Shown piece after piece: positions 1 through 64,000 of a stretch of 64,000 bases of DNA (its first letter is position 1; every line of letters begins with the position of its first letter). Location of the stretch: assembly GCF_009866765.1 (NCBI RefSeq), contig NZ_CP019431.1:3224001-3288000 (forward strand). The letters run 5' to 3'. The DNA is from Pseudomonas sp. S35 (GTDB lineage: Bacteria > Pseudomonadota > Gammaproteobacteria > Pseudomonadales > Pseudomonadaceae). A program made the translations under genes and the position numbers. The notes under the pieces were generated by a model. The model did not search any database and was not told the DNA's origin. It saw nothing but the letters and a program-made list of their open reading frames with translations.

Positions 1-285
1 AGCGACACCTTTGTGTTCGGGGCCAGTTCCGACTCCAAGCCGGGGGCGGCGGACAAGATCTTTGACTTCACCTTGGGTTCGGACAAGATCGACCTCAGCG
101 GCATCACCAAGGGCGCAGGCTTGACCTTCGTCAATGCGTTCACCGGACATGCCGGCGATGCGGTATTGACCTACGCAGCCGGCACCAACCTGGGTACGCT
201 GGCCGTGGACTTCTCTGGGCACGGCGTGGCGGATTTCCTCGTCACCACCGTAGGCCAGGCAGCCGTAAGCGACATCGTGGCGTGA
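1..285 (+). CDS. aprA: Alkaline metalloprotease (serralysin), C-terminal end only
   Basis: This is the 3' end of a gene that begins before the window. The 94 visible residues match the C-terminal beta-roll/secretion region of serralysin-type zinc proteases: a TFVFG segment, then KIFDF and GSDKIDLSGI, ending in DIVA. A short terminal motif of Asp followed by hydrophobic residues is typical of type I secretion substrates. The catalytic domain and most RTX repeats lie outside. Identity rests on this tail plus the neighbours, since inhibitor and AprDEF exporter follow in the order known for P. fluorescens. The product is an exported caseinolytic protease. Confidence 0.9.
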   Translation, partial: SDTFVFGASSDSKPGAADKIFDFTLGSDKIDLSGITKGAGLTFVNAFTGHAGDAVLTYAAGTNLGTLAVDFSGHGVADFLVTTVGQAAVSDIVA

Positions 286-290
286 TACAA

Positions 291-316
291 AGGCGCGGCG
301 TTTCGGCGCCGCGCCT
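291..316 (+). terminator. GC-rich hairpin between aprA and aprI
   Basis: A perfect 10-bp stem (AGGCGCGGCG at 291-300, CGCCGCGCCT at 307-316) with a 6-nt loop starts six bases after the protease stop codon. No long T run follows. It may act as a partial terminator or mRNA-stabilising hairpin that keeps protease message above exporter message (inference). Confidence 0.6.
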
Positions 317-334
317 CCAGGATGGAGCGTGAAG

Positions 335-703
335 ATGCAGCGTTTTTTCAACTTGATCGCCTGCGTGTTGCAGGTGATGTTCGTGTCGGCAGGAGCCCAC
401 GCAATGGCGAGCAGTCTTGTTTTACCCTCCAGCGCCCAATTGGCCGGGCATTGGCAATTGCACCAGCAGGATCAGGTGTGCGCCCTCGACCTGCTGGAAC
501 AGGCCAATGCCTTGAGTGGCGATGTGGCCTGTGCCGAACAATGGTTGGGGGACAAGCCCCTGACCTGGTCGCCCACACCAGACGGTATCTGGCTATTCAA
601 TGCCGAAGGCAGCGCGATCACACACTTGAACCGCCAGAAAGACGGTGCCTATCAGGCTCGTACTAAAACCGGCAGCGTCATTGAACTAAAACGCATGCCG
701 TAG
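335..703 (+). CDS. aprI: Alkaline protease inhibitor, periplasmic
   Basis: About 122 residues. A signal peptide (MQRFFN..., hydrophobic core, AHA-like cleavage region) precedes an Inh-type beta-barrel with GHWQL near its start and two cysteines (in VCALDL and VACAEQ) spaced as in the inhibitor family disulfide. Inh/AprI binds serralysins in the periplasm and protects the cell from prematurely active protease. I chose ATG 335 because GGAG at 324-327 sits 7 nt upstream; an in-frame GTG at 329 is possible. It lies directly after the protease gene and ahead of the exporter genes, the usual order. Confidence 0.88.
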   Translation: MQRFFNLIACVLQVMFVSAGAHAMASSLVLPSSAQLAGHWQLHQQDQVCALDLLEQANALSGDVACAEQWLGDKPLTWSPTPDGIWLFNAEGSAITHLNRQKDGAYQARTKTGSVIELKRMP

Positions 704-805
704 TTAGCGCTATACGTCTATAACTCGAATTTATTAGTTGGCCGGCCTTTATCACGGGTTCGGGCAACTTATGCGTGTCATTTGGTTCAGGGAAGATCAA
801 AACAT

Positions 806-2557
806 ATGGCCAAGCCCTCTGCGGTTGCGCCCTTATTCAAGGCGCTGGGTGAATACAAGAGCATCTTGATCAGTATTGGCTGCTTCACGGCATTGATTAA
901 CCTGTTGATGCTGGTGCCGTCGATTTACATGCTGCAAGTGTACGACCGCGTGCTGTCCTCCCAGAATGAAACCACCCTGGTGATGTTGACGCTGATGGTC
1001 GTGGGTTTCTTCATGTTTATTGGCACCCTGGAAGTGATCCGCAGTTTTATCGTGATCCGTATCGGCAGCCAGCTGGAGCGGCGTTTCAACTTGCGCGTGT
1101 ACAAGGCCGCGTTCGAACGCAACCTGCAACGCGGCCAGGGGCATGCCGGGCAGTCCTTGGGCGACCTGACCCATATCCGCCAATTCATCACCGGGCCGGC
1201 GCTGTTCGCGTTTTTTGATGCGCCGTGGTTTCCCATCTACCTGTTCGTGATCTTCCTGTTCAACGTATGGCTGGGTGTATTGGCCACCGCCGGTGCGGTG
1301 CTGCTGATCGGCCTGGCGTGCCTGAATGAATACCTGACCAAGCAACCCTTGGGCCAGGCCAGCGGTTTTTCCCAGCAGTCGACGCAACTGGCTACCAGCC
1401 ATTTGCATAACGCCGAAACCATCCAGGCAATGGGCATGCTCGGCGCGCTGCGCAAGCGTTGGTTTGCCGTGCACTCGCAGTTCCTGGGGTTGCAGAACAC
1501 GGCCAGTGATACCGGTTCGGTGATCACCGCGTTGAGCAAATCCCTGCGCCTGTGTTTGCAGTCGCTGGTACTGGGCCTGGGCGCGCTGCTGGTGATCCGG
1601 GGGGACATGACGGCCGGGATGATGATTGCCGGCTCGATCCTGATGGGCCGCGTGCTCAGCCCCATCGACCAGTTGATTGCGGTGTGGAAGCAATGGAGTT
1701 CGGCCAAGCTGGCTTACCAGCGCCTCGACGAACTGCTGCGCGAATTCCCGCCGCAAGTCGAGCAGATGGCGTTGCCGGCGCCCAAGGGGCAGGTCAGTTT
1801 CGAACAGGTCAGCGCGGGCCCACCGGGTAAGCGCATGGCGACGTTGCATCAAGTCAGCTTCAACCTGGGCGCGGGCGAAGTGCTCGGCGTATTGGGTGCC
1901 TCGGGTTCCGGCAAATCCACCCTGGCCCGCGTGCTGGTGGGTGTATGGCCGACCTTGGCCGGCACCGTGCGCCTGGATGGCGCAGACATCCATCGTTGGG
2001 ACCGCGATGACCTTGGCCCGCATATCGGTTACTTGCCCCAGGACATCGAGCTGTTCAGCGGCAGCATTGCCGACAACATCGCACGCTTTCGCGAGGCTGA
2101 CCCTGAGCTTGTCGTGAACGCGGCACAACAAGCCGGCGTGCATGAGCTGATCCTGCGGCTGCCCCAAGGCTACGACACGGTACTCGGCGACAACGGCGGC
2201 GGCTTGTCCGGCGGGCAGAAACAGCGCGTGGCCCTGGCCCGTGCGCTGTATGGCGGGCCACGCTTGATTGTGCTGGACGAGCCCAACTCCAACCTCGACA
2301 CCGTCGGCGAAGCCGCATTGGCCAATACCATCGTGCAGATGAAAGCCCAGGGCAGCAGTGTGGTGCTGGTCACCCACCGGTCTTCGGCCTTGGCCCAGGC
2401 CGACAAGTTGCTGGTGCTCAACGACGGCCGTTTGCAGGCGTTCGGCCTGAGCCAGGACGTGCTGCGCGCTTTGTCTGGCCAGCAGGAAGCGCCCAAGGAC
2501 AAACCCGGCGTCAGTTTCAGTCGTCAGTATCAAGCCGCAAGGAAGCCAGGCGCATGA
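806..2557 (+). CDS. aprD: Type I secretion ABC transporter AprD
   Basis: Inner-membrane ATPase of the protease/lipase exporter, about 583 residues. The N-terminal half has hydrophobic membrane segments (from GCFTALINLLMLVPSIYML onward). The C-terminal half is the nucleotide-binding domain: Walker A GASGSGKST at about 364-372, signature LSGGQKQR at about 467 and Walker B LIVLDEP near 488-494. PrtD/AprD proteins energise one-step export of RTX substrates with uncleaved C-terminal signals. ATG 806 is preceded by an AGGGA-like site; an in-frame TTG at 782 is less likely. The next gene overlaps it by 4 nt, so the genes are translationally coupled. Confidence 0.95.
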   Translation: MAKPSAVAPLFKALGEYKSILISIGCFTALINLLMLVPSIYMLQVYDRVLSSQNETTLVMLTLMVVGFFMFIGTLEVIRSFIVIRIGSQLERRFNLRVYKAAFERNLQRGQGHAGQSLGDLTHIRQFITGPALFAFFDAPWFPIYLFVIFLFNVWLGVLATAGAVLLIGLACLNEYLTKQPLGQASGFSQQSTQLATSHLHNAETIQAMGMLGALRKRWFAVHSQFLGLQNTASDTGSVITALSKSLRLCLQSLVLGLGALLVIRGDMTAGMMIAGSILMGRVLSPIDQLIAVWKQWSSAKLAYQRLDELLREFPPQVEQMALPAPKGQVSFEQVSAGPPGKRMATLHQVSFNLGAGEVLGVLGASGSGKSTLARVLVGVWPTLAGTVRLDGADIHRWDRDDLGPHIGYLPQDIELFSGSIADNIARFREADPELVVNAAQQAGVHELILRLPQGYDTVLGDNGGGLSGGQKQRVALARALYGGPRLIVLDEPNSNLDTVGEAALANTIVQMKAQGSSVVLVTHRSSALAQADKLLVLNDGRLQAFGLSQDVLRALSGQQEAPKDKPGVSFSRQYQAARKPGA

Positions 2558-3867
2558 GTAGCATCACTTTCGAACCACGTATCAAAGAGCGCGACGCCCG
2601 GTTTTTTGCCCGAATGGGCTGGCTGCTGACGGTGGTCGGGGCCGGTGGTTTCTTCCTGTGGGCCAGCCTGGCGCCGTTGGATCAAGGCATTGCGGTGCAA
2701 GGCACGGTGGTGGTGTCGGGCAAGCGCAAGGCGGTGCAAACCCTCAGCCCCGGCGTGGTCAGCCGGATCCTGGTGCGTGAAGGCGAGAGGGTGAAACAAG
2801 GCCAGCCGCTGTTCCAGCTTGACCAGACCCAGAACCAGGCCGATGTGCATTCGTTGCAGGCCCAATACCGCATGGCCTGGGCCAGTGTGGCGCGCTGGCA
2901 GAGTGAGCGTGATAACCACGCCAGCATTACGTTCCCCGCCGAACTGAGCAGCCATCCCGATCCCGCCTTGGCGTTGGTGCTCGAAGGCCAGCGGCAACTG
3001 TTCAGCAGCCGTCGCGAAGCCTTTGCCCGCGAGCAAGCCGGCATCCGCGCAAACATCGACGGCGCCACCGCGCAACTCGGCGGCATGCGCCGTGCCCGCA
3101 GCGACCTGACCGCCCAGGCCCAATCCCTGCGCGATCAATTGAGTAACCTGCAACCCCTGGCGGACAACGGCTACATCCCACGCAACCGGCTGATGGAATA
3201 CCAGCGCCAATTATCCCAGGTGCAACAGGACCTGGCGCAGAACACCGGCGAAAGCGGCCGGGTGGAGCAGGGCATTGTCGAATCGCGCCTCAAGTTGCAG
3301 CAGCACAGCGAGGAGTATCAAAAGGAAGTGCGCAGCCAATTGGCCGATGCGCAACTGCGCAGCCTGACCCTGGAGCAACAACTGACTTCTGCCGGGTTCG
3401 ACCTGCAACACAGCGAAATCAACGCGCCGGCCGACGGCATCGCGGTCAACCTCGGCGTGCACACCGAAGGCGCCGTGGTGCGTGCCGGTGAAACCCTGCT
3501 GGAAATCGTGCCCCAAGGCACGCGCCTGGAAGTGGAAGGGCATCTACCGGTGCATCTGGTGGACAAGGTCGGCACGCACCTGCCGGTGGATATCCTCTTC
3601 ACCGCGTTCAACCAGAGCCGCACGCCGCGTGTGCCGGGTGAGGTCAGCCTGATTTCCGCCGACCAGATGCTCGATGAGAAAACCGGCGCGCCGTATTACG
3701 TGTTGCGTACGACCGTCAGTGAGGCCGCGCTGGAGAAACTGCAGGGCCTGGTAATCAAGCCCGGCATGCCAGCGGAGATGTTTGTACGTACCGGCGAACG
3801 CTCGTTGCTCAACTACCTGTTCAAGCCGCTGCTGGATCGCGCCGGCTCCGCGTTGACCGAGCAATGA
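2554..3867 (+). CDS. aprE: Type I secretion membrane fusion protein AprE
   Basis: 437 residues. A short cytoplasmic N-terminus is followed by one membrane span (GWLLTVVGAGGFFLWASLAPL), a biotinyl-lipoyl-like segment (VVSRILVREGERVKQGQPLFQLD), a long glutamine-rich coiled coil and a beta-barrel region. This is the HlyD/PrtE adaptor layout. It links the AprD ATPase to the AprF outer-membrane channel across the periplasm. It overlaps aprD and aprF by 4 nt (ATGA) on each side. Confidence 0.95.
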   Translation: MSSITFEPRIKERDARFFARMGWLLTVVGAGGFFLWASLAPLDQGIAVQGTVVVSGKRKAVQTLSPGVVSRILVREGERVKQGQPLFQLDQTQNQADVHSLQAQYRMAWASVARWQSERDNHASITFPAELSSHPDPALALVLEGQRQLFSSRREAFAREQAGIRANIDGATAQLGGMRRARSDLTAQAQSLRDQLSNLQPLADNGYIPRNRLMEYQRQLSQVQQDLAQNTGESGRVEQGIVESRLKLQQHSEEYQKEVRSQLADAQLRSLTLEQQLTSAGFDLQHSEINAPADGIAVNLGVHTEGAVVRAGETLLEIVPQGTRLEVEGHLPVHLVDKVGTHLPVDILFTAFNQSRTPRVPGEVSLISADQMLDEKTGAPYYVLRTTVSEAALEKLQGLVIKPGMPAEMFVRTGERSLLNYLFKPLLDRAGSALTEQ

Positions 3868-5207
3868 ACATGAAGCCCGTGTTCTTCGCCTTGCTGTTGA
3901 GCTGCTCCAGCGTCCACGCCGCCATGGGCCCGTTCGATGTGTACGAGCAAGCCTTGCGCAACGATCTGGTGTTCCTCGGCGCCATCAAGGAGCGCGACGC
4001 CGGCCTGGAAAACCGCACCATTGGCCGCGCCGGCCTGCTGCCCAAGCTGTCCTACAACTACAACAAGGGTCGCAATAACTCCCAGGCCACGCTGCCTGAC
4101 GGGCGCGGCGGTAATTATCACGACGATCGCAACTACAGCAGCTACGGGTCCACCTTCAGCCTGCAACAGCCGCTGTTCGACTACGAGGCCTACGCCAACT
4201 ACCGCAAAGGTGTGGCCCAAGCGTTGTTTGCCGATGAAAGTTTTCGCGACAAGAGCCAGGCGTTGTTGGTGCGGGTGCTGACCTATTACACCCAGGCGCT
4301 GTTCGCCCAGGACCAGATCGACATCGCCCGTGCCAAGAAGAAGGCTTTCGAGCAGCAGTTCCAGCAGAACCGGCATCTGTTCCAGCAAGGCGAGGGCACC
4401 CGCACCGACATTCTGGAAGCCGAGTCGCGCTACGAACTGGCCACTGCCGAAGAGATCGAGGCGCTGGACGAGCAGGATGCGTCGCTAAGAGAACTGGGCG
4501 CCTTGATCGGCGTGCAGAGCGTCAATATCCAGGACCTGGCGCCACTGAACCCGGACTTCGCGGCGTTTACCTTGACCCCGGCCAACTACGACACCTGGCA
4601 TACGCTTGCGATCAGTAATAACCCCACGCTGGCCTCCCAGCGCCAGGCCCTGGAAGTGGCGCGTTACGAGGTGGAGCGCAACCGCGCCGGGCATCTACCG
4701 AAGGTCACGGCCTATGCCAGTTCGCGCCAGCAGGAGTCCGACAGCGGCAACACTTACAACCAGCGCTATGACACCAACACCATTGGTGTGGAAGTCAGCG
4801 TGCCGTTGTATGCCGGTGGCGGTGTCTCGGCGTCCACCCGCCAGGCCAGCCGCGCTATGGAACAGGCCGAGTACGAATTGGAAGGCAAGACGCGCGAAAC
4901 GTTGATCGAGCTGCGCCGTCAGTTCAGCGCCTGCCTGTCCGGCGTGAGCAAGTTGCGCGCTTATCAGAAAGCGCTGGCCTCTGCCGAAGCGCTGGTGGTC
5001 TCGACCCGGCAGAGCATTCTGGGCGGTGAGCGCGTCAATCTGGATGCGTTGAATGCCGAACAGCAGCTCTACAGCACCCGTCGCGATTTGGCCCAGGCGC
5101 GCTACGACTACCTGATGGCCTGGACCAAGTTGCATTACTACGCCGGCAACCTGCGCGACAGCGACCTGGCCAAGGTGGATGAGGCCTTTGGGCCGGCACT
5201 GCATTGA
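3864..5207 (+). CDS. aprF: Type I secretion outer-membrane channel AprF (TolC family)
   Basis: 447 residues with a signal peptide (FFALLLSCSSVHA) and two repeated alpha-helical/beta-strand halves typical of TolC-type outer membrane efflux proteins. It supplies the outer-membrane conduit for AprD/AprE and completes export of protease and lipase to the medium. The start overlaps the aprE stop, and the lipase gene begins about 40 nt after its end. Confidence 0.94.
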   Translation: MNMKPVFFALLLSCSSVHAAMGPFDVYEQALRNDLVFLGAIKERDAGLENRTIGRAGLLPKLSYNYNKGRNNSQATLPDGRGGNYHDDRNYSSYGSTFSLQQPLFDYEAYANYRKGVAQALFADESFRDKSQALLVRVLTYYTQALFAQDQIDIARAKKKAFEQQFQQNRHLFQQGEGTRTDILEAESRYELATAEEIEALDEQDASLRELGALIGVQSVNIQDLAPLNPDFAAFTLTPANYDTWHTLAISNNPTLASQRQALEVARYEVERNRAGHLPKVTAYASSRQQESDSGNTYNQRYDTNTIGVEVSVPLYAGGGVSASTRQASRAMEQAEYELEGKTRETLIELRRQFSACLSGVSKLRAYQKALASAEALVVSTRQSILGGERVNLDALNAEQQLYSTRRDLAQARYDYLMAWTKLHYYAGNLRDSDLAKVDEAFGPALH

Positions 5208-5248
5208 TGGGCTTTCTCGCCAATTCCAACAACAAGAGAGGCAATACC

Positions 5249-6673
5249 ATGGGTGTCTTTGACTACAAAAACCTCGGTTCCGAGGGTTCCAAAGCGCTGT
5301 TCGCCGATGCCCTGGCGATCACGCTGTACACCTACCACAACCTGGATAACGGCTTTGCCGTCGGTTACCAGCACAACGGCCTGGGCCTTGGCTTGCCGGC
5401 CACCCTGGTCGGTGCGTTGCTGGGCAGCAGTGATTCCCAAGGCGTAATCCCAGGTATCCCCTGGAACCCCGACTCGGAAAAGGCCGCCCTGGACGCCGTG
5501 CAACAGGCCGGTTGGACGCCCATCAGCGCCAGCGCCCTGGGCTATAGCGGCAAGGTCGACGCCAGGGGTACATTTTTTGGCGAAAAACCCGGCTACACCA
5601 CGGCCCAGGTCGAAGTGCTCGGCAAGTACGACGACGCCGGCAAACTCTTGGAAATCGGCATCGGTTTTCGCGGTACTTCAGGCCCCCGTGAAAGCCTGGT
5701 CAGCGATTCGATTGGTGATCTGGTCAGCGATGTGCTCGCCGCCCTGGGGCCCAAGGACTATGCGAAAAACTACACCGGCGAAGCCTTCGGTGGCCTGCTC
5801 AAACACGTCGCCGACTACGCCAGTGCCCACGGCCTCAGCGGCCATGACGTGGTGGTCAGCGGCCACAGCCTGGGCGGGCTGGCGGTGAACAGCATGGCCG
5901 ACTTGAGCAGCGGGAAATGGGCCGGGTTCTATAAGGACGCCAACTACGTGGCCTATGCCTCGCCGACCCAGAGCACTGGCGACAAGGTGCTCAATATCGG
6001 CTACGAAAACGATCCGGTGTTCCGTGCGCTGGACGGCTCTTCCTTCAACTGGTCGTCGTTGGGTGTGCACGACAAACCCCATGAATCGACCACCGACAAT
6101 ATCGTCACCTTCAACGACCATTACGCCTCGACGCTGTGGAATGTGCTGCCGTTTTCCATCACCAACCTGCCGACCTGGATCGCCCATTTGCCCACCGGCT
6201 ATGGCGACGGCATGACGCGTATCCTCGATTGCGGGTTCTATGAACAGATGACTCGCGACTCGACGATTATCGTCGCTAACCTCTCAGATCCGGCCCGCGC
6301 CACCACCTGGGTGCAGGACCTCAACCGCAACGCCGAACCACACAAGGGCAATACCTTCATCATCGGCAGCGACGGCAATGACCTGATCCAGGGCGGTAAG
6401 GGCGCGGACTTTATCGAGGGCGGCAAGGGCAATGACACCCTGCGCGACAGCAGCGGGCATAACACCTTTTTGTTCAGCGGGCAGTTTGGCCAGGACCGTG
6501 TGATTGGCTATCAGCCGACGGACAAGTTGGTGTTCACGCACGTGCAGAGCAGCGGCGATTACCGCGATCACGCCAAGGTCGTGGGCGGGGACACGGTGAT
6601 CAGTTTTGGCGGGGATTCAGTGACGCTGGTGGGAGTGGTCGGCTTATCGGGAGAGGGGGTTGTCATCAGTTAA
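5249..6673 (+). CDS. tliA: Secreted thermostable lipase, class I.3
   Basis: 474 residues, close to the usual 476 for P. fluorescens lipase TliA/LipA. The nucleophile elbow GHSLGG puts Ser at 207; Asp255 and His313 fall where the family catalytic triad is described. The C-terminal region has RTX nonapeptides (GSDGNDLIQGGKGADF, then EGGKGNDTL) for calcium binding and a hydrophobic tail for type I export. There is no N-terminal signal peptide, as expected for an AprDEF substrate. ATG 5249 (MGVFDYKN) follows AAGAGAGG; an in-frame ATG at 5204 overlaps the aprF stop but gives an atypical N-terminus. It hydrolyses triacylglycerols outside the cell. Confidence 0.95.
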   Translation: MGVFDYKNLGSEGSKALFADALAITLYTYHNLDNGFAVGYQHNGLGLGLPATLVGALLGSSDSQGVIPGIPWNPDSEKAALDAVQQAGWTPISASALGYSGKVDARGTFFGEKPGYTTAQVEVLGKYDDAGKLLEIGIGFRGTSGPRESLVSDSIGDLVSDVLAALGPKDYAKNYTGEAFGGLLKHVADYASAHGLSGHDVVVSGHSLGGLAVNSMADLSSGKWAGFYKDANYVAYASPTQSTGDKVLNIGYENDPVFRALDGSSFNWSSLGVHDKPHESTTDNIVTFNDHYASTLWNVLPFSITNLPTWIAHLPTGYGDGMTRILDCGFYEQMTRDSTIIVANLSDPARATTWVQDLNRNAEPHKGNTFIIGSDGNDLIQGGKGADFIEGGKGNDTLRDSSGHNTFLFSGQFGQDRVIGYQPTDKLVFTHVQSSGDYRDHAKVVGGDTVISFGGDSVTLVGVVGLSGEGVVIS

Positions 6674-6676
6674 AAC

Positions 6677-6795
6677 TGTGGGAGGGGCGGTGCGACGTTT
6701 CGACTTGCTCCCGATAGCGGTGGTTCAGTCAATGGGATGTCGACTGGAATACCGCCATCGGGGGCAAGTCGAAACGTCGCACCGCCCCTCCCACA
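6677..6795. repeat. Long inverted repeat (REP/BIME-like) after the lipase gene
   Basis: Two 45-nt arms (6677-6721 and 6751-6795) are inverted copies differing at about 2 positions, with a 29-nt centre. The outer ends TGTGGGAGGGG/CCCCTCCCACA resemble the termini of extragenic palindromic repeats common in P. fluorescens. It starts 4 nt after the lipase stop, so it probably also forms the 3' end or stabiliser of the operon message. Confidence 0.75.
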
Positions 6796-6820
6796 TTTGA
6801 GCAGTGTTGGCGGCTGGAAA

Positions 6821-7045
6821 TCAGTCTTCCTTGTGCACCGTCGCCACGTCGTCGGCTTTGACGCGAATACGCTTGCCGGCGATGTCAGTGAATTCATAAA
6901 AACCGTCGGCGGTCTTGGCGTTCGGAATGTCCTTGGTCAAATACTGCGTGCCATTTTGCAGCGTCACTACGGTTTGCGTCGCGCAACCGGTCAATAGCAG
7001 AAAAGTGAGTGCAACCAGCGGCAGACCCAAATTCTTCATGTTCAT
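6821..7045 (-). CDS. Small YgdI/YgdR-like lipoprotein
   Basis: 74 residues. The N-terminus has a lipoprotein signal with lipobox LLTGC (Cys about 21). The mature part (TVVTLQNGTQYLTKDIPNAK... GFYEFTDIAGKRIRVKADDVATV) resembles the DUF903 YgdI/YgdR fold, a small SH3-like beta protein. ATG 7045 has AAGGTAAGGG upstream; ATG 7039 two codons later is an alternative. Probably anchored in the outer or inner membrane; its role is unknown. Convergent with the lipase operon. Confidence 0.8.
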   Translation of the reverse strand: MNMKNLGLPLVALTFLLLTGCATQTVVTLQNGTQYLTKDIPNAKTADGFYEFTDIAGKRIRVKADDVATVHKED

Positions 7046-7232
7046 AACCCTTACCTTTAACCCTGAAAAGTCCCGCGCCAGAGGCCGCGGGCCATAAATG
7101 TTACGCCATCGACTCCCCCATCTGATCACTTTTATACAAAAAGTTGCGTGCGCCATTTATCTATTACCGATTGCAACACGACATCGGGGGCGGCACTCTG
7201 TATGCATAACCAGTATTTGACTCGCTTGCGCT

Positions 7233-8882
7233 ATGGCCAACCCCCTCGACGACCCGCTCTACTACCTGCATAACTTCCGCCAGGTCCTGCATTGGCTGGG
7301 GCAGCGCTATGCCGATCTGCTCGACCCTGACGAACAGCATTTCATTCAGCAATTCGACAGCTTGCCGCAGCCTTCCCAGGCATTGTTGGTGCGCATGGTG
7401 ATGCGCAAGGGTGTGCATTTCCGTGCGGGAAAACTCAGTTATCAGGAGATCGGCTGCACTCACAGCGCCGCAACACCCTTGCGGGAATTGGGGTGGGTTG
7501 ACGATCAATGCCTGCTGGCCTTTGAAGAGGTATTCGCCTTGCTGCAAAAAGGCGAAATCCTCAGCAGCTTCAAGCCGTGGATCGACCAGCCCAAAGGCAA
7601 GAAGACCGACTGGCTCGAGGGCCTGGCGATGCAGTTCAGCGAATCCCGCTGCTTTGCCCAATGGTGCCCACAGCTTACCGAACCGCTGTACAGCCTCACC
7701 GTGATGCACCTGTGCGATAGGCTGCGCCTGATGTTTTTTGGCAATCTGCACCAGGACTGGTCGGAATTCGTGCTGGCGGACCTGGGCATTTACACCTACG
7801 AAAAGGTTGCCTTCTGCGCTGAGTCCCGTGGCTTGCGCAGCCGTGATGACGTGCACGGCGTGCTGTTCCTGCACCAATGCCAGCAGGTTTTTGAAACCGG
7901 CGCAGCGTTGCAGGACGTGCTGGCGCAGGTGGCCACGCTGACCACCGACAACCCTTGGCTGGAAAAACGCCGGGCCAAGCTGTTGTTCCAAGTGGGCCAG
8001 TATTGCGAGCGCAGCGCCGAACTGGCCCTGGCCGAGCAGATCTACCGCACCTGCGCCTACCCCGGCGCCCGTGCGCGACTGATCCGAGTCTTGGAGCGTC
8101 AGGAGGACTACGTCCAGGCCATGACCCTGGCGAGTGCCGCGCAACAGGCACCGGAAAGTGCCGCCGAGCAGCAACACCTGTTGCGTGTTATGCCTCGCCT
8201 GCGCCGCAAACTCGGAGAACCCAGGCTGCCTAAGCTCAAACCACGGGACGTCACGCGCCTGGACCTCGAGCTGGCGCTGCCGGAACCCTTGATGTCGGTG
8301 GAATACTGCGTCCAGGCGCATTTGAGTGAGCCCGATGCCCCCGTGCACTACGTAGAGAACGGCCTGATCAACTCGCTGTTTGGTTTGCTGTGCTGGGACG
8401 CGATCTTCGCGCCGCTGCCGGGCGCGTTTTTCCACCCGTTCCAGCGCGGCCCGGCCGATTTGCACAGCGAGGACTTCCAACAACGCCGCGCGCCACTGTT
8501 CGCCGCCTGTTTCGAGCAACTGCAGAATGAGCAATACAAGGCCCACATTCGCCAGCGCTACGCCGATAAGTGGGGCATCCAATCGCCCTTCGTATTCTGG
8601 AACCTGCTCAGTGAAGACCTGTTGGAACAGGCCCTGGAATGCCTGCCAGCCGAACACCTGCGCTACTGGTTCGAGCGCCTGTTGCTGGACATCCGCGCCA
8701 ACCGCACCGGTATGCCAGACCTGATCCAGTTCTGGCCCGCGCAAAAGACCTACCGCATGATCGAAGTCAAAGGCCCGGGCGACCGCTTGCAAGACAACCA
8801 ACTGCGCTGGCTGGAATTCTGCGGCGAGCACCAGATGCCGGTCACCGTTTGCTACGTGCGCTGGGCGGAGCAAACGGTTTGA
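7233..8882 (+). CDS. FAN1-like structure-specific nuclease (VRR-NUC)
   Basis: 549 residues. The C-terminal VRR-NUC domain carries GMPDLI (about 491-496), then EVKGPGDRLQDNQ, giving the PD-(D/E)XK catalytic set. The N-terminal and middle parts (FRQVLHWLGQRYADL..., TPR-like helices) match bacterial FAN1 homologues, which cleave flap and interstrand-crosslink substrates. It overlaps the next gene, a nuclease-helicase, by 4 nt (TTGA), so the two are co-translated and likely act in one DNA repair pathway. Confidence 0.88.
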   Translation: MANPLDDPLYYLHNFRQVLHWLGQRYADLLDPDEQHFIQQFDSLPQPSQALLVRMVMRKGVHFRAGKLSYQEIGCTHSAATPLRELGWVDDQCLLAFEEVFALLQKGEILSSFKPWIDQPKGKKTDWLEGLAMQFSESRCFAQWCPQLTEPLYSLTVMHLCDRLRLMFFGNLHQDWSEFVLADLGIYTYEKVAFCAESRGLRSRDDVHGVLFLHQCQQVFETGAALQDVLAQVATLTTDNPWLEKRRAKLLFQVGQYCERSAELALAEQIYRTCAYPGARARLIRVLERQEDYVQAMTLASAAQQAPESAAEQQHLLRVMPRLRRKLGEPRLPKLKPRDVTRLDLELALPEPLMSVEYCVQAHLSEPDAPVHYVENGLINSLFGLLCWDAIFAPLPGAFFHPFQRGPADLHSEDFQQRRAPLFAACFEQLQNEQYKAHIRQRYADKWGIQSPFVFWNLLSEDLLEQALECLPAEHLRYWFERLLLDIRANRTGMPDLIQFWPAQKTYRMIEVKGPGDRLQDNQLRWLEFCGEHQMPVTVCYVRWAEQTV

Positions 8883-11134
8883 GCTACAGCGTGGCGGTGC
8901 GGGCATTGTGTGAGTTCACGGCCAAGGTCGGCGACCTGGACCTGCGCTTTACGCCGTCACCCAGCGCCCAGGAAGGCATTGCCGGCCACCGCACCGTGGC
9001 CTCACGCCGCAGTGCGCACTACCAGAATGAAGTGGCCCTGGAAGGCGATTACCAGCAACTGACGGTGCGGGGCAGGGCCGATGGCTACGACCCGGACGCC
9101 AACCGCCTGGAGGAAGTCAAAACCTACCGTGGCGACCTCGATGCCCAACCCGCCAACCACCGGCAATTGCATTGGGCCCAGGTCAAGATGTACGGCTGGC
9201 TGATGTGCCAGAAACTCGGGCTGACGCAAATCGACCTGGCGCTGGTGTATTTCGACATCGTCGGCGAGGGCGAGACCCTGCTCAATCAGCGCTTCCAGGC
9301 GGCCGAGCTGGAAGGGTTCTTCAACCAGCAATGTGCGCTGTTCCTCGGCTGGGCCCGACAGGAGATGCAGCACCGCGAAGCTCGCAATACCGCGGCGCAA
9401 GCCTTGAGCTTTCCCCATACCGACTTTCGCCCCGGCCAACGGTCTTTGGCCGAGTCGGTGTACAAGGCTGTCAGTACCGGCCGCTGCCTGATGGCCCAGG
9501 CGCCGACTGGCATCGGCAAGACCATCGGCACGATTTTCCCACTGCTCAAGGCCCTGGCGCCGCAGCAACTGGACAAGGTGTTTTTCCTCACCGCCAAAAC
9601 CCCGGGCCGCAAACTGGCCCTCGACGCGTCGCAGGTGCTGTTCACCAGCAGCCCCGACCTGCAACTGCGTGTGCTCGAACTGGTGGCGCGGGACAAAGCC
9701 TGCGAACACCTGGACAAGGCCTGCCACGGCGACTCATGCCCGTTGGCCAAGGGTTTTTACGACCGTCTGCCTGCCGCGCGCATGGCTGCGTCGAAGGTTA
9801 GCCTGCTTGACCAGCGCAACCTGCGCGACGTCGCCTTGGCTCACGACGTATGCCCCTATTACCTGAGCCAGGAAATGGCCCGCTGGGCAGACCTGGTGGT
9901 CGCCGACTACAACTATTATTTCGACTTTGGCGCAATGCTCTTTGGCCTGGCCCAGCTCAACCAATGGCGCGCCGCGGTGCTGGTCGACGAAGCCCATAAC
10001 CTGGTGGAACGTGCGCGCTCGATGTACAGCGCCAGCCTCGACCAGTACCGCCTCAAGACCCTGCGCGACACCGCTGCCGAACCGCTGAAAAAACCCTTGC
10101 AGCGCCTGAACCGTGAATGGAACGCCCTGCACAAAGACCAGGTCGCGCCGTACCAAGCCTATGCCTGCAGGCCGGACAAACTGCTGCAGGCCTTGAACCT
10201 GTGCACCAGCGCCCTGGGCGACTACTTCAACGACCACCCCGAAGCCCTCAGCGGCGACTTGCAGGCGTTCTACTTTGAAGCCCTGCAATTTGCCAAGGTC
10301 GCAGAGCTATTCAACGAACACTTCATCTTCGACATCCACAAACGCCAGCTCGGCGCTAAACGCAGCAGCTCAACCCTGTGCCTGCGTAATGTGGTGTCCG
10401 CCGAGTTCATTCGACCCCGATTGACGGCGGCTCGCAGCAGCGTATTGTTTTCTGCCACACTGAGCCCGCGCCACTATTACGCCGACTTGCTCGGCCTGCC
10501 GACAGACACGGCCTGGGTCGATGTGGAATCGCCGTTCAAGGCCGAACAACTGCACGTACGCATCGTCGATGCCATCTCCACACGCTTTGTGCACCGCCAA
10601 GCTTCGCTGGCACCCATTGTCGAGCTGATCGCCCGCCAGTTCGCGCAACAGCCGGGCAACTACCTGGCGTTTTTCTCAAGCTTTGATTACCTGCAACAGG
10701 TGGCCCAAATGCTCGCCGAGCGCCACCCGCACATCGCACTGTGGCAGCAATCGCGGGGCATGGCCGAGGCCGAACGCCAGGCCTTTCTCGACCAATTCAC
10801 CGAACACAGCCAAGGCATCGGCTTTGCCGTGTTGGGCGGCGCGTTTGGTGAAGGCATCGACCTGCCCGGCGCCCGCTTGATCGGTGCGTTCATTGCCACG
10901 TTGGGCTTGCCGCAACTCAACCCGGTCAATGAGCAGATGAAACAGCGCATGGGCGCGATTTTCGGCGCGGGGTACGACTACACCTACCTGTACCCCGGTA
11001 TTCAAAAGGTCGTGCAGGCGGCGGGGAGGGTGATCCGCAGCGAGCACGATCGGGGGGTGGTGGTGTTGATTGATGACCGGTTTGGGGAGGGCCGGGTGCG
11101 GCAGTTGTTGCCGAGGTGGTGGGCAGTTGATTGA
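8879..11134 (+). CDS. PD-(D/E)XK nuclease fused to DinG/XPD-type helicase
   Basis: About 751 residues from TTG 8879 (LSYSVAVRALCEFTAKV...). The N-terminal 170 residues look like a Cas4/RecB-type nuclease module (RGRADGY, then EEVKTYRGD). The rest is a superfamily 2 helicase: Walker A APTGIGKT, a four-cysteine patch fitting an Fe-S cluster (CEHLDKAC, DSCPLAKG, then CPYY), DEAH box VDEAHN and C-terminal motifs GEGIDLPGARL and QAAGRVIRS. The Fe-S/DEAH arrangement is that of the XPD/DinG family, 5'-3' helicases. The start is set by the TTGA overlap with the upstream nuclease; longer upstream readings are shadows within that gene. Confidence 0.85.
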   Translation: MSYSVAVRALCEFTAKVGDLDLRFTPSPSAQEGIAGHRTVASRRSAHYQNEVALEGDYQQLTVRGRADGYDPDANRLEEVKTYRGDLDAQPANHRQLHWAQVKMYGWLMCQKLGLTQIDLALVYFDIVGEGETLLNQRFQAAELEGFFNQQCALFLGWARQEMQHREARNTAAQALSFPHTDFRPGQRSLAESVYKAVSTGRCLMAQAPTGIGKTIGTIFPLLKALAPQQLDKVFFLTAKTPGRKLALDASQVLFTSSPDLQLRVLELVARDKACEHLDKACHGDSCPLAKGFYDRLPAARMAASKVSLLDQRNLRDVALAHDVCPYYLSQEMARWADLVVADYNYYFDFGAMLFGLAQLNQWRAAVLVDEAHNLVERARSMYSASLDQYRLKTLRDTAAEPLKKPLQRLNREWNALHKDQVAPYQAYACRPDKLLQALNLCTSALGDYFNDHPEALSGDLQAFYFEALQFAKVAELFNEHFIFDIHKRQLGAKRSSSTLCLRNVVSAEFIRPRLTAARSSVLFSATLSPRHYYADLLGLPTDTAWVDVESPFKAEQLHVRIVDAISTRFVHRQASLAPIVELIARQFAQQPGNYLAFFSSFDYLQQVAQMLAERHPHIALWQQSRGMAEAERQAFLDQFTEHSQGIGFAVLGGAFGEGIDLPGARLIGAFIATLGLPQLNPVNEQMKQRMGAIFGAGYDYTYLYPGIQKVVQAAGRVIRSEHDRGVVVLIDDRFGEGRVRQLLPRWWAVD

Positions 11135-11241
11135 GTTATTCCTGCCGACTACGCCTTGCTGACCCTTTGCGGCGATATTCAGCAGGCTATGGACTACTTC
11201 GGCCACAAACAGGTCGTGATGGCCAGTCTGCGGCACTGCCG

Positions 11242-12993
11242 TCATTGTCCCATTACCCATACAAGCAGCTTCGAGTAACGGGGGGGGTGGCCGTGTCGTA
11301 TATGGCTGTAATACACCCGTACGATCTCACCCTCCTTGAGGTCACCCACCGCGATCGGAATGAGCAGTTCCTGGCCAGCCGTTTCCGAATCCAGGGTGGT
11401 CGGCACTGTCGTTCTTGATTGGTCACCGATCCAGCGTAATGTCACAGTGTCTCCGGGCTCAGTTTCGGTGAATGGCAGAATGACCATCACCTGTTGCTCG
11501 GTATGAGTGCCTTCAACCCGTGCCTGGGGCAGTGCGCTGGCCGGCTTGCCTACCTGCAATTGCAAGCGCAGCGACTCACGGCTTGAGGGCAGGTCCGTGC
11601 GTACGTAATACAGCTCGGTGAGGAGAGTGTTGAAGCGCTTGACTTGCTCGCCGTCGACCGTGAATTCGAGGATGCGATCCGCCGGGATCGTTACCAGCGT
11701 GTGCTCCTGGATGTGGATCACCGAGCCCCCCACCCACACCAGACGAACCTGGGCCGAGGCGTCCCATCCCTCGGGAGCGACTATGACTACCGTGGCTTTA
11801 GGAACAGCGGGGTCCAGATGGCCTGCTGCGGATTCCTTGACCTGGGGCGCCAGCCATGGGCTGGCAGCCCCGCGCACACTCACCCGAGTCTGCATCGAAA
11901 CAACCACATCGTCGGTTTTTACCCGATGAAGGCTGCAAGACAGCATTGAGACCCCGCCCCCGAGTGCCCTGACTCTTTCATTCGGAATATCGAACTCCAT
12001 AAAGCTATTGGTGCGCTCGACGGTTTTCTCTTCACTGTAGGGCATAAGGACGTTCTCGGCGTCTCGACCGTCCCAGTCCAGGCGTACTCGATCGCCTTTA
12101 TCGAACACCATTGGATCAAGAAACAGTTTGATCTTCTGTGGACCAACCCCGAGCTGTTTCAAGTCGATAACGTCTCCCGGTTGCTCAAGGAAAGGTGCCT
12201 CAAGCAGCCGGGTGCCAAGGTTTACATTTACCCAGTTTAACGGTGACCAATTCGCATCCGATTCGGGGTCGAAAACCGGATAGTTGCCTACCGCGTCAAT
12301 GACCTGCATTGCGATGGGCAGGAACGGATTGCTGCCGGCAGCATGGATGACGCTCTCGATAACCGTCACTTCAAACCCTCTGCCAACCTCCCTGGGTGTC
12401 ACCACATGGCTGACAAGCTGCGATCCCCAGGCGAATCTGCAGGTGTCATATTCGGCCATATTTTCGTAGGGCTGGACATCAAGAATAACCCCTTGCCTGG
12501 CCCTCTTAAGGTCAATCACTGCACCCGCTTCTAGGTCTTCAGGGAGAAAAAATACTAGCCCTTGATGACCCGGCTTTGCCCCGTCCGGGTCTTCATTGCC
12601 GGGGCGGTCAAGCTTGATTCGAAGCCTGGGTTTGTTAGTCTCGGTGGGGCCATTGCCAGGTTCTTCAATGGTGCAGTACGCAGTGGCCCACTCCGGAAGA
12701 ATGTTTTCTTTGGGCATGTTCAGGGTATACACAGGGTCATTTACATTGTCCTCATCGATAATCAGGTAATCCTCTGGCGTCGGGCCGCTCCAGTACAAAA
12801 ATATCTCTGTCTGTAGCGCGAACTTGTGCTGAGGGAAAAGTAACGGCTGGAGATCGTGCTCGACATGCCGCAGACCAATACACCAATCAGGTTCGGTGTC
12901 CTCCTTGATAGGCGTACCCAGATTCTGAAGATACAGCTCAGACTGTCTATCGTCGGCAGTACCTCCGACCGTTTGTTTAGGAGCACGAGGCAT
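11242..12993 (-). CDS. Paralogue P1: repeat-rich beta-sandwich protein, unknown function
   Basis: 583 residues, no signal peptide, no membrane segment. It belongs to a six-member local family. Core signatures: PGHQGLVFFLPEDLEAG, QPYENMAEYD, FAWGSQLVSHVVT, VIDAVGNYP, then IDLKQLG starting further Ig-like units with the pattern GDxVxLxW and FxIPxxxVRA. The repeats suggest three to four tandem beta-sandwich domains. ATG 12993 has GGAGG 8 nt upstream. It is the last gene of a minus-strand run with short gaps (70 nt to P2), so probably an operon. I do not recognise a function; a cell-surface or secreted binding protein is a guess. Confidence 0.8.
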   Translation of the reverse strand: MPRAPKQTVGGTADDRQSELYLQNLGTPIKEDTEPDWCIGLRHVEHDLQPLLFPQHKFALQTEIFLYWSGPTPEDYLIIDEDNVNDPVYTLNMPKENILPEWATAYCTIEEPGNGPTETNKPRLRIKLDRPGNEDPDGAKPGHQGLVFFLPEDLEAGAVIDLKRARQGVILDVQPYENMAEYDTCRFAWGSQLVSHVVTPREVGRGFEVTVIESVIHAAGSNPFLPIAMQVIDAVGNYPVFDPESDANWSPLNWVNVNLGTRLLEAPFLEQPGDVIDLKQLGVGPQKIKLFLDPMVFDKGDRVRLDWDGRDAENVLMPYSEEKTVERTNSFMEFDIPNERVRALGGGVSMLSCSLHRVKTDDVVVSMQTRVSVRGAASPWLAPQVKESAAGHLDPAVPKATVVIVAPEGWDASAQVRLVWVGGSVIHIQEHTLVTIPADRILEFTVDGEQVKRFNTLLTELYYVRTDLPSSRESLRLQLQVGKPASALPQARVEGTHTEQQVMVILPFTETEPGDTVTLRWIGDQSRTTVPTTLDSETAGQELLIPIAVGDLKEGEIVRVYYSHIRHGHPPRYSKLLVWVMGQ

Positions 12994-13063
12994 CGTGAAA
13001 CCTCCACAGTGAAGGGGTTGGAAAATCAATCAGGCAGACCGGCGGTTGGTGTAGAGATCATCT

Positions 13064-14866
13064 TTATCGTATGTCCTCGAACCCGAAAATTCCTCGGCGG
13101 GCAATCTGCAGCGTCACCACACCTGAGTAGCGCTGTGGAACACCGTTATGGTTGACTTCCCAATAAACTTTCACGATGCGATTGAGGTTATCCGATACAT
13201 ATTTGCCCGGTACTTTGATTCGAGCGTCGCCCGGGGTTGAAATATGCATCAGCATCACAATACGGTTAAGTGGGCCGAACCAATGCAAACGAATATGCTG
13301 GCCAACGGGAGGGTTAGGGATGGTGACCCAAACGCCATCCGGTACCAGGTCCGGATCAAGGTGATGACCGGCAACCTTCTCGACTACTGGAGCAATCATT
13401 GCCTCCCAAGGTTCTCCTATCAGCAGGCTTTTGCGCGCAGACTCACCTAGCAGTCGCCCATCAGTCCCATTGACTTCGTAATGCATTTGCGAAGGGCGAC
13501 CCTCAAATCGCTTGATTTGGGCGGCTGGCAGTTCCAGTTCAATGACGTTGTGTTCCGGGCGCTCACCTACGCTGCGGCTGAAACGGTATTCCACGGTGCC
13601 GTCTCGGTCAGGCAAGAGCCAGACCAGCGTGATCAGGTCCCACGGTTTCCAACTGGTCTGGTAAGGCACGTAGGCTTGCCCATCTACTGGGACTGCTCGT
13701 ATTTCAGCGAAAGGCATTGTGTCGATCACATAAGGCTCTGGCCACTGAACCGATGCCCCTTGGACACTCACGTAGACCGATTGGGAATACATCGTCGTTG
13801 AGCCGATATATTTGTGCAGCGTGTAATACAGCTTGGCATGACCTTGGGCCAGCCCTTCCATAAACGCAGGCGGGATCTGGAAGTCATAGATCGCGTTAAC
13901 CCTGTCCACTGGGCGCTCTTCGCTGTGTATGACGATGTTTCCTTGAGCATCGGTAGCCTTGAAAACAAACTCGAGGGTATCTCTCGTCTCGAAGTAATCC
14001 GCTGACGCAAACACCGAAACCGTGACGGACTTACCTGCCAGCTTTTCCAGATCGATGACTCCGGTTTGCGGGTCAACCTCTGCGCTGTAAGGTTCTCTCA
14101 GGACGTCGCGTTGTGCGTACACCAGCACCTTGCTGGCTGCAGACCAGCGTTCAGCCGGGTCAGTAAAATTACCGGTGTGCCCACGTACCTGGAGCCTCAC
14201 ATTCAGTTCGAGGCCGTCGCGAGCGGCCATGACTTTCGCGTAAGACACAGTGAGGTTGATCTCACGGTTCAGGTCTGCCTCGGTGACCAAATGGGTGACT
14301 TGTTGATCCCCCCAGCACAGTAGGACTTGGTCCCCCGGAGCCGCGTAGGAGTAGGGCATCAGCGTGATTTCGATATTCTGGCGAGCCCTGGTTTCACTGA
14401 CGCCGTTGACCAGCACATCGTCAGGTAGATAGATGACCAGCCCTTGGTGTCCGGGCCTGGAGGGGTCGGGGTCATGGCCACCCGGACGGTTAAAGTCGAC
14501 CCGTAGGCGCAGGGGGAGGGTAGACGCGCCTGAGCTGTTAATCCGGCACACGAGCGGGTCTATCCATTCAGGCCTGATACTGGCTGCAGGGAGGAGGATT
14601 GGCAGCCATTCACGCTGGGTGTCTGCGGCCATGACAAAGGTATGAGCGACAGGGCGAATAGGGTCGTTGCTGAACAGTTCGAGCAATTGACCGGGGGAAG
14701 TGCGCGCGCCGGTCTTCACGTAGACAACCTGCGGCGTTTCGATATTTCTGAGGCCCAGGTTGCCGTCGACACCGACATCACCAGCTGCGGCCGGGTGGAG
14801 CCTTGGGATGTAAAGGTCACCTAGTTCAGCAGTGAGGCCAGGGGGAGAGGTAGCGACGTTGGACAT
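13064..14866 (-). CDS. Paralogue P2: repeat-rich beta-sandwich protein, unknown function
   Basis: 600 residues, no signal peptide. It shares the family core (RPGHQGLVIYLPDDV, TLMPYSYAAPGD, LCWGDQQVTHLVTEADL, LQVRGHTGNF, then VIDLEKLAGK) and repeated units with FQIPPAFMEGLAQG and LYYTLHKY. The C-terminus (VPQRYSGVVTLQIARRG) aligns by eye with the end of P1. ATG 14866 has AAGGAG about 8 nt upstream. It lies 56 nt after the end of P3 in transcription order, which supports co-transcription. Confidence 0.8.
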   Translation of the reverse strand: MSNVATSPPGLTAELGDLYIPRLHPAAAGDVGVDGNLGLRNIETPQVVYVKTGARTSPGQLLELFSNDPIRPVAHTFVMAADTQREWLPILLPAASIRPEWIDPLVCRINSSGASTLPLRLRVDFNRPGGHDPDPSRPGHQGLVIYLPDDVLVNGVSETRARQNIEITLMPYSYAAPGDQVLLCWGDQQVTHLVTEADLNREINLTVSYAKVMAARDGLELNVRLQVRGHTGNFTDPAERWSAASKVLVYAQRDVLREPYSAEVDPQTGVIDLEKLAGKSVTVSVFASADYFETRDTLEFVFKATDAQGNIVIHSEERPVDRVNAIYDFQIPPAFMEGLAQGHAKLYYTLHKYIGSTTMYSQSVYVSVQGASVQWPEPYVIDTMPFAEIRAVPVDGQAYVPYQTSWKPWDLITLVWLLPDRDGTVEYRFSRSVGERPEHNVIELELPAAQIKRFEGRPSQMHYEVNGTDGRLLGESARKSLLIGEPWEAMIAPVVEKVAGHHLDPDLVPDGVWVTIPNPPVGQHIRLHWFGPLNRIVMLMHISTPGDARIKVPGKYVSDNLNRIVKVYWEVNHNGVPQRYSGVVTLQIARRGIFGFEDIR

Positions 14867-14922
14867 GGTGGTGACTCCTTTCTGTGAATCAACGGGGAAT
14901 ACAATAAAAGGCAAAACTTGGG

Positions 14923-17134
14923 TTAGAGGCGCCTGAAACGTATATCGTCAATTTCGTAGTCGTTACCATCGCTAGTAGCTATATGACTTTGAATATAAAG
15001 CGTCAGGGTCGTGCTGTTGGCTGTCAGCGTTCCTGATAAGGTCCGCCAGTTGACCAGGTCTGAAAGTTCGGTTGCAGCAGTCAACGTTCCTTGTGAGGTT
15101 CTTAAAGACAGTGAAGGCCTAACGTAACGTCCGTCAAATCTTCTAGCCCTTATGCTGAATGTGTAACGCTCTCCCGGTTGTAGATTTCTAAAGACCTGAG
15201 CAAAAACAACACCACTTTTATCTCCTGCGGGATAAGTATAGTTGTGAAATACTGTATTTCCGCTATATACCCTGAACTGAATGTCAAGCATGTTATTAAG
15301 GGCTGGCCCTGGTATCCAGCCGTTCAAGTTATTGTTGCTAAAATCGGTAAGATGATCACGCCCAGGCCGAATAAATAACACGAAGAGCGGCGAGAAACGT
15401 CTGGGCGCGTTGGCCCTGGCCAGGCTGTATCTAATCCTGACCGATCCGTTCAGGTTTTCGCTGACGAAGCGGCGTTCGACAGGAATAAGTAGCGTTTTTC
15501 CTGCCTGGGCAGCACTTATAGTGATCTGCACGCGCGTGCTTACGGCGTTGCCTTCCCAATCCAGGGTGATAACGTCATTTAAAAGGCTATCGATAGGCGG
15601 AATAGTCACGGTTACGTGGGTGCCAATCTTCAGATAGTTCCCCCATCTTGCTTCAACCTCTACCGGAGGTAGGCTGCTCGCATACCTGCCCACTATTAAA
15701 AACAGGCGCTGTGATGCGCGATGGGGCTGAAGGTCGATACGTTCGTAATACACATCAACCGGCAGGGTATCAAAACGTCTTACTTGCGCATTCGGAATGG
15801 TAAATGAAAGTTCTTTATTGTCAGGAATGGGGCCGAGGAAAAATTCTTCAGTGAAGTTGACCGAGTGCGCAGCCCATACAATTCTAATTTTTGTAGCGGA
15901 CGTCCAACCGTCTTGCGCACGAAACTTCATTGTGGCATTTGAATTCGGATTCAACTCTCCATCTGGCGCTTCTACGATACTGGGTGCCGACCAGTCGATG
16001 ACGTCGCCGTTAACCCTGATACGTACTTTTCTTGATGGCAACCATTCATTGTCTCTGAACTTGTAGAGATTGTAGTACATGATGGCGATGCCACTGGCTA
16101 TTGCACCGACCAATTCGTTGGGTACATCAAAGTCTTCAATGAAGTTTGTAATATTGACATCCCTGTGCTCGCTGTGAAAAAAAAGGCACGTTTTGAATAT
16201 CTCGCCCCTCCCATTCAAAATCAATTTTGTCGCCCGCCTCGAAAAAGTCGTTATCGATAAATATCTGCACGGTTTGCGCGGCATCACCTAACTCGTCAAG
16301 TTCAACGATTTCCCCAGCCTGCTTAAGAAACGGCGGGCGTGGCCGCAAGAGCCCCAGGTTGACTTCTACCCGCTGTATTTCCGACCAGTTCGACTTGGAA
16401 TTGGGATCAGCAGGGTAGTTGCCGCCCACATCCTTGATTTGCATGGCCACCGGCATGTTCACGTAGTGAGGGTTCTCTTTGATGCGCTCGGGAGATATGA
16501 ACATTTCAAATGAGCGGCGCACCTCAGCAGCCGTCACCACGTGTGCGATGATTATGGCGCCCCAGGCGATGAGGCAGGTATCCCACACTTCCATATTTTC
16601 CCACGGGTGGATTTCCAGCACGACACCTCGATCTGCCCTTGCCATATCTACGTGGCTGCCGGCTTCCAGGTCAGGCGGCAGAAAGAACACCAGGCCTTGA
16701 TTCCCGTCGGCATCGGGGTTCGGGTCTGGATAACCAGGGCGGCTGCGTTTCACCCTGAGCTTTAACGGCTTGGTTTTAGATGAGTTGCCGCTGGGGCGTC
16801 GGATAAGGCAATAGACTTCAGCCCACTCCGGCAGGATCTGCTCTTTATTCACCGTCAGGCTGAAAAACCGGTTACCCAGGTTTTCCGGTTGGATGACGAG
16901 ATAGTCCACCGGGGCTTCAGGGTTGTTCCAAATCAGGTAGATCTCGGTGTCCAAAACAATCTCTGGGAACGCGAGGAGCAGCACCTCCAGGTTATGTTCG
17001 ACATGCCGTGCGCCAAGGGCACCGTCAGACTCGGTATCCCCTTCAAGGGGAGGTTCTATACCGCTGATCAAGACCGGACCCAGGTCGTAGTCATTGGGGG
17101 GGCTGCCGGTTTTTGTTTTGGTTTTACTGGACAT
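14923..17134 (-). pseudogene. Paralogue P3 with C-terminal lectin-like module, frameshifted in a T8 run
   Basis: Two reading frames together match the family. The 5' part (start 17134, GGAGG 7 nt upstream) encodes the N-terminal region and core (GNQGLVFFLPPDLEAG, IHPWENMEVWD) and stops at 16136. The 3' part continues from FIEDFDVPNELVGA to 14923. They join at a run of eight A (eight T in the coding strand) at 16177-16184. Reading seven T restores NVPFFHSEHRDVN and a product of about 736 residues. The last 140 residues (DFSNNNLNGW ... YEIDDIRFRRL) resemble a CBM4/9-type carbohydrate-binding jelly roll, and this part is visibly more A+T rich. Real inactivation, phase variation and a sequencing error are all possible. 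Confidence 0.75.
16177..16184. other. Homopolymer run (A8/T8) at the P3 frameshift
   Basis: Eight consecutive A on the plus strand. One base fewer would fuse the two P3 frames exactly, with no loss of family residues. Such a run could slip at replication or transcription, or be miscounted in sequencing. Confidence 0.7.
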
Positions 17135-17186
17135 GGTCGGACCTCCAAGAGGGGCAATGTTGCTCATACAAACCGCGTCACGTTCA

Positions 17187-18671
17187 TTACCTGCCGCCTG
17201 GTGCACCAATCTGTACTTCCTGGCGTAACGATTCGTTTAGTGAGGTGCTGCGCGCCAGAATGTTTTCTGGCTCATACACGTAATAGAGTTCAGGCTTGGT
17301 GCCGTTGAACCTCAAGAGGTCTTCATGTTCAATCAAGCGTCTGATCGGCACATTTTCAGGTACCTGTCCCACTTCGAAAAGGTCGTCGTAGAGGATAAGG
17401 TCATGGCTACCCGGTACCACGTAACGCATGAGCAACATGATCTTGTCAGTTGGCCTGCGCCATGCGTACCAAGGAATTTCGACGGCGGCGCCACCTGTGG
17501 GTATAGGGTTGACGACATGGGAGGTGTATCGCACAAAAAAAGGTGGCAGCAATCGGATGATTGCGTCCTGAACCGCAGCGGAGGCGATTTTTGAGTAACC
17601 CACTATAGTGAGCCCTTGAAACAAGATAAAACTGATCTCCACTTTGCCACCGGCCACCGCACGCACTTTGTCATGGGGCACGAAGAAGTCATGGGGCCTG
17701 CCGGCCGCTTTGATCGGGATGTATTCCTCGTGCAGTACCACGCCCCCCTGCTTCGGGTAGCCTCGGTACGTCACAAAATACGTGTAGCCGAGAGGGCCCT
17801 CCCACGGATAAGTGAAACACTGCATATGCAACGGCCCGCCGTTAAGTGACTCAAGGTCGATCAAGCCTGGAAAGTTCTGGGTCGCGAAGATAGGTGCGGC
17901 AAAATTGGCGCTGCCCACGTCTACCAGCACCGGGATGTTGCGTGAGCGGGGGGTGGATACGTTGCGGACCGCGTCCACAACCTGGAAGCTCACCAAGCGA
18001 TTGGTGCCATTACCGATCGAGATAATCTGATCGCGGTTGATTTTTATCTCGGTCGACAGGCCTACACCAGCCACCTGCTTGGAGGGAATTAACAAGTTAC
18101 CAAACTGGCATTCAATGCGATCAAGTCGATGCATATCCGGGTAAGGCTCAAAGATGAGGGTTACCCCTCGCCCTGCTTGAATTTCCCTGATTTCTGTATC
18201 GGATATGCTGAATTTGAGTGCGGAATGACCTGGGATAGTATGTTCTTTGTCCTCGCCGGCTGGGAGGGTTCGTTTGACCATCAGGGTCAACGGATAAGAA
18301 AGGTCATTGGACGGGCCACCGCCATAAAAAACCTTGTAGCCCAGTATCAGATCGCCGTCGGGGAGGTCACTGTCTGAAATAGCAAAAGAGAAGCTATTGC
18401 GGTCTTCTTCCCCGGGCTCCAGGGTTTTCTCTGCAAGGACCTTCATCCCCACGATGGCAAGCACCTGGATTTTGTCCCCGGGCTTGGCCGGCCAATTCTT
18501 ATCTACCGTCACGGTCAGGCCTCTGGTCAGCAACCAGAGAGCAATACCACCGTCATAGCCCTCAAACGCCGGCGACATGCCAGGTACCCGTAGCGTGTCA
18601 AGGAACTTGGGCTTGATCGGCGACGCTTTTTTGCTTTTGGTGGGGGCCGGCTTGCTGTTTTTGGTAGGCAT
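17187..18671 (-). CDS. Paralogue P4: repeat-rich beta-sandwich protein, unknown function
   Basis: 494 residues, no signal peptide. After a Lys/Pro-rich N-terminal tail (PTKNSKPAPTKSKKASPIKP) comes a block shared with P5 (FEGYDGGIALWLL, PGDKIQVLAIVG), then the family core (PGHSALKFSISD, FEPYPDMHRLDRIE, FQVVDAVRNVSTPRSR, IDLESLNG). It ends with TSLNESLRQEVQIG, close to the end of P5. ATG 18671 has a GGAG site about 7 nt upstream. It is the first gene of the P4-P3-P2-P1 run and has the shared upstream motif at 18763-18796. Confidence 0.8.
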   Translation of the reverse strand: MPTKNSKPAPTKSKKASPIKPKFLDTLRVPGMSPAFEGYDGGIALWLLTRGLTVTVDKNWPAKPGDKIQVLAIVGMKVLAEKTLEPGEEDRNSFSFAISDSDLPDGDLILGYKVFYGGGPSNDLSYPLTLMVKRTLPAGEDKEHTIPGHSALKFSISDTEIREIQAGRGVTLIFEPYPDMHRLDRIECQFGNLLIPSKQVAGVGLSTEIKINRDQIISIGNGTNRLVSFQVVDAVRNVSTPRSRNIPVLVDVGSANFAAPIFATQNFPGLIDLESLNGGPLHMQCFTYPWEGPLGYTYFVTYRGYPKQGGVVLHEEYIPIKAAGRPHDFFVPHDKVRAVAGGKVEISFILFQGLTIVGYSKIASAAVQDAIIRLLPPFFVRYTSHVVNPIPTGGAAVEIPWYAWRRPTDKIMLLMRYVVPGSHDLILYDDLFEVGQVPENVPIRRLIEHEDLLRFNGTKPELYYVYEPENILARSTSLNESLRQEVQIGAPGGR

Positions 18672-18762
18672 GGCTTTCTCCAGGTAGAAAGTTGTCACGC
18701 GTCACAGGAAATGTTCCTGCGCTTGGGGCGTATCAGACACCGTTAAATACGGGCTTGCCTAC

Positions 18763-18796
18763 TGTCATAACTAACAGGTTGCGACAGGCGGTCTGC
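18763..18796 (-). promoter_or_regulatory. Shared family motif upstream of P4
   Basis: Read toward P4 the site is CTGTCGCAACCTGT followed by TAGTTATGACAGT. It matches the sites upstream of P5 and P6 (CTGTCGC-ACCTGTGAATTCTGACAGT type) and lies about 90-125 nt before the P4 start. The conserved spacing and half-sites CTGT/ACAG suggest a binding site for one regulator acting on the whole cluster (inference). Confidence 0.55.
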
Positions 18797-18811
18797 GCGC
18801 AAGCACGGCGG

Positions 18812-20266
18812 TCAGGAACCTTGCAGGATTTGCACTCGGCGGCGCAGCGATTCGTTTAAATCCATAGAGCGAGCCTTCATAGAAGCGGACTTGGATTCGT
18901 ACACGAAATACAGGTCAGGGGCATACCCCAAGAACTGCTCAATATCCTTACCGTTGAGCGCCCACTGAACCGGCTGCCCATCGCAGAACGTTCCAACTGT
19001 CTTCGTAACGCTATAAAGGATTACTTCGTTGAGTGACTTCACGTAACGCAGGATCAACGTGAGGTTGTCCGTAGGTTTTCGCCAGTCGTACCAGGGAATA
19101 TTCACGACCATGGATTTTTCTATGATCGCAATATCTTCAGGATATTTTTCGAAGTAGGGCGCTTCCAATCGAATGACCGGTCCCACTACCTCGGCGAATG
19201 TCTTCTTTGATATCTGGTTAACCAGATCGTCAGCTCGGATTAGCTCATAGCTGGTCTCCGCCCATCCTCCTGCTGCAGCACGGACTTTGCTGTAGGGCAC
19301 ATCGTGATATGTCGCGGTGCCGGCTCTAGTGATCGTTTCGATTCGTCGATGCACCACCTCCCCCCCGAGCGGCGGGTAGGCCTTGAAGGTGATCACATAC
19401 CAATCACCCGTCCTGCCGATGGGCGCAGGGGTGTACATTCCAACCGTCAAGTCGGCGCCATTTAGCCTTTCGAGGTCGATATAACCCGGCCGATCGTCAG
19501 ACTGAATGAATGGGCCGTCCCGTTGCGCGCTGTCGAGTGCTACCAACACGCGCAAGTTCCTCGACCTTGGCGTGGAGGCGTTGCCGACGTGGTCGACAAC
19601 GTAGAACCCCACCAGCAAGCCATCGCTATCACCTGCTTTCGTAATCTGGGCGTGATTAATGAGAATAAGGGTTGCCTGGCCGACGCCTGCGACTTGTTGA
19701 ACGATCGTCAGGCCGCCCCATTGGAAGTAAATGCGGTCCATGGGATGCATGTTCGGGTAGGGCTGGATAATTACGCTGACGCCTTTAGCCGCATCGGGCG
19801 GATAAACTTCCAGAGTCGAAAGCGAGAACTTCAGTTCCGAATGACCCGGTTCGAGCTGATCAATATCTTCACCCGCAGGCAGGTCGGTTTTTACTAGCAC
19901 ACTCAGGGGATAGGATGCCTCGTAGTCGTCTTTGTTGCCTTTGAAGTTCACCACGTAACCTAAGCGTAACTCTCCGTCCGGTAGTTTTTTTCGTGGGATG
20001 GAAAAAAAATAACTCTCGTTTTCTTCTTCTCTGGGCTGCACCCGCTTTAAGGCCAATAACGTCATGCTGGGCATCAAGACGATGCTAATGATATCGCCGA
20101 GGTTGGCAAGCCAGTTGTTGTCTACTCGGACCGTCAGGCCAGAGACCATTAACCACGCTGGAATTCCTCCGTCGTAACCGTCAACATTGTCGGTCATACC
20201 TGGAATAGACAAACGAGGAAGCTGATTGGGCTGCCCTGGGGAGGTTTTAGCGCTTTCAGTGCTCAT
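18812..20266 (-). CDS. Paralogue P5: repeat-rich beta-sandwich protein, unknown function
   Basis: 484 residues, no signal peptide, closest by eye to P4 throughout (VDGYDGGIPAWLM, PGHSELKFSLS, IQPYPNMHPMDRI, YVVDHVGNASTPRSR, IDLERLNGADL, and the ending MDLNESLRRRVQI). ATG 20266 has AGGAGA 8 nt upstream. It is separated from P4 by 140 nt that carry the P4 copy of the shared motif, so P5 and the P4-P1 run have separate promoters. It is divergent from P6. Confidence 0.8.
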   Translation of the reverse strand: MSTESAKTSPGQPNQLPRLSIPGMTDNVDGYDGGIPAWLMVSGLTVRVDNNWLANLGDIISIVLMPSMTLLALKRVQPREEENESYFFSIPRKKLPDGELRLGYVVNFKGNKDDYEASYPLSVLVKTDLPAGEDIDQLEPGHSELKFSLSTLEVYPPDAAKGVSVIIQPYPNMHPMDRIYFQWGGLTIVQQVAGVGQATLILINHAQITKAGDSDGLLVGFYVVDHVGNASTPRSRNLRVLVALDSAQRDGPFIQSDDRPGYIDLERLNGADLTVGMYTPAPIGRTGDWYVITFKAYPPLGGEVVHRRIETITRAGTATYHDVPYSKVRAAAGGWAETSYELIRADDLVNQISKKTFAEVVGPVIRLEAPYFEKYPEDIAIIEKSMVVNIPWYDWRKPTDNLTLILRYVKSLNEVILYSVTKTVGTFCDGQPVQWALNGKDIEQFLGYAPDLYFVYESKSASMKARSMDLNESLRRRVQILQGS

Positions 20267-20368
20267 GCCCTGTTTCTCCTTGACACATGCTTGAACAACG
20301 TAGGCGTCTACCGTTGGTGCCGGATGAAGTGCCTTAGGCGGTATCAGATACCAACGTTTTCGCGGGGG

Positions 20369-20389
20369 CAACTGTCAGAATTCACAGGT
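20369..20389 (-). promoter_or_regulatory. Shared family motif upstream of P5 (left arm of an inverted repeat)
   Basis: This 21-nt sequence is the exact reverse complement of 20461-20481. Read toward P5 it is ACCTGTGAATTCTGACAGTT, about 100 nt before the P5 start, and is followed like the P4 site by a TCTGATAC block. Adjacent CTGTCG also matches the P4 site. Probably an operator or activator site. Confidence 0.6.
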
Positions 20390-20460
20390 GGCGACAGACG
20401 GTCACGGGTGTGTGCAACAACCTTGTCGAGGTTGAGCCCATTGAGCTACCAATGGTCGTT

Positions 20461-20481
20461 ACCTGTGAATTCTGACAGTTG
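20461..20481 (+). promoter_or_regulatory. Shared family motif upstream of P6 (right arm of the inverted repeat)
   Basis: Identical to the P5 site in opposite orientation, so the motif points toward each divergent gene. It ends 76 nt before the P6 start. With the P4 site this gives three family promoters carrying the same element. Confidence 0.6.
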
Positions 20482-20557
20482 CCAACCCTCTGTCGCTGGG
20501 TGTTTGATTTCCGTCAAGTTCATGCCCAATTTGCATGGCGAAGCCGAGGGAACCAGC

Positions 20558-23166
20558 ATGGCCAAGCAACACGCTTCCCCCCCCAGTCCGCTCTCCGAGC
20601 TGCCAGCGGTGGACATTCCGCTGATGCAACCGCCGATTGAAGGCGATCTGGAGAAGGCCGACGGCGGTATTGGGGTGTCGCATACCATGCGCCCCTTGGT
20701 AGTACATATCGACAGACCAGATAGCACGCCTGAGGGGACTCACTTCGAGTTGATCTGGGGTGGCGGCACTCCGGTTGCGTTCAACCTGATCCGGGAGGGC
20801 GACGAGAACCTGGCCCGTATCCCCTTCACCGTGCCTTCCGACAGCATTCGCGAGGCCTGGGCAGATCCCGTGTATGTTCAAGTTATTCGCAGCAACGCAA
20901 ACCCATCCCGAACCAGACCCTTGCGTTTGAGGGTGAACCTGCAACATCCGGGCGGACAAGACCCCAATCCCGCCCCCGGAAATCAAGGCCTGGTATTTGA
21001 GTTGCCGGATGATGTAAGGCTTGGTGGGGTCAGTGCGGATCGGGCCAGGCAGGGTGTGGAGGTGATCGTCAGGCATTGGCTGAACATGGCCGCCTATGAC
21101 CTGCTCATTCTGGTCTGGGGCTCGGTGCGAATCGAGCGGTTGATCCAGCCCTCCGAGGTAGGCCTGGATATCAAATGCATATTGGACGAGGAGGCGATCA
21201 AGGAAGCCGGGGACAGCGACTTGCTGCCGGTCGCGTTCCAGGTCCGGGGACCGACCGGCAATTACCCCGATCCCTGGGCGCCCTGGTCGACTACAGCGCT
21301 GGTTTCGGTTTACCTGGAGACTGACCGCGTGGACGCGCCCTGGGTGCAAACACCTGAAACCGACCGAGAAATCGATCTCGAAATACTGGGCACTCGCGAC
21401 GTACAAATCGGCATGACTGTCGGGGGCGCCGATGCTCGTGTGTACAGCCATATTTTTCTCTACTGGAACGGCGTAAATGCCGAGGGCAGTTCGGTTTCTT
21501 ACTTTGAGGATCGGCAGTTGGCAGGCGCCAAGGGCTATTTTTTTAATATCAACAATGCCTTGGTGAGCGCGATCGCTCAAGGCAGTGTGGTGGTGTATTA
21601 CGAGTTAAAAGGCGCTGGCGTGCCTGACAAGCGCTCGCATAACCGTTACCTCACGGTTATCGGCGAGATCGTCAGATGGCCTGCACCGACTGTAGACCAG
21701 GCCCTGGGAGATGATCTGGACCCAGGCTTGCCACTGATTACCATCCGCTTCCCGGCGCAAGCCAGTTGGGCCAGCACGGACCGGGTGCAAGTGACTATCC
21801 TGGCCAGCGATACCGACGGCACGGTCGACTATACGGCAGGTCGGTTAGTTGGCCAGGTTACCCCCGACGGGCAGATGACGTTCGATGTGGCAGGTAACGA
21901 GCTCAGGCGTTTTGACGGGCGTCTCATTGACGTGTTCTACAGCGTGACCCGGGACAACGAACTGCCTCAGGAGTCGCTGCGCCGGGTGTATCAGGTTCAT
22001 ATGCCGGTTGAGCTGCCTGTTCCTAAATTGATCCAGGCCACGGGCTCGGGTGCTTCGGTGAGTCTTGCATCGATGAATGCGCAAACTGGCGCCACTGTAT
22101 CGGTGGAATACAAACCGATGTACACCACCGACAGCATCAAGGTCACGATGGTGGGAAGCGCCGGTGCTGGATCGCCGAACATTGACGCCAAACCAGGTTT
22201 GGCGAGTGGCGTGGTCATGTTTGATATTCCCAAAGCGGCGATTGCGGCAAATATTGGCAATGCCAACAAGACCTTCACCCTCGAATACGAGGTGACGCGC
22301 GAGGGCGTTAAACGGGGATCGACAAAGTTGACAGTAACGGTGACACCAATACCCCAGGCGGAGTTGCTAAAGACCGTTATCCAAATCAATGAGGCGAACC
22401 AAACTACCAGGGTATTGGATCTGTCGACCGGTACTGCTAACAGGAAACTGCGGGTCGGCACCTGGCCGTTCATTGCTACCGATTCTCCGGTCTGGATTGA
22501 GTTCAAAGGTTTTAAAACTGGAGGGGGGCACACAACCTAAAACATTGGAATGGTGGTGCGTCCAAAGTGAATTCGACCTGGTTCAACCAAGGGTGGTGGG
22601 AGAGTGGGATCAGTTATGCGTCGTACTTGAAAGAGTTGGGCGACAATACGAAACTGACATTGCATTTCAAAGCCGCTTTGGGCACCGGCATAACTGAGGC
22701 TAATGCCATTACCTTCCCGGTAGTCGAGTACACCGTCAAAAGTAAGCCTCTGCCAATTGATTATACAAATTTCGACAATAAAAATATGAATGGTTGGACA
22801 AGGGGACCGAAAGGTCTTTACCTTACGATGACGGCCAACAGCAATGGATATCACTTGTGGAGTGGCAACGGCCAAATTCCAGGGGATGGGATTTCGCTTT
22901 ATAAAAGCGTCGCCCTTGTTGGAGGTACAACTTACTTATTTGAGGCAAGTCTTAACGGTAATTATTACCATAGCCCATCAGGCGCATATTTGGTGGCTGG
23001 CAATCAACGCAGTCCAACGCAGTGGTTCACTAATGAAAACAAGATCCTTGCCTTTCGTTTTACGGCCAGTACTACTGGCAGCACTCAAATCTCGGTAAAT
23101 ACTATAGCGACATCAGCGGGGTATCAGCAAATCACCATACTATGGCTGCGGGTGACGAAAGCTTAA
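20558..23166 (+). pseudogene. Paralogue P6 with C-terminal lectin-like module, frameshifted in a G6 run
   Basis: The largest family member, divergent from the rest. ATG 20558 (MAKQHASPPSPL) has GAGGG 7 nt upstream. Family core: GNQGLVFELPDDVRLGG, RHWLNMAAYDLL, VWGSVRIERLI, FQVRGPTGNYP, IDLEILG. The frame stops at 22540, but the next frame continues without a new start through HNLKHWNGGASKVNSTWFNQGWW to 23166. They join at GGAGGGGGG (six G at 22523-22528); one extra G restores about 869 residues. The 3' part ends in a jelly-roll-like segment (NFDNKNMNGWTRGP ...) similar to the P3 tail. This is the second homopolymer frameshift in the family. Confidence 0.72.
22523..22528. other. Homopolymer run (G6) at the P6 frameshift
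   Basis: Six G in GGAGGGGGGC. Seven G (or four) would join the two P6 frames. It lies before the C-terminal lectin-like module, as in P3. Confidence 0.65.
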
Positions 23167-23221
23167 TTGATTTGACGCTGGGAGTTTTAGCCGAATACTC
23201 GCGAAACTCAACGAGGAATAA

Positions 23222-23416
23222 ATGAGAACAGAATACGAGGCAGATATTTTAAAAGTTAATCTGCCCTATCCGGTGCGTCCTCAGCGATCAATAGGGGGCG
23301 CTGCATTACTACATCGGTGCCAAGGGGCAGCCCCCCCCAAAAATTCAGTATCAATCACACCACTTCCAGATACGAACTATGAACCGCCCGCGCCAACTCC
23401 CGCACCGTTTCGATGA
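23222..23416 (+). CDS. Short ORF after P6, doubtful gene or remnant
   Basis: 64 residues with a good Shine-Dalgarno (GAGG, about 6 nt before ATG), 55 nt after P6. The product begins MRTEYEADILKVNLPYPVRP and becomes Pro-rich after a run of eight C at 23331-23338. The end overlaps the 3' end of the convergent alpha-E gene, which is unusual. I do not recognise it. It may be a remnant cut by a C-run frameshift, or chance. Confidence 0.3.
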   Translation: MRTEYEADILKVNLPYPVRPQRSIGGAALLHRCQGAAPPKNSVSITPLPDTNYEPPAPTPAPFR

Positions 23417-24305
23417 ATTCCGTGAGACGGCTATGCAACCCATCCTCCAGAATCTCATCAATCCCCGTATACCTTAGCCGCGCCTCAAACTCAGCTGCCA
23501 ACCGCTGCGCCGTGCGCCCGTAACTGCCGGGCAGGTCCGCAAGGATATGGCTCAACTCCTCGATACACGCATGCAACGAACGCGGCACGTCACTGCGCAA
23601 TAGCAGCAGCTCCGACACCGACCGTGCATTCAGCGCATTCGGGTACAGCTCCGTATACGCCTCGAACGACGACAGCGCGCGGAGCAGGGCGCTCCACTGG
23701 TAATAGCCGCGTGCCGACAAGTCGCTGACTTCTTCCGACTCTTCGCCAAACATCTCGTAGCGCGCATCCAGCAAGCGCAAGGTGTTGTCGGCGCGCTCGA
23801 CGAAGGTGCCCAGGCGGATAAACCGATAGGCGTCGTTACGCATGATGGTGCCCGAGGTCGCGCCACGGAACAGGTGCGAACGCTGCTTGACCCAGTCACA
23901 GAAGTGGCTGATACCGTGTCGCGCCAGGCCGCCGGCGGCGATGCTGCGCATTTCCAGCCAGGTGGCGTTGAGGTTTTCCCACATGTCGGCGGTGATGCGC
24001 CCGCGTACCGCATGGGCGTTGCCACGGGCGGCGCGCAGGCAGTTGTAGATGCTGGCGGGGTTTTCTTCGTCGAGGGCGAAGAAGTGCAGCATGCGCTCGG
24101 CATCCAGGGTTTCATGGCGTTCCAGGTAGCTGTCCAGGGTGCCGCTGCTGAGCAGCGACATGGCCAGTTCGTCCAGGCCATCGCTGCGCCCGGCCTGGGG
24201 CATCAACGACAGCGAATAACTGACTTCCAGCATGCGCGCCAGGTTCTCGGCGCGCTCCAGGTAGCGGGACATCCAGTACAGATCTGCGGCGGTTCTACTC
24301 AACAT
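23355..24305 (-). CDS. Alpha-E domain protein (DUF403)
   Basis: 316 residues, all-helical, beginning MLSRTAADLYWMSRYLERAENLARMLEV, a typical alpha-E (A-alpha-E) start. It is almost always paired with a circularly permuted ATP-grasp gene, as here (3 nt gap downstream of it). The pair is thought to make or modify a small peptide-like compound, but the reaction is not established. Confidence 0.92.
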   Translation of the reverse strand: MLSRTAADLYWMSRYLERAENLARMLEVSYSLSLMPQAGRSDGLDELAMSLLSSGTLDSYLERHETLDAERMLHFFALDEENPASIYNCLRAARGNAHAVRGRITADMWENLNATWLEMRSIAAGGLARHGISHFCDWVKQRSHLFRGATSGTIMRNDAYRFIRLGTFVERADNTLRLLDARYEMFGEESEEVSDLSARGYYQWSALLRALSSFEAYTELYPNALNARSVSELLLLRSDVPRSLHACIEELSHILADLPGSYGRTAQRLAAEFEARLRYTGIDEILEDGLHSRLTEFIETVRELARAVHSSYLEVV

Positions 24306-24308
24306 GAT

Positions 24309-25718
24309 TCAGCCCTCCACCACCCAGGTGTCCTTGGTTCCGCCGCCTTGCGACGAGTTCACGATCAATGAGCCTTCACGCAGTGCCACCCGTGTGAGGC
24401 CACCCGGCACGAGGCGGGTTTCCTTGCCCGAGAGCACGAAGGGCCGCAGGTCGATATGCCGGGGGGCGATGCCGTTTTCGACAAAGGTGGGGCAGGTGGA
24501 CAGGCTCAGGGTCGGTTGGGCGATATACGCGTGGGGGCGGGCCTTGATGCGTTGACGGAAGTCTTCGATTTCGGCGGCGGTGGACGCCGGACCGACCAGC
24601 ATGCCGTAGCCGCCGGAGCCTTGGGTTTCCTTGACCACCAGTTCCGGCAAGTGGGCCAGTACGTGGGACAGTTCATCGGGTTTGCGGCACTGGAAGGTCG
24701 GTACGTTCTGCAGCACCGGTTCTTCGTCCAGGTAGAAGCGGATCATTTCCGGCACGTAGGGGTAGATTGACTTGTCGTCGGCCACACCGGTGCCGATAGC
24801 GTTGGCCAGCACCACGTTGCCGGCGCAATACGCCGCGACCAGGCCAGGCACGCCGAGCATGGATTCAGGGTTGAACGCCTGCGGGTCGAGGAACGCGTCG
24901 TCGATACGCCGGTAGATCACGTCAACGGCCTTGGGCCCGTCGGTGGTGCGCATGAACACCTTGAGGTCGTGCACGAACAGGTCGGCGCCTTCGACCAGTT
25001 CCACGCCCATTTCCCGGGCCAGGAACGCATGTTCGAAGAATGCGCTGTTGAAGCGGCCAGGGGTCAGCACCACGACGTTGGGGTTGTCCAGCCGGCTGGC
25101 GCTTTTCAGGGTCTTGAGCAGCAGGTTGGGGTAGTGGTCCACAGGCGCGATGCGCTGCTTGGCGAACACTTCCGGGAACAGGCGCATCATCATCTTGCGG
25201 TCTTCGAGCATGTAGCTCACACCGCTGGGGGTGCGCAGGTTGTCTTCCAGCACGTAGTACGTGCCGTCGCCATCGCGCACCAGGTCTACGCCGGAAATAT
25301 GCGAGTAGATGTCGCGGTGCAGGTCCAGGCCGACCATAGCCTTCTGATAACCCTCGTTGCCCAGCACCTGATCCGCCGGAATGATCCCGGCCTTGATGAT
25401 GCGCTGATCGTGGTAGATATCGGCGAGGAACATGTTCAGCGCGTTGACCCGTTGGATACAGCCACGTTCGATCACGCTCCACTCGCTGGCGGGGATGCTG
25501 CGCGGGATGATGTCGAAGGGGATCAGGCGCTCGGTGTCTTGCTCGTCACCATAGAGGGTGAAGGTGATCCCGGCGCGATGGAACAGCAAGTCGGCTTCAC
25601 GACGACGCTGGGCCAGCAGTTCCGGCGGCGTATTGGCCAGCCAGCGGGAGAAATCCTGATAGTGCGCACGGCATACGCCGTTTGCGTCATTCATTTCATC
25701 AAAGAAAGATCGAGCCAT
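24309..25718 (-). CDS. Circularly permuted ATP-grasp protein
   Basis: 469 residues, beginning MARSFFDEMNDANGVCRAHY. Conserved blocks FDIIPRSIPASEWSVIERG, DIYHDQRIIKAGIIP, YYVLEDNLRTPSGVSYMLE and VVKETQGSGGYGMLVGP fit the CP-ATP-grasp (DUF404/407) family of predicted ATP-dependent carboxylate-amine ligases. It is first in a two-gene operon with the alpha-E partner. Confidence 0.92.
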   Translation of the reverse strand: MARSFFDEMNDANGVCRAHYQDFSRWLANTPPELLAQRRREADLLFHRAGITFTLYGDEQDTERLIPFDIIPRSIPASEWSVIERGCIQRVNALNMFLADIYHDQRIIKAGIIPADQVLGNEGYQKAMVGLDLHRDIYSHISGVDLVRDGDGTYYVLEDNLRTPSGVSYMLEDRKMMMRLFPEVFAKQRIAPVDHYPNLLLKTLKSASRLDNPNVVVLTPGRFNSAFFEHAFLAREMGVELVEGADLFVHDLKVFMRTTDGPKAVDVIYRRIDDAFLDPQAFNPESMLGVPGLVAAYCAGNVVLANAIGTGVADDKSIYPYVPEMIRFYLDEEPVLQNVPTFQCRKPDELSHVLAHLPELVVKETQGSGGYGMLVGPASTAAEIEDFRQRIKARPHAYIAQPTLSLSTCPTFVENGIAPRHIDLRPFVLSGKETRLVPGGLTRVALREGSLIVNSSQGGGTKDTWVVEG

Positions 25719-26162
25719 TGCAGTACCTTGTCAGTGCCCAGGGTTGCGTGGGTGGCACTGCCGCTTAAAAAAACGCCTGTTTTCATGAGCCTGTGGCGCA
25801 GAGTGCCAACAGGCCTGCTCCTTACTTTCTTATGGTGTCGGCTCTGGGTCGGGGGGTAACGAATACTCCTGGCGTGATGCGCAACGGTAGAAGGTTGATG
25901 AGATAAAGCAATGCCTGTGCCTAAACCGTGAATAGCAGGATAAAACCCGTAGCCGGCATGCCAAGGGGCCTGGGCGCCCAAGATCAGTGCGACATGCCGA
26001 TGCAGAGTGCGCCAGGAAGGTGCGCCTGGCGCACAAGAGTCGCGCGTTGCAAAACGCTGTTCAAATGGTGGACAAGCCTTTCCAGGGTGAAGTCGGAACG
26101 AACTTGAACTTCACGCTCGTCACGCTCTTCTAAAAGGTCTTATTCGCCCGTGGAGCACGGTT
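25719..26162. other. 444-nt intergenic region with one hairpin
   Basis: It separates two divergent transcription units. A perfect 10-bp inverted repeat (GTGCGCCAGG 26007-26016, CCTGGCGCAC 26025-26034, 8-nt loop) lies near the middle without a T run. Promoters for both flanking genes must lie here, but I cannot assign them. No convincing gene is seen. Confidence 0.5.
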
Positions 26163-26720
26163 GTGCCCAGAATCATTTCACCCGACACGCCAGAATCGAG
26201 CGTGACCAATCACAGTGATCACAGCGAACACAACGCAAAGATCTTCGGCTCGCCCAAGGACCGCCTCGACTTCTATCGCCGCGAAATCCAGTACGAAACC
26301 ACCATCCTCGCCAACCGCACGGATGCCTACCTCACTGCACAGTCATTCCTGGTCATCGCGTTTGTATCGGGGATGGGCAACCTGAATCCGGAGTGGGGCA
26401 AGCTGTTTACCCTGGTGGTGCCGGTCTTCCTGGCGGCGCTGGGTATTCTCAGCTCGCTCAACGCCTGGCCGGGCATTCGCGCGGCCTACGACATCATCGA
26501 TCATTGGCACTACAAGCAAAGCGAACTGCTGCGCAGCGAGCCGGTGATGGGTTTGGCTTATGATGAGTCGCCGCTGTTTTCGGAAATGGAGTCGTCCCAC
26601 AAGGGCTATCGCAAGTCGCTATTGTTTTCGATGCGTGCGCCTTGGTTGTTCATGGTGTTCTGGCTGCTGCTAGGCATGTATGCGTTCTACATCCAAATCG
26701 ACAATCCCCTAAGGGGCTAA
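26163..26720 (+). CDS. Small membrane protein, two spans, unknown function
   Basis: 185 residues from GTG 26163. A hydrophilic N-terminus (DRLDFYRREIQYETTILANRTDAYLTAQ) precedes a span (SFLVIAFVSGMG), a second hydrophobic stretch (KLFTLVVPVFLAALGILSSL) and a C-terminal span (WLFMVFWLLLGMYAFYI). The layout recalls SLATT-type two-helix proteins, but I cannot assign it. The end of this gene is duplicated in degenerate form at 28344-28433. Confidence 0.7.
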   Translation: MPRIISPDTPESSVTNHSDHSEHNAKIFGSPKDRLDFYRREIQYETTILANRTDAYLTAQSFLVIAFVSGMGNLNPEWGKLFTLVVPVFLAALGILSSLNAWPGIRAAYDIIDHWHYKQSELLRSEPVMGLAYDESPLFSEMESSHKGYRKSLLFSMRAPWLFMVFWLLLGMYAFYIQIDNPLRG

Positions 26721-26743
26721 TGAGAGGGTGCGAGGAGCAGGTC

Positions 26744-26884
26744 ATGCCAGAACAACCGGAAGAGGCATTGGAAGAGGAACTCAACGACCCAGGTAACGAA
26801 GACCCGGGCTCGTTGATGGATGATGCCGAAGTGCCGCTTATCGATCCAGATGAGCCAGCAGATACCAGCCCCAAGCGCGTTTAA
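26744..26884 (+). CDS. Acidic mini-protein, copy A
   Basis: 46 residues, strongly acidic, with core NDPGNEDPGSLMDDAEVPLI that recurs in copy B at 28728. AGGAG lies about 7 nt before ATG 26744, 23 nt after the membrane protein stop, so the two are probably co-transcribed. The paralogue in the same context and the good ribosome binding site make it a real gene despite its size. Function unknown. Confidence 0.65.
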   Translation: MPEQPEEALEEELNDPGNEDPGSLMDDAEVPLIDPDEPADTSPKRV

Positions 26885-28251
26885 TGAGTGCTTGCTGGTG
26901 GTGGGCCGCTTAGGAACTCACGGATGTGGCCATCCGCTGTGTGTGAACTTATCTTTTCATCCAGCCTCATTGAGGCTTTTATGAGTTCTGGTCGGGGCAG
27001 GTTATCCGGCTCATTGGGTGAGAAGAGGACGTGTGTATCCATGCTATGCGGCACGCCCCCCACCACTTTGCGCTCCATTTGCTTTCCTAGAGGGGTTCCC
27101 CCCAATCTCTCCGCTTCTAATACGAGCGCTCGGGCCAAAGGATATTTAAATTGCTGCATATCGTAATACGGAACGCTTTTCTTAATTGACAAATATTCCC
27201 CTAGTGATTGATCACCACTCGCCATGCCGCAAGATGATAATTTCATGAGGTCGTGAAAAATCGGCTGCGGCACATGCTTTACAACAATGACCTTCACCTC
27301 AGAATCACCAGCGCCCAGGAATGTTTTTTGATGAACCATGCCGCGACCGCTATCAGAAAAAGTATAGAGCGAGGCTTTGGAATAAGCTTTGTCACTGACC
27401 GCTATAGAGTAATTTGGGTGAAAGATATTTCCAACATCGTCAATGAATCGACGCTTTCTGCTTAGGTTTGGTAAGTTCCGAGCAACAATTAGATAAGTGG
27501 TATTTTTTTTGTCGCTGGCGGTCTCGTTCAACGTGTTGCGGATAAATAGATGTGATGCTGTGACTGGGGTATCGGAGCTTATATAGGCCATGTGAAAGTT
27601 GCTATTCTTGTCCAGTGACAAATTATAACTGTCCAGAAGTTTTCTGATGTCGTTATCGAACCGTTTTTCAATCAGATCTAAATCTTTCTTTTCGATGGGC
27701 AGGTAGCCAATTGCGCCCTCACCAAAGCCAAGGTTATGTGCGCTCACGCCCTCAAACCCCAATTCTTTGAGCGCATTGACCCTGTCAGGCAGTTGCTGGC
27801 GGGGGCTCGCTAGCAGGTCCATTTCTTCAATCAGCATGATGTCCTTACGTGGAAAATTATACTGTGTGCATAGGTTATTCATGGTTGTCTTCAGGTCTTC
27901 CAACTTCAAAACACCTACTGGCGCAACGATGAATAAAGGGTCTCGCAAATCGCTGAGTTGATGAACGCTCTCGGAAGTGGCGTGATGACGTGCAGCCAGC
28001 GCGTTACCTGGACGGTCTGTGTCAATTGGAAGAATGCTGACCCGACAATTTTGCTCCAGGGCGATATTGGCAATTTTGTTCGCTAGCTGGGCATCGCCCC
28101 CGCTCCCGTCCGCTAGATCGTAAATAGGATTGATCACGATAAGGTCACGACCGCTGAGGTTTCGTTGCGAGAGGCTGCTTATATTCTGGGATGAAAGAGT
28201 TGGATCTATAGGATATGTCTGATTATCAATGACTGTCTTTGTATTTATCAT
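26881..28251 (-). CDS. Unrecognised 456-residue protein, possible GT-B glycosyltransferase-like effector
   Basis: ATG 28251 with AAGGAG 10 nt upstream; a TTG at 28278 would put the Shine-Dalgarno inside the gene. Two half-domains are suggested: an N-terminal Rossmann-like part (LIVINPIYDLADGSGGDAQLANKIANIA) and a C-terminal part with KVIVVKHVPQPIFHDLMKL and SGDQSLGEYLSIKKSVPYYD, which recalls the nucleotide-sugar site of GT-B transferases. No signal peptide or membrane span. It is visibly richer in A+T than its neighbours and is flanked by duplicated sequence, so it was probably acquired. The assignment is tentative; another Rossmann enzyme is possible. Confidence 0.6.
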   Translation of the reverse strand: MINTKTVIDNQTYPIDPTLSSQNISSLSQRNLSGRDLIVINPIYDLADGSGGDAQLANKIANIALEQNCRVSILPIDTDRPGNALAARHHATSESVHQLSDLRDPLFIVAPVGVLKLEDLKTTMNNLCTQYNFPRKDIMLIEEMDLLASPRQQLPDRVNALKELGFEGVSAHNLGFGEGAIGYLPIEKKDLDLIEKRFDNDIRKLLDSYNLSLDKNSNFHMAYISSDTPVTASHLFIRNTLNETASDKKNTTYLIVARNLPNLSRKRRFIDDVGNIFHPNYSIAVSDKAYSKASLYTFSDSGRGMVHQKTFLGAGDSEVKVIVVKHVPQPIFHDLMKLSSCGMASGDQSLGEYLSIKKSVPYYDMQQFKYPLARALVLEAERLGGTPLGKQMERKVVGGVPHSMDTHVLFSPNEPDNLPRPELIKASMRLDEKISSHTADGHIREFLSGPPPASTH

Positions 28252-28343
28252 TTGCCGTGCTCTCCTTAAAAGTGCCAATGATTAAGTTTTTTGCCTGAAT
28301 CACTCAAATGCAAATATTTAACAATGTACTACGCACCTGCCTG

Positions 28344-28433
28344 CGCAAGTCGTTATTGTTTTCGGTTATGGTGTTCTGGCTGCTGCTAGGCATGTAGGCG
28401 TTCTACATCCAGGTCGACAACCCCATCCGATAA
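28344..28433 (+). pseudogene. Degenerate copy of the end of the small membrane protein gene
   Basis: It matches 26610-26709 closely, with an internal deletion of about 18-19 nt and an in-frame TAG where the intact gene has ATGTATGCG. It reads to a stop after a DNPIR-like end. It marks the far side of a duplication around the 26881-28251 gene. Confidence 0.75.
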
Positions 28434-28503
28434 GCAATCGGGCGGAACTTCGAGCGACCTCGCGGCGCCTTAATGTCAGGTAGGCCAAGCACAGGTGAGC
28501 ATC

Positions 28504-28716
28504 ATGAGCACGAACAACGATCCGCAAACCAGCAACCGTAACGACCCGGCGATTGACGGCGGCGAACCGGCACCTGCGACCGGTGCAGATGCGCCGAAAG
28601 ACCCCAACGCCGAGCGTGACCCAAAAGCCGAGGAGAACACCTACAGCCCCGATTTCGAGCCTGAGCCCGTGCACAAGCCTGAAACCGATGCCGATATCGA
28701 CACGCAGGGCGGTTAA
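28504..28716 (+). CDS. Small acidic, Pro-rich protein, unknown function
   Basis: 70 residues, no hydrophobic segments, low complexity (DPAIDGGEPAPATGADAPKDPNAERDP...), probably disordered. ATG 28504 has AGGTGA about 7 nt upstream; GTG 28495 is an alternative. It is followed after 11 nt by the acidic mini-protein copy B. Function unknown. Confidence 0.6.
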   Translation: MSTNNDPQTSNRNDPAIDGGEPAPATGADAPKDPNAERDPKAEENTYSPDFEPEPVHKPETDADIDTQGG

Positions 28717-28727
28717 AGGAGACGGTC

Positions 28728-28862
28728 ATGTCAGATGAAATGGATGAAGCGCTCAACGACCCGGGCAACGAAGACCCAGGTTCGCTGATGGACGATGCCG
28801 AAGTACCGCTGATTGATTTGGATGAAACGGCCGACGTCGGCGAAACCGAGGATCAGGATTGA
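28728..28862 (+). CDS. Acidic mini-protein, copy B
   Basis: 44 residues, paralogue of the 26744 gene, with the same central block NDPGNEDPGSLMDDAEVPLI and a different tail (LDETADVGETEDQD). GGAG lies about 6 nt before ATG. The stop overlaps the 3' end of the convergent XRE gene by 10 nt. Nucleotide differences are mostly synonymous, which suggests selection on the protein. Confidence 0.65.
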   Translation: MSDEMDEALNDPGNEDPGSLMDDAEVPLIDLDETADVGETEDQD

Positions 28863-29200
28863 TCCGATGCGTCCCGTGACGAGCGGTCGAGGGTGAAGTA
28901 GATGTCACCCTCATCCTGCCCGGCTGGCGGCAATTCTTGACCCAGCACGCGGTTATCGATCAGGGTTTGCGCCTGCGCGCGGCTGATAGAGATAACGGTG
29001 CTGGGCTTACCCGTGATCACGTACACCACATCCACGCCTTCTGCGGCCAATGCCGCGAGGTAGTCGGCACGGGGCATCTCTTCACCCTGCTCGTATTGAC
29101 GCTGCTCCCGTGCCGTCACGCCGCCTGCCTGAGCCAGGTATTGCTGGGAGTACCCCAGGCGCTGGCGTTCTTCATGCAACCGCTGGCCTATCTTTTTCAT
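28853..29200 (-). CDS. XRE-family transcriptional regulator
   Basis: 115 residues from ATG 29200 (MKKIGQRLHEERQRLGYSQQYLAQAGGVTAREQRQYEQGEEMP). This is a Cro/C1-type helix-turn-helix; the C-terminal part (DYLAALAAEGVDVVYVITG) is common in phage-derived and stand-alone XRE repressors. Longer upstream readings lack family residues. Targets unknown. Confidence 0.85.
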   Translation of the reverse strand: MKKIGQRLHEERQRLGYSQQYLAQAGGVTAREQRQYEQGEEMPRADYLAALAAEGVDVVYVITGKPSTVISISRAQAQTLIDNRVLGQELPPAGQDEGDIYFTLDRSSRDASDQS

Positions 29201-29288
29201 GGCATTTCTCGCGCTACTGATCCTAGCGGTTAGAAGCTGCGGTGCTGTGCGAGATTCAATTTTTTTCTTGCGGTATGTGGAGCGGCGC

Positions 29289-30521
29289 TCACGCCAACAG
29301 CAGCTGCTCCAGCGCTTGCACCGGCAACGGCCGGCTGTAGAGATAACCTTGAATCTGATCACACCCGGCATCCTTCAAGAACGCCAGTTGTTCAGGGGTT
29401 TCCACGCCTTCGGCGACTACCCGCAAGCCCAGGCCGTGGGCCAGTTCAATAATCGTGCGGGTGATCGCCGCATCCTGCGGGTTGCTGGTGACTTCACGGA
29501 TAAACGCGATGTCGATCTTCAAGGTGTCGAGGGGGAAGCGCCGTAGGTAAGCCAGGCTCGAATAGCCAGTGCCAAAGTCGTCGATCGAGATCTTCACGCC
29601 CATCGCACGCAGGCGTTGCAGGCTGGCAATGGTGCGCTGGGTGTTTTCCATCAGCGAGCCTTCGGTCAACTCCACTTCCAGCCAATGCGCTTGAACCCCG
29701 GTTTTTGCAAGGATTCTCGCGATATCGGCAATCAGGTCGCCTTCAATCAATTGCAGGCCAGAAACGTTCACCGAGACCTCCACCGCCAGGATATCGCGGC
29801 GCTGCCACACGGCGATCTGCTCACAAACCCGCTCAATGACCCAGCGCCCGACGCGGACGATCAGGCCCAGGTGTTCCAGGATCGGCACAAACACCGCGGG
29901 CGAGACCGCACCATAACCGGGGCGGTCCCAGCGCAGCAGCGCTTCCAAGGCACAGACTTTCCCGCTGGTCACCTCGACCTTGGGCTGATAATGCAGGGTG
30001 AACTCATTGCGCTCAACGGCGCCACGCAGGGCTTTTTCCATGTCTTGGCGGGCGAGGTCGTGCACGGTAAACAGGGGGGAAGCATCGGCGTGCAATTGCT
30101 GCTCCAGCATCACGCTGTGTTTTTTTAACTCGTCACCATGGGCCTTGAGCCGCAGCAAATTGCGCACTCGCAGCCACAACTCGACGCGCTCTATGGGTTT
30201 GCTGATGAACTCCTCAGCGCCAGTTTCCAACCCGCTGACCCGCGCCGTGGCGTCGTTCAAGGCCGAAAGCATGATGATCGGGATGTTCGCCGTGGCCGGG
30301 TTGCCCTTGAGCTCGCTGGCCACTTCATAGCCGTCCATGCCCGGCATCATGATGTCCAGCAGGATCAAGTCCGGTGGCTGCTGGGTCACCAAGCGCAACG
30401 CTTCTTCGCCGCAGCAGGCGCTCAGGGTCAGGTAACCCTCGTGATGCAGCAGGGTTTCCAACAACTTGCGAACCTGGGGTTCGTCGTCAACGATCAACAA
30501 TGTTGCAGGTGAGCTGGCCAT
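29289..30521 (-). CDS. Response regulator with EAL c-di-GMP phosphodiesterase domain
   Basis: 410 residues. REC domain with phospho-acceptor Asp56 ([13 protein letters not shown]) and Lys in FISKPIE, followed by an EAL domain with [34 protein letters not shown] and VVAEGVET. All catalytic motifs look intact, so it should hydrolyse c-di-GMP in response to phosphorylation. It lies 9 nt after the CheY-like gene and is co-transcribed with it and the kinase. Confidence 0.93.
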
Positions 30522-30530
30522 GGAGAGGAC

Positions 30531-30914
30531 TCATGCGGGAGGTGTAAGGGGCGGGTGCAGCAGGCTGTCGATCTCCTGGTACAGCTCCTTGTAGCGCAGG
30601 GGCTTGCTCACATACGCGTCGCATCCGGCCAGCCGGGCTTTTTCCCGATCTTCCTTCATGGCCATGGCGGTGAGGGCGATCACCGGGATATGGGCGGTGT
30701 GAGGGGCTTGCTTGAGCAGTTGGGTCGCCGCCAGGCCGTCCATGCCCGGCAATTGAATATCCATCAGGATCAGCGCCGGCTGATGGTCACGGGCCATGGT
30801 CAGGCCACTCTCTGCATCGGCGGCCCACAACACGCTGTGGCCGGCGTTGACCAGCAGCAAGCGTGCCAGGCGCATGTTGGCTTCGTTGTCTTCGACAATC
30901 AGGATAGTGGCCAT
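30531..30914 (-). CDS. CheY-like single-domain response regulator
   Basis: 127 residues from ATG 30914. Acidic pocket (VEDNEAN), phospho-acceptor Asp52 in LILMDIQLPGMDG, Thr in ALTAMAM and Lys in VSKPL. No output domain. It overlaps the 3' end of the kinase gene by 16 nt, so coupling is tight. It probably relays phosphate or acts by protein contact. Confidence 0.92.
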   Translation of the reverse strand: MATILIVEDNEANMRLARLLLVNAGHSVLWAADAESGLTMARDHQPALILMDIQLPGMDGLAATQLLKQAPHTAHIPVIALTAMAMKEDREKARLAGCDAYVSKPLRYKELYQEIDSLLHPPLTPPA

Positions 30915-32257
30915 GTGGCCTCCGGTTTGTCGCCAGCTCGATGCAGCGGCAGCCACACCACAAAACGTGCGCCGTGGCCTTCGCGGCTGGCCACGGCAAC
31001 GCTGCCGCCCTGCAGGTCGGTGAGTTGCTTGACCATCGCCAGGCCCAGGCCGGTGCCTTCGAATTTGCGCGCCAGGCTGCTGTCGATCTGGCTGAAGGCC
31101 TTGAACAGCTTGCCCATGTCATCCGGGGCGATCCCGATACCGCTGTCGCTCACGCTCAACTCAAGGAATCGCTGGTGCACGCTGGCTTGCAGCGCAAAGC
31201 CATGCACCGGCCAATCCCCGGGCACCAACCCCACCTGCTCACGGCCGACCTCACGCACCGCCAGGGTCACGTCGCTGCCGTGGGCGCTGAACTTCACTGC
31301 ATTGGCCAGCAGGTTGTAGACGATCTGCTTGGTCTTGCGCAGGTCCAGGACCAGCGTGCCCAAGTCATCCTGGCTGTCCAGCTTCAGTTGGATACGCTGC
31401 AGGGCGGCCTTTTCGCGCACGATCAGCAGGCTGTTGGCCAACAAACCGGCCAGCTCCACCGGCTCCAACTCCAGGTCCATCATCCCGGCCTCGACCTTGG
31501 ACAAATCGAGGATGTCGTTGATCAGCGACAGCAAGTGCTGGCCGCTGGTGAAAATATCGCCGATGTATTCGCGCTGGATTTCAGTCATGTCGCCCACCAG
31601 TCCGTCCTTCAGCGCCTCGGAAAAGCCGATCACGGCATTCAGCGGCGTGCGCAGTTCGTGGGACATGGTCGCGAGAAACTCGGACTTCATGTGGTTGGCG
31701 TGTTCCAGTTCCAGGTTCTTTTCCTCCAGGGCACGCTCAAAGCCTTTGCGCTCGGCTTCTTCCTGTTTGCGTGCGGTATTGTCAGTACCGATCAGCAAGT
31801 AGCCGATGATCGTGTCATTGCGATTGCGCAAGGCCGTCACCGAGACCATCGCCGACAGACGACTGCCGTCCTTGCGGATATACGTCAACTCGTAGATGTC
31901 CTCAATCCCGCGCGAGGCCTTGAACACCAACGCCTCGAAACCTGGGGTGATGGGCGTATCAAGTTCCTGGCTGAGGGCCGCAGCGCGGGTGATCAACTCG
32001 GCGGGGTCGGAGATGTCTGCGGGGGTAATGCGGTTGACCACATCGGCAGCGGCATAACCGAGCATGCGTTCGGCACCGACGTTGAAGATCTGGATCACGC
32101 CTTTCTCGTCGGTGGCAATGCTGGAGAAGTAAGCGCTGTTGAAGATCGCGTCTTGCAGCGCGCCGGTCTTTAGCAGGGTTTTCTGGCGCTTGAGTTCGAC
32201 GATTTTTTCAGCGCGCGATTGCGGTTCGCCGGGGTGTTCGGTTGAGCTTTTATCCAT
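30899..32257 (-). CDS. PAS-domain sensor histidine kinase
   Basis: 452 residues, apparently cytosolic. A PAS domain spans about 35-165 (IATDEKGVIQIFNVGAERMLGY ... GYLLIGTDNTARKQ), then HisKA with His200 in MSHELRTPLNAVIGFSE and an HATPase with N box NLLANAVKFS, G1 DSGIGIAPDDM and G2 GTGLGLAMVKQL. First of three overlapping or closely spaced genes that feed a receiver and an EAL regulator, so a c-di-GMP output is likely. Confidence 0.93.
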   Translation of the reverse strand: MDKSSTEHPGEPQSRAEKIVELKRQKTLLKTGALQDAIFNSAYFSSIATDEKGVIQIFNVGAERMLGYAAADVVNRITPADISDPAELITRAAALSQELDTPITPGFEALVFKASRGIEDIYELTYIRKDGSRLSAMVSVTALRNRNDTIIGYLLIGTDNTARKQEEAERKGFERALEEKNLELEHANHMKSEFLATMSHELRTPLNAVIGFSEALKDGLVGDMTEIQREYIGDIFTSGQHLLSLINDILDLSKVEAGMMDLELEPVELAGLLANSLLIVREKAALQRIQLKLDSQDDLGTLVLDLRKTKQIVYNLLANAVKFSAHGSDVTLAVREVGREQVGLVPGDWPVHGFALQASVHQRFLELSVSDSGIGIAPDDMGKLFKAFSQIDSSLARKFEGTGLGLAMVKQLTDLQGGSVAVASREGHGARFVVWLPLHRAGDKPEATWPLS

Positions 32258-32506
32258 CGCGGTCGTGTTCCGTGAAGTTCAGGCCCGCCATCACCAGTAG
32301 GCAAGGGCGCAGAGCATGCTCACAGAAGATCGCGCTGAAGCGATGAGGAGGAGATGAGGTGGTTGGACAATAGCAGAGATTATGGCGCTTTGATGGCTGG
32401 CTGTGTCCATTTGGAGAGCTGGGTGTTCATTTGGATTGATTCGGGGTGCTGATGAAGCACCCTCGGAATTGGTATCGATCACCGGCGCGTAGCGGTTGAG
32501 GGCGGC

Positions 32507-33169
32507 TCACTGGGGCCTTTTGGAGTGTCTATACAATCTAATAGCTGCTGACAGCGAACCTCCAGGCAGTGTGCTGCTTGGTATTATGCTAGGGCAATTG
32601 CGGCTTGCTCTCCTATGGGCCATGTTGATATCGCACAACTCGTTGCAAATTTGCATGATATTTAGCGGCGCGAGGTAAAGATTGTTGGCAAACCATATGT
32701 GCTTAGCAGTTGGTAATTTGTCTAGGGCTCCGCCGGCCTTGAGAACCCGAAAGACAATGGTGGAGCAGTTTTTGCGTAACATTTGAAAATGGGCATCGGG
32801 TTTATTCCGTATTTTGAACCATTCGTTTCGCATGTTCGCCACGTCCAGCCCATAAACTCTATAGACCAAGTGGGGCACTTGCCCTTCGGCGATTAAGTCT
32901 GATTCCAGGAAAAGTTTGCGCTTTTGCGATTCCGTGTTGAAACCCCTCACGGGGATTGCTGGCCACCAACTCACGTAGTTGGTATTGCGCTTCTCGATAT
33001 TTTCAATATCAGCGATGCGATGCATAGAACTTTCGTAGTCCTTGTAACGGCATTCTTCGGTCCCATCAATCCTTGGATCGCCGATGTACATGGCGGCGTG
33101 GCCGATATTTAGCACGTGCATAGTGTTTACGGGAAGCCAGATAAAAACGACAGCGCTGGAAAAGGACAT
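32507..33169 (-). CDS. Orphan protein, possible permuted papain/NlpC-P60-like peptidase or toxin
   Basis: 220 residues, no clear signal peptide. An early GHAAMYIGD block and a later KNCSTIVFRVLKAGGA block are arranged like the His and Cys motifs of permuted papain-fold (NlpC/P60-LRAT) enzymes, with NYVSWWPAIP between them. The C-terminus is less regular. It is A+T richer than the flanks and stands alone between a signalling operon and a sugar transporter, which suggests acquisition. The fold call is a motif-level inference. Confidence 0.55.
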   Translation of the reverse strand: MSFSSAVVFIWLPVNTMHVLNIGHAAMYIGDPRIDGTEECRYKDYESSMHRIADIENIEKRNTNYVSWWPAIPVRGFNTESQKRKLFLESDLIAEGQVPHLVYRVYGLDVANMRNEWFKIRNKPDAHFQMLRKNCSTIVFRVLKAGGALDKLPTAKHIWFANNLYLAPLNIMQICNELCDINMAHRRASRNCPSIIPSSTLPGGSLSAAIRLYRHSKRPQ

Positions 33170-33305
33170 GAGCTTCTACATTTTTCTGCAGGGGTGAGGG
33201 GCGCGCATTCTAGACAGGTTGGTTGCCGTTATTGCTCAACCTCGGGGCATTGGGTTGTAACTAGATCCGTCGGGCGACGCGCACTTTTCGAAAAAACGGC
33301 AAGGT

Positions 33306-33348
33306 GAAACGTTTCTTCAAGCACAAAAATGCCTAAGCAAGCGCTTGC
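33306..33348. promoter_or_regulatory. Two LacI-type operator palindromes
   Basis: GAAACGTTTC (33306-33315) and GCAAGCGCTTGC (33337-33348) are perfect palindromes with the central CG typical of LacI-family operators, centred about 32 bp apart and 71-113 nt before the ABC ATPase start. The LacI-type gene at 36910 in the same cluster is the likely ligand-controlled repressor (inference). Confidence 0.6.
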
Positions 33349-33418
33349 GTATAGAAATGTATCTGAATTAGAGTCGGCCTCGCTCAACCACAAAAATAAT
33401 AAAACCAGGAGCTCAGCC

Positions 33419-34951
33419 ATGAGCCTTGAACCCTTGCTTGAGATGCAGGGCATCAGCAAAACCTTCAGCGGTTTGCGCGTGCTCAACAGTGTCGGCCTGA
33501 AGGTCTACCCCGGCGAAATCCACGCCTTGATGGGGGAGAACGGCGCCGGCAAATCGACGTTGATGAAGATCCTCTCTGGCGCCTATCAGGCCGATCCCGG
33601 CGGTGAAATCCGCATTGGCGGCCAAGCTATCGCCACTTTTAACCCCGCCACCGCCAAAGCCCTCGGCATCGCCGTGATCTATCAAGAGCTCAGCCTTTGC
33701 CCGAACTTGAGCGTGGCCGAGAACATCTACCTGGGCCGCGAACTGCGCCGGGGCTGGACCATCGACCGCAAGGGCATGCAGGCTGGCTGCGTCGAGGTGC
33801 TGCAACGCCTGGGGGCGCAGTTCACACCGGCCACTACGGTGAGCAACCTGTCGATTGCCGAGCGCCAACTGGTGGAAATCGCCCGCGCCTTGCACGGCCA
33901 CGCCAAGATCCTGGTGATGGACGAACCCACCACGCCGCTGTCGTCCCGCGAGACCGACCGCCTGTTCACGTTGATCAAGCAACTGCGCAGCCAAGGCTTG
34001 GCGATCATCTACATCAGCCATCGCATGGCTGAGATCTACGAGCTGTCGGACCGGGTGTCGGTGCTGCGCGACGGCCAGTACATCGGCGAGCTGACCCGCG
34101 ATGCGTTGTCGGCCGAGGTGTTGGTGAAGATGATGGTGGGCCGTGACCTGTCCGGTTTCTATAAAAAGGAACACGCCGCCTACAACCCCGGCAACGTGGT
34201 GATGCGGGTGCGCGACATGGCCGATGGCAAGCGCGTGCGCAATTGCAGCTTTGACCTGCACGCCGGTGAAGTGCTGGGCATCGCGGGGCTGGTGGGGGCA
34301 GGGCGCACTGAGCTGGCGCGGCTGATCTTCGCCGCCGACCCACGCACCCGCGGCACGCTGGAAGTGGTGGGCAAGGCTGTCACCCAACTGCGCACGCCGG
34401 CGGATGCGATTCGCGCCGGCGTGGTGTACCTCACCGAAGACCGCAAGGCCCAGGGCCTGTTCCTGGACATGAGCGTGGCCGACAACATCAACGTCTGCGC
34501 CTGCGTGCCGGATGCCCATGCCGGTGGTGTGCTGGACCGTGGGCACGCGGCGCAGCGCTCCAATGACGCGATCAAATCACTGTCGATTCGCGTGGCGTCG
34601 GGCAAGGTCAATGTCGGCGCGTTGTCCGGCGGCAACCAACAGAAGGTGTTGCTGGCGCGGCTGCTGGAGGTCAAGCCCCATGTGCTGATCCTCGATGAGC
34701 CTACCCGTGGCGTGGACATCGGCTCCAAGTCCGAGATCTACCGCATCATCAATCAACTGGCCCAGGCCGGCGTGGGCGTTGTAGTGATCTCCAGCGAGCT
34801 GCCAGAAATCATCGGCACCTGCGACCGGGTGCTGATCATGCGTGAAGGCCAGTTGGTGGCCGAAGTCGGCGGGGCTTCGGGCCACGCTATTTCCCAGGAA
34901 CGTATTATTGACCTCGCCACCGGTGGCGATCAGGTGGTTGCCCATGGCTGA
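33419..34951 (+). CDS. Sugar ABC transporter ATP-binding protein (RbsA-type)
   Basis: 510 residues with two ATPase domains. First: [14 protein letters not shown], then [15 protein letters not shown] and [10 protein letters not shown]. Second: [15 protein letters not shown], then [15 protein letters not shown] and [12 protein letters not shown]. The double domain is typical of carbohydrate uptake type 2 (CUT2) transporters. ATG 33419 has AGGAG 8 nt upstream; earlier in-frame starts lie in the promoter region. It overlaps the permease gene by 8 nt. Confidence 0.93.
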
Positions 34952-35921
34952 TTCGATGATTGCAACAACAGGCAAGGCAGAACGCGTGCGCGAACTGATG
35001 CGCACGGTCGGCATGCTGCCGGTGCTGATCCTGCTGCTGGTGGGCTTTGCCCTGGCCAGCGAGAACTTCCTGACGGTGCAGAACCTGTCGATCATCACCC
35101 AGCAGGCCTCGGTGAATGTGGTGCTGGCGGCGGGCATGACCTTTGTGATCCTCACGGCGGGCATCGACCTGTCGGTGGGCGCGATCCTGGCAGCGTCCGC
35201 CGTGGTGGCGTTGCAGGCATCGATGTCGCCGCAGTTCGGCATGTTCGGCATCGCCGCCGGGGTTGGCTTTGGCCTGTTGCTGGGGCTGGTCAACGGTGGG
35301 TTGATCGCCTTTATGCGCCTGCCGCCGTTTATCGTCACCCTCGGGGCGCTCACCGCCATGCGCGGTCTGGCGCGGTTGCTGGCGGATGACAAAACCGTGT
35401 TCAACCCTGACCTGCCGTTTGCGTTTATCGGCAACGACTCGATCCTCGGCGTGCCGTGGCTGGTGGTGATCGCCGTGGCAGTGGTTGTGCTGTCGTGGTT
35501 CATCCTGCGCCGCACCGTGATGGGCGTGCAGATTTATTCGGTAGGCGGCAATCCAGAGGCGGCGCGGCTGTCCGGGATCAAAGTGTGGAAGGTGCTGCTG
35601 TTTGTCTACGCCATGTCCGGAGCGTTGGCCGGGCTGGGTGCCGTGATGAGCGCCTCGCGCCTGTTTGCCGCCAACGGCCTGCAACTCGGGCAATCCTATG
35701 AGCTGGATGCGATTGCGGCGGTGATCCTCGGCGGCACCAGCTTTACCGGCGGCGTGGGCACCATTGGTGGCACGCTGATCGGTGCACTGATTATCGCGGT
35801 GCTGACCAACGGCCTGGTGCTGCTGGGGGTGTCGGACATCTGGCAGTACATCATAAAGGGCATCGTGATCATTGGCGCCGTGGCGCTGGATCGTTATCGC
35901 CAGTCCGGTGCGCGAACCTGA
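34944..35921 (+). CDS. Sugar ABC transporter permease (RbsC-type)
   Basis: 325 residues, about eight to ten hydrophobic spans ([15 protein letters not shown]..., [22 protein letters not shown]..., [22 protein letters not shown]). GIDLSVG and the C-terminal GGTSFTGG are hallmarks of CUT2 permeases. It starts inside the end of the ATPase gene. The periplasmic binding protein gene follows 34 nt downstream. Confidence 0.93.
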
Positions 35922-35955
35922 TTTCACTCATACAACAATCACAAGAGAGACTCCC

Positions 35956-36888
35956 ATGAAGCTTAAGCACCTGTTTCCCGTCGTTGCCCTGGCCGCCCTC
36001 ATGTCACAAGCCGTCGAGGCCCGAGAACTCAAAGCCCTCGGCATCAGCATGGGCTCGCTGGGCAACCCGTACTTCGTGACCCTTGCCGACGGCGCCACCG
36101 CCCGTGCCAAGGCGCTGAACCCCAACGTCAAGGTCACTTCAGTGTCCGCCGACTATGACCTGAGCAAACAGTTCTCGCAGATCGATAACTTCATCTCGTC
36201 CAAGGTCGACCTGATCCTGATCAACGCCGTCGACCCGTCCGCGATGGCCTCGGCGATCAAGAAAGCCCGTGACGCCGGGATCGTCGTGGTCGCAGTGGAC
36301 GTTGACGCCAAGGGCGTCAACGCCACCGTGCAGACCGACAACGTCGAAGCCGGCAAGCTGGCTTGCCAGTACCTGGTGGACAAACTCTCGGGCAAAGGCA
36401 ATGTGATCATCCAGAACGGGCCGCAAGTCACCGCTGTGACCGACCGCGTCAAAGGTTGCAAGGCTGCACTGGCCACTGCGCCGCAAATCAAGGTGCTATC
36501 CGACGACCAGGACGGCAAAGGCTCACGCGAGGGTGGTCTTAACGTGATGCAGGGCTACCTCACGCGCTTTGCGAAGATCGACGGCCTGTTCGCGATCAAC
36601 GACCCGCAAGCCATCGGCAGCGACCTGGCAGCCAAGCAGCTCAAGCGCAGCGGCATCATCATCACCTCGGTGGACGGCGCACCGGACATCGAGAACGCCC
36701 TGAAGACCGACACCCAGATCCAGGCCTCCGCCAGCCAGGACCCGTGGGCGATGGCCCAGGCTGCTGTGAACGTGGGTAACGATATTCTCAATGACAAAGC
36801 CCCGGCTGAAGCAGTTACCCTGCTCACCCCCAAACTCATCACCCGCGACAACGTTGGTACGTACAGCGGATGGTCGAGCAAACACTGA
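35956..36888 (+). CDS. Sugar ABC transporter substrate-binding protein (RbsB-type)
   Basis: 310 residues with signal peptide (MKLKHLFPVVALAALMSQAVEA). Periplasmic-binding-protein type I fold: GISMGSLGNPYFVTLADGA, DLILINAVDPSAM, GIVVVAVDVDA, FAINDPQAIGSDLA. It delivers a monosaccharide or pentitol to the transporter; the exact ligand cannot be read from sequence alone. Confidence 0.92.
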   Translation: MKLKHLFPVVALAALMSQAVEARELKALGISMGSLGNPYFVTLADGATARAKALNPNVKVTSVSADYDLSKQFSQIDNFISSKVDLILINAVDPSAMASAIKKARDAGIVVVAVDVDAKGVNATVQTDNVEAGKLACQYLVDKLSGKGNVIIQNGPQVTAVTDRVKGCKAALATAPQIKVLSDDQDGKGSREGGLNVMQGYLTRFAKIDGLFAINDPQAIGSDLAAKQLKRSGIIITSVDGAPDIENALKTDTQIQASASQDPWAMAQAAVNVGNDILNDKAPAEAVTLLTPKLITRDNVGTYSGWSSKH

Positions 36889-36909
36889 TCGATTGAAAGG
36901 AACAACGCC

Positions 36910-37902
36910 ATGGTCACCATGGATGACGTGGCAAGCAGGGCCGGGGTGTCGACCTCAACCGTGTCCCACGTATTGAACGGCACCCGCAAGGTCAGCCCGG
37001 CCACGGTGCAGGCGGTGCAGCGGGCGATCCAGGCGTTGGGGTATATCCCCAACACCCTGGCGCGCTCCCTGGCCCGTTCCAGCACCAATACCATTGGTGT
37101 GGCGATCTCGGCGCTGTCCAACCATTACTTCAGCGAAACCGTGCACGCGATTGAAACCGAGTGCGCCAAGCACGGCTACATGATGCTGTTTGTCGATACC
37201 CATGATGACCCGGAGCAGGAGCTGCGGGTGGTCACCGCGCTGCATCATCGGCGGGTCGACGGGATTGTGTTGGCGCCGTCCAACGGCTCGATGGCCCTGG
37301 AGTATCTGCAGGCGAACGAGATTCCAGCGGTGTTGGTGGATCGGATGATGAACGCGCAATTCGATCAGGTCGGGGTGGAGAATGCCCAGCCTACCGAAGC
37401 CCTGATTGAACACCTGATTGGTCATGGGCATCGGCGGATCGGTTTTATCGCTGGGCGCAGTGGGTTCAGCACCACGGATGAACGCGTGGCGGGATACAAG
37501 GCCGCCCTGCACAAAGCAGGGTTGGTGTTCGATCCGCAGTTGCTGGTCAACGGCGGCTCCAACACGGAGCCGGCACGCGAGGCCACGGTGCAGTTGCTGG
37601 CCTTGGCTGCGCCGCCCACAGCGATCATGGCCGGCAATAACCTGATGACCCTCGGTGCCATGCAGGCGCTGCGCGACGCGCAGATCGAGGTACCGGCGCA
37701 GATGGCCCTGGTCGGATTCGATGATTTCGACTGGGCGGATTTCTTCGTGCCGCGCCTGAGCCTGATCGCACAGCCGGTCAAGGCCCTCGGCGCACGCGCA
37801 GTCGACTTGTTGCTGCAACGCATGGCGTCCCCCGGCGCTGCGCCCCAGAGCGTGCGGCTTGCACCGACCGTCAAATTACGTAACTCCTGTGGCTGTCATT
37901 GA
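36910..37902 (+). CDS. LacI-family transcriptional regulator
   Basis: 330 residues. The N-terminal helix-turn-helix MDDVASRAGVSTSTVSHVLNG has the hinge region GYIPNTLARSLA, followed by a sugar-binding domain. ATG 36910 has AAGGA upstream. It lies 21 nt after the binding protein gene and is probably part of the same operon. Likely controls the transporter through the palindromes near 33306-33348. Confidence 0.93.
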   Translation: MVTMDDVASRAGVSTSTVSHVLNGTRKVSPATVQAVQRAIQALGYIPNTLARSLARSSTNTIGVAISALSNHYFSETVHAIETECAKHGYMMLFVDTHDDPEQELRVVTALHHRRVDGIVLAPSNGSMALEYLQANEIPAVLVDRMMNAQFDQVGVENAQPTEALIEHLIGHGHRRIGFIAGRSGFSTTDERVAGYKAALHKAGLVFDPQLLVNGGSNTEPAREATVQLLALAAPPTAIMAGNNLMTLGAMQALRDAQIEVPAQMALVGFDDFDWADFFVPRLSLIAQPVKALGARAVDLLLQRMASPGAAPQSVRLAPTVKLRNSCGCH

Positions 37903-37918
37903 TGGGAATAACGCACGT

Positions 37919-39379
37919 ATGAACAGTCCTGTTTCCCTCGGCATCGACCTCGGCACGTCTGAGCTCAAAGCCATCCTCATGGACACCAGCGGTGCGGTGC
38001 TGGCCCATGCCGGCGTGCGCTTGAGTGTGTCGCGACGCCACAGCGGCTGGTCCGAGCAGGCGCCGCAAGACTGGTGGCAGGCCTGTCTGCAGGCCTTGGC
38101 GCAATTGAGCCAGCACCAGGCGTTTGCCCGTGTGGCCTGTATCGGGTTGTCCGGGCAGATGCACGGCGCGGTGTTACTGGGGGATGACAACCGCGTGTTG
38201 TACCCGGCAATCCTGTGGGACGACTCCCGCGCCGTGGCCGAAGCCGAACAACTGGGGCCGGCCTTTGCCGACGTCACTGGCAGTTTGCCGATGGCCGGGC
38301 TGACTGCACCGAAGTTGTTGTGGCTGCAACGGCACGAACCTGACGTGTTCAAGGCCATTGATTGTGTGCTGTCGCCCAAGGACTACCTGCGTTTGCGCCT
38401 CAGTGGTGAACGCGTCAGCGATATGTCGGACGCTGCGGGCACACTGTGGCTGGATGTGGCGCAACGCGAGTGGTTCACCCCGATGCTGCGCGCAACAGGC
38501 CTGAGGCCCGCACAAATGCCCCGGTTGGTGGAGGGCGTCGCCGCGAGTGCCTGCGTCACCCTGAGCGGGCTGGGTTTGCCGTTGGGTGCAGTGATTGCCG
38601 GTGGCGGGGGGGATAACCCGGTTGCTGCCGTTGGCATGGGGGCGATCAACGCGGGGGATGCCTTTATCACCCTCGGCACCAGCGCGGCGATTGTCGCGAT
38701 TACCGATCACGCCGCCGGCCAACCCAGCAGCGCCGTACACAGCTTCTGCCACGCGCTGCCCGAGCGCTGGTACACCATGGGCGCCATGCTCGCCGGCGCC
38801 AGTTGCCTGCGCTGGGTCACACGGCTGACAGGCACGGCGGATGAGCAAGCGTTGCTCGATCAGGTACAGGCGCAGTTACCGATCACGCAGGCGGTGGCGC
38901 TGAACACGCCGCTGTTTTTGCCGTACCTGGCGGGAGAACGCACGCCCCATAACGACCCCTTGTTGCGCGGCGGGTTTATGAACCTGGGGCATGACTGCAC
39001 GCCGGCCATGCTCGGTTATGCGGTGATGGAGGGCGTGGGTTTTGGCTTGCTGGATGCCTTGCGCGCCGTGCAATCGGCCGGTGCCCGCGTCGACGCCTGC
39101 GCCCTGGTGGGCGGTGGTGCACGCAGCGAGTATTGGGCGCAGTTGTTGGCCAATATCCTCCAACGGGAAATTTATACCCTGCACGGCAGCGAGTTGAGCG
39201 CGTGTATTGGCGCGGCGAAGCTGGGCTTCTTGGCGATGGGGCAGGGGGCGCAGTTGCTGGCGCAGGGCATGCCGGTCAAGGCCCGCTACCTACCCAACAT
39301 GGCGCAACGATCGGTGCTGGAGGCGCGGTATGCTCAGTTCCGCGGCTTGCTCAGCGCGGCGAAAACAGTGCGTGGCTGA
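37919..39379 (+). CDS. FGGY-family pentulose kinase, xylulokinase-like
   Basis: 486 residues. ATP-binding start LGIDLGTSELKAILMD, substrate block GLSGQMHGAVLL with ILWDDSRA, SPKDYLRLRLSGE and the C-terminal GGGARSEYWAQLLANIL. MHG and WDD motifs fit D-xylulokinase (XylB). It is 16 nt after the LacI gene, suggesting the transported sugar yields D-xylulose or another ketopentose. No isomerase or dehydrogenase is nearby, so the pathway entry step is elsewhere or the substrate is already a ketose. Confidence 0.85.
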   Translation: MNSPVSLGIDLGTSELKAILMDTSGAVLAHAGVRLSVSRRHSGWSEQAPQDWWQACLQALAQLSQHQAFARVACIGLSGQMHGAVLLGDDNRVLYPAILWDDSRAVAEAEQLGPAFADVTGSLPMAGLTAPKLLWLQRHEPDVFKAIDCVLSPKDYLRLRLSGERVSDMSDAAGTLWLDVAQREWFTPMLRATGLRPAQMPRLVEGVAASACVTLSGLGLPLGAVIAGGGGDNPVAAVGMGAINAGDAFITLGTSAAIVAITDHAAGQPSSAVHSFCHALPERWYTMGAMLAGASCLRWVTRLTGTADEQALLDQVQAQLPITQAVALNTPLFLPYLAGERTPHNDPLLRGGFMNLGHDCTPAMLGYAVMEGVGFGLLDALRAVQSAGARVDACALVGGGARSEYWAQLLANILQREIYTLHGSELSACIGAAKLGFLAMGQGAQLLAQGMPVKARYLPNMAQRSVLEARYAQFRGLLSAAKTVRG

Positions 39380-39393
39380 CGGCGGCGAGCGGG

Positions 39394-39834
39394 TCAGCCC
39401 GCCAATGGCGGCAAACGCCGTTTCACCGGGGTTTTCTTGACGATGGCCGTGTTGGTTTCGGCGTAGACGTTGACGCGGTCAAGCAAGCTGTCGAGGTGGT
39501 CCATAGTGCGCACATGCAGGCGGGCGATAAAGCAGTCGTCGCCCGTCACCTTGTCGCACTCGGTGAACTCGGGGATCGACTGGATCTGACGCTCCACCTC
39601 CTGTAGTTGGCCGGGCAGGGGGCGGATGCGCACGATGGCTTGCAACAGGTAGCCAAAGTGTTTGGGGTCGATGTCGACGGTGTAATGGGTCAGCACACCA
39701 CGCTCCTCAAGGCGGCGCAGGCGTTCGCCGACGCTGGGCGAGGACAACCCGGTAATGCCCGACAGCGCCTTGAGGGACAAGCGCGAGTCATCCATCAGGG
39801 CCGCAATCAGTTGCTGGTCGATTGTGTCGATCAT
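39394..39834 (-). CDS. Lrp/AsnC-family regulator
   Basis: 146 residues. HTH (MIDTIDQQLIAALMDDSRLSLKALSGITGLSSPSVGERLRRLE) plus RAM/ligand-binding domain (IPEFTECDKVTGDDCFIARLHV). It is divergent from the EamA transporter gene 109 nt away, a usual arrangement for a regulator and its amino acid or metabolite exporter. Confidence 0.93.
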   Translation of the reverse strand: MIDTIDQQLIAALMDDSRLSLKALSGITGLSSPSVGERLRRLEERGVLTHYTVDIDPKHFGYLLQAIVRIRPLPGQLQEVERQIQSIPEFTECDKVTGDDCFIARLHVRTMDHLDSLLDRVNVYAETNTAIVKKTPVKRRLPPLAG

Positions 39835-39943
39835 GTCATTCGCCTAATAAGTAAAGGTGATCTGGGTATTTGGCCTTATTTAGTCACTGGAGGCGCTCTC
39901 TAGCAGATTGCCATAATTGAGCCTCACTTGAGGAGCTTCAATC

Positions 39944-40849
39944 ATGGACTCATCCATTCGTCGCGGTTCGTGGGAAATGATCGCCGCCATGCTCATCTCG
40001 GGCACCATTGGCTGGTTTGTGCTGGTGTCGGGCGTGTCGGTGCTCGAAGTGGTGTTCTGGCGCTGTGTGATCGGTGGGCTGACGCTGTTGCTGGTGTGTG
40101 CGGTGCTGGGGTATCTGCGCCTGGACCTGCTCAGTTGGGCCAAGCTGGGGCTGGCGATGCTCAGTGGCGTGGCCATCGTCGGCAACTGGCTGCTGCTGTT
40201 CGAATCTTATTCGCGCGCCTCCATTGCCATCAGCACGGCGGTGTACAACGTGCAGCCGTTCATATTGGTGATGCTGGCGGCGTTGTTCCTGGGTGAAAAA
40301 ATCACCGTGCAGAAGCTGGCGTGGCTGGGTGTGGCGTTCCTGGGGATGCTGGCAATCGTCACGGCCCATGGCGATCAACAAAGCAGTGGCGGGGATTATC
40401 TGGCGGGTATCGCGTTGGCGTTGGGTGCCGCGTTTTTGTATGCAGTCGCGGCGTTGATCATCAAGCGTTTAAAGGACGTGCCGGCGCATTTGATGGCGTT
40501 GATTCAGGTGATCACCGGTGCGTTGCTGCTGGCGCCGCTGGTGCCCTGGAACAGCCTGCCGATGGCAAGTAGTGCCTGGCCGGCTTTGGTGATGCTCGGC
40601 GTTGTGCATACCGGGTTGATGTATGTGTTGCTGTACGGCGCGATCCAGAAGCTGCCGACGGCCATGACCGGCGCGCTGTCGTTTATCTACCCGATAGCGG
40701 CGATCTTCGTCGACTGGGTTGCCTTCGGACATCGTCTCGGCTGGCTGCAATGGCTCGGTGTGGCGGCGATTCTGCTGGCGGCTGCCGGGTTGCAGCGGGG
40801 CTGGTGGTGGCCCCGCTCCCCGCAGGTTAGTGCGTGCCCTGAAAGATGA
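39944..40849 (+). CDS. EamA-family (DMT) exporter
   Basis: 301 residues with about ten membrane spans in two EamA repeats (MIAAMLISGTIGWFVLVSG ... AVYNVQPFILVMLAALFLGE; ALSFIYPIAAIFVDWVAFG). GAGGAG lies 9 nt before ATG 39944. Probably exports an amino acid or metabolite under the adjacent Lrp-type regulator. Its end overlaps the convergent U32 gene by 23 nt. Confidence 0.9.
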   Translation: MDSSIRRGSWEMIAAMLISGTIGWFVLVSGVSVLEVVFWRCVIGGLTLLLVCAVLGYLRLDLLSWAKLGLAMLSGVAIVGNWLLLFESYSRASIAISTAVYNVQPFILVMLAALFLGEKITVQKLAWLGVAFLGMLAIVTAHGDQQSSGGDYLAGIALALGAAFLYAVAALIIKRLKDVPAHLMALIQVITGALLLAPLVPWNSLPMASSAWPALVMLGVVHTGLMYVLLYGAIQKLPTAMTGALSFIYPIAAIFVDWVAFGHRLGWLQWLGVAAILLAAAGLQRGWWWPRSPQVSACPER

Positions 40850-42806
40850 TCTTATCCGGGTTGAAATGCTCCACGACACTGCCCGGCTGCGGCAAGCCAA
40901 GGATATGCCCCTTGATCTTGCCCACCACGTGCATCTCGCACGGTTTGCAGTCGAACTTGAGCGTCAGCACTTCGTCGCCATGGATCAACTGCATCGGCGC
41001 GACCTTGGTTTTCACGCCGGTTACACCCTTGGCCTGTTTAGGGCACAGGTTGAACGAGAAGCGCAGGCAGTGCTTGGTGATCATCACCGGCACTTCGCCC
41101 GTTTCTTCATGGGCTTCAAAGGCCGCGTCGATCATCTGGACGCCGTGACGGTGGTAGAAGTCGCGGGCCTTCTGGTTGTAGACGTTGGCCAGGAACGACA
41201 GGTGGGCGTCCGGGTATACCGGCGGCGGCGTGGTTTCGGCCTTGCGTGCACCACGGGGGTGAGCGGCGACGCGGGCAGCGGTCAGCGCTTCGATCACTTC
41301 GCGGCGCAACGCCTTGAGCTGCGAGTTGGGAATGAAGAACGCCTGCGGCGCATCCAGCGTGATGTTCGTCGCGTGATATTCGGTAGTGCCGAGTTGGCCG
41401 AGCAGGTCGCGCAGGGTCTCCAGCGCTTGCTCAGGCTTGTTGGCCACGCCGAACGGGCCGTGCAGGGTGACGCCCGTGCTGATGCCTTCCTCGCTGGTGG
41501 CGGTGATGTCGAGCTGGTTTTCACGTAGGTGCGCGACCCATGACAGGCCGATACGGCGCTCGGACGAGGTCTTGAGCAGCGCCTGTTGCCAGTTGTGATC
41601 GAGGTTGCGGTTCAGCGGATGGTGCGGACGCAGTTGGTGCAGGCCGGCCGGCATTTCATTCGGCTCGACGCGGTAGCGGTAGCGTTTCTGGCCGTCTTCC
41701 TCGAACTCGCCCTTGGGTTCGGCGATGTTGGCGCGAAAACCCACCACTTCGCGCTTGATCAGCACGTTCAGGCCATCGCCATTGGACAACGGCTCATGGG
41801 TGACCACTTGCAGGTCACGCTTGCCGGCTTTCTCCACGGTACCCACCGGCAGGCCGGTGAAGGTTGGCGTGTCGAAGGCGCCGATGTCGATCTTGCGGTC
41901 GCTGACGAAATAGTCGGTGCTGCCACGGTGGAAGGTTTTTTCCGGATCGGGCATGAAGAAGTGCACGGTACGGCCGCTGGAAGCGCGGGCCAGGTCCGGG
42001 CGGTCTTCGAGGACATCGTCGAGGCGCTGGCGGTAATAGGCGGTGATGTTCTTCACATAGCCCATGTCCTTGTAGCGGCCTTCGATCTTGAACGAACGCA
42101 CGCCGGCTTCGACCAGAGCGCGGATGTTGGCGCTCTGGTTGTTGTCTTTCATCGACAGCAGGTGCTTTTCAAAGGCCACGACGCGGCCCTGGTCGTCCTT
42201 CAAGGTGTACGGCAGGCGGCAGGCCTGGGAGCAATCGCCACGGTTGGCGCTGCGGCCATTTTGCGCGTGGGAGATATTGCACTGCCCGGAGAACGCCACG
42301 CACAGGGCGCCGTGGATAAAGAACTCGACGGCCGCATCGGTCTCGTCGGCGATAGCGCGGATTTCTTGCAGGTTCAGCTCGCGGGCCAAGACCAACTGCG
42401 AGAAACCGGCCTGGTCGAGAAACTTGGCACGGGCCAGGGTGCGGATATCGGTCTGGGTGCTGGCGTGCAGCTCGATGGGCGGGATATCCAGCTCCATCAC
42501 GCCGAGGTCTTGCACGATCAACGCGTCCACGCCGGCGTCGTAGAGCTGATGGATCAGCTTGCGCGCGGGTTCCAGTTCGTTGTCATGCAAGATGGTGTTG
42601 ATGGTGGTGAACACGCGTGCGTGGTAACGGCGGGCGAACTCCACCAATTGAGCGATATCGCTCACATCGTTACAGGCGTTGTGGCGGGCGCCGAAACTCG
42701 GGCCGCCGATGTAGATGGCGTCGGCGCCATGCAGGATGGCCTCGCGCGCGATGGCGACATCGCGGGCAGGGCTGAGCAATTCCAGGTGATTCTTGGGCAA
42801 GGACAT
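40827..42806 (-). CDS. U32-family protein, RlhA-like (23S rRNA C2501 hydroxylation)
   Basis: About 659 residues. N-terminal TIM-barrel start (LELLSPARDVAIAREAILHGADAIYIGGPSFGAR) and the cysteine cluster CNISHAQNGRSANRGDCSQACR of U32 proteins, with further cysteines near the C-terminus (FDCKPCEMH). Length and C-terminal extension fit RlhA (YdcP), which hydroxylates 23S rRNA C2501 in E. coli. The start at ATG 42806 (MSLPKNHLELL) is chosen by family; no strong Shine-Dalgarno is visible. Confidence 0.85.
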   Translation of the reverse strand: MSLPKNHLELLSPARDVAIAREAILHGADAIYIGGPSFGARHNACNDVSDIAQLVEFARRYHARVFTTINTILHDNELEPARKLIHQLYDAGVDALIVQDLGVMELDIPPIELHASTQTDIRTLARAKFLDQAGFSQLVLARELNLQEIRAIADETDAAVEFFIHGALCVAFSGQCNISHAQNGRSANRGDCSQACRLPYTLKDDQGRVVAFEKHLLSMKDNNQSANIRALVEAGVRSFKIEGRYKDMGYVKNITAYYRQRLDDVLEDRPDLARASSGRTVHFFMPDPEKTFHRGSTDYFVSDRKIDIGAFDTPTFTGLPVGTVEKAGKRDLQVVTHEPLSNGDGLNVLIKREVVGFRANIAEPKGEFEEDGQKRYRYRVEPNEMPAGLHQLRPHHPLNRNLDHNWQQALLKTSSERRIGLSWVAHLRENQLDITATSEEGISTGVTLHGPFGVANKPEQALETLRDLLGQLGTTEYHATNITLDAPQAFFIPNSQLKALRREVIEALTAARVAAHPRGARKAETTPPPVYPDAHLSFLANVYNQKARDFYHRHGVQMIDAAFEAHEETGEVPVMITKHCLRFSFNLCPKQAKGVTGVKTKVAPMQLIHGDEVLTLKFDCKPCEMHVVGKIKGHILGLPQPGSVVEHFNPDKIIFQGTH

Positions 42807-42876
42807 AGTTTTTTTAGTCAGGCTTGTCACGGTTGAGGTGCGCATTGTAGCCGTGAAATGCCTGACCGGCACCCAC

Positions 42877-43257
42877 TCAGGCCTTGGCGGCCATCGCGGT
42901 CACTTCCACGCGCATACCGTCTACCGCCAATGCAGCCACGCCAACCGCCGCACGCACGGGCCAGGGCTTGGCAAAGAAGCGTTTGTAGACCTCGTTGAAG
43001 GCGGCGCGATCGGCCATATCGGTCAGATAAATGGTCAGGTGCATGACGCGATCCATGGAGCTGCCGGCCTTTTCCAGGGCGACTTTCAGCGCTTGCAGCG
43101 TGCATTCGCTTTGCAGGGTGATGTCGCCCAGTTCCAGGCTGCCGTCGGCGCGGGTGGGGATCTGGGTGGAGACCAGAATGCCGTTGAAGCTGACCACGTC
43201 GGAGGAAATGGAGTCGGCATCGGGGTCGGGAGTGTAGGACAGATCGTGATTGGCCAT
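42877..43257 (-). CDS. RidA/YjgF-family protein
   Basis: 126 residues from ATG 43257 (MANHDLSYTPDPDADSISSD). Family features: VSFNGILVSTQIPTRADGSLELGDITLQ, then ALEKAGSSMDRVMHLTIYLTD and VRAAVGVAALAVDGMRVEVTAMA. The Arg and Glu near the end are in the expected places for a RidA-type deaminase of enamine/imine intermediates, though subfamily function is unclear. It lies 70 nt upstream of the U32 gene on the same strand. Confidence 0.88.
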   Translation of the reverse strand: MANHDLSYTPDPDADSISSDVVSFNGILVSTQIPTRADGSLELGDITLQSECTLQALKVALEKAGSSMDRVMHLTIYLTDMADRAAFNEVYKRFFAKPWPVRAAVGVAALAVDGMRVEVTAMAAKA

Positions 43258-43435
43258 GGGCGCCTCTCGTGGGTGGGGTCGCAAAGGTGCTCATGGTCCC
43301 TGAAAACACCGGCTGGGGCAAACTGCGAGGTAGCTTTTTGGCGTCAAAAAATAAACATCCAAGGCGCATAAAGTCCTGTATTAAACAGCCGATAGCCAGT
43401 TACAGATAGGTTCTCCGCACGGCTGAGGGTACGTC

Positions 43436-44791
43436 ATGTTCAACACAACACTTAAAACAGAACTGGCGGCCAGGACGGCCGAAGCCACCGAGTACAAAGG
43501 GCTGATTGCAGCACTCGAACGCTCCATGGCCGTGGTTGAATTTGACCTGAACGCCAGGGTGTTGAGCGCCAACGACAACTTCCTGAAAACCCTGGGCTAC
43601 AGCCGCGAACAGCTGGAAGGCAAATCCCATCGCGAGTTTTGCTTGCCGTCACTGACCAGCAGCCCGGCCTATGCCGAGTTCTGGGCTGAACTGAAGTCTG
43701 GCAAGTTCGTATCTGGCACCTTCAAGCGCGTGGATGCGCATGGCCGGACCGTCTGGCTTGAGGCGAGCTACAACCCCGTGCTGGATGAACGTGGCCGGGT
43801 GGTGAAAGTGGTCAAGTACGCCCTGGACATCACCGAAAAAGTCGAGCAGGAAGCCGCTATCCACAGCAAACTGGCAGCCCTGGACCGGGCGATGGCCGTC
43901 ATCGAATTCGATTTGAACGGCCAAGTGCTGGATGCCAACCCCAACTTTCAGCACGTAATGGGGTATTCGCTGGCCGAGCTCAAAGGCAAGCACCACCGCC
44001 TGTTTTGCGAACCGGCCCTGATCAACAGCAGTGAATACGCGGACTTTTGGCGTCGGCTGAACAACGGCGAGTTTTTCACCGGGCAATTCAAACGCCTCGG
44101 TAAACACGCTCGCGTGGTGTGGCTGGAAGCCAGTTACAACCCGGTCTACGACGGCGAGGGCAAGCTGGTCAAAATCGTCAAGTTCGCCAGCGATATCACC
44201 GAACGTGTAGAGAAGTTCGAGGAAGACTCGCGTGGGGCTTCGCGGGCCTACCATATTTCCTCCGAGACCGAACGCTTTGCTGAGCATGGCACCCAGGTGA
44301 TCCAGGAAACTGCCACCGAAATGCGCCGGATTGCCGAGAATATCGGCTCATCGGCGCGCCTGGTCGGTCAGTTGGGTGATCGCTCCGAGCAAATCACCGC
44401 CATCGTCAATACCATTCGCGGTATCGCTGACCAGACCAACCTGCTGGCGCTCAATGCTGCTATCGAGGCGGCGAGGGCGGGCGATCAAGGGCGTGGCTTT
44501 GCGGTGGTGGCTGACGAGGTACGGCAGCTCGCGGGGCGGACCAGCCGCTCTACCGCGGAAATCGCCGAGATGATCGGCATGATCCTCTCGGAAACCCGCG
44601 ATGCGGTGACCAGCATGAATGCCACCCAGGAAGGCGCGCAACGCGGGGTCAACCTGGCGGACCAGGCCGGCTCGGTCATTTTGCAGATTCGCACCAGCAC
44701 CAGCGATGCGGTGCAGGCCGTGAGTATGTTTGCCTCGAAGCTGGATGAGTCGGACGTTATTCCCAAGACGGCCGTCGGCTGGGTTGGCTGA
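43436..44791 (+). CDS. Soluble PAS-PAS methyl-accepting chemotaxis protein, BdlA-like
   Basis: 451 residues without membrane spans. Two PAS domains with nearly repeated sequence ([26 protein letters not shown]... and [26 protein letters not shown]...) are followed by an MCP signalling domain with the hairpin tip [20 protein letters not shown]. This is the layout of P. aeruginosa BdlA, which links c-di-GMP and biofilm dispersal, and of Aer-like energy sensors. Length is somewhat above BdlA. Confidence 0.88.
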
Positions 44792-44797
44792 TGCTGT

Positions 44798-44833
44798 ACC
44801 GGTGGTGAGTGAGCGAACTCACTCACCACCGGT
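44798..44833. terminator. Strong hairpin between convergent genes
   Basis: Perfect 16-bp stem (44798-44813 with 44818-44833) and a CGAA loop, 6 nt after the chemoreceptor stop. It lies between two convergent genes and could end transcription from both sides. No T run follows on the plus strand. Confidence 0.6.
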
Positions 44834-44863
44834 GCCGTTTACAACAGGGTAAACGGGCAAGGC

Positions 44864-45733
44864 TTACTCTTTTACATCCATGAACTCTTCAGCCCACGCC
44901 ACGTAGCTTTCCGGCAACGTGTAGGTGTGCGTGAGTTCAGTGGCGCTGAGGTTGGACGTGCTGTGGGTGAGCTGGCGCTGGGCCCGCAGGCTGTCGTAGG
45001 TGGCCTTGATCGCCGCGAAATACGCGCCGTGCCCGGCCACCACAACGCGCACGCCCAGGCTGGCCAGACGCTCGGCGTCGTTGAGCTTGGGGTTGCCGTA
45101 GGTCACCAGCATCAATGGGACGGTGAGCTGTTCGGCAATTTTTTCCAGGTGCTCAAAGTCGCTGACACCTACCATGCAGATCCCATCCGCACCGGCCTGT
45201 TGATAAGCCAGGGTGCGCTCGATAACCGCTTCGGTGGGCAGTACGCCAGCGTTGGTCCGAGCGATGATCGACAGTTCGGGGTCGACACGGGCTTCCAGGG
45301 CGGCGCGGACTTTGCCGATGCCTTCTTCGATGGAAATCAAATCGGTGGACTTACGCCCGAATTGCGCCGGCAGCAATGTGTCTTCAATCGTCAACGCGGC
45401 CACACCGGCACGCTCAAGCTCTTCGACGGTGCGCATCACGTTGAGGGCATTGCCATAGCCGTGGTCGGCGTCAGCGATAAAAGGCAGTTGCGCAACGCGA
45501 CCAATACGCGTGGCTTGCTCAACGAACTCACTCAGCGTAATCAACGCAAAATCGGGCGCCGCCAATACCTGCAACGACGCGACTGACCCTCCCAGGATAC
45601 CCACCTCAAACCCAAGGTCTGCCGCGATACGGGCGGACATGGGGTCGAATACGGAAGCGGTTTCAACGCAGCTTGGCTTGGCAAGCAATTCGCGGAAGTT
45701 GCGGCGCAGCGTCGAGTGAGATTTTTTGGGCAT
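44864..45733 (-). CDS. Isocitrate lyase/PEP mutase family enzyme, oxaloacetate decarboxylase-like
   Basis: 289 residues. TIM-barrel family blocks: [58 protein letters not shown] and [20 protein letters not shown]. The ADADHGYG and ED motifs bind Mg. It resembles P. aeruginosa PA4872, an oxaloacetate decarboxylase of about 287 residues. Monocistronic. Confidence 0.87.
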
Positions 45734-46034
45734 GTTCTTTCCTGGCTCTGGTCATCGTCATGTGACGATCTATGTCTATTCGTGGTGGCGCGAGATTACC
45801 ACGCAGGCAGGCCGGGGATTATGACGTTTGAGCATGGGGTATGCGGGAAACAGATGTTGGATACCTGCCTTAAAATGCATTAATGGAATTATTATCGAAT
45901 TACGTTATGTGTTTTAAGTATTTTACGCCAACCGCTTCTGGCCTCATCGTAGGCGGCAGATTATTCCTGTGAACATTACCGAGACCGCACGCGCGGATCG
46001 ACTTGAATGCCTGACAAGGCATCTGGAGACGAGT

Positions 46035-46991
46035 GTGCGTTACCTGACAAAACTGGCGGCCGGTTTGGCTGCCGCATTGCTGTGCCTGACCGCGAATGCG
46101 CAAACGCTGGTGGTAGGTGATCAAAGTTTTAACACCCAGGCCGTCATGGAAGCGGCGGGGGTACTGGACGATGTGCCCTATACGCTTGAATGGAAGCAGT
46201 TCACCGCCGGCTCACCGGTTGCCGAAGCACTCAACGTCGGGAGCCTGGACATTGGCTTGCTGGGGGATGCGCCGGTACTGTTCCTGGGCGCATTGGGCGC
46301 GCCAATCAAAGTGATTGCCGTCAGCCGGCAAAATCTCGATGGCGTGGCCATCCTGGTCAAAAAGGATTCATCGATCCACAGTCTTGCAGACCTTGCGGGC
46401 AAGCGTGCGGCCATCTGGAAGGGCTCCTGGAGCCAGCAGTTGCTGCTGACGGCGCTGGATAAAGCCGGCGTGCCCCGCGACTCGTTGGAGCTGCGTTATT
46501 TGAGCGCGCTGGATGCGTCCCATGCGCTGGAAGGCGGATCGGTGGATGTGATCGCAACGTGGGAGCCGTACGTTACGCAACAGGAACGGCAGGGCGCGCG
46601 GGTGCTCGCCACGGCTGAAGGGTTGATTGCGGCGCAGAGTTTCATTGCCGCCAACGCCAAGGCGGTCGATGCCAAGCGTGCGCACATCAGTGATTTTCTG
46701 CAACGCCTGAAGAAAGCACGCGACTGGGCGCGGCAAAATCCCGCCAACACCGACGCTTATGCGGATGCCTGGGCCAAACGCACAAGGGCCGACGCTGACA
46801 TCGCACGCGCCTGGTTTGCCCGAGCACGCACGACAGTCGAACCGCTGACGGCGCAGTCACCGGTAGAGGCGCAAAAAACCGTGGATTTCTTTGCCGGACA
46901 AGGCCTGGTCAAGTCTTACTCGGCGGCCAGCCTGTTTGACGATTCATTCGCCGGGTCGTTGCAACCCACCGTCGCCCAAACCCAGCCCTGA
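46035..46991 (+). CDS. Aliphatic sulfonate/taurine-type ABC substrate-binding protein
   Basis: About 318 residues from GTG 46035, which gives a clean signal peptide (RYLTKLAAGLAAALLCLTANA) with GGAG just upstream; an in-frame GTG at 45969 would add 22 residues. Family blocks: VVGDQSFNTQAVMEAAGVL, LNVGSLDIGLLGDAPVLF and ATWEPYVTQQE (SsuA/NrtA-like). It is followed by an FMN-dependent monooxygenase gene, so organosulfur uptake is likely. No permease or ATPase gene is in the local cluster. Confidence 0.85.
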   Translation: MRYLTKLAAGLAAALLCLTANAQTLVVGDQSFNTQAVMEAAGVLDDVPYTLEWKQFTAGSPVAEALNVGSLDIGLLGDAPVLFLGALGAPIKVIAVSRQNLDGVAILVKKDSSIHSLADLAGKRAAIWKGSWSQQLLLTALDKAGVPRDSLELRYLSALDASHALEGGSVDVIATWEPYVTQQERQGARVLATAEGLIAAQSFIAANAKAVDAKRAHISDFLQRLKKARDWARQNPANTDAYADAWAKRTRADADIARAWFARARTTVEPLTAQSPVEAQKTVDFFAGQGLVKSYSAASLFDDSFAGSLQPTVAQTQP

Positions 46992-47013
46992 GCGCTCAAG
47001 GAATACGTCAGAC

Positions 47014-48339
47014 ATGACTAAAAGACAGCTAAAACTGGGTGCCCTGACGATGGGCTGCGGTGGGCCAGGCCGCCACAACCTGTGGCTCGACCCTCAATTG
47101 CCCGCCGACGCCAGCGTCAACATCGACTGGTATATCGACATTGCACGCCAGGCCGAAGCGGCACTGTTCGACCTGATATTCATCGTCGACAGCCAGTTCA
47201 TCACCCCTGGGTCACCTTCCCACTACCTCAACCGCCTGGAACCGCTGACACTGTTATCCGCGCTCGCAGTGAGTACGCGGCACTTAGGCTTGGTCGGTAC
47301 GCTGACCACGTCATACAACTCGCCCTACAACGTGGCGCGGCGCCTGGCCTCACTGGACTTGATCAGCAAAGGCCGTGCGGGATGGAACGTGGTGACCAGC
47401 GGTGATGCCGGCACGGCGGGCAATTACAGCCGTGACGAGCATTACGATTACGACACGCGCTACGCTCGGGCGGCCGAACACGTTGAGGTTGTGCAGGGGT
47501 TGTGGAACTCCTACGAGGAAGGTGCATTCGTGCGTGATCGCGCCACCGGGCAGTTCCTCGATCCGGCCAAACTGCATAGGCTGAACCACAACGGCGAGCA
47601 CTTTTCGGTGGTCGGCCCGCTGAATATCCAGCGCTCGCCTCAAGGCCAGCCCGTGATATTCCAGGCCGGCGACTCACAGCAAGGCCGCGACCTGGGGGCC
47701 GCAACGGCCGACGTGATCTTCACCCATGCCGCCAGCCTTGAGCAGGGCCAGGCGTTCTACCAGGATATAAAGGGTAGGGCGGTGCAACTGGGGCGTGACC
47801 CGGAACAACTGCTGGTCATGCCGGGCGCTGAAATATACGTCGGTGACAGCGATGGCCACGCGCGTGAAATCGAACAGCACTACCATCAGGCCGACCATAG
47901 CTTTGAGCTGGCATTGAAGGAATTCGGGCGTAATTTTGGCTGGCATGATTTCAGCCAGTACGACCTCGACGCACCGTTCCCCCAGGAAAGCCTGGAATTT
48001 GCGCGCAGCAGTTTTTTTACGGCCGCCAAGCGCATCGCCGACCAGGCCAGCGAGAAGGGCTTCACCCTGCGCCAAGCGGTAGAGTTCGGTCGGCAGCTAC
48101 GTCCGGGTGCCTTCGTCGGGTCTGCCGAGACCGTCGCGCAGAAAATGACTGAATGGTTCCAAGCGCGGGCCGTAGACGGGTTCAACATCTATATCGGGCA
48201 CCCGGAGCAATTCAGCCGCTTCACCCAGCAAGTCATACCGTTACTGCAAGCGCGCGGCGTTTACCGCACCGCATATGAGGGCACGACCTTGCGTGAAAGC
48301 CTAGGGTTGGACGCTCCGCGTTTTGCGCGCCACCCTTAG
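47014..48339 (+). CDS. LLM-class flavin-dependent monooxygenase (NtaA/SnaA/DszA type)
   Basis: 441 residues. Blocks GCGGPGRHNLWLDPQLP, NIDWYIDIARQAEAALFDLIFIVDSQ, SKGRAGWNVVTSGD and PVIFQAGDSQQGRDLGA fit the bacterial luciferase-like FMNH2-dependent family that oxidises organosulfur or nitrilotriacetate-type substrates. It is 22 nt downstream of the sulfonate-type binding protein. It needs a flavin reductase partner not seen here. Confidence 0.88.
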   Translation: MTKRQLKLGALTMGCGGPGRHNLWLDPQLPADASVNIDWYIDIARQAEAALFDLIFIVDSQFITPGSPSHYLNRLEPLTLLSALAVSTRHLGLVGTLTTSYNSPYNVARRLASLDLISKGRAGWNVVTSGDAGTAGNYSRDEHYDYDTRYARAAEHVEVVQGLWNSYEEGAFVRDRATGQFLDPAKLHRLNHNGEHFSVVGPLNIQRSPQGQPVIFQAGDSQQGRDLGAATADVIFTHAASLEQGQAFYQDIKGRAVQLGRDPEQLLVMPGAEIYVGDSDGHAREIEQHYHQADHSFELALKEFGRNFGWHDFSQYDLDAPFPQESLEFARSSFFTAAKRIADQASEKGFTLRQAVEFGRQLRPGAFVGSAETVAQKMTEWFQARAVDGFNIYIGHPEQFSRFTQQVIPLLQARGVYRTAYEGTTLRESLGLDAPRFARHP

Positions 48340-48486
48340 CGGGCCAGGTACAGCGCGTCGCCGGTCATTACATCGACATTAATGCACGGCGACTTGCTGC
48401 AAACTTGATACTGCGCCAGGGTTTTGAGGCCTGCTTGCCACAAAGCAGGTTAGAGTATTGGTCCATTTTCCATTGAAACGTAAAGA

Positions 48487-49104
48487 ATGAATCGTGCGCT
48501 GTTTGTTTCTCTGGATGGCCCCAAGGGCGTCGGCAAAACCACACTGTTGGAAGCCGTTACCACAGTGCTGAGGGCCGGCAACAGAAAGGTCATTCGGCTT
48601 TGTGAGAGAAAAAGCGATCCCTACAGGGCAGAAACAATGATCCTTGTTAATAAACTCGCCAGGCATCCCGACAGGGAATTGGAGTTGGCCGTGTGTGAGC
48701 GCTTTGCTGACAGCCGTCATTGGATCTCCCAACACGTGCTGCCCAAACAACCACAGGACAGCATTGTCCTGATGGACCGCTGGTACCCATCGGACGCCGC
48801 GTTTCGCAGGAGCGTCCCGTTCGCAGAAATTCTACAGCTGAACATCGATCGCAACGTGCAAGTGCCAGACCTGCATGTCGGGGTTGTCACCGCGCCGCAT
48901 ATTTCATGGGCAAGGGCCGCGGCCAGGCGACGCGGCTTGAGCAGTACCGTGATCCATGAACTGGACGAGCATGTCGCGTGTACCCAGGCATTCGAGCACG
49001 CGATTACCGATCACGGCTGGACGTTATGCCGCAATGAAGGAACGATCGAAGAGGCGACCATGCAGGTGGTTTGCGAAATCTATGGTGTTCTGGAAAAAGC
49101 CTGA
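48487..49104 (+). CDS. Thymidylate kinase-like P-loop nucleotide kinase
   Basis: 205 residues. P loop GPKGVGKTT, DR motif VLMDRWYPSDAAFRRS, and a C-terminal LID-like stretch with ARRRG. This layout fits dTMP kinases, but sequence outside the motifs is divergent, and a housekeeping tmk is expected elsewhere. Stop is 26 nt before dif. Probably an accessory nucleotide kinase of unknown substrate. Confidence 0.75.
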   Translation: MNRALFVSLDGPKGVGKTTLLEAVTTVLRAGNRKVIRLCERKSDPYRAETMILVNKLARHPDRELELAVCERFADSRHWISQHVLPKQPQDSIVLMDRWYPSDAAFRRSVPFAEILQLNIDRNVQVPDLHVGVVTAPHISWARAAARRRGLSSTVIHELDEHVACTQAFEHAITDHGWTLCRNEGTIEEATMQVVCEIYGVLEKA

Positions 49105-49129
49105 TGACGGCGGACTATTCAAATACGCA

Positions 49130-49157
49130 ATTTAACATAATATACATTATGCGAACC
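49130..49157 (-). other. dif: Chromosomal dif site, used as inovirus integration site
   Basis: 28-nt site: XerD-type arm ATTTAACATAA (49130-49140), centre TATACA (49141-49146), XerC-type arm TTATGCGAACC (49147-49157). By recollection it matches the reverse complement of E. coli dif at 27 of 28 positions. XerC/XerD act here to resolve chromosome dimers. The prophage sequence begins at the XerC arm (identity with the phage copy at 57510 onward starts at 49146). Confidence 0.85.
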
Positions 49158-49187
49158 GTCCTATACGGAGCTGGGGGGCTCTGTCGG

Positions 49188-49700
49188 TCAGATTTGAAGC
49201 CTGGCACTAGCTGGTTGACGGGTCATTTCCTCCAACACCTGATCCAGGTGCGGCGCGAGCTTCAACACATCCAGGTCAATGCCTTGAACCGAGTTGGCTT
49301 CATATGGATATCGAGTGCCAACGAAAAGCTTGGAGCAAGTTGTGATCCATTTTTCCAGTTGAAAGCCTGGAGCCAATCTCTCTGACGTTTCACGCACCTG
49401 GTTGGCCATCTCAATAGGAATGGCGTTGTACAGATCGATCAGGCCATGCCTGTTTCCAGGCAAGCCGGTGACCAAACGCAAATATCCTTCGGGATCATAT
49501 TCAGACCTTGGAAATCTAGGGTCAGCCTCAACAAGAAATGACTTAAGAAGCAGCTCAGACGCGAGCGCGGAATTCATCGCGGCTGGCCAGTAGAGATTGG
49601 AATCACCGTTTGAGGCACATTGTTCGAGAATCTGTGCGGCCCTCAAAAAAGAACGCGCTTCCTCGATAACCCAGGTACTCGGCAAACGCTCATAGTCCAT
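49188..49700 (-). CDS. HEPN-like cargo protein of the inovirus
   Basis: 170 residues, all-helical, no signal peptide. The helix AAMNSALASELLLKSFLVEAD and the later GNRHGLIDLYNAIP resemble the ELLLK and (R..)H.L..LY motifs of HEPN domains, found in RNases and their partners. It sits at the attachment end, after the structural operon terminator, the usual slot for phage cargo such as toxins, immunity or superinfection genes. Function is not established. Confidence 0.6.
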   Translation of the reverse strand: MDYERLPSTWVIEEARSFLRAAQILEQCASNGDSNLYWPAAMNSALASELLLKSFLVEADPRFPRSEYDPEGYLRLVTGLPGNRHGLIDLYNAIPIEMANQVRETSERLAPGFQLEKWITTCSKLFVGTRYPYEANSVQGIDLDVLKLAPHLDQVLEEMTRQPASARLQI

Positions 49701-49798
49701 AATCCATTACCCTTTATAGTGAATATATCGACGGCTAAGGATGAGCTTACCCTAGGTCATTGGGTGAGCTACCCTCCTCCATTTTTAATAACAATTAA

Positions 49799-49836
49799 AT
49801 ATAACTAAACTAAATAGTCATTTAGTTTAGTTATAT
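49799..49836 (-). terminator. A+T-rich hairpin at the end of the phage structural operon
   Basis: Perfect 17-bp inverted repeat (49799-49815, 49820-49836, 4-nt loop) overlapping the secretin stop codon and followed on the minus strand by an A+T-rich tail. It probably ends structural operon transcription. Confidence 0.6.
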
Positions 49837-51080
49837 TGATTGACCAACACAGGTGTCAAAAACAGGACAAGCTCAGTGCTGGTGGATACCGTCGAGTTGC
49901 TGGTGAACAACCATTTGAAGCCAGGAATTTTGCCCAAGAACGGCACGCTTCTAACGACGGTTGTATCCAGATCCGAATAAACACCACCCACGGCAATGGT
50001 CTGGCCGAACGGCGAAAAAACCCGGGACGTCAGCGAGGTTGTGTTGATCGGCGGCACGCCATTCATGGCATTGGAATAGTCAGGCTCATCCTTTGAAAGG
50101 ATTACATCCAGCAGCACGCCCTTATCGTTAACGATCGGAGTCACGTCGAGCGACAAAGCAGCCTGCTTGAAGGATGTCGACGTTGCACCATCGCCGGCCG
50201 ATTGCTGATAAGGAACCTGAGAGCCTTTAACAATTTTGGCTTGATGACGGTCAGAGGTATAAACGCGAGGACTGGAAATCACCCTGCCCTTACCTTCCTG
50301 CTCCATGGCTGAAAGCCTGGCATCGAGCGTCAGAGCGCTTGAGACAATGCCAACAGCCCCGATGGCACCAGAGGCAAAGCCAAGCGGCACAGAGCCTGAA
50401 ACAGTGCCAGCACCGCTGCCTACAGTGCCACCCCATTGAACACCCAGATTCTTGGAATACGAGCGATCCACCTCGACAATACGAGCCTGGATCATCACTT
50501 GCTTCCTGGAGTAATCAACAGCAGCAATCAAGGTTTTGAGCTGCTCTAAACGCGCCTTGCTCATCCTGGCAACGATGACAGAAGAACCGTCTTCAAAATT
50601 TAGAGTCTCTCCAGGATCGAGAGGAAATGCTTTTATTGCGTCGGACGCCAAAATGTTATGCACCTTGAAGATCGAAACATCAAAAGAGTTGACGCCAAAG
50701 GAAGGACTACTTTGAATTTGCTGGTCTTGGGCAGCAACATATGAATTTGTTGAATATGAATCACCTGGGCGTGGATAACCACTAACACGAAGAAACTTAC
50801 CTTCAATGGTATATAAAAGCCCCTTTGCCGAAGTCACATACTCAATGGCTTCATCCCAGGTCACATCCTTCATACGCATAGAAAGTGAACCACGGACATT
50901 TTCGTCCAGCACAAGATTCAAGCCCCTGTAATCGGCAAGAAGCTGTAAAGCGGACGAGACCTGAATAGTTTGAAAATCAAAAGTCAGTTGCTGAGGGACT
51001 GTTTCCGCTTGGGAAAAGGAAACAAAGAAAAACAGAAAGACAGAGACATAGAGGCCGCGAAGAAACTTACAGGTATTCAT
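49827..51080 (-). CDS. Phage secretin (pIV-like)
   Basis: 417 residues. Signal peptide (VFLFFFVSFSQA), N-terminal STN/N0-like domain (FQTIQVSSALQLLADYRGLNLVLDENVRG) and a C-terminal secretin domain (VPYQQS... LDVTPIVNDKGVLLDVILSKDEP ... GQTIAVGGVYSDL). It forms the outer-membrane pore for phage extrusion. Unlike CTXphi, which borrows the host EpsD secretin, this phage brings its own. Confidence 0.9.
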   Translation of the reverse strand: MNTCKFLRGLYVSVFLFFFVSFSQAETVPQQLTFDFQTIQVSSALQLLADYRGLNLVLDENVRGSLSMRMKDVTWDEAIEYVTSAKGLLYTIEGKFLRVSGYPRPGDSYSTNSYVAAQDQQIQSSPSFGVNSFDVSIFKVHNILASDAIKAFPLDPGETLNFEDGSSVIVARMSKARLEQLKTLIAAVDYSRKQVMIQARIVEVDRSYSKNLGVQWGGTVGSGAGTVSGSVPLGFASGAIGAVGIVSSALTLDARLSAMEQEGKGRVISSPRVYTSDRHQAKIVKGSQVPYQQSAGDGATSTSFKQAALSLDVTPIVNDKGVLLDVILSKDEPDYSNAMNGVPPINTTSLTSRVFSPFGQTIAVGGVYSDLDTTVVRSVPFLGKIPGFKWLFTSNSTVSTSTELVLFLTPVLVNQYN

Positions 51081-51107
51081 GGGGTGATTTCCGGCTGATT
51101 GGTCAAT

Positions 51108-51153
51108 TAATTGGGCGCGGTCTTAGCGCTACGCTAAAGACCACCCCCAATTA
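51108..51153 (-). terminator. Hairpin between Zot and secretin genes
   Basis: Compound inverted repeat: outer TAATTGGG/CCCAATTA (51108-51115, 51146-51153) and inner GGTCTTAGCG with CGCTAAAGACC (one bulge). It overlaps the Zot stop and may attenuate secretin expression. Confidence 0.5.
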
Positions 51154-52168
51154 ATCCACCTGTAATTGGATTAGGTTTTTTTAATGACCAATTAGTGATC
51201 TTGAAACCATCAACCAAGCAATAAGCCTCAGTAAAGTCTGGGAAATATCGACAATGAGAAAAAGAAATGTAACGAGTATTTCCATTGTTATCAGCTACCA
51301 GGGCAAGAGCTTCAGATACAGCCTTTGAAGATGGATCAGGCTTTGACGGATGAACAAAGCCAACAAGCCGCCAAGTGGTTGAAATCGGAAGCTCAGCAGG
51401 TGAACTAGGTTGTTTTGGTGTAGAAACAGACACTGAGTGCTTCACACCAGGTTGATCAGTAGTAAAGAACTTTTTGACAAAATAAACACCCAGGACAATG
51501 CAAACAACAAAACAACCCAGTGCCGACCACAAACCAAAAGAACGCAAAATACTTGAACGACCATCTGCCGAAGATTCATCACCCACGGCACCAGAGTTTG
51601 ATTGAGTAGCAGACTTATAGAATGAATAAACAGACTGCTTAAAGGTTCCGGCAGTGGTTCTGATTAACTTTGTTTTTGAAGGTGCATCACCAGTAACAGC
51701 ACCATTGTAAATATCTACCTTGAAAGTCTTCTTTGTGATTTTTCGAATTCGATAGGTGGTCTCAATCAAAAGACGTACCCATGACGAAATTTGAGCAAGG
51801 TCTTGAGTCACAAGAACCACACGCATCGAATTGTTCTTTGCATCAACACGGTGCCTATGTTCAGCAAGCAAGGACTTATCAGTAAGGTTGGCTTGGTTCA
51901 CATTTTTACCTGCGGGCCACCTCCTCCAACATTCGTCGATAATCGCAACAGATCCAGGTGGAATAATCTCGGAAAGGTCATCAAGCTCAAACCAATTATC
52001 AGGCAGTTGAGTAATATTTCCTCCATAAACAGACAACAAATCATCAATGGACAACGGAATATTAGTAACCACATGCCTGTCTTGCTTAAGAGACGGAATT
52101 ACAACGTGCTCAACGACGCCGTAGCTTTTGCCGTGACCTGGTTTACCAACATAAGCATGGATTGCCAT
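51134..52168 (-). CDS. zot: Zot-family assembly ATPase (pI-like)
   Basis: 344 residues. Walker A GKPGHGKS at 8-15, Walker B-like VAIIDECWRRWPAG, then a single membrane span (ALGCFVVCIVLGVYFVKKFF) and a periplasmic tail. pI/Zot powers virion assembly at the inner membrane and contacts the secretin. The upstream gene lies 3 nt away. Confidence 0.93.
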   Translation of the reverse strand: MAIHAYVGKPGHGKSYGVVEHVVIPSLKQDRHVVTNIPLSIDDLLSVYGGNITQLPDNWFELDDLSEIIPPGSVAIIDECWRRWPAGKNVNQANLTDKSLLAEHRHRVDAKNNSMRVVLVTQDLAQISSWVRLLIETTYRIRKITKKTFKVDIYNGAVTGDAPSKTKLIRTTAGTFKQSVYSFYKSATQSNSGAVGDESSADGRSSILRSFGLWSALGCFVVCIVLGVYFVKKFFTTDQPGVKHSVSVSTPKQPSSPAELPISTTWRLVGFVHPSKPDPSSKAVSEALALVADNNGNTRYISFSHCRYFPDFTEAYCLVDGFKITNWSLKKPNPITGGLIGGGL

Positions 52169-52171
52169 AAA

Positions 52172-52462
52172 TCACCCAATAAACGGAATGCGACGAACAA
52201 GGAAGCGCAACAAATAGGCGCTGCTAACAACAGTAATCCCAAAAGGTAACTGCATCAAATTCATGAAATACCAAACAGATGGAGAAATGTTAGTAAACAA
52301 CTCTCCCGAACTTGTAAGTAATCCCATGATGAAACTGGAGCTAATCAACTCTAAAAGTGATTGCCAAAGCCAATCAGCAACTTGAATTATCAGATCAACA
52401 AAAAATTGCAAAATCTCGCGGAGAATCGATAGCAGCCAATCACCGAAAGCAGACATAAACAC
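52172..52462 (-). CDS. DUF2523 minor coat protein (pVI-like)
   Basis: 96 residues with hydrophobic segments (ILQFFVDLIIQVADWLWQSL, and the C-terminal LPFGITVVSSAYLLRFLVRR). Its position between adsorption protein and Zot is that of gene VI in inoviruses; DUF2523 is the usual family there. Confidence 0.85.
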   Translation of the reverse strand: MFMSAFGDWLLSILREILQFFVDLIIQVADWLWQSLLELISSSFIMGLLTSSGELFTNISPSVWYFMNLMQLPFGITVVSSAYLLRFLVRRIPFIG

Positions 52463-52484
52463 CTCAAATTTTTAGCGGCTAAAA

Positions 52485-53522
52485 TTACGCGGACAGGAAA
52501 ATACGCAAGGCAAGGATTGACCAGGCCGCCAGAAATACAGCTGCAAGAATTGAGGAAACCGAATCAAACAATGCGCAATGCGCATCGAAAGTAATCATGG
52601 TTCCAAGGAGCTGAACAGTGGCGGTGGGACAGGCTGCCAGAGAGCCACCAGCAGCCATTTTCTGATTAAATTCAGTAAGAGCCTTACCGAATCCTGACTC
52701 ATTTAAATCGGCTTCCATGCCACGGACAAAGGCATCGTAGTGAACAGCGTTAACCTCACTATCAAGAATTGAGTCCCCCTTTAGTGATCCTGGATTATTG
52801 AAAGAAAGCTCACCGTCAAAACCGGAATCACCATCCCCACCGTTACCACCATCGCCATCGCCGCCGTCATTCCCACCACCAGGATTGGTGCCACCATCGC
52901 CGCCGTCGCCAGGATCAGTACTGGGAGTGAGAGGATCTCCAACGGACGGCGACTTATACCCGGACTCAGCACCGCACGAAGGACTCGCGGTATTAAGACC
53001 CACGAAGTAGTTACAAAAACCAGTGACTGTAGAGCCTGGAGACAGATAGCAGGTGCTACCGGAGGCGGAACTAGCCAGGTAAGAACAAGAGTTGTGACAA
53101 ACATCAGCAGTAACAGAACCAACTGACCACGCGACATAATATTTATCTCCTGATTTTATTGCAGCAGCATCGGGGCCACGAGTCTCGACTGTTTCAGGGC
53201 AAACGGCAGCCTCCTTAACAATATCGACACTATCATTAAAAGGAGACCCATAAAAAGTCCAGGAATAAGCACAGCTTGCATTTGAAGTACCGTTCATGGT
53301 GCAAGAGCCAGCAGTGTACCCAATTTTATTTGGGTTTGTATTAGCCGACTTAACCGCATTTACGAATGCGGTTATAAACGACTCAGGCGTGTCCTGGACA
53401 CTGGCGGCAGAACATTCACTGGAATAAGAGGCCGCATATGAAGAAGTGCACTTCCAGCCAGCAGAAGCGGTCGATGAGAACGCAGCGAGAAGTAAGAAAT
53501 AAATGAGATAAAGATACTTCAT
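52485..53522 (-). CDS. Phage adsorption protein (pIII-like)
   Basis: 345 residues from ATG 53522. Signal peptide (MKYLYLIYFLLLAAFSSTASA), a cysteine-rich N-terminal domain, a long Gly/Asp linker (GDGGDGGTNPGGGNDGGDG... near the middle) and a C-terminal membrane anchor (SILAAVFLAAWSILALRIFL). This mirrors pIII, which binds pilus and TolA. The linker is a run of GGC/GAC-type codons. An upstream in-frame start at 53579 lacks the signal peptide logic. Confidence 0.87.
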   Translation of the reverse strand: MKYLYLIYFLLLAAFSSTASAGWKCTSSYAASYSSECSAASVQDTPESFITAFVNAVKSANTNPNKIGYTAGSCTMNGTSNASCAYSWTFYGSPFNDSVDIVKEAAVCPETVETRGPDAAAIKSGDKYYVAWSVGSVTADVCHNSCSYLASSASGSTCYLSPGSTVTGFCNYFVGLNTASPSCGAESGYKSPSVGDPLTPSTDPGDGGDGGTNPGGGNDGGDGDGGNGGDGDSGFDGELSFNNPGSLKGDSILDSEVNAVHYDAFVRGMEADLNESGFGKALTEFNQKMAAGGSLAACPTATVQLLGTMITFDAHCALFDSVSSILAAVFLAAWSILALRIFLSA

Positions 53523-53597
53523 ATCACCACCCGGAAAAGACGGCAAACGAGCAACCAGATCCAATGCAGAACATGGCAAAATAATAGAGCTGATCCA

Positions 53598-53783
53598 TTA
53601 GGAATATAACCTCAACGCCCAACCAAGACCTGCGTAAAAAAGCCCCGTCATAAGGGCGCCGGATAAAAACGAAAAAACAAATGTTATGGCAATAATTCTC
53701 TTAATCAAAAGTAAAGAAATAACACCTCTAGAAAAACGATTTGGAAATCTATGTAACGCAGTGTGCTTATAGAAACGGCGCAT
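53598..53783 (-). CDS. Small hydrophobic phage protein (pVII/pIX-like)
   Basis: 61 residues with one hydrophobic helix (IIAITFVFSFLSGALMTGLFYAGL) and a basic N-terminus. Located between major coat and adsorption genes, after the coat terminator. Likely a minor tip protein; identity not certain. Confidence 0.6.
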   Translation of the reverse strand: MRRFYKHTALHRFPNRFSRGVISLLLIKRIIAITFVFSFLSGALMTGLFYAGLGWALRLYS

Positions 53784-53805
53784 GATTCAACCCATTATAT
53801 TAAGC

Positions 53806-53831
53806 AAAAAAAAGGACGCCCGAAGACGTCC
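53806..53831 (-). terminator. Rho-independent terminator after the major coat gene
   Basis: On the minus strand: stem GGACGUC, UUCG tetraloop, GGCGUCC, then eight U. It lies just after the major coat gene stop, where filamentous phages have a central terminator that keeps coat message high. Confidence 0.85.
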
Positions 53832-53852
53832 AGGTCGAACAGGGATAAAGCC

Positions 53853-54077
53853 TTAACCGCGCAGGAAGCCCAGAACGATACGAGCGCCTTTGATACCGGC
53901 GTAAACACCAGCAAGAATGCCAGCAACAGCCAGAACACCAACTGAAATGGTGCTGAAGTCGATGGATGAAGTCAGACCGCTGTAATCCCAGGCAACAGGA
54001 TCAGCAGCGAAAACTGAAGAAGCCGAAACAGCGAGAACAACAGCGGAAACAGCTACAGCACTAGATTTTTTGAACAT
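53853..54077 (-). CDS. Major coat protein (pVIII-like)
   Basis: 74-residue preprotein: signal peptide MFKKSSAVAVSAVVLAVSASSVFA, then a short mature chain with an acidic N-terminus, a hydrophobic helix (ISVGVLAVAGILAGVYAGI) and a basic C-terminus (KGARIVLGFLRG) that faces DNA. This is the hallmark of an inovirus major capsid protein. Confidence 0.92.
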   Translation of the reverse strand: MFKKSSAVAVSAVVLAVSASSVFAADPVAWDYSGLTSSIDFSTISVGVLAVAGILAGVYAGIKGARIVLGFLRG

Positions 54078-54086
54078 GGGAAATAC

Positions 54087-54311
54087 TCAGGATTGTTTGA
54101 TGAAATTTAAAAACGCGCGTATTCCCATCGACATAACCATAAAGCTGGCTACTAATGTGAATCCGGCGCCAAAAGCTTGAGCCAAAATAACTGGATCAAG
54201 TTGTGAAGGATCAAAAGGGACAGTGTAAGGAACAGAAACCCAATCGATCGAGCACGAAGGAACACCGCCCTGAATGATTAAATCACCGGGGCAATGCAAT
54301 AAACCGGACAT
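54087..54311 (-). CDS. Small minor coat protein, one span
   Basis: 74 residues. Two cysteines (LLHCPGD, VPSCSID) and a C-terminal membrane helix (GAGFTLVASFMVMSMGIRAFL). It starts at the stop of the ssDNA-binding gene and ends 9 nt before the major coat. Typical of Pf-type inovirus minor coat genes; its exact role is unknown. Confidence 0.7.
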   Translation of the reverse strand: MSGLLHCPGDLIIQGGVPSCSIDWVSVPYTVPFDPSQLDPVILAQAFGAGFTLVASFMVMSMGIRAFLNFIKQS

Positions 54312-54607
54312 TACGTAGACTTCTGCGGTGTCGAAGAACCAGGAGCACCGGAACTAATACGACGACCTTGACGAGGATCGACTTCAAAAATCAGACGATC
54401 ATCGCGAACTTGCGCGTTCACATCACATTCATACTTTCCAGGCTGAGGAACCTGCTGGGGAGTCTCAGCGTAAAAAGTGCATTTCTGCGGGTATGGAATA
54501 TTTGGCAAGTGAGCATATGCTTCAAACATGCAATATGGTTTTCCCGACTTGGCAGCAGTACCACTGCGGTGATTGCCGGTTACTTCAACTACGATAACAT
54601 TAGACAT
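54311..54607 (-). CDS. Phage single-stranded DNA-binding protein (pV-like)
   Basis: 98 residues, OB-like beta pattern (VIVVEVTGNHRSGTAAKSGKPY ... KYECDVNAQVRDDRLIFEVDP). Position after replication genes and before coat genes fits gene V, which coats new ssDNA and hands it to assembly. It overlaps the next gene by 1 nt. Confidence 0.8.
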   Translation of the reverse strand: MSNVIVVEVTGNHRSGTAAKSGKPYCMFEAYAHLPNIPYPQKCTFYAETPQQVPQPGKYECDVNAQVRDDRLIFEVDPRQGRRISSGAPGSSTPQKST

Positions 54608-54616
54608 GTAATGCCC

Positions 54617-54877
54617 TTATCTCAGTGTTGGAAAGCCTGGAACAGTGCCGGGCTTACGGTATGCCCAACTGGGCGCAATAGCCTCAGGGTTACGCCTGAA
54701 GGTTTTGAATTTTCGTGAAGAGCGCTGACGTTCTACTTCTTGCTGAGCCAATGCAGATAGAAACAAGCGCATAAGACTATTAATCCCAGCACGTTCATCA
54801 CATTGAGGGTTGTTGAGAGCATTAAGAAACTCCATTTCTACTGCAAAGCGTAGATTTTGATAAGCAACCCTATCCAT
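54617..54877 (-). CDS. Phage hypothetical protein, 86 residues
   Basis: Helical N-terminus (DRVAYQNLRFAVEMEFLNALNN), basic C-terminal half (RQRSSRKFKTFRRNPEA). Coupled with neighbours (1-nt overlap upstream, 9 nt gap downstream). Not recognised; possibly nucleic-acid binding. Confidence 0.65.
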   Translation of the reverse strand: MDRVAYQNLRFAVEMEFLNALNNPQCDERAGINSLMRLFLSALAQQEVERQRSSRKFKTFRRNPEAIAPSWAYRKPGTVPGFPTLR

Positions 54878-55089
54878 CAGAAATTCACCCAGTCGGCAAT
54901 GCAGAGTGTTCCTTTTTCTTCGTAATCAAAAAACCACCGCTCTTTTAGAGCTTCTACAGCCTTGATCGCTTCTTCAACCTGCTGAGCAAGAATAGGATTG
55001 ATAAAAGAGCTGCGCACATGCTGCTGTTCAGCTAGACGACGACGCTGGCCAGCAGTAAGTACGGTGGCATCAAACTTAACTGTTTTCAT
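54877..55089 (-). CDS. Phage hypothetical protein, 70 residues
   Basis: A basic N-terminus with TAGQRRRLAEQQ and a helical middle (ILAQQVEEAIKAVEALKERWFFDYEEKG). Overlaps the Rep gene stop by 4 nt (ATGA). Not recognised; may assist replication. Confidence 0.65.
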   Translation of the reverse strand: MKTVKFDATVLTAGQRRRLAEQQHVRSSFINPILAQQVEEAIKAVEALKERWFFDYEEKGTLCIADWVNF

Positions 55090-56216
55090 GCAGCGACCTG
55101 CTGGAGATGATTTGCTCGTTGATACCAGGACGGAATAGCCAAGGTGGACTTAGTGACCTCACGGCACTGTCGCACAAATATTGGAGCAAACCGGCTGGTG
55201 TCGCAGGCGTTACGAATGTTGATACCGATGCGATTTAGCTTGGCTGCGTGATCCTGAACTTGTCGCTTCTTAAAATCAAAACGCTGACCATGCATCCACT
55301 GAATGGCATAAAGAGCCGTTGTATTTGCAGCGCGAGTAGTGTCAACAATGTTTTCTACCAAGAGTTGCTCGCTAATGCTAACGATATCCATAGCAGTCAC
55401 CTTCAGCTTTTCATCAATTTTAAGAAACTCACAGTGGAGCTTGGCTAAACGCCCTTCATCAAATAGGCCCCAATAACAAAGGGCTTCGCGCTGCAAAAAT
55501 TCACTTTTAAGCTCTTGCTCTAGACGCACTACACCTTCAGTAGTGCAGTAATCTCGAATGCGCTGAACATATTTGTATTCGGCTGAGTCCTCACCAAAAA
55601 TACGTTTGATTTTTGGCAAGGAGTTTTGATCCATTTCAAAAGTCTTGTCATAAGCCTTTCGATACTGCAAACGACCACCTTGACCGTTACCTTTCGGAGT
55701 CCATGCAACAGTACGACCATTGGGATACAAGAAGCCGATAGAGTGGCCAATGCGTTGACTTGATACGCCGCGCAAGTAAGCCAAAACATTGCCTTCGCCC
55801 AACGCAAAATTGGTTGTTAGGTCGATACGTTCGATTTTTGCGCCGTCAGCAATCCGATCGCCAGAGCTGGCACCCGAAGCACCTTGGCGAATATCGAGGC
55901 GAGTACAACGAGTAAAACCAGGCAAGCCATATTCGCGAAGAAGCTGGTTGTAGACAGAAACGCACTGCTCAATGGTTGTAAAACCAAAAAGATTGTCCAG
56001 CCGCCCTACTCTGCTTGGATTGCCCTCAACTCGAATCTTTCGGCCTTGGACATGAATAGTGACGGAGGTCGAATAACTGGCTTCGTGTTTGAAACGAGGT
56101 TGTTTGGTGCTCAAGACTTCGTTGGTGTTGGAATCGACAGTCAGCGTAAAGATTCCGCATACGATCGGTAGATCATGCTGATGCTCCTGCGAAATTGTGA
56201 GCCAATCGATGAACAT
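55086..56216 (-). CDS. Phage replication initiation protein (RstA/gpII-like)
   Basis: 376 residues. Motifs RCTRLDIRQG, GRLQYRKAYDK and GVVRLEQELKSE fit the Rep_trans/RstA family used by CTX-type phages for rolling-circle replication. It starts the early operon, divergent from the repressor gene 130 nt away. Confidence 0.88.
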   Translation of the reverse strand: MFIDWLTISQEHQHDLPIVCGIFTLTVDSNTNEVLSTKQPRFKHEASYSTSVTIHVQGRKIRVEGNPSRVGRLDNLFGFTTIEQCVSVYNQLLREYGLPGFTRCTRLDIRQGASGASSGDRIADGAKIERIDLTTNFALGEGNVLAYLRGVSSQRIGHSIGFLYPNGRTVAWTPKGNGQGGRLQYRKAYDKTFEMDQNSLPKIKRIFGEDSAEYKYVQRIRDYCTTEGVVRLEQELKSEFLQREALCYWGLFDEGRLAKLHCEFLKIDEKLKVTAMDIVSISEQLLVENIVDTTRAANTTALYAIQWMHGQRFDFKKRQVQDHAAKLNRIGINIRNACDTSRFAPIFVRQCREVTKSTLAIPSWYQRANHLQQVAA

Positions 56217-56346
56217 CCGAAATCCTTGTCAAGCCAATACACGACGCAGGCAAGACTACGTCATGTGTTAGGCTATTTGCAAGAGATACGTAGCAGCTTA
56301 ACCATCGATGTGTGTTAGCTGTACAAAAACACAGGAGGTATAGTCA
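56217..56346. promoter_or_regulatory. Rep/repressor divergent switch region
   Basis: 130 nt between divergent Rep and repressor starts. TGTGTTAG occurs twice in direct orientation (56264-56271 and 56311-56318), 47 bp apart, candidate repressor operators. AGGAGG serves the repressor. Confidence 0.5.
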
Positions 56347-56754
56347 ATGACTCATGAGCATTCAGATGAAGCGGCGATGAACATCGGAGAGAACATCAGA
56401 AACAAGCGAGCACTCAAAAAGGTGTCGCAAAAAATTGTGGCTGAGGCGGTTGGAGTAGCAGAAAACACAGTCGCCAGCTGGGAAAAGGGTAAAAACCTGC
56501 CGCCGCCTGACAAAGTGATAGCGATTGCAAAGTACTTCAAATGCACCACCGATGAGATCTTGCTGAGCGATGAGGAACGAGGGTTGGAGATACAGATGTT
56601 GGGCCTACTCCGACGATTCGGAAGCCTGAACGAAACCCACAAACCTATAGCCCTCAATGTGATCGGCTCGATTCTCCAAGGCCTGGAAATGGAAGAGTAC
56701 ATGAAGGGTGAACGCAACGAAGGCAGCAAGAGATTAGGTGTGTTGGGGGACTAA
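56347..56754 (+). CDS. XRE-family phage repressor (RstR/Pf-type)
   Basis: 135 residues. HTH (NIGENIRNKRALKKVSQKIVAEAVGVAENTVASWEKGKNLPP) and a helical C-terminal part (LGLLRRFGSLNETHKPIALNVIGSILQGLE). It is divergent from Rep, as RstR is from RstA in CTXphi, and should hold the prophage silent and give immunity. AGGAGG lies 8 nt before ATG. Confidence 0.87.
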   Translation: MTHEHSDEAAMNIGENIRNKRALKKVSQKIVAEAVGVAENTVASWEKGKNLPPPDKVIAIAKYFKCTTDEILLSDEERGLEIQMLGLLRRFGSLNETHKPIALNVIGSILQGLEMEEYMKGERNEGSKRLGVLGD

Positions 56755-57055
56755 GGATCGCGGGAAACCGCGGTAAAGTGGGGGTGTAACAGCACCCCCA
56801 CTCCGATGGCTCCGAAAGCACGCTAAAAGCTCAGAATGCTTAAAACAGAAAACCCCCCCAAGGATCTATGAATCACTGGGGGTTTTTCTTTGGCGGGCAC
56901 TTGGGAAAACAGGTAAATGCCCCCCAAGTGTTAGTAGTTGCCCCTCAAGTGTTAGTGGTTGGAAGGGGCTTTCTATGCGGACACCAGATGAGAATTTGCT
57001 ATCAAAAAACGAACGGCGAATGCCTTAGAAAGAGCCTTGATGTCAACGCTGAAAC
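56755..57055. other. Phage intergenic region with hairpins and direct repeats
   Basis: It contains a 9-bp hairpin (GTGGGGGTG 56778-56786, CACCCCCAC 56793-56801), a terminator (AAAACCCCC 56849-56857 with GGGGGTTTT 56878-56886, then T) and two tandem 21-nt direct repeats (56918-56938 and 56939-56959, two differences). CACTTGGG upstream of the repeats pairs with CCCAAGTG in the first unit. Possibly a replication or packaging region; no convincing gene. Confidence 0.55.
56849..56887 (+). terminator. Terminator after the phage repressor
   Basis: Stem AAAACCCCC/GGGGGTTTT with a 20-nt loop and five T at the end. It could stop repressor transcription, and in the reverse sense has A4 after the stem. 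Confidence 0.7.
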
Positions 57056-57319
57056 TCAATCAAAAACGCGCTTAACACCAACTCGTTGCTGAGCTGGTGA
57101 CCCGGCAGCCGCTTCCAAAAACTGCACATCCAAAATCTGATAGCTCTCAGATTTGCCTGTAGAAAGATTTCGCACCACTGCGTCTTTAGGTGTCAGATCC
57201 TCGCTAGTAACGAGGTACATTTCTGCGCCATTCACGCTTCCGCGAAGCTGTAAAACCGAACCGTCAGGCTTAGTAACAACGAAGACATCAGGATAAGCAA
57301 AATCGTCAAAACTACTCAT
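57056..57319 (-). CDS. Phage hypothetical protein, 87 residues
   Basis: ATG 57319 with AAGGAG 6 nt upstream (MSSFDDFAYPDVFVVTKPDGSVLQLRG...). Small soluble beta-rich protein, no membrane span or signal. It lies between the intergenic region and the attachment region. Not recognised. Confidence 0.65.
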   Translation of the reverse strand: MSSFDDFAYPDVFVVTKPDGSVLQLRGSVNGAEMYLVTSEDLTPKDAVVRNLSTGKSESYQILDVQFLEAAAGSPAQQRVGVKRVFD

Positions 57320-57403
57320 ATCAACTCCTTCTGAAGGCCGGGCCGGCCAATATAGAAGGGGCATTTTACCATGCATTCAGAACGTCGTTTTTCACCAGGG
57401 ACT

Positions 57404-57521
57404 GCCACGCATAATGCACGCTATGTGTAAATCAGCCGCCGGGGCTGCGCGATTTTCCCGGCGCCTGATTCGTCCTGCAGGACGGCTTCGCTAACATAAC
57501 GTACGTCGAATTATGCGAACC
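57404..57521. other. attP: Candidate folded attP: two inverted dif-like sites around hairpins
   Basis: Site 1 (57404-57432): GCCACGCATAA, TGCACG, CTATGTGTAAAT, dif-like in XerC-to-XerD order. Site 2 (57490-57521): GCTAACATAA ... TTATGCGAACC, in the opposite order with an 11-nt centre. Between them lie hairpin-forming segments, including the palindrome CGTCCTGCAGGACG (57471-57484). In single-stranded form the two sites can pair (GCATAA with TTATGC, ACATA with TATGT), leaving a central bulge, as described for CTXphi. Confidence 0.6.
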
Positions 57522-57551
57522 GTCCTATACGGAGCTGGGGGGCTCTGTCGG

Positions 57552-58064
57552 TCAGATTTGAAGCCTGGCACTAGCTGGTTGACGGGTCATTTCCTCCAAC
57601 ACCTGATCCAGGTGCGGCGCGAGCTTCAACACATCCAGGTCAATGCCTTGAACCGAGTTGGCTTCATATGGATATCGAGTGCCAACGAAAAGCTTGGAGC
57701 AAGTTGTGATCCATTTTTCCAGTTGAAAGCCTGGAGCCAATCTCTCTGACGTTTCACGCACCTGGTTGGCCATCTCAATAGGAATGGCGTTGTACAGATC
57801 GATCAGGCCATGCCTGTTTCCAGGCAAGCCGGTGACCAAACGCAAATATCCTTCGGGATCATATTCAGACCTTGGAAATCTAGGGTCAGCCTCAACAAGA
57901 AATGACTTAAGAAGCAGCTCAGACGCGAGCGCGGAATTCATCGCGGCTGGCCAGTAGAGATTGGAATCACCGTTTGAGGCACATTGTTCGAGAATCTGTG
58001 CGGCCCTCAAAAAAGAACGCGCTTCCTCGATAACCCAGGTACTCGGCAAACGCTCATAGTCCAT
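57552..58064 (-). CDS. HEPN-like cargo protein, copy 2
   Basis: Identical 170-residue product to that at 49188-49700. Confidence 0.6.
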   Translation of the reverse strand: MDYERLPSTWVIEEARSFLRAAQILEQCASNGDSNLYWPAAMNSALASELLLKSFLVEADPRFPRSEYDPEGYLRLVTGLPGNRHGLIDLYNAIPIEMANQVRETSERLAPGFQLEKWITTCSKLFVGTRYPYEANSVQGIDLDVLKLAPHLDQVLEEMTRQPASARLQI

Positions 58065-58162
58065 AATCCATTACCCTTTATAGTGAATATATCGACGGCT
58101 AAGGATGAGCTTACCCTAGGTCATTGGGTGAGCTACCCTCCTCCATTTTTAATAACAATTAA

Positions 58163-58200
58163 ATATAACTAAACTAAATAGTCATTTAGTTTAGTTATAT
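58163..58200 (-). terminator. Structural operon hairpin, copy 2
   Basis: Same 17-bp inverted repeat as at 49799-49836, over the second secretin stop. Confidence 0.6.
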
Positions 58201-59444
58201 TGATTGACCAACACAGGTGTCAAAAACAGGACAAGCTCAGTGCTGGTGGATACCGTCGAGTTGCTGGTGAACAACCATTTGAAGCCAGGAATTTTGCCCA
58301 AGAACGGCACGCTTCTAACGACGGTTGTATCCAGATCCGAATAAACACCACCCACGGCAATGGTCTGGCCGAACGGCGAAAAAACCCGGGACGTCAGCGA
58401 GGTTGTGTTGATCGGCGGCACGCCATTCATGGCATTGGAATAGTCAGGCTCATCCTTTGAAAGGATTACATCCAGCAGCACGCCCTTATCGTTAACGATC
58501 GGAGTCACGTCGAGCGACAAAGCAGCCTGCTTGAAGGATGTCGACGTTGCACCATCGCCGGCCGATTGCTGATAAGGAACCTGAGAGCCTTTAACAATTT
58601 TGGCTTGATGACGGTCAGAGGTATAAACGCGAGGACTGGAAATCACCCTGCCCTTACCTTCCTGCTCCATGGCTGAAAGCCTGGCATCGAGCGTCAGAGC
58701 GCTTGAGACAATGCCAACAGCCCCGATGGCACCAGAGGCAAAGCCAAGCGGCACAGAGCCTGAAACAGTGCCAGCACCGCTGCCTACAGTGCCACCCCAT
58801 TGAACACCCAGATTCTTGGAATACGAGCGATCCACCTCGACAATACGAGCCTGGATCATCACTTGCTTCCTGGAGTAATCAACAGCAGCAATCAAGGTTT
58901 TGAGCTGCTCTAAACGCGCCTTGCTCATCCTGGCAACGATGACAGAAGAACCGTCTTCAAAATTTAGAGTCTCTCCAGGATCGAGAGGAAATGCTTTTAT
59001 TGCGTCGGACGCCAAAATGTTATGCACCTTGAAGATCGAAACATCAAAAGAGTTGACGCCAAAGGAAGGACTACTTTGAATTTGCTGGTCTTGGGCAGCA
59101 ACATATGAATTTGTTGAATATGAATCACCTGGGCGTGGATAACCACTAACACGAAGAAACTTACCTTCAATGGTATATAAAAGCCCCTTTGCCGAAGTCA
59201 CATACTCAATGGCTTCATCCCAGGTCACATCCTTCATACGCATAGAAAGTGAACCACGGACATTTTCGTCCAGCACAAGATTCAAGCCCCTGTAATCGGC
59301 AAGAAGCTGTAAAGCGGACGAGACCTGAATAGTTTGAAAATCAAAAGTCAGTTGCTGAGGGACTGTTTCCGCTTGGGAAAAGGAAACAAAGAAAAACAGA
59401 AAGACAGAGACATAGAGGCCGCGAAGAAACTTACAGGTATTCAT
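58191..59444 (-). CDS. Phage secretin (pIV-like), copy 2
   Basis: Identical to the 49827-51080 product. Confidence 0.9.
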   Translation of the reverse strand: MNTCKFLRGLYVSVFLFFFVSFSQAETVPQQLTFDFQTIQVSSALQLLADYRGLNLVLDENVRGSLSMRMKDVTWDEAIEYVTSAKGLLYTIEGKFLRVSGYPRPGDSYSTNSYVAAQDQQIQSSPSFGVNSFDVSIFKVHNILASDAIKAFPLDPGETLNFEDGSSVIVARMSKARLEQLKTLIAAVDYSRKQVMIQARIVEVDRSYSKNLGVQWGGTVGSGAGTVSGSVPLGFASGAIGAVGIVSSALTLDARLSAMEQEGKGRVISSPRVYTSDRHQAKIVKGSQVPYQQSAGDGATSTSFKQAALSLDVTPIVNDKGVLLDVILSKDEPDYSNAMNGVPPINTTSLTSRVFSPFGQTIAVGGVYSDLDTTVVRSVPFLGKIPGFKWLFTSNSTVSTSTELVLFLTPVLVNQYN

Positions 59445-59471
59445 GGGGTGATTTCCGGCTGATTGGTCAAT

Positions 59472-59517
59472 TAATTGGGCGCGGTCTTAGCGCTACGCTA
59501 AAGACCACCCCCAATTA
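59472..59517 (-). terminator. Zot-secretin hairpin, copy 2
   Basis: Same compound inverted repeat as at 51108-51153. Confidence 0.5.
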
Positions 59518-60532
59518 ATCCACCTGTAATTGGATTAGGTTTTTTTAATGACCAATTAGTGATCTTGAAACCATCAACCAAGCAATAAGCCTCAGTAAAG
59601 TCTGGGAAATATCGACAATGAGAAAAAGAAATGTAACGAGTATTTCCATTGTTATCAGCTACCAGGGCAAGAGCTTCAGATACAGCCTTTGAAGATGGAT
59701 CAGGCTTTGACGGATGAACAAAGCCAACAAGCCGCCAAGTGGTTGAAATCGGAAGCTCAGCAGGTGAACTAGGTTGTTTTGGTGTAGAAACAGACACTGA
59801 GTGCTTCACACCAGGTTGATCAGTAGTAAAGAACTTTTTGACAAAATAAACACCCAGGACAATGCAAACAACAAAACAACCCAGTGCCGACCACAAACCA
59901 AAAGAACGCAAAATACTTGAACGACCATCTGCCGAAGATTCATCACCCACGGCACCAGAGTTTGATTGAGTAGCAGACTTATAGAATGAATAAACAGACT
60001 GCTTAAAGGTTCCGGCAGTGGTTCTGATTAACTTTGTTTTTGAAGGTGCATCACCAGTAACAGCACCATTGTAAATATCTACCTTGAAAGTCTTCTTTGT
60101 GATTTTTCGAATTCGATAGGTGGTCTCAATCAAAAGACGTACCCATGACGAAATTTGAGCAAGGTCTTGAGTCACAAGAACCACACGCATCGAATTGTTC
60201 TTTGCATCAACACGGTGCCTATGTTCAGCAAGCAAGGACTTATCAGTAAGGTTGGCTTGGTTCACATTTTTACCTGCGGGCCACCTCCTCCAACATTCGT
60301 CGATAATCGCAACAGATCCAGGTGGAATAATCTCGGAAAGGTCATCAAGCTCAAACCAATTATCAGGCAGTTGAGTAATATTTCCTCCATAAACAGACAA
60401 CAAATCATCAATGGACAACGGAATATTAGTAACCACATGCCTGTCTTGCTTAAGAGACGGAATTACAACGTGCTCAACGACGCCGTAGCTTTTGCCGTGA
60501 CCTGGTTTACCAACATAAGCATGGATTGCCAT
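59498..60532 (-). CDS. zot: Zot-family assembly ATPase (pI-like), copy 2
   Basis: Identical to the 51134-52168 product. Confidence 0.93.
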   Translation of the reverse strand: MAIHAYVGKPGHGKSYGVVEHVVIPSLKQDRHVVTNIPLSIDDLLSVYGGNITQLPDNWFELDDLSEIIPPGSVAIIDECWRRWPAGKNVNQANLTDKSLLAEHRHRVDAKNNSMRVVLVTQDLAQISSWVRLLIETTYRIRKITKKTFKVDIYNGAVTGDAPSKTKLIRTTAGTFKQSVYSFYKSATQSNSGAVGDESSADGRSSILRSFGLWSALGCFVVCIVLGVYFVKKFFTTDQPGVKHSVSVSTPKQPSSPAELPISTTWRLVGFVHPSKPDPSSKAVSEALALVADNNGNTRYISFSHCRYFPDFTEAYCLVDGFKITNWSLKKPNPITGGLIGGGL

Positions 60533-60535
60533 AAA

Positions 60536-60826
60536 TCACCCAATAAACGGAATGCGACGAACAAGGAAGCGCAACAAATAGGCGCTGCTAACAACAGTAA
60601 TCCCAAAAGGTAACTGCATCAAATTCATGAAATACCAAACAGATGGAGAAATGTTAGTAAACAACTCTCCCGAACTTGTAAGTAATCCCATGATGAAACT
60701 GGAGCTAATCAACTCTAAAAGTGATTGCCAAAGCCAATCAGCAACTTGAATTATCAGATCAACAAAAAATTGCAAAATCTCGCGGAGAATCGATAGCAGC
60801 CAATCACCGAAAGCAGACATAAACAC
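60536..60826 (-). CDS. DUF2523 minor coat protein, copy 2
   Basis: Identical to the 52172-52462 product. Confidence 0.85.
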   Translation of the reverse strand: MFMSAFGDWLLSILREILQFFVDLIIQVADWLWQSLLELISSSFIMGLLTSSGELFTNISPSVWYFMNLMQLPFGITVVSSAYLLRFLVRRIPFIG

Positions 60827-60848
60827 CTCAAATTTTTAGCGGCTAAAA

Positions 60849-61886
60849 TTACGCGGACAGGAAAATACGCAAGGCAAGGATTGACCAGGCCGCCAGAAAT
60901 ACAGCTGCAAGAATTGAGGAAACCGAATCAAACAATGCGCAATGCGCATCGAAAGTAATCATGGTTCCAAGGAGCTGAACAGTGGCGGTGGGACAGGCTG
61001 CCAGAGAGCCACCAGCAGCCATTTTCTGATTAAATTCAGTAAGAGCCTTACCGAATCCTGACTCATTTAAATCGGCTTCCATGCCACGGACAAAGGCATC
61101 GTAGTGAACAGCGTTAACCTCACTATCAAGAATTGAGTCCCCCTTTAGTGATCCTGGATTATTGAAAGAAAGCTCACCGTCAAAACCGGAATCACCATCC
61201 CCACCGTTACCACCATCGCCATCGCCGCCGTCATTCCCACCACCAGGATTGGTGCCACCATCGCCGCCGTCGCCAGGATCAGTACTGGGAGTGAGAGGAT
61301 CTCCAACGGACGGCGACTTATACCCGGACTCAGCACCGCACGAAGGACTCGCGGTATTAAGACCCACGAAGTAGTTACAAAAACCAGTGACTGTAGAGCC
61401 TGGAGACAGATAGCAGGTGCTACCGGAGGCGGAACTAGCCAGGTAAGAACAAGAGTTGTGACAAACATCAGCAGTAACAGAACCAACTGACCACGCGACA
61501 TAATATTTATCTCCTGATTTTATTGCAGCAGCATCGGGGCCACGAGTCTCGACTGTTTCAGGGCAAACGGCAGCCTCCTTAACAATATCGACACTATCAT
61601 TAAAAGGAGACCCATAAAAAGTCCAGGAATAAGCACAGCTTGCATTTGAAGTACCGTTCATGGTGCAAGAGCCAGCAGTGTACCCAATTTTATTTGGGTT
61701 TGTATTAGCCGACTTAACCGCATTTACGAATGCGGTTATAAACGACTCAGGCGTGTCCTGGACACTGGCGGCAGAACATTCACTGGAATAAGAGGCCGCA
61801 TATGAAGAAGTGCACTTCCAGCCAGCAGAAGCGGTCGATGAGAACGCAGCGAGAAGTAAGAAATAAATGAGATAAAGATACTTCAT
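60849..61886 (-). CDS. Phage adsorption protein (pIII-like), copy 2
   Basis: Identical to the 52485-53522 product, including the Gly/Asp linker. A repeat-rich linker that is unchanged between copies argues for very recent duplication or gene conversion. Confidence 0.87.
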   Translation of the reverse strand: MKYLYLIYFLLLAAFSSTASAGWKCTSSYAASYSSECSAASVQDTPESFITAFVNAVKSANTNPNKIGYTAGSCTMNGTSNASCAYSWTFYGSPFNDSVDIVKEAAVCPETVETRGPDAAAIKSGDKYYVAWSVGSVTADVCHNSCSYLASSASGSTCYLSPGSTVTGFCNYFVGLNTASPSCGAESGYKSPSVGDPLTPSTDPGDGGDGGTNPGGGNDGGDGDGGNGGDGDSGFDGELSFNNPGSLKGDSILDSEVNAVHYDAFVRGMEADLNESGFGKALTEFNQKMAAGGSLAACPTATVQLLGTMITFDAHCALFDSVSSILAAVFLAAWSILALRIFLSA

Positions 61887-61961
61887 ATCACCACCCGGAA
61901 AAGACGGCAAACGAGCAACCAGATCCAATGCAGAACATGGCAAAATAATAGAGCTGATCCA

Positions 61962-62147
61962 TTAGGAATATAACCTCAACGCCCAACCAAGACCTGCGTA
62001 AAAAAGCCCCGTCATAAGGGCGCCGGATAAAAACGAAAAAACAAATGTTATGGCAATAATTCTCTTAATCAAAAGTAAAGAAATAACACCTCTAGAAAAA
62101 CGATTTGGAAATCTATGTAACGCAGTGTGCTTATAGAAACGGCGCAT
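61962..62147 (-). CDS. Small hydrophobic phage protein, copy 2
   Basis: Identical to the 53598-53783 product. Confidence 0.6.
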   Translation of the reverse strand: MRRFYKHTALHRFPNRFSRGVISLLLIKRIIAITFVFSFLSGALMTGLFYAGLGWALRLYS

Positions 62148-62169
62148 GATTCAACCCATTATATTAAGC

Positions 62170-62195
62170 AAAAAAAAGGACGCCCGAAGACGTCC
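62170..62195 (-). terminator. Coat gene terminator, copy 2
   Basis: Same UUCG-loop terminator as at 53806-53831. Confidence 0.85.
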
Positions 62196-62216
62196 AGGTC
62201 GAACAGGGATAAAGCC

Positions 62217-62441
62217 TTAACCGCGCAGGAAGCCCAGAACGATACGAGCGCCTTTGATACCGGCGTAAACACCAGCAAGAATGCCAGCAACAGCCAGAAC
62301 ACCAACTGAAATGGTGCTGAAGTCGATGGATGAAGTCAGACCGCTGTAATCCCAGGCAACAGGATCAGCAGCGAAAACTGAAGAAGCCGAAACAGCGAGA
62401 ACAACAGCGGAAACAGCTACAGCACTAGATTTTTTGAACAT
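62217..62441 (-). CDS. Major coat protein (pVIII-like), copy 2
   Basis: Identical to the 53853-54077 product. Confidence 0.92.
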   Translation of the reverse strand: MFKKSSAVAVSAVVLAVSASSVFAADPVAWDYSGLTSSIDFSTISVGVLAVAGILAGVYAGIKGARIVLGFLRG

Positions 62442-62450
62442 GGGAAATAC

Positions 62451-62675
62451 TCAGGATTGTTTGATGAAATTTAAAAACGCGCGTATTCCCATCGACATAA
62501 CCATAAAGCTGGCTACTAATGTGAATCCGGCGCCAAAAGCTTGAGCCAAAATAACTGGATCAAGTTGTGAAGGATCAAAAGGGACAGTGTAAGGAACAGA
62601 AACCCAATCGATCGAGCACGAAGGAACACCGCCCTGAATGATTAAATCACCGGGGCAATGCAATAAACCGGACAT
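62451..62675 (-). CDS. Small minor coat protein, copy 2
   Basis: Identical to the 54087-54311 product. Confidence 0.7.
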   Translation of the reverse strand: MSGLLHCPGDLIIQGGVPSCSIDWVSVPYTVPFDPSQLDPVILAQAFGAGFTLVASFMVMSMGIRAFLNFIKQS

Positions 62676-62971
62676 TACGTAGACTTCTGCGGTGTCGAAG
62701 AACCAGGAGCACCGGAACTAATACGACGACCTTGACGAGGATCGACTTCAAAAATCAGACGATCATCGCGAACTTGCGCGTTCACATCACATTCATACTT
62801 TCCAGGCTGAGGAACCTGCTGGGGAGTCTCAGCGTAAAAAGTGCATTTCTGCGGGTATGGAATATTTGGCAAGTGAGCATATGCTTCAAACATGCAATAT
62901 GGTTTTCCCGACTTGGCAGCAGTACCACTGCGGTGATTGCCGGTTACTTCAACTACGATAACATTAGACAT
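62675..62971 (-). CDS. Phage ssDNA-binding protein (pV-like), copy 2
   Basis: Identical to the 54311-54607 product. Confidence 0.8.
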   Translation of the reverse strand: MSNVIVVEVTGNHRSGTAAKSGKPYCMFEAYAHLPNIPYPQKCTFYAETPQQVPQPGKYECDVNAQVRDDRLIFEVDPRQGRRISSGAPGSSTPQKST

Positions 62972-62980
62972 GTAATGCCC

Positions 62981-63241
62981 TTATCTCAGTGTTGGAAAGC
63001 CTGGAACAGTGCCGGGCTTACGGTATGCCCAACTGGGCGCAATAGCCTCAGGGTTACGCCTGAAGGTTTTGAATTTTCGTGAAGAGCGCTGACGTTCTAC
63101 TTCTTGCTGAGCCAATGCAGATAGAAACAAGCGCATAAGACTATTAATCCCAGCACGTTCATCACATTGAGGGTTGTTGAGAGCATTAAGAAACTCCATT
63201 TCTACTGCAAAGCGTAGATTTTGATAAGCAACCCTATCCAT
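62981..63241 (-). CDS. Phage hypothetical protein (86 residues), copy 2
   Basis: Identical to the 54617-54877 product. Confidence 0.65.
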   Translation of the reverse strand: MDRVAYQNLRFAVEMEFLNALNNPQCDERAGINSLMRLFLSALAQQEVERQRSSRKFKTFRRNPEAIAPSWAYRKPGTVPGFPTLR

Positions 63242-63453
63242 CAGAAATTCACCCAGTCGGCAATGCAGAGTGTTCCTTTTTCTTCGTAATCAAAAAACCA
63301 CCGCTCTTTTAGAGCTTCTACAGCCTTGATCGCTTCTTCAACCTGCTGAGCAAGAATAGGATTGATAAAAGAGCTGCGCACATGCTGCTGTTCAGCTAGA
63401 CGACGACGCTGGCCAGCAGTAAGTACGGTGGCATCAAACTTAACTGTTTTCAT
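63241..63453 (-). CDS. Phage hypothetical protein (70 residues), copy 2
   Basis: Identical to the 54877-55089 product. Confidence 0.65.
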   Translation of the reverse strand: MKTVKFDATVLTAGQRRRLAEQQHVRSSFINPILAQQVEEAIKAVEALKERWFFDYEEKGTLCIADWVNF

Positions 63454-64000
63454 GCAGCGACCTGCTGGAGATGATTTGCTCGTTGATACCAGGACGGAAT
63501 AGCCAAGGTGGACTTAGTGACCTCACGGCACTGTCGCACAAATATTGGAGCAAACCGGCTGGTGTCGCAGGCGTTACGAATGTTGATACCGATGCGATTT
63601 AGCTTGGCTGCGTGATCCTGAACTTGTCGCTTCTTAAAATCAAAACGCTGACCATGCATCCACTGAATGGCATAAAGAGCCGTTGTATTTGCAGCGCGAG
63701 TAGTGTCAACAATGTTTTCTACCAAGAGTTGCTCGCTAATGCTAACGATATCCATAGCAGTCACCTTCAGCTTTTCATCAATTTTAAGAAACTCACAGTG
63801 GAGCTTGGCTAAACGCCCTTCATCAAATAGGCCCCAATAACAAAGGGCTTCGCGCTGCAAAAATTCACTTTTAAGCTCTTGCTCTAGACGCACTACACCT
63901 TCAGTAGTGCAGTAATCTCGAATGCGCTGAACATATTTGTATTCGGCTGAGTCCTCACCAAAAATACGTTTGATTTTTGGCAAGGAGTTTTGATCCATTT
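63450..64000 (-). CDS. Phage replication initiation protein, copy 2, C-terminal part
   Basis: The visible 182 or so C-terminal residues are identical to the end of the 55086-56216 product. The 5' part lies beyond the window, so the apparent start at 63998 (Met of KTFEMDQ) is internal. Confidence 0.88.
   Translation of the reverse strand, partial: MDQNSLPKIKRIFGEDSAEYKYVQRIRDYCTTEGVVRLEQELKSEFLQREALCYWGLFDEGRLAKLHCEFLKIDEKLKVTAMDIVSISEQLLVENIVDTTRAANTTALYAIQWMHGQRFDFKKRQVQDHAAKLNRIGINIRNACDTSRFAPIFVRQCREVTKSTLAIPSWYQRANHLQQVAA

Follow-up and report, generated by a model that had tools for sequence, protein, structure and literature searches.

A six-gene cluster in Pseudomonas sp. S35 encoding putative stalk-and-tip binding proteins of an unnamed family

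Six paralogous loci, five on the minus strand and one on the plus strand, were delimited by ORF calling at positions 11242-23166 of the analysed 64-kb stretch of the Pseudomonas sp. S35 genome (the window; Table 1). All 15 locus pairs are joined by BLAST with E values of 1e-5 or better, in agreement with the initial annotation, which had described six paralogous genes with the sixth divergent. The identity is 44% between g4 and g5, and between g1 and g3 it is 42% for the N-terminal and 34% for the C-terminal piece of g3; other pairs are about 22-32% identical. The motifs listed in that annotation as shared are real but loose. One of them occurs across the six loci as PGHQGLVFFLP, PGHQGLVIYLP, DGNQGLVFFLP, PGHSALKFSIS, PGHSELKFSLS and PGNQGLVFELP, and g4 has 'FG' where its paralogues have 'WG'. 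Six loci are thus present as described, but only four of the six genes are intact.

Table 1. Features of the cluster in window coordinates (D1-D5, Ig-like domains in order).
Feature	Position	Strand	Description
g1	11242..12993	-	583 aa, intact; aligns across the entire five-domain core, without extra tip
g2	13064..14866	-	600 aa, intact, five tandem Ig-like domains (predicted); database protein P0001
g3 N-terminal piece	16136..17134	-	D1 to part of D3; start inferred at MSSKTK
g3 C-terminal piece, as ORF	14923..16287	-	rest of D3, D4, D5, tip
g3 tip	14923..15357	-	EclA-C-like / CBM_4_9 carbohydrate-binding domain (predicted)
g4	17187..18671	-	494 aa, intact, D1-D4 only
g5	18812..20266	-	484 aa, intact, D1-D4 only; 44% identity with g4
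g6 N-terminal piece	20522..22540	+	five-domain core and part of a sixth unit; start inferred
g6 C-terminal piece	22567..23166	+	remaining sixth unit and tip
g5-g6 divergent intergenic stretch	20267..20521	.	likely site of both promoters, judged from gene layout

The two interrupted genes, g3 and g6, are exactly the two that bear a tip in the window. In g3, the ORFs 16136-17209 and 14923-16287 overlap but are read in different frames, and a run of eight T lies near their junction; the counterparts of g3, of 739-741 aa, are unbroken in L061-L063, and section 14923-16107 of the C-terminal piece is the portion that aligns with them. g6 comprises two ORFs (20291-22540 and 22567-23166) meeting near a run of six G, where the N-terminal piece loses its frame. 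Each gene is broken near its homopolymer run at a point upstream of the tip. With both tip-bearing genes broken, tips may not be displayed at all in this strain, provided that the breaks are neither assembly errors nor switchable.

The 583-aa start of g1 was taken from the database protein P0032. The profile range of their counterparts (5-491 of about 600 in the case of g4) indicates that g4 and g5 end after the fourth Ig-like unit. The stretch between g5 and g6 likely carries both divergent promoters; a promoter scan of 11100-23360 returned seven matches, none of them inside 20267-20521, against 7.7 expected by chance, and a terminator scan was at chance level. Searches for tRNA genes and Rfam families gave no match in the window.

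The AlphaFold model of g2 (pLDDT 87.3, pTM 0.78) consists of five tandem Ig-like domains, at about residues 46-123, 149-249, 270-369, 396-483 and 511-588, the last three of which are clear repeats of one another. Therefore, the 'core', which had been thought to precede a set of tandem Ig-like units, is itself predicted to be made of Ig-like repeats, and the expectation of repeated beta-sandwich domains is borne out by the model. Foldseek ranks a bacterial adhesin with tandem Ig domains first among the PDB matches of the g2 model, followed by many generic Ig matches. A model of a g3 relative, of low pTM (0.40), has beta-sandwich units in its N-terminal part, and its tip has no lectin match among the 50 fold matches listed. 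Since the matches of both models are generic Ig-like folds (complement MG domains, factor XIII and adhesins), the fold searches assign no function. Nor do the sequence searches: the core has no match in Pfam or NCBIfam, and a PDB search with the core profile gave nothing better than E 0.51, in line with the earlier view that the function is unassigned. In the parts of the literature on Pseudomonas proteins of such kinds that were available, no paper was recognised as treating this core. Database names, where given, are only 'hypothetical' or 'uncharacterized' protein.

The family is widespread in Pseudomonas, where it was found in 270 of 398 genomes by profile searches that scored the first three candidates per genome (six in one search), and it is nearly absent elsewhere among the genomes sampled. 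The same six-gene layout occurs in three other genomes (G281, G101 and G338), and two more paralogues lie elsewhere in the window's own genome. The 'local amplification' of the initial annotation is thus a genuine paralogous cluster, but it is old.

The C-terminal piece of g3 matches the Pfam family CBM_4_9 (PF02018) with 32.4 bits, above the gathering cut-off of 25.9, and this is the sole Pfam model to reach its cut-off there. The g3 tip also matches the fucose-binding C-terminal domain of the Enterobacter cloacae lectin EclA (PDB 6yf6_A, residues 6-142, E 1.8e-16), with homology spanning the whole domain, and P0054, an intact relative, matches 6yf6 with E 4.3e-16. Among the calcium and fucose ligands of EclA-C (Ile180, Thr181, Ser269, Gly271 and Asp273), four of five are identical in g3; Ile180, probably a main-chain ligand, is replaced by Tyr. 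In a family alignment (A5), 12 of 19 rows carry a tip of the EclA-C type. T, G, N and D at the calcium-site places are invariant in all 12, Thr181, Gly271 and Asp273 among them. The sugar-contact positions vary, with Ser at 269 in four of the 12 rows and Tyr at 218 in five; because of these differences among relatives, the sugar need not be fucose. From these similarities, the g3 tip is predicted to belong to the EclA-C kind and to bind sugar in a calcium-dependent manner. It differs from EclA in its setting, since EclA has a LecA-type N-terminal domain, whereas the g3 tip sits on an Ig stalk, and a Pfam search with the N-terminal piece of g3, taken up to E 1, gave no match to LecA (PA-IL) or to any other family. 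The authors of the EclA study report relatives of the EclA-C domain in Pseudomonas proteins that have no known function and are annotated as 'carbohydrate-binding protein' (PMC11875179).

The tip of g6 is less clear. Its C-terminal piece scores 21.4 bits against PF02018 (residues 67-173), under the cut-off of 25.9; it is 47% identical over about 180 residues to the end of the G338 counterpart, and the tip aligns weakly with one G101 tip. It is tentatively predicted to be of a type related to that of g3. The g6 core is 85-87% identical to those of G281 and of two G101 copies, and counterparts whose cores are 84-97% identical carry an intimin-like tip in some cases and different tips in others. 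The match to intimin (1f00, E 3.6e-11) is at the end of the G281 counterpart. Similar C-termini, resembling intimin D2-D3, occur in some relatives (e.g., L061:13391-16165) and are absent from the window genes. Another tip of relatives matches BLIP-II (E 1e-13), a BLIP-II/RCC1 propeller.

The relation between tip and core was examined in 102 of 148 core ORFs, those that were cut or lacked a full core having been dropped; 84 of the 102 have tails of at least 60 aa. Core identity is 80% or more in 15 pairs, and in eight of these no similarity between the tips was detected, with the proviso that tip classes were split by BLAST and some 'unrelated' tips may be distant kin of one fold. Related tips were found in 7 of 15 pairs at this level, in 31 of 50 at 60-80%, in 199 of 497 at 40-60% and in 292 of 2924 below 40% core identity, the pairs not being independent. 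Tip and core are thus in part co-inherited, with similar tips more frequent where the cores are closer. Where dissimilar cores share similar tips, the cause may be slow tip change and not transfer. Genes of about 308 aa downstream of some family genes were considered as spare tip cassettes; this was dropped in favour of gene splitting, because in two loci this module is part of a single long protein, at its end.

Taken as a whole, these proteins are probably modular stalk-plus-tip binding proteins of an unnamed, largely Pseudomonas-specific family, in which tips are exchanged on a kept Ig stalk. The predicted g2 fold, the homology of the tips, the different tips on near-identical stalks and the selection described below support this reading. 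Four or five Ig-like beta-sandwiches would form the conserved stalk and serve as the scaffold, and binding would be done by the C-terminal tip of the longer members, which may be a lectin-type jelly roll, an intimin-like end or an RCC1 or YncE-type propeller. Recombination might exchange the tips while the stalk is kept, so that the target would change on a constant scaffold, and the tipless g1, g2, g4 and g5 could be partner or scaffold subunits that cooperate with the longer members. The earlier idea of binding proteins with diversified ends, under selection for variety, fits these data well, given that the tips differ on near-identical stalks and those recognised are binding modules.

Where such proteins would act depends on their export. 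A heuristic combining hydropathy and inspection by eye revealed no signal peptide in 59 ORFs, some with uncertain starts, in agreement with the earlier remark on the six genes. Among 37 members, no RTX (HemolysinCabind) and no outer-membrane barrel family was matched at E 0.01. These results speak against a surface location, which, like a role in adhesion, is suggested by analogy and by linkage. Elsewhere in Pseudomonas, family genes adjoin one clade of pertactin-type autotransporters, defined by tree, above chance. An autotransporter lies within 10 kb of a family gene in 15 of 24 genomes, against 1.2 expected, and nine of the 24 have none; these genomes come from the set in which the linkage was first noticed, so the test is not independent of its discovery, and it used the 150 autotransporter matches and the best 93 core matches from lists shortened at their weak ends. 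In five regions, the gene immediately after a second lapG-lapD pair is a family gene, located 116-140 bp beyond lapD in the same orientation. The lapG-lapD genes control adhesin release. This check covered 12 hand-picked genomes, of which G213, G240, G005, G348 and G219 were chosen because a lapG/lapD-like pair had already been seen; G338 and the present genome were included for the window-type cluster, and in the remaining genomes a giant repeat protein or an autotransporter was the reason for inclusion. Where they are linked, autotransporters and lapG-lapD pairs may play a part in displaying the family proteins, and they make plausible the surface location first proposed. The window cluster has no adjacent autotransporter and no adjacent lapG-lapD pair. 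Type 1 secretion genes in the window (2554-6673) were not used as a partner of the cluster, as two unrelated genes intervene.

An alternative is that the proteins are intracellular or injected, with the Ig stalk as a carrier that a contractile injection system or a comparable machine recognises, or that lysis sets free, and the tip working inside or on a target cell. The missing signal peptide would fit, as would the variable C-terminal domains, which include RCC1 propellers among the 24 families matched in total by the 37 members. Neighbours were surveyed in 60 Pseudomonas regions drawn from the strongest profile matches, plus L040-L042 (L043 was excluded from the count), and the rates hold for strong members. 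Neither a type 1 transporter nor an injection gene is named among the 25 listed of 80 neighbour families, which is also counted in favour of this alternative; the 25 include three ABC proteins of unspecified kind. The recognised tips are of the extracellular type of binding module, and the genes linked elsewhere are cell-surface autotransporters and the adhesin-control pair lapG-lapD. Injection or intracellular action is thus unlikely.

Selection bears on a second alternative, that the cluster is a decaying paralogue array, a relic being lost and without current function in the strain. The two interrupted genes point in this direction, as does the GC content per kb, which is 0.49-0.60 in the cluster compared to 0.61-0.64 in the left flank and 0.56-0.64 in the right flank. 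However, Ka/Ks against two relatives is 0.11-0.23 for the genes and pieces compared (0.19-0.23 for g1, 0.14-0.20 for g2 and 0.15-0.22 for g4; Ks of the g3 C-terminal piece is 1.0-2.2, near saturation), with no internal stop in them, and gene order is conserved in three other genomes. Purifying selection and the kept gene order also exclude chance ORFs. The proteins change at least about tenfold faster than those of two flanking genes. Decay is improbable as an account of the cluster.

A third possibility is that the proteins are polymorphic toxins whose tips form the toxic part and have partners for immunity, as in the CDI or Rhs systems, in which an N-terminal scaffold is likewise kept while the C-terminal ends differ. 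Differing ends on a kept scaffold resemble cassette recombination as reported for polymorphic toxins (PMC3482391), and small DUF6124 genes, assigned through matching entries, lie near family genes in seven of 63 regions. On the other hand, no toxin family is among the 24 matched by the 37 members, no known immunity family was recognised among the 25 of 80 neighbour families listed, and, in distinction from the ends of CDI and Rhs proteins, the tips that were recognised match binding modules of lectin, intimin and propeller type. The earlier suggestion of toxin-associated or contact-dependent factors found no support in these comparisons, which a toxin of unfamiliar fold, or the DUF6124 genes as its partners, would escape; this explanation is very improbable. 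Least credible of all is that the proteins are fibres of phage origin or act against phages: phage tail proteins commonly have tandem Ig-like folds (BFVD matches) and a distant relative (25% identical) lies on one unannotated 'Bacteriophage sp.' contig, but PHROGs and PADLOC gave no match for eight proteins or pieces, IMG/VR, scanned with one peptide pattern, gave no confirmed match, and the 25 of 80 neighbour families listed are not phage families.

The preferred reading, of exchangeable tips on an Ig stalk, shares elements with known surface proteins. Like intimin and invasin, the family combines an Ig stalk with a lectin-like end, and the G281 counterpart of g6 has an intimin-like one; in contrast to them, it has no outer-membrane barrel among the 37 members and no signal peptide was seen, and the g6 tip of the window differs. 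Tandem bacterial Ig-like domains are also found in the giant type 1-secreted adhesins MpAFP and SiiE. The present proteins are far smaller; the 37 members have no RTX family, and no type 1 transporter is named in the 25 of 80 neighbour families listed. LapA and LapF are also giant type 1-secreted Ig-repeat adhesins.

A more far-reaching proposal would join these elements into one polymorphic system of recognition across the genus, in which Ig-stalk scaffolds bear lectin, intimin-like and propeller tips that can replace one another and export needs no Sec signal. A dedicated pertactin-type autotransporter clade, or a second LapG/LapD release switch, may act as the surface partner, and tip display might be switched through slippage at homopolymer runs. 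In this full form, the proposal is speculative and rather doubtful.

Some two thirds of the Pseudomonas genomes sampled carry this large family, for which Pfam and NCBIfam have no model and which now gains a testable function. The tips suggest concrete ligands, and for g3 calcium-dependent glycan binding is predicted. If the proteins are extracellular, their route without a signal peptide becomes a question of secretion, for which the linked autotransporters and lapG-lapD pairs are candidate partners. By swapping tips on an unchanged stalk, plant- and soil-dwelling Pseudomonas would have a natural way to alter what they attach to.

The six paralogous loci g1-g6 belong to a protein family that is uncharacterised but real and widespread. 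Its members share a stalk of tandem Ig-like domains (D1-D5), which no model in Pfam or NCBIfam covers, and the longer ones carry an additional C-terminal module, the tip. The g2 protein is predicted to form five successive Ig-like beta-sandwiches (AlphaFold, 32 sequences; pLDDT 87.3, pTM 0.78). By profile comparison D3, D4 and D5 are mutual repeats (hhalign probability 94-96%), D2 is more distant (85% with D5), and D1 reaches at most 52% with other domains; g4 and g5 end after D4. Structure searches returned many kinds of tandem Ig-like proteins, with an MpAFP adhesin region on top. These matches fix the fold, not the function.

In the genus draw, the stalk profile finds a match in 270 of 398 genomes, the source genome included. 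Matching genomes number two of 194 in the order draw (the source and one other Pseudomonas), one of 369 in the class draw (the source itself), and seven of 398 in the phylum draw (the source, a further five Pseudomonas and a single weak match from a different family). Two adjacent relatives are encoded on a Yersinia frederiksenii plasmid, and another on an unannotated fecal contig labelled Bacteriophage sp. Member length runs from about 250 to 2,800 residues. A short relative of about 240-310 aa, corresponding roughly to D1-D2, is found in 23 of the 24 complete or near-complete Pseudomonas genomes among the matches listed, one per genome and once with two internal stops; it may be the ancestral member.

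The source chromosome measures 6.61 Mb, and the window spans its bases 3224001-3288000. With starts inferred from relatives, g1-g5 are spaced by about 50-145 bp, and the GC content of the cluster is lower than that of its left flank. Two further paralogues lie elsewhere in the genome, one of 610 aa (region L003) and the short relative of 258 aa (region L009). The closest named protein relatives came from P. poae and other Pseudomonas. When 38 drawn genomes (source included) were searched with g2, a match at 1e-60 or better occurred in the source only. The six-gene layout is rare: in the genus draw of 398, five other genomes have matches below 1e-180, and direct reading of three of these five, G281, G101 and G338, showed the layout. 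Compared with G281 and G101, the genes and pieces examined have a Ka/Ks of 0.11-0.23, with Ks at 0.31-0.68, and at 1.0-2.2, near saturation, for the C-terminal piece of g3. The flanking Alpha-E and ATP-grasp genes have a Ka/Ks of 0.02 against G281 (Ks 0.35-0.37). The g1-g6 proteins are kept, yet are changing at least about tenfold faster than these two flanking genes.

Features of the window and of related regions
Sequence	Feature	Position	Strand	Remarks
Window	ORF	782-2557		sized like an ABC protein
Window	Type 1 secretion genes	2554-6673		HlyD-type and outer-membrane efflux proteins; includes a 489-aa protein with RTX repeats
Window	Six paralogous loci g1-g6, in map order	11242-23166	g1-g5 minus, g6 divergent	
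Window	Frame loss in g3	16136-16287		near a homopolymer run, upstream of the tip
Window	Frame loss in g6	about 22520-22570		near a homopolymer run, upstream of the tip
Window	465-aa ORF	26881-28278	minus	no Pfam match at 1e-5
Window	Tandem repeat, first copy	about 49146-57509		offset 8,364 bp
Window	Tandem repeat, second copy	from 57510 on		
L009 (source genome)	Short relative	1396-2172		
L040 (Y. frederiksenii plasmid)	Two adjacent relatives	12859-18420		
L098	430-560-aa neighbour protein	4479-6065		
L072	430-560-aa neighbour protein	9981-11594		

Further along the window, the two copies of the 8,364-bp repeat are identical over the 300 nt compared, and three ORFs reappear one offset later with unchanged lengths. 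With a secretin and a Zot-type protein encoded in its first copy, the repeat looks like a tandem filamentous (Pf/CTX-like) prophage.

The tips are diverse. The modules found in 37 scanned members were Big_3_5 (8), RCC1 (8), Big_2 (7), Big_6 (5), Big_13 (2), CBM_4_9 (2) and a YncE-type beta-propeller (1); in one member of 1340 aa, the RCC1 region shows a match to BLIP-II (E 1e-13). At 32.4 bits the g3 tip exceeds the CBM_4_9 cut-off of 25.9, and it matches PDB 6yf6_A, deposited as a galactose-binding lectin, at E 1.8e-16; the g6 tip falls below the cut-off (21.4 bits), with E 0.3 to 6yf6. Entry 6YF6 accompanies a paper on the Enterobacter cloacae lectin EclA, which describes a C-terminal domain that binds L-fucose, Lewis A and H type II, with calcium held by Ile180, Thr181, Ser269, Gly271 and Asp273 (PMC11875179). 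The paper also mentions, as data not shown, that Pseudomonas proteins of unknown function contain relatives of the domain (PMC11875179). From its 144-residue length and fitting numbering, we infer that 6yf6_A is this C-terminal domain. The g3 tip is identical to EclA at Thr181, Ser269, Gly271 and Asp273, as well as at the contact Tyr218. In a 19-row alignment, the 12 rows with a g3-type tip have Thr, Gly, Asn and Asp invariant, while Ser269 is Ser in 4/12 and Tyr218 is Tyr in 5/12. Since 29 of 146 tip positions are invariant, the chance that three chosen metal positions are all invariant is about 0.8%, in a test framed after the fact. The simplest reading of the alignment is that g3-type tips would keep the metal site and change the sugar pocket.

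Near-identical stalks can end differently. At the g6 locus, the first 490 residues are 84-87% identical among the source genome, G281 and two copies in G101. The G281 counterpart has an intimin-like end (PDB 1f00, E 3.6e-11), and the tandem G101 counterparts, with cores 97% identical, differ at their ends: one is linked by BLAST to g3-type tips, and the other has no Pfam match. The window g6 shares 47% identity with its G338 counterpart at the end and only 54% in the core; its end also aligns weakly with the first G101 end (40%, sixth unit included). The 84 tailed proteins fall into 22 tip clusters; as BLAST was used for the grouping, some of the tips called unrelated may have a fold in common. 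Eight of the 15 core pairs at least 80% identical have tips without similarity detectable by BLAST, and tips up to 73% identical sit on cores less than 40% identical. In the same 84-protein comparison closer cores more often bear related tips, which speaks against free tip exchange; slower-changing tips could be a simple account of alike tips on unlike cores.

Stalk and tip can also be encoded apart. In 11 of the 63 regions around family genes, the family gene is followed by a gene for Ig plus tip, about 300-380 aa long (113 in one truncated case). For ten of these 11, the module recurs in two other regions, L069 and L090, as the end of a single long protein, and five of the preceding family genes compared align to the remainder of those long proteins. 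Separate polypeptides can therefore supply stalk and tip.

The commonest neighbour of family genes is a pertactin-type autotransporter (27/63 regions, median distance 84 bp); PF03797 matches 7 of the first 92 neighbours scanned, and the remaining autotransporters were assigned through BLAST links. In 21 of the 27 regions, the autotransporter and the nearest family gene are convergent. Among the matches listed, a family gene has an autotransporter within 10 kb in 15 of 24 complete or near-complete genomes, and in the other nine none does; random shifts give an expectation of 1.2 of 24, with a maximum of 6 in 2000 shifts. In a barrel-domain tree that carries long-branch warnings, one supported clade contains all 26 of the Pseudomonas autotransporters that lie near family genes, together with 2/20 of those sampled elsewhere in four genomes (both from G018); two Yersinia autotransporters fall outside it. 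In many genomes the association amounts to a specific partnership. No autotransporter neighbours the window cluster. On the Y. frederiksenii plasmid, two autotransporter genes of a different clade lie 0.8 and 7.7 kb beyond the family pair.

The second neighbour, in 22/63 regions, is a family of Ig-tandem proteins, about 650 aa long and more distant, that is related to the stalk (profile comparison, probability 99.4%). Proteins mostly of 430-560 aa occur in 13/63 regions; by eye, they have a hydrophobic N-terminus, two similar halves and a motif around RYxxTxxxCxxxxPAxxCxGVL. Two that were scanned had no Pfam or NCBIfam match, and one searched against the PDB gave a best E of 0.058; they may resemble halovibrin. 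Small genes of about 120 aa, DUF6124 where scanned, lie 345-680 bp from family genes in 7/63 regions (L064, L074, L075, L078, L079, L111 and L119).

LapD and LapG control how giant surface adhesins are released. Five other Pseudomonas genomes (regions L093, L095, L096, L099 and L101) have a lapG-type gene, a lapD-type gene and a family gene in succession, with the family gene 116-140 bp downstream of lapD and on its strand; Pfam confirms both genes in all five (Peptidase_C93 PF06035, LapD_MoxY_N PF16448). Each of these genomes has a second lapG-lapD pair elsewhere and the other seven hand-picked genomes searched have one pair only; therefore, the pair next to the family gene is an additional one. 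In regions L091, L095, L099, L111 and L114, a family gene lies 68-998 bp from a giant repeat protein that, by eye, looks LapA-like. The single lapG-lapD pair of the source genome lies far from its cluster.

In the best-supported model, the stalk would present an exchangeable binding tip. It is supported by the predicted fold, by tip homology to binding modules, by the differing tips on near-identical stalks and by the selection. The proteins would act outside the cell, where their tips may bind glycans or host or competitor surfaces; recombination would move tips, tipless paralogues would act as partners, and the autotransporter clade or Lap-type genes may help where present. No signal peptide was seen in 59 ORFs (hydropathy and inspection by eye), and no RTX or barrel family among the 37 members scanned. 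LecA-type lectins are likewise not known to carry a Sec signal and are nevertheless found outside cells. The family is best filed with the stalk-plus-tip adhesin or lectin kind. Whole-protein membership in EclA, intimin or RTX adhesins does not hold, since for each a defining feature was looked for and not found.

The only tip-bearing genes of the window, g3 and g6, are also the two interrupted ones. As assembled, each is split into two ORFs; those of g3 overlap and join near eight consecutive T, and those of g6 join near six consecutive G. Both genes have uninterrupted counterparts in relatives. If the breaks, read in one assembly, are real and fixed, the stalks displayed by the source strain may lack tips. 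With assembly errors, or a switch operating by slippage, this reading of a tipless strain changes.
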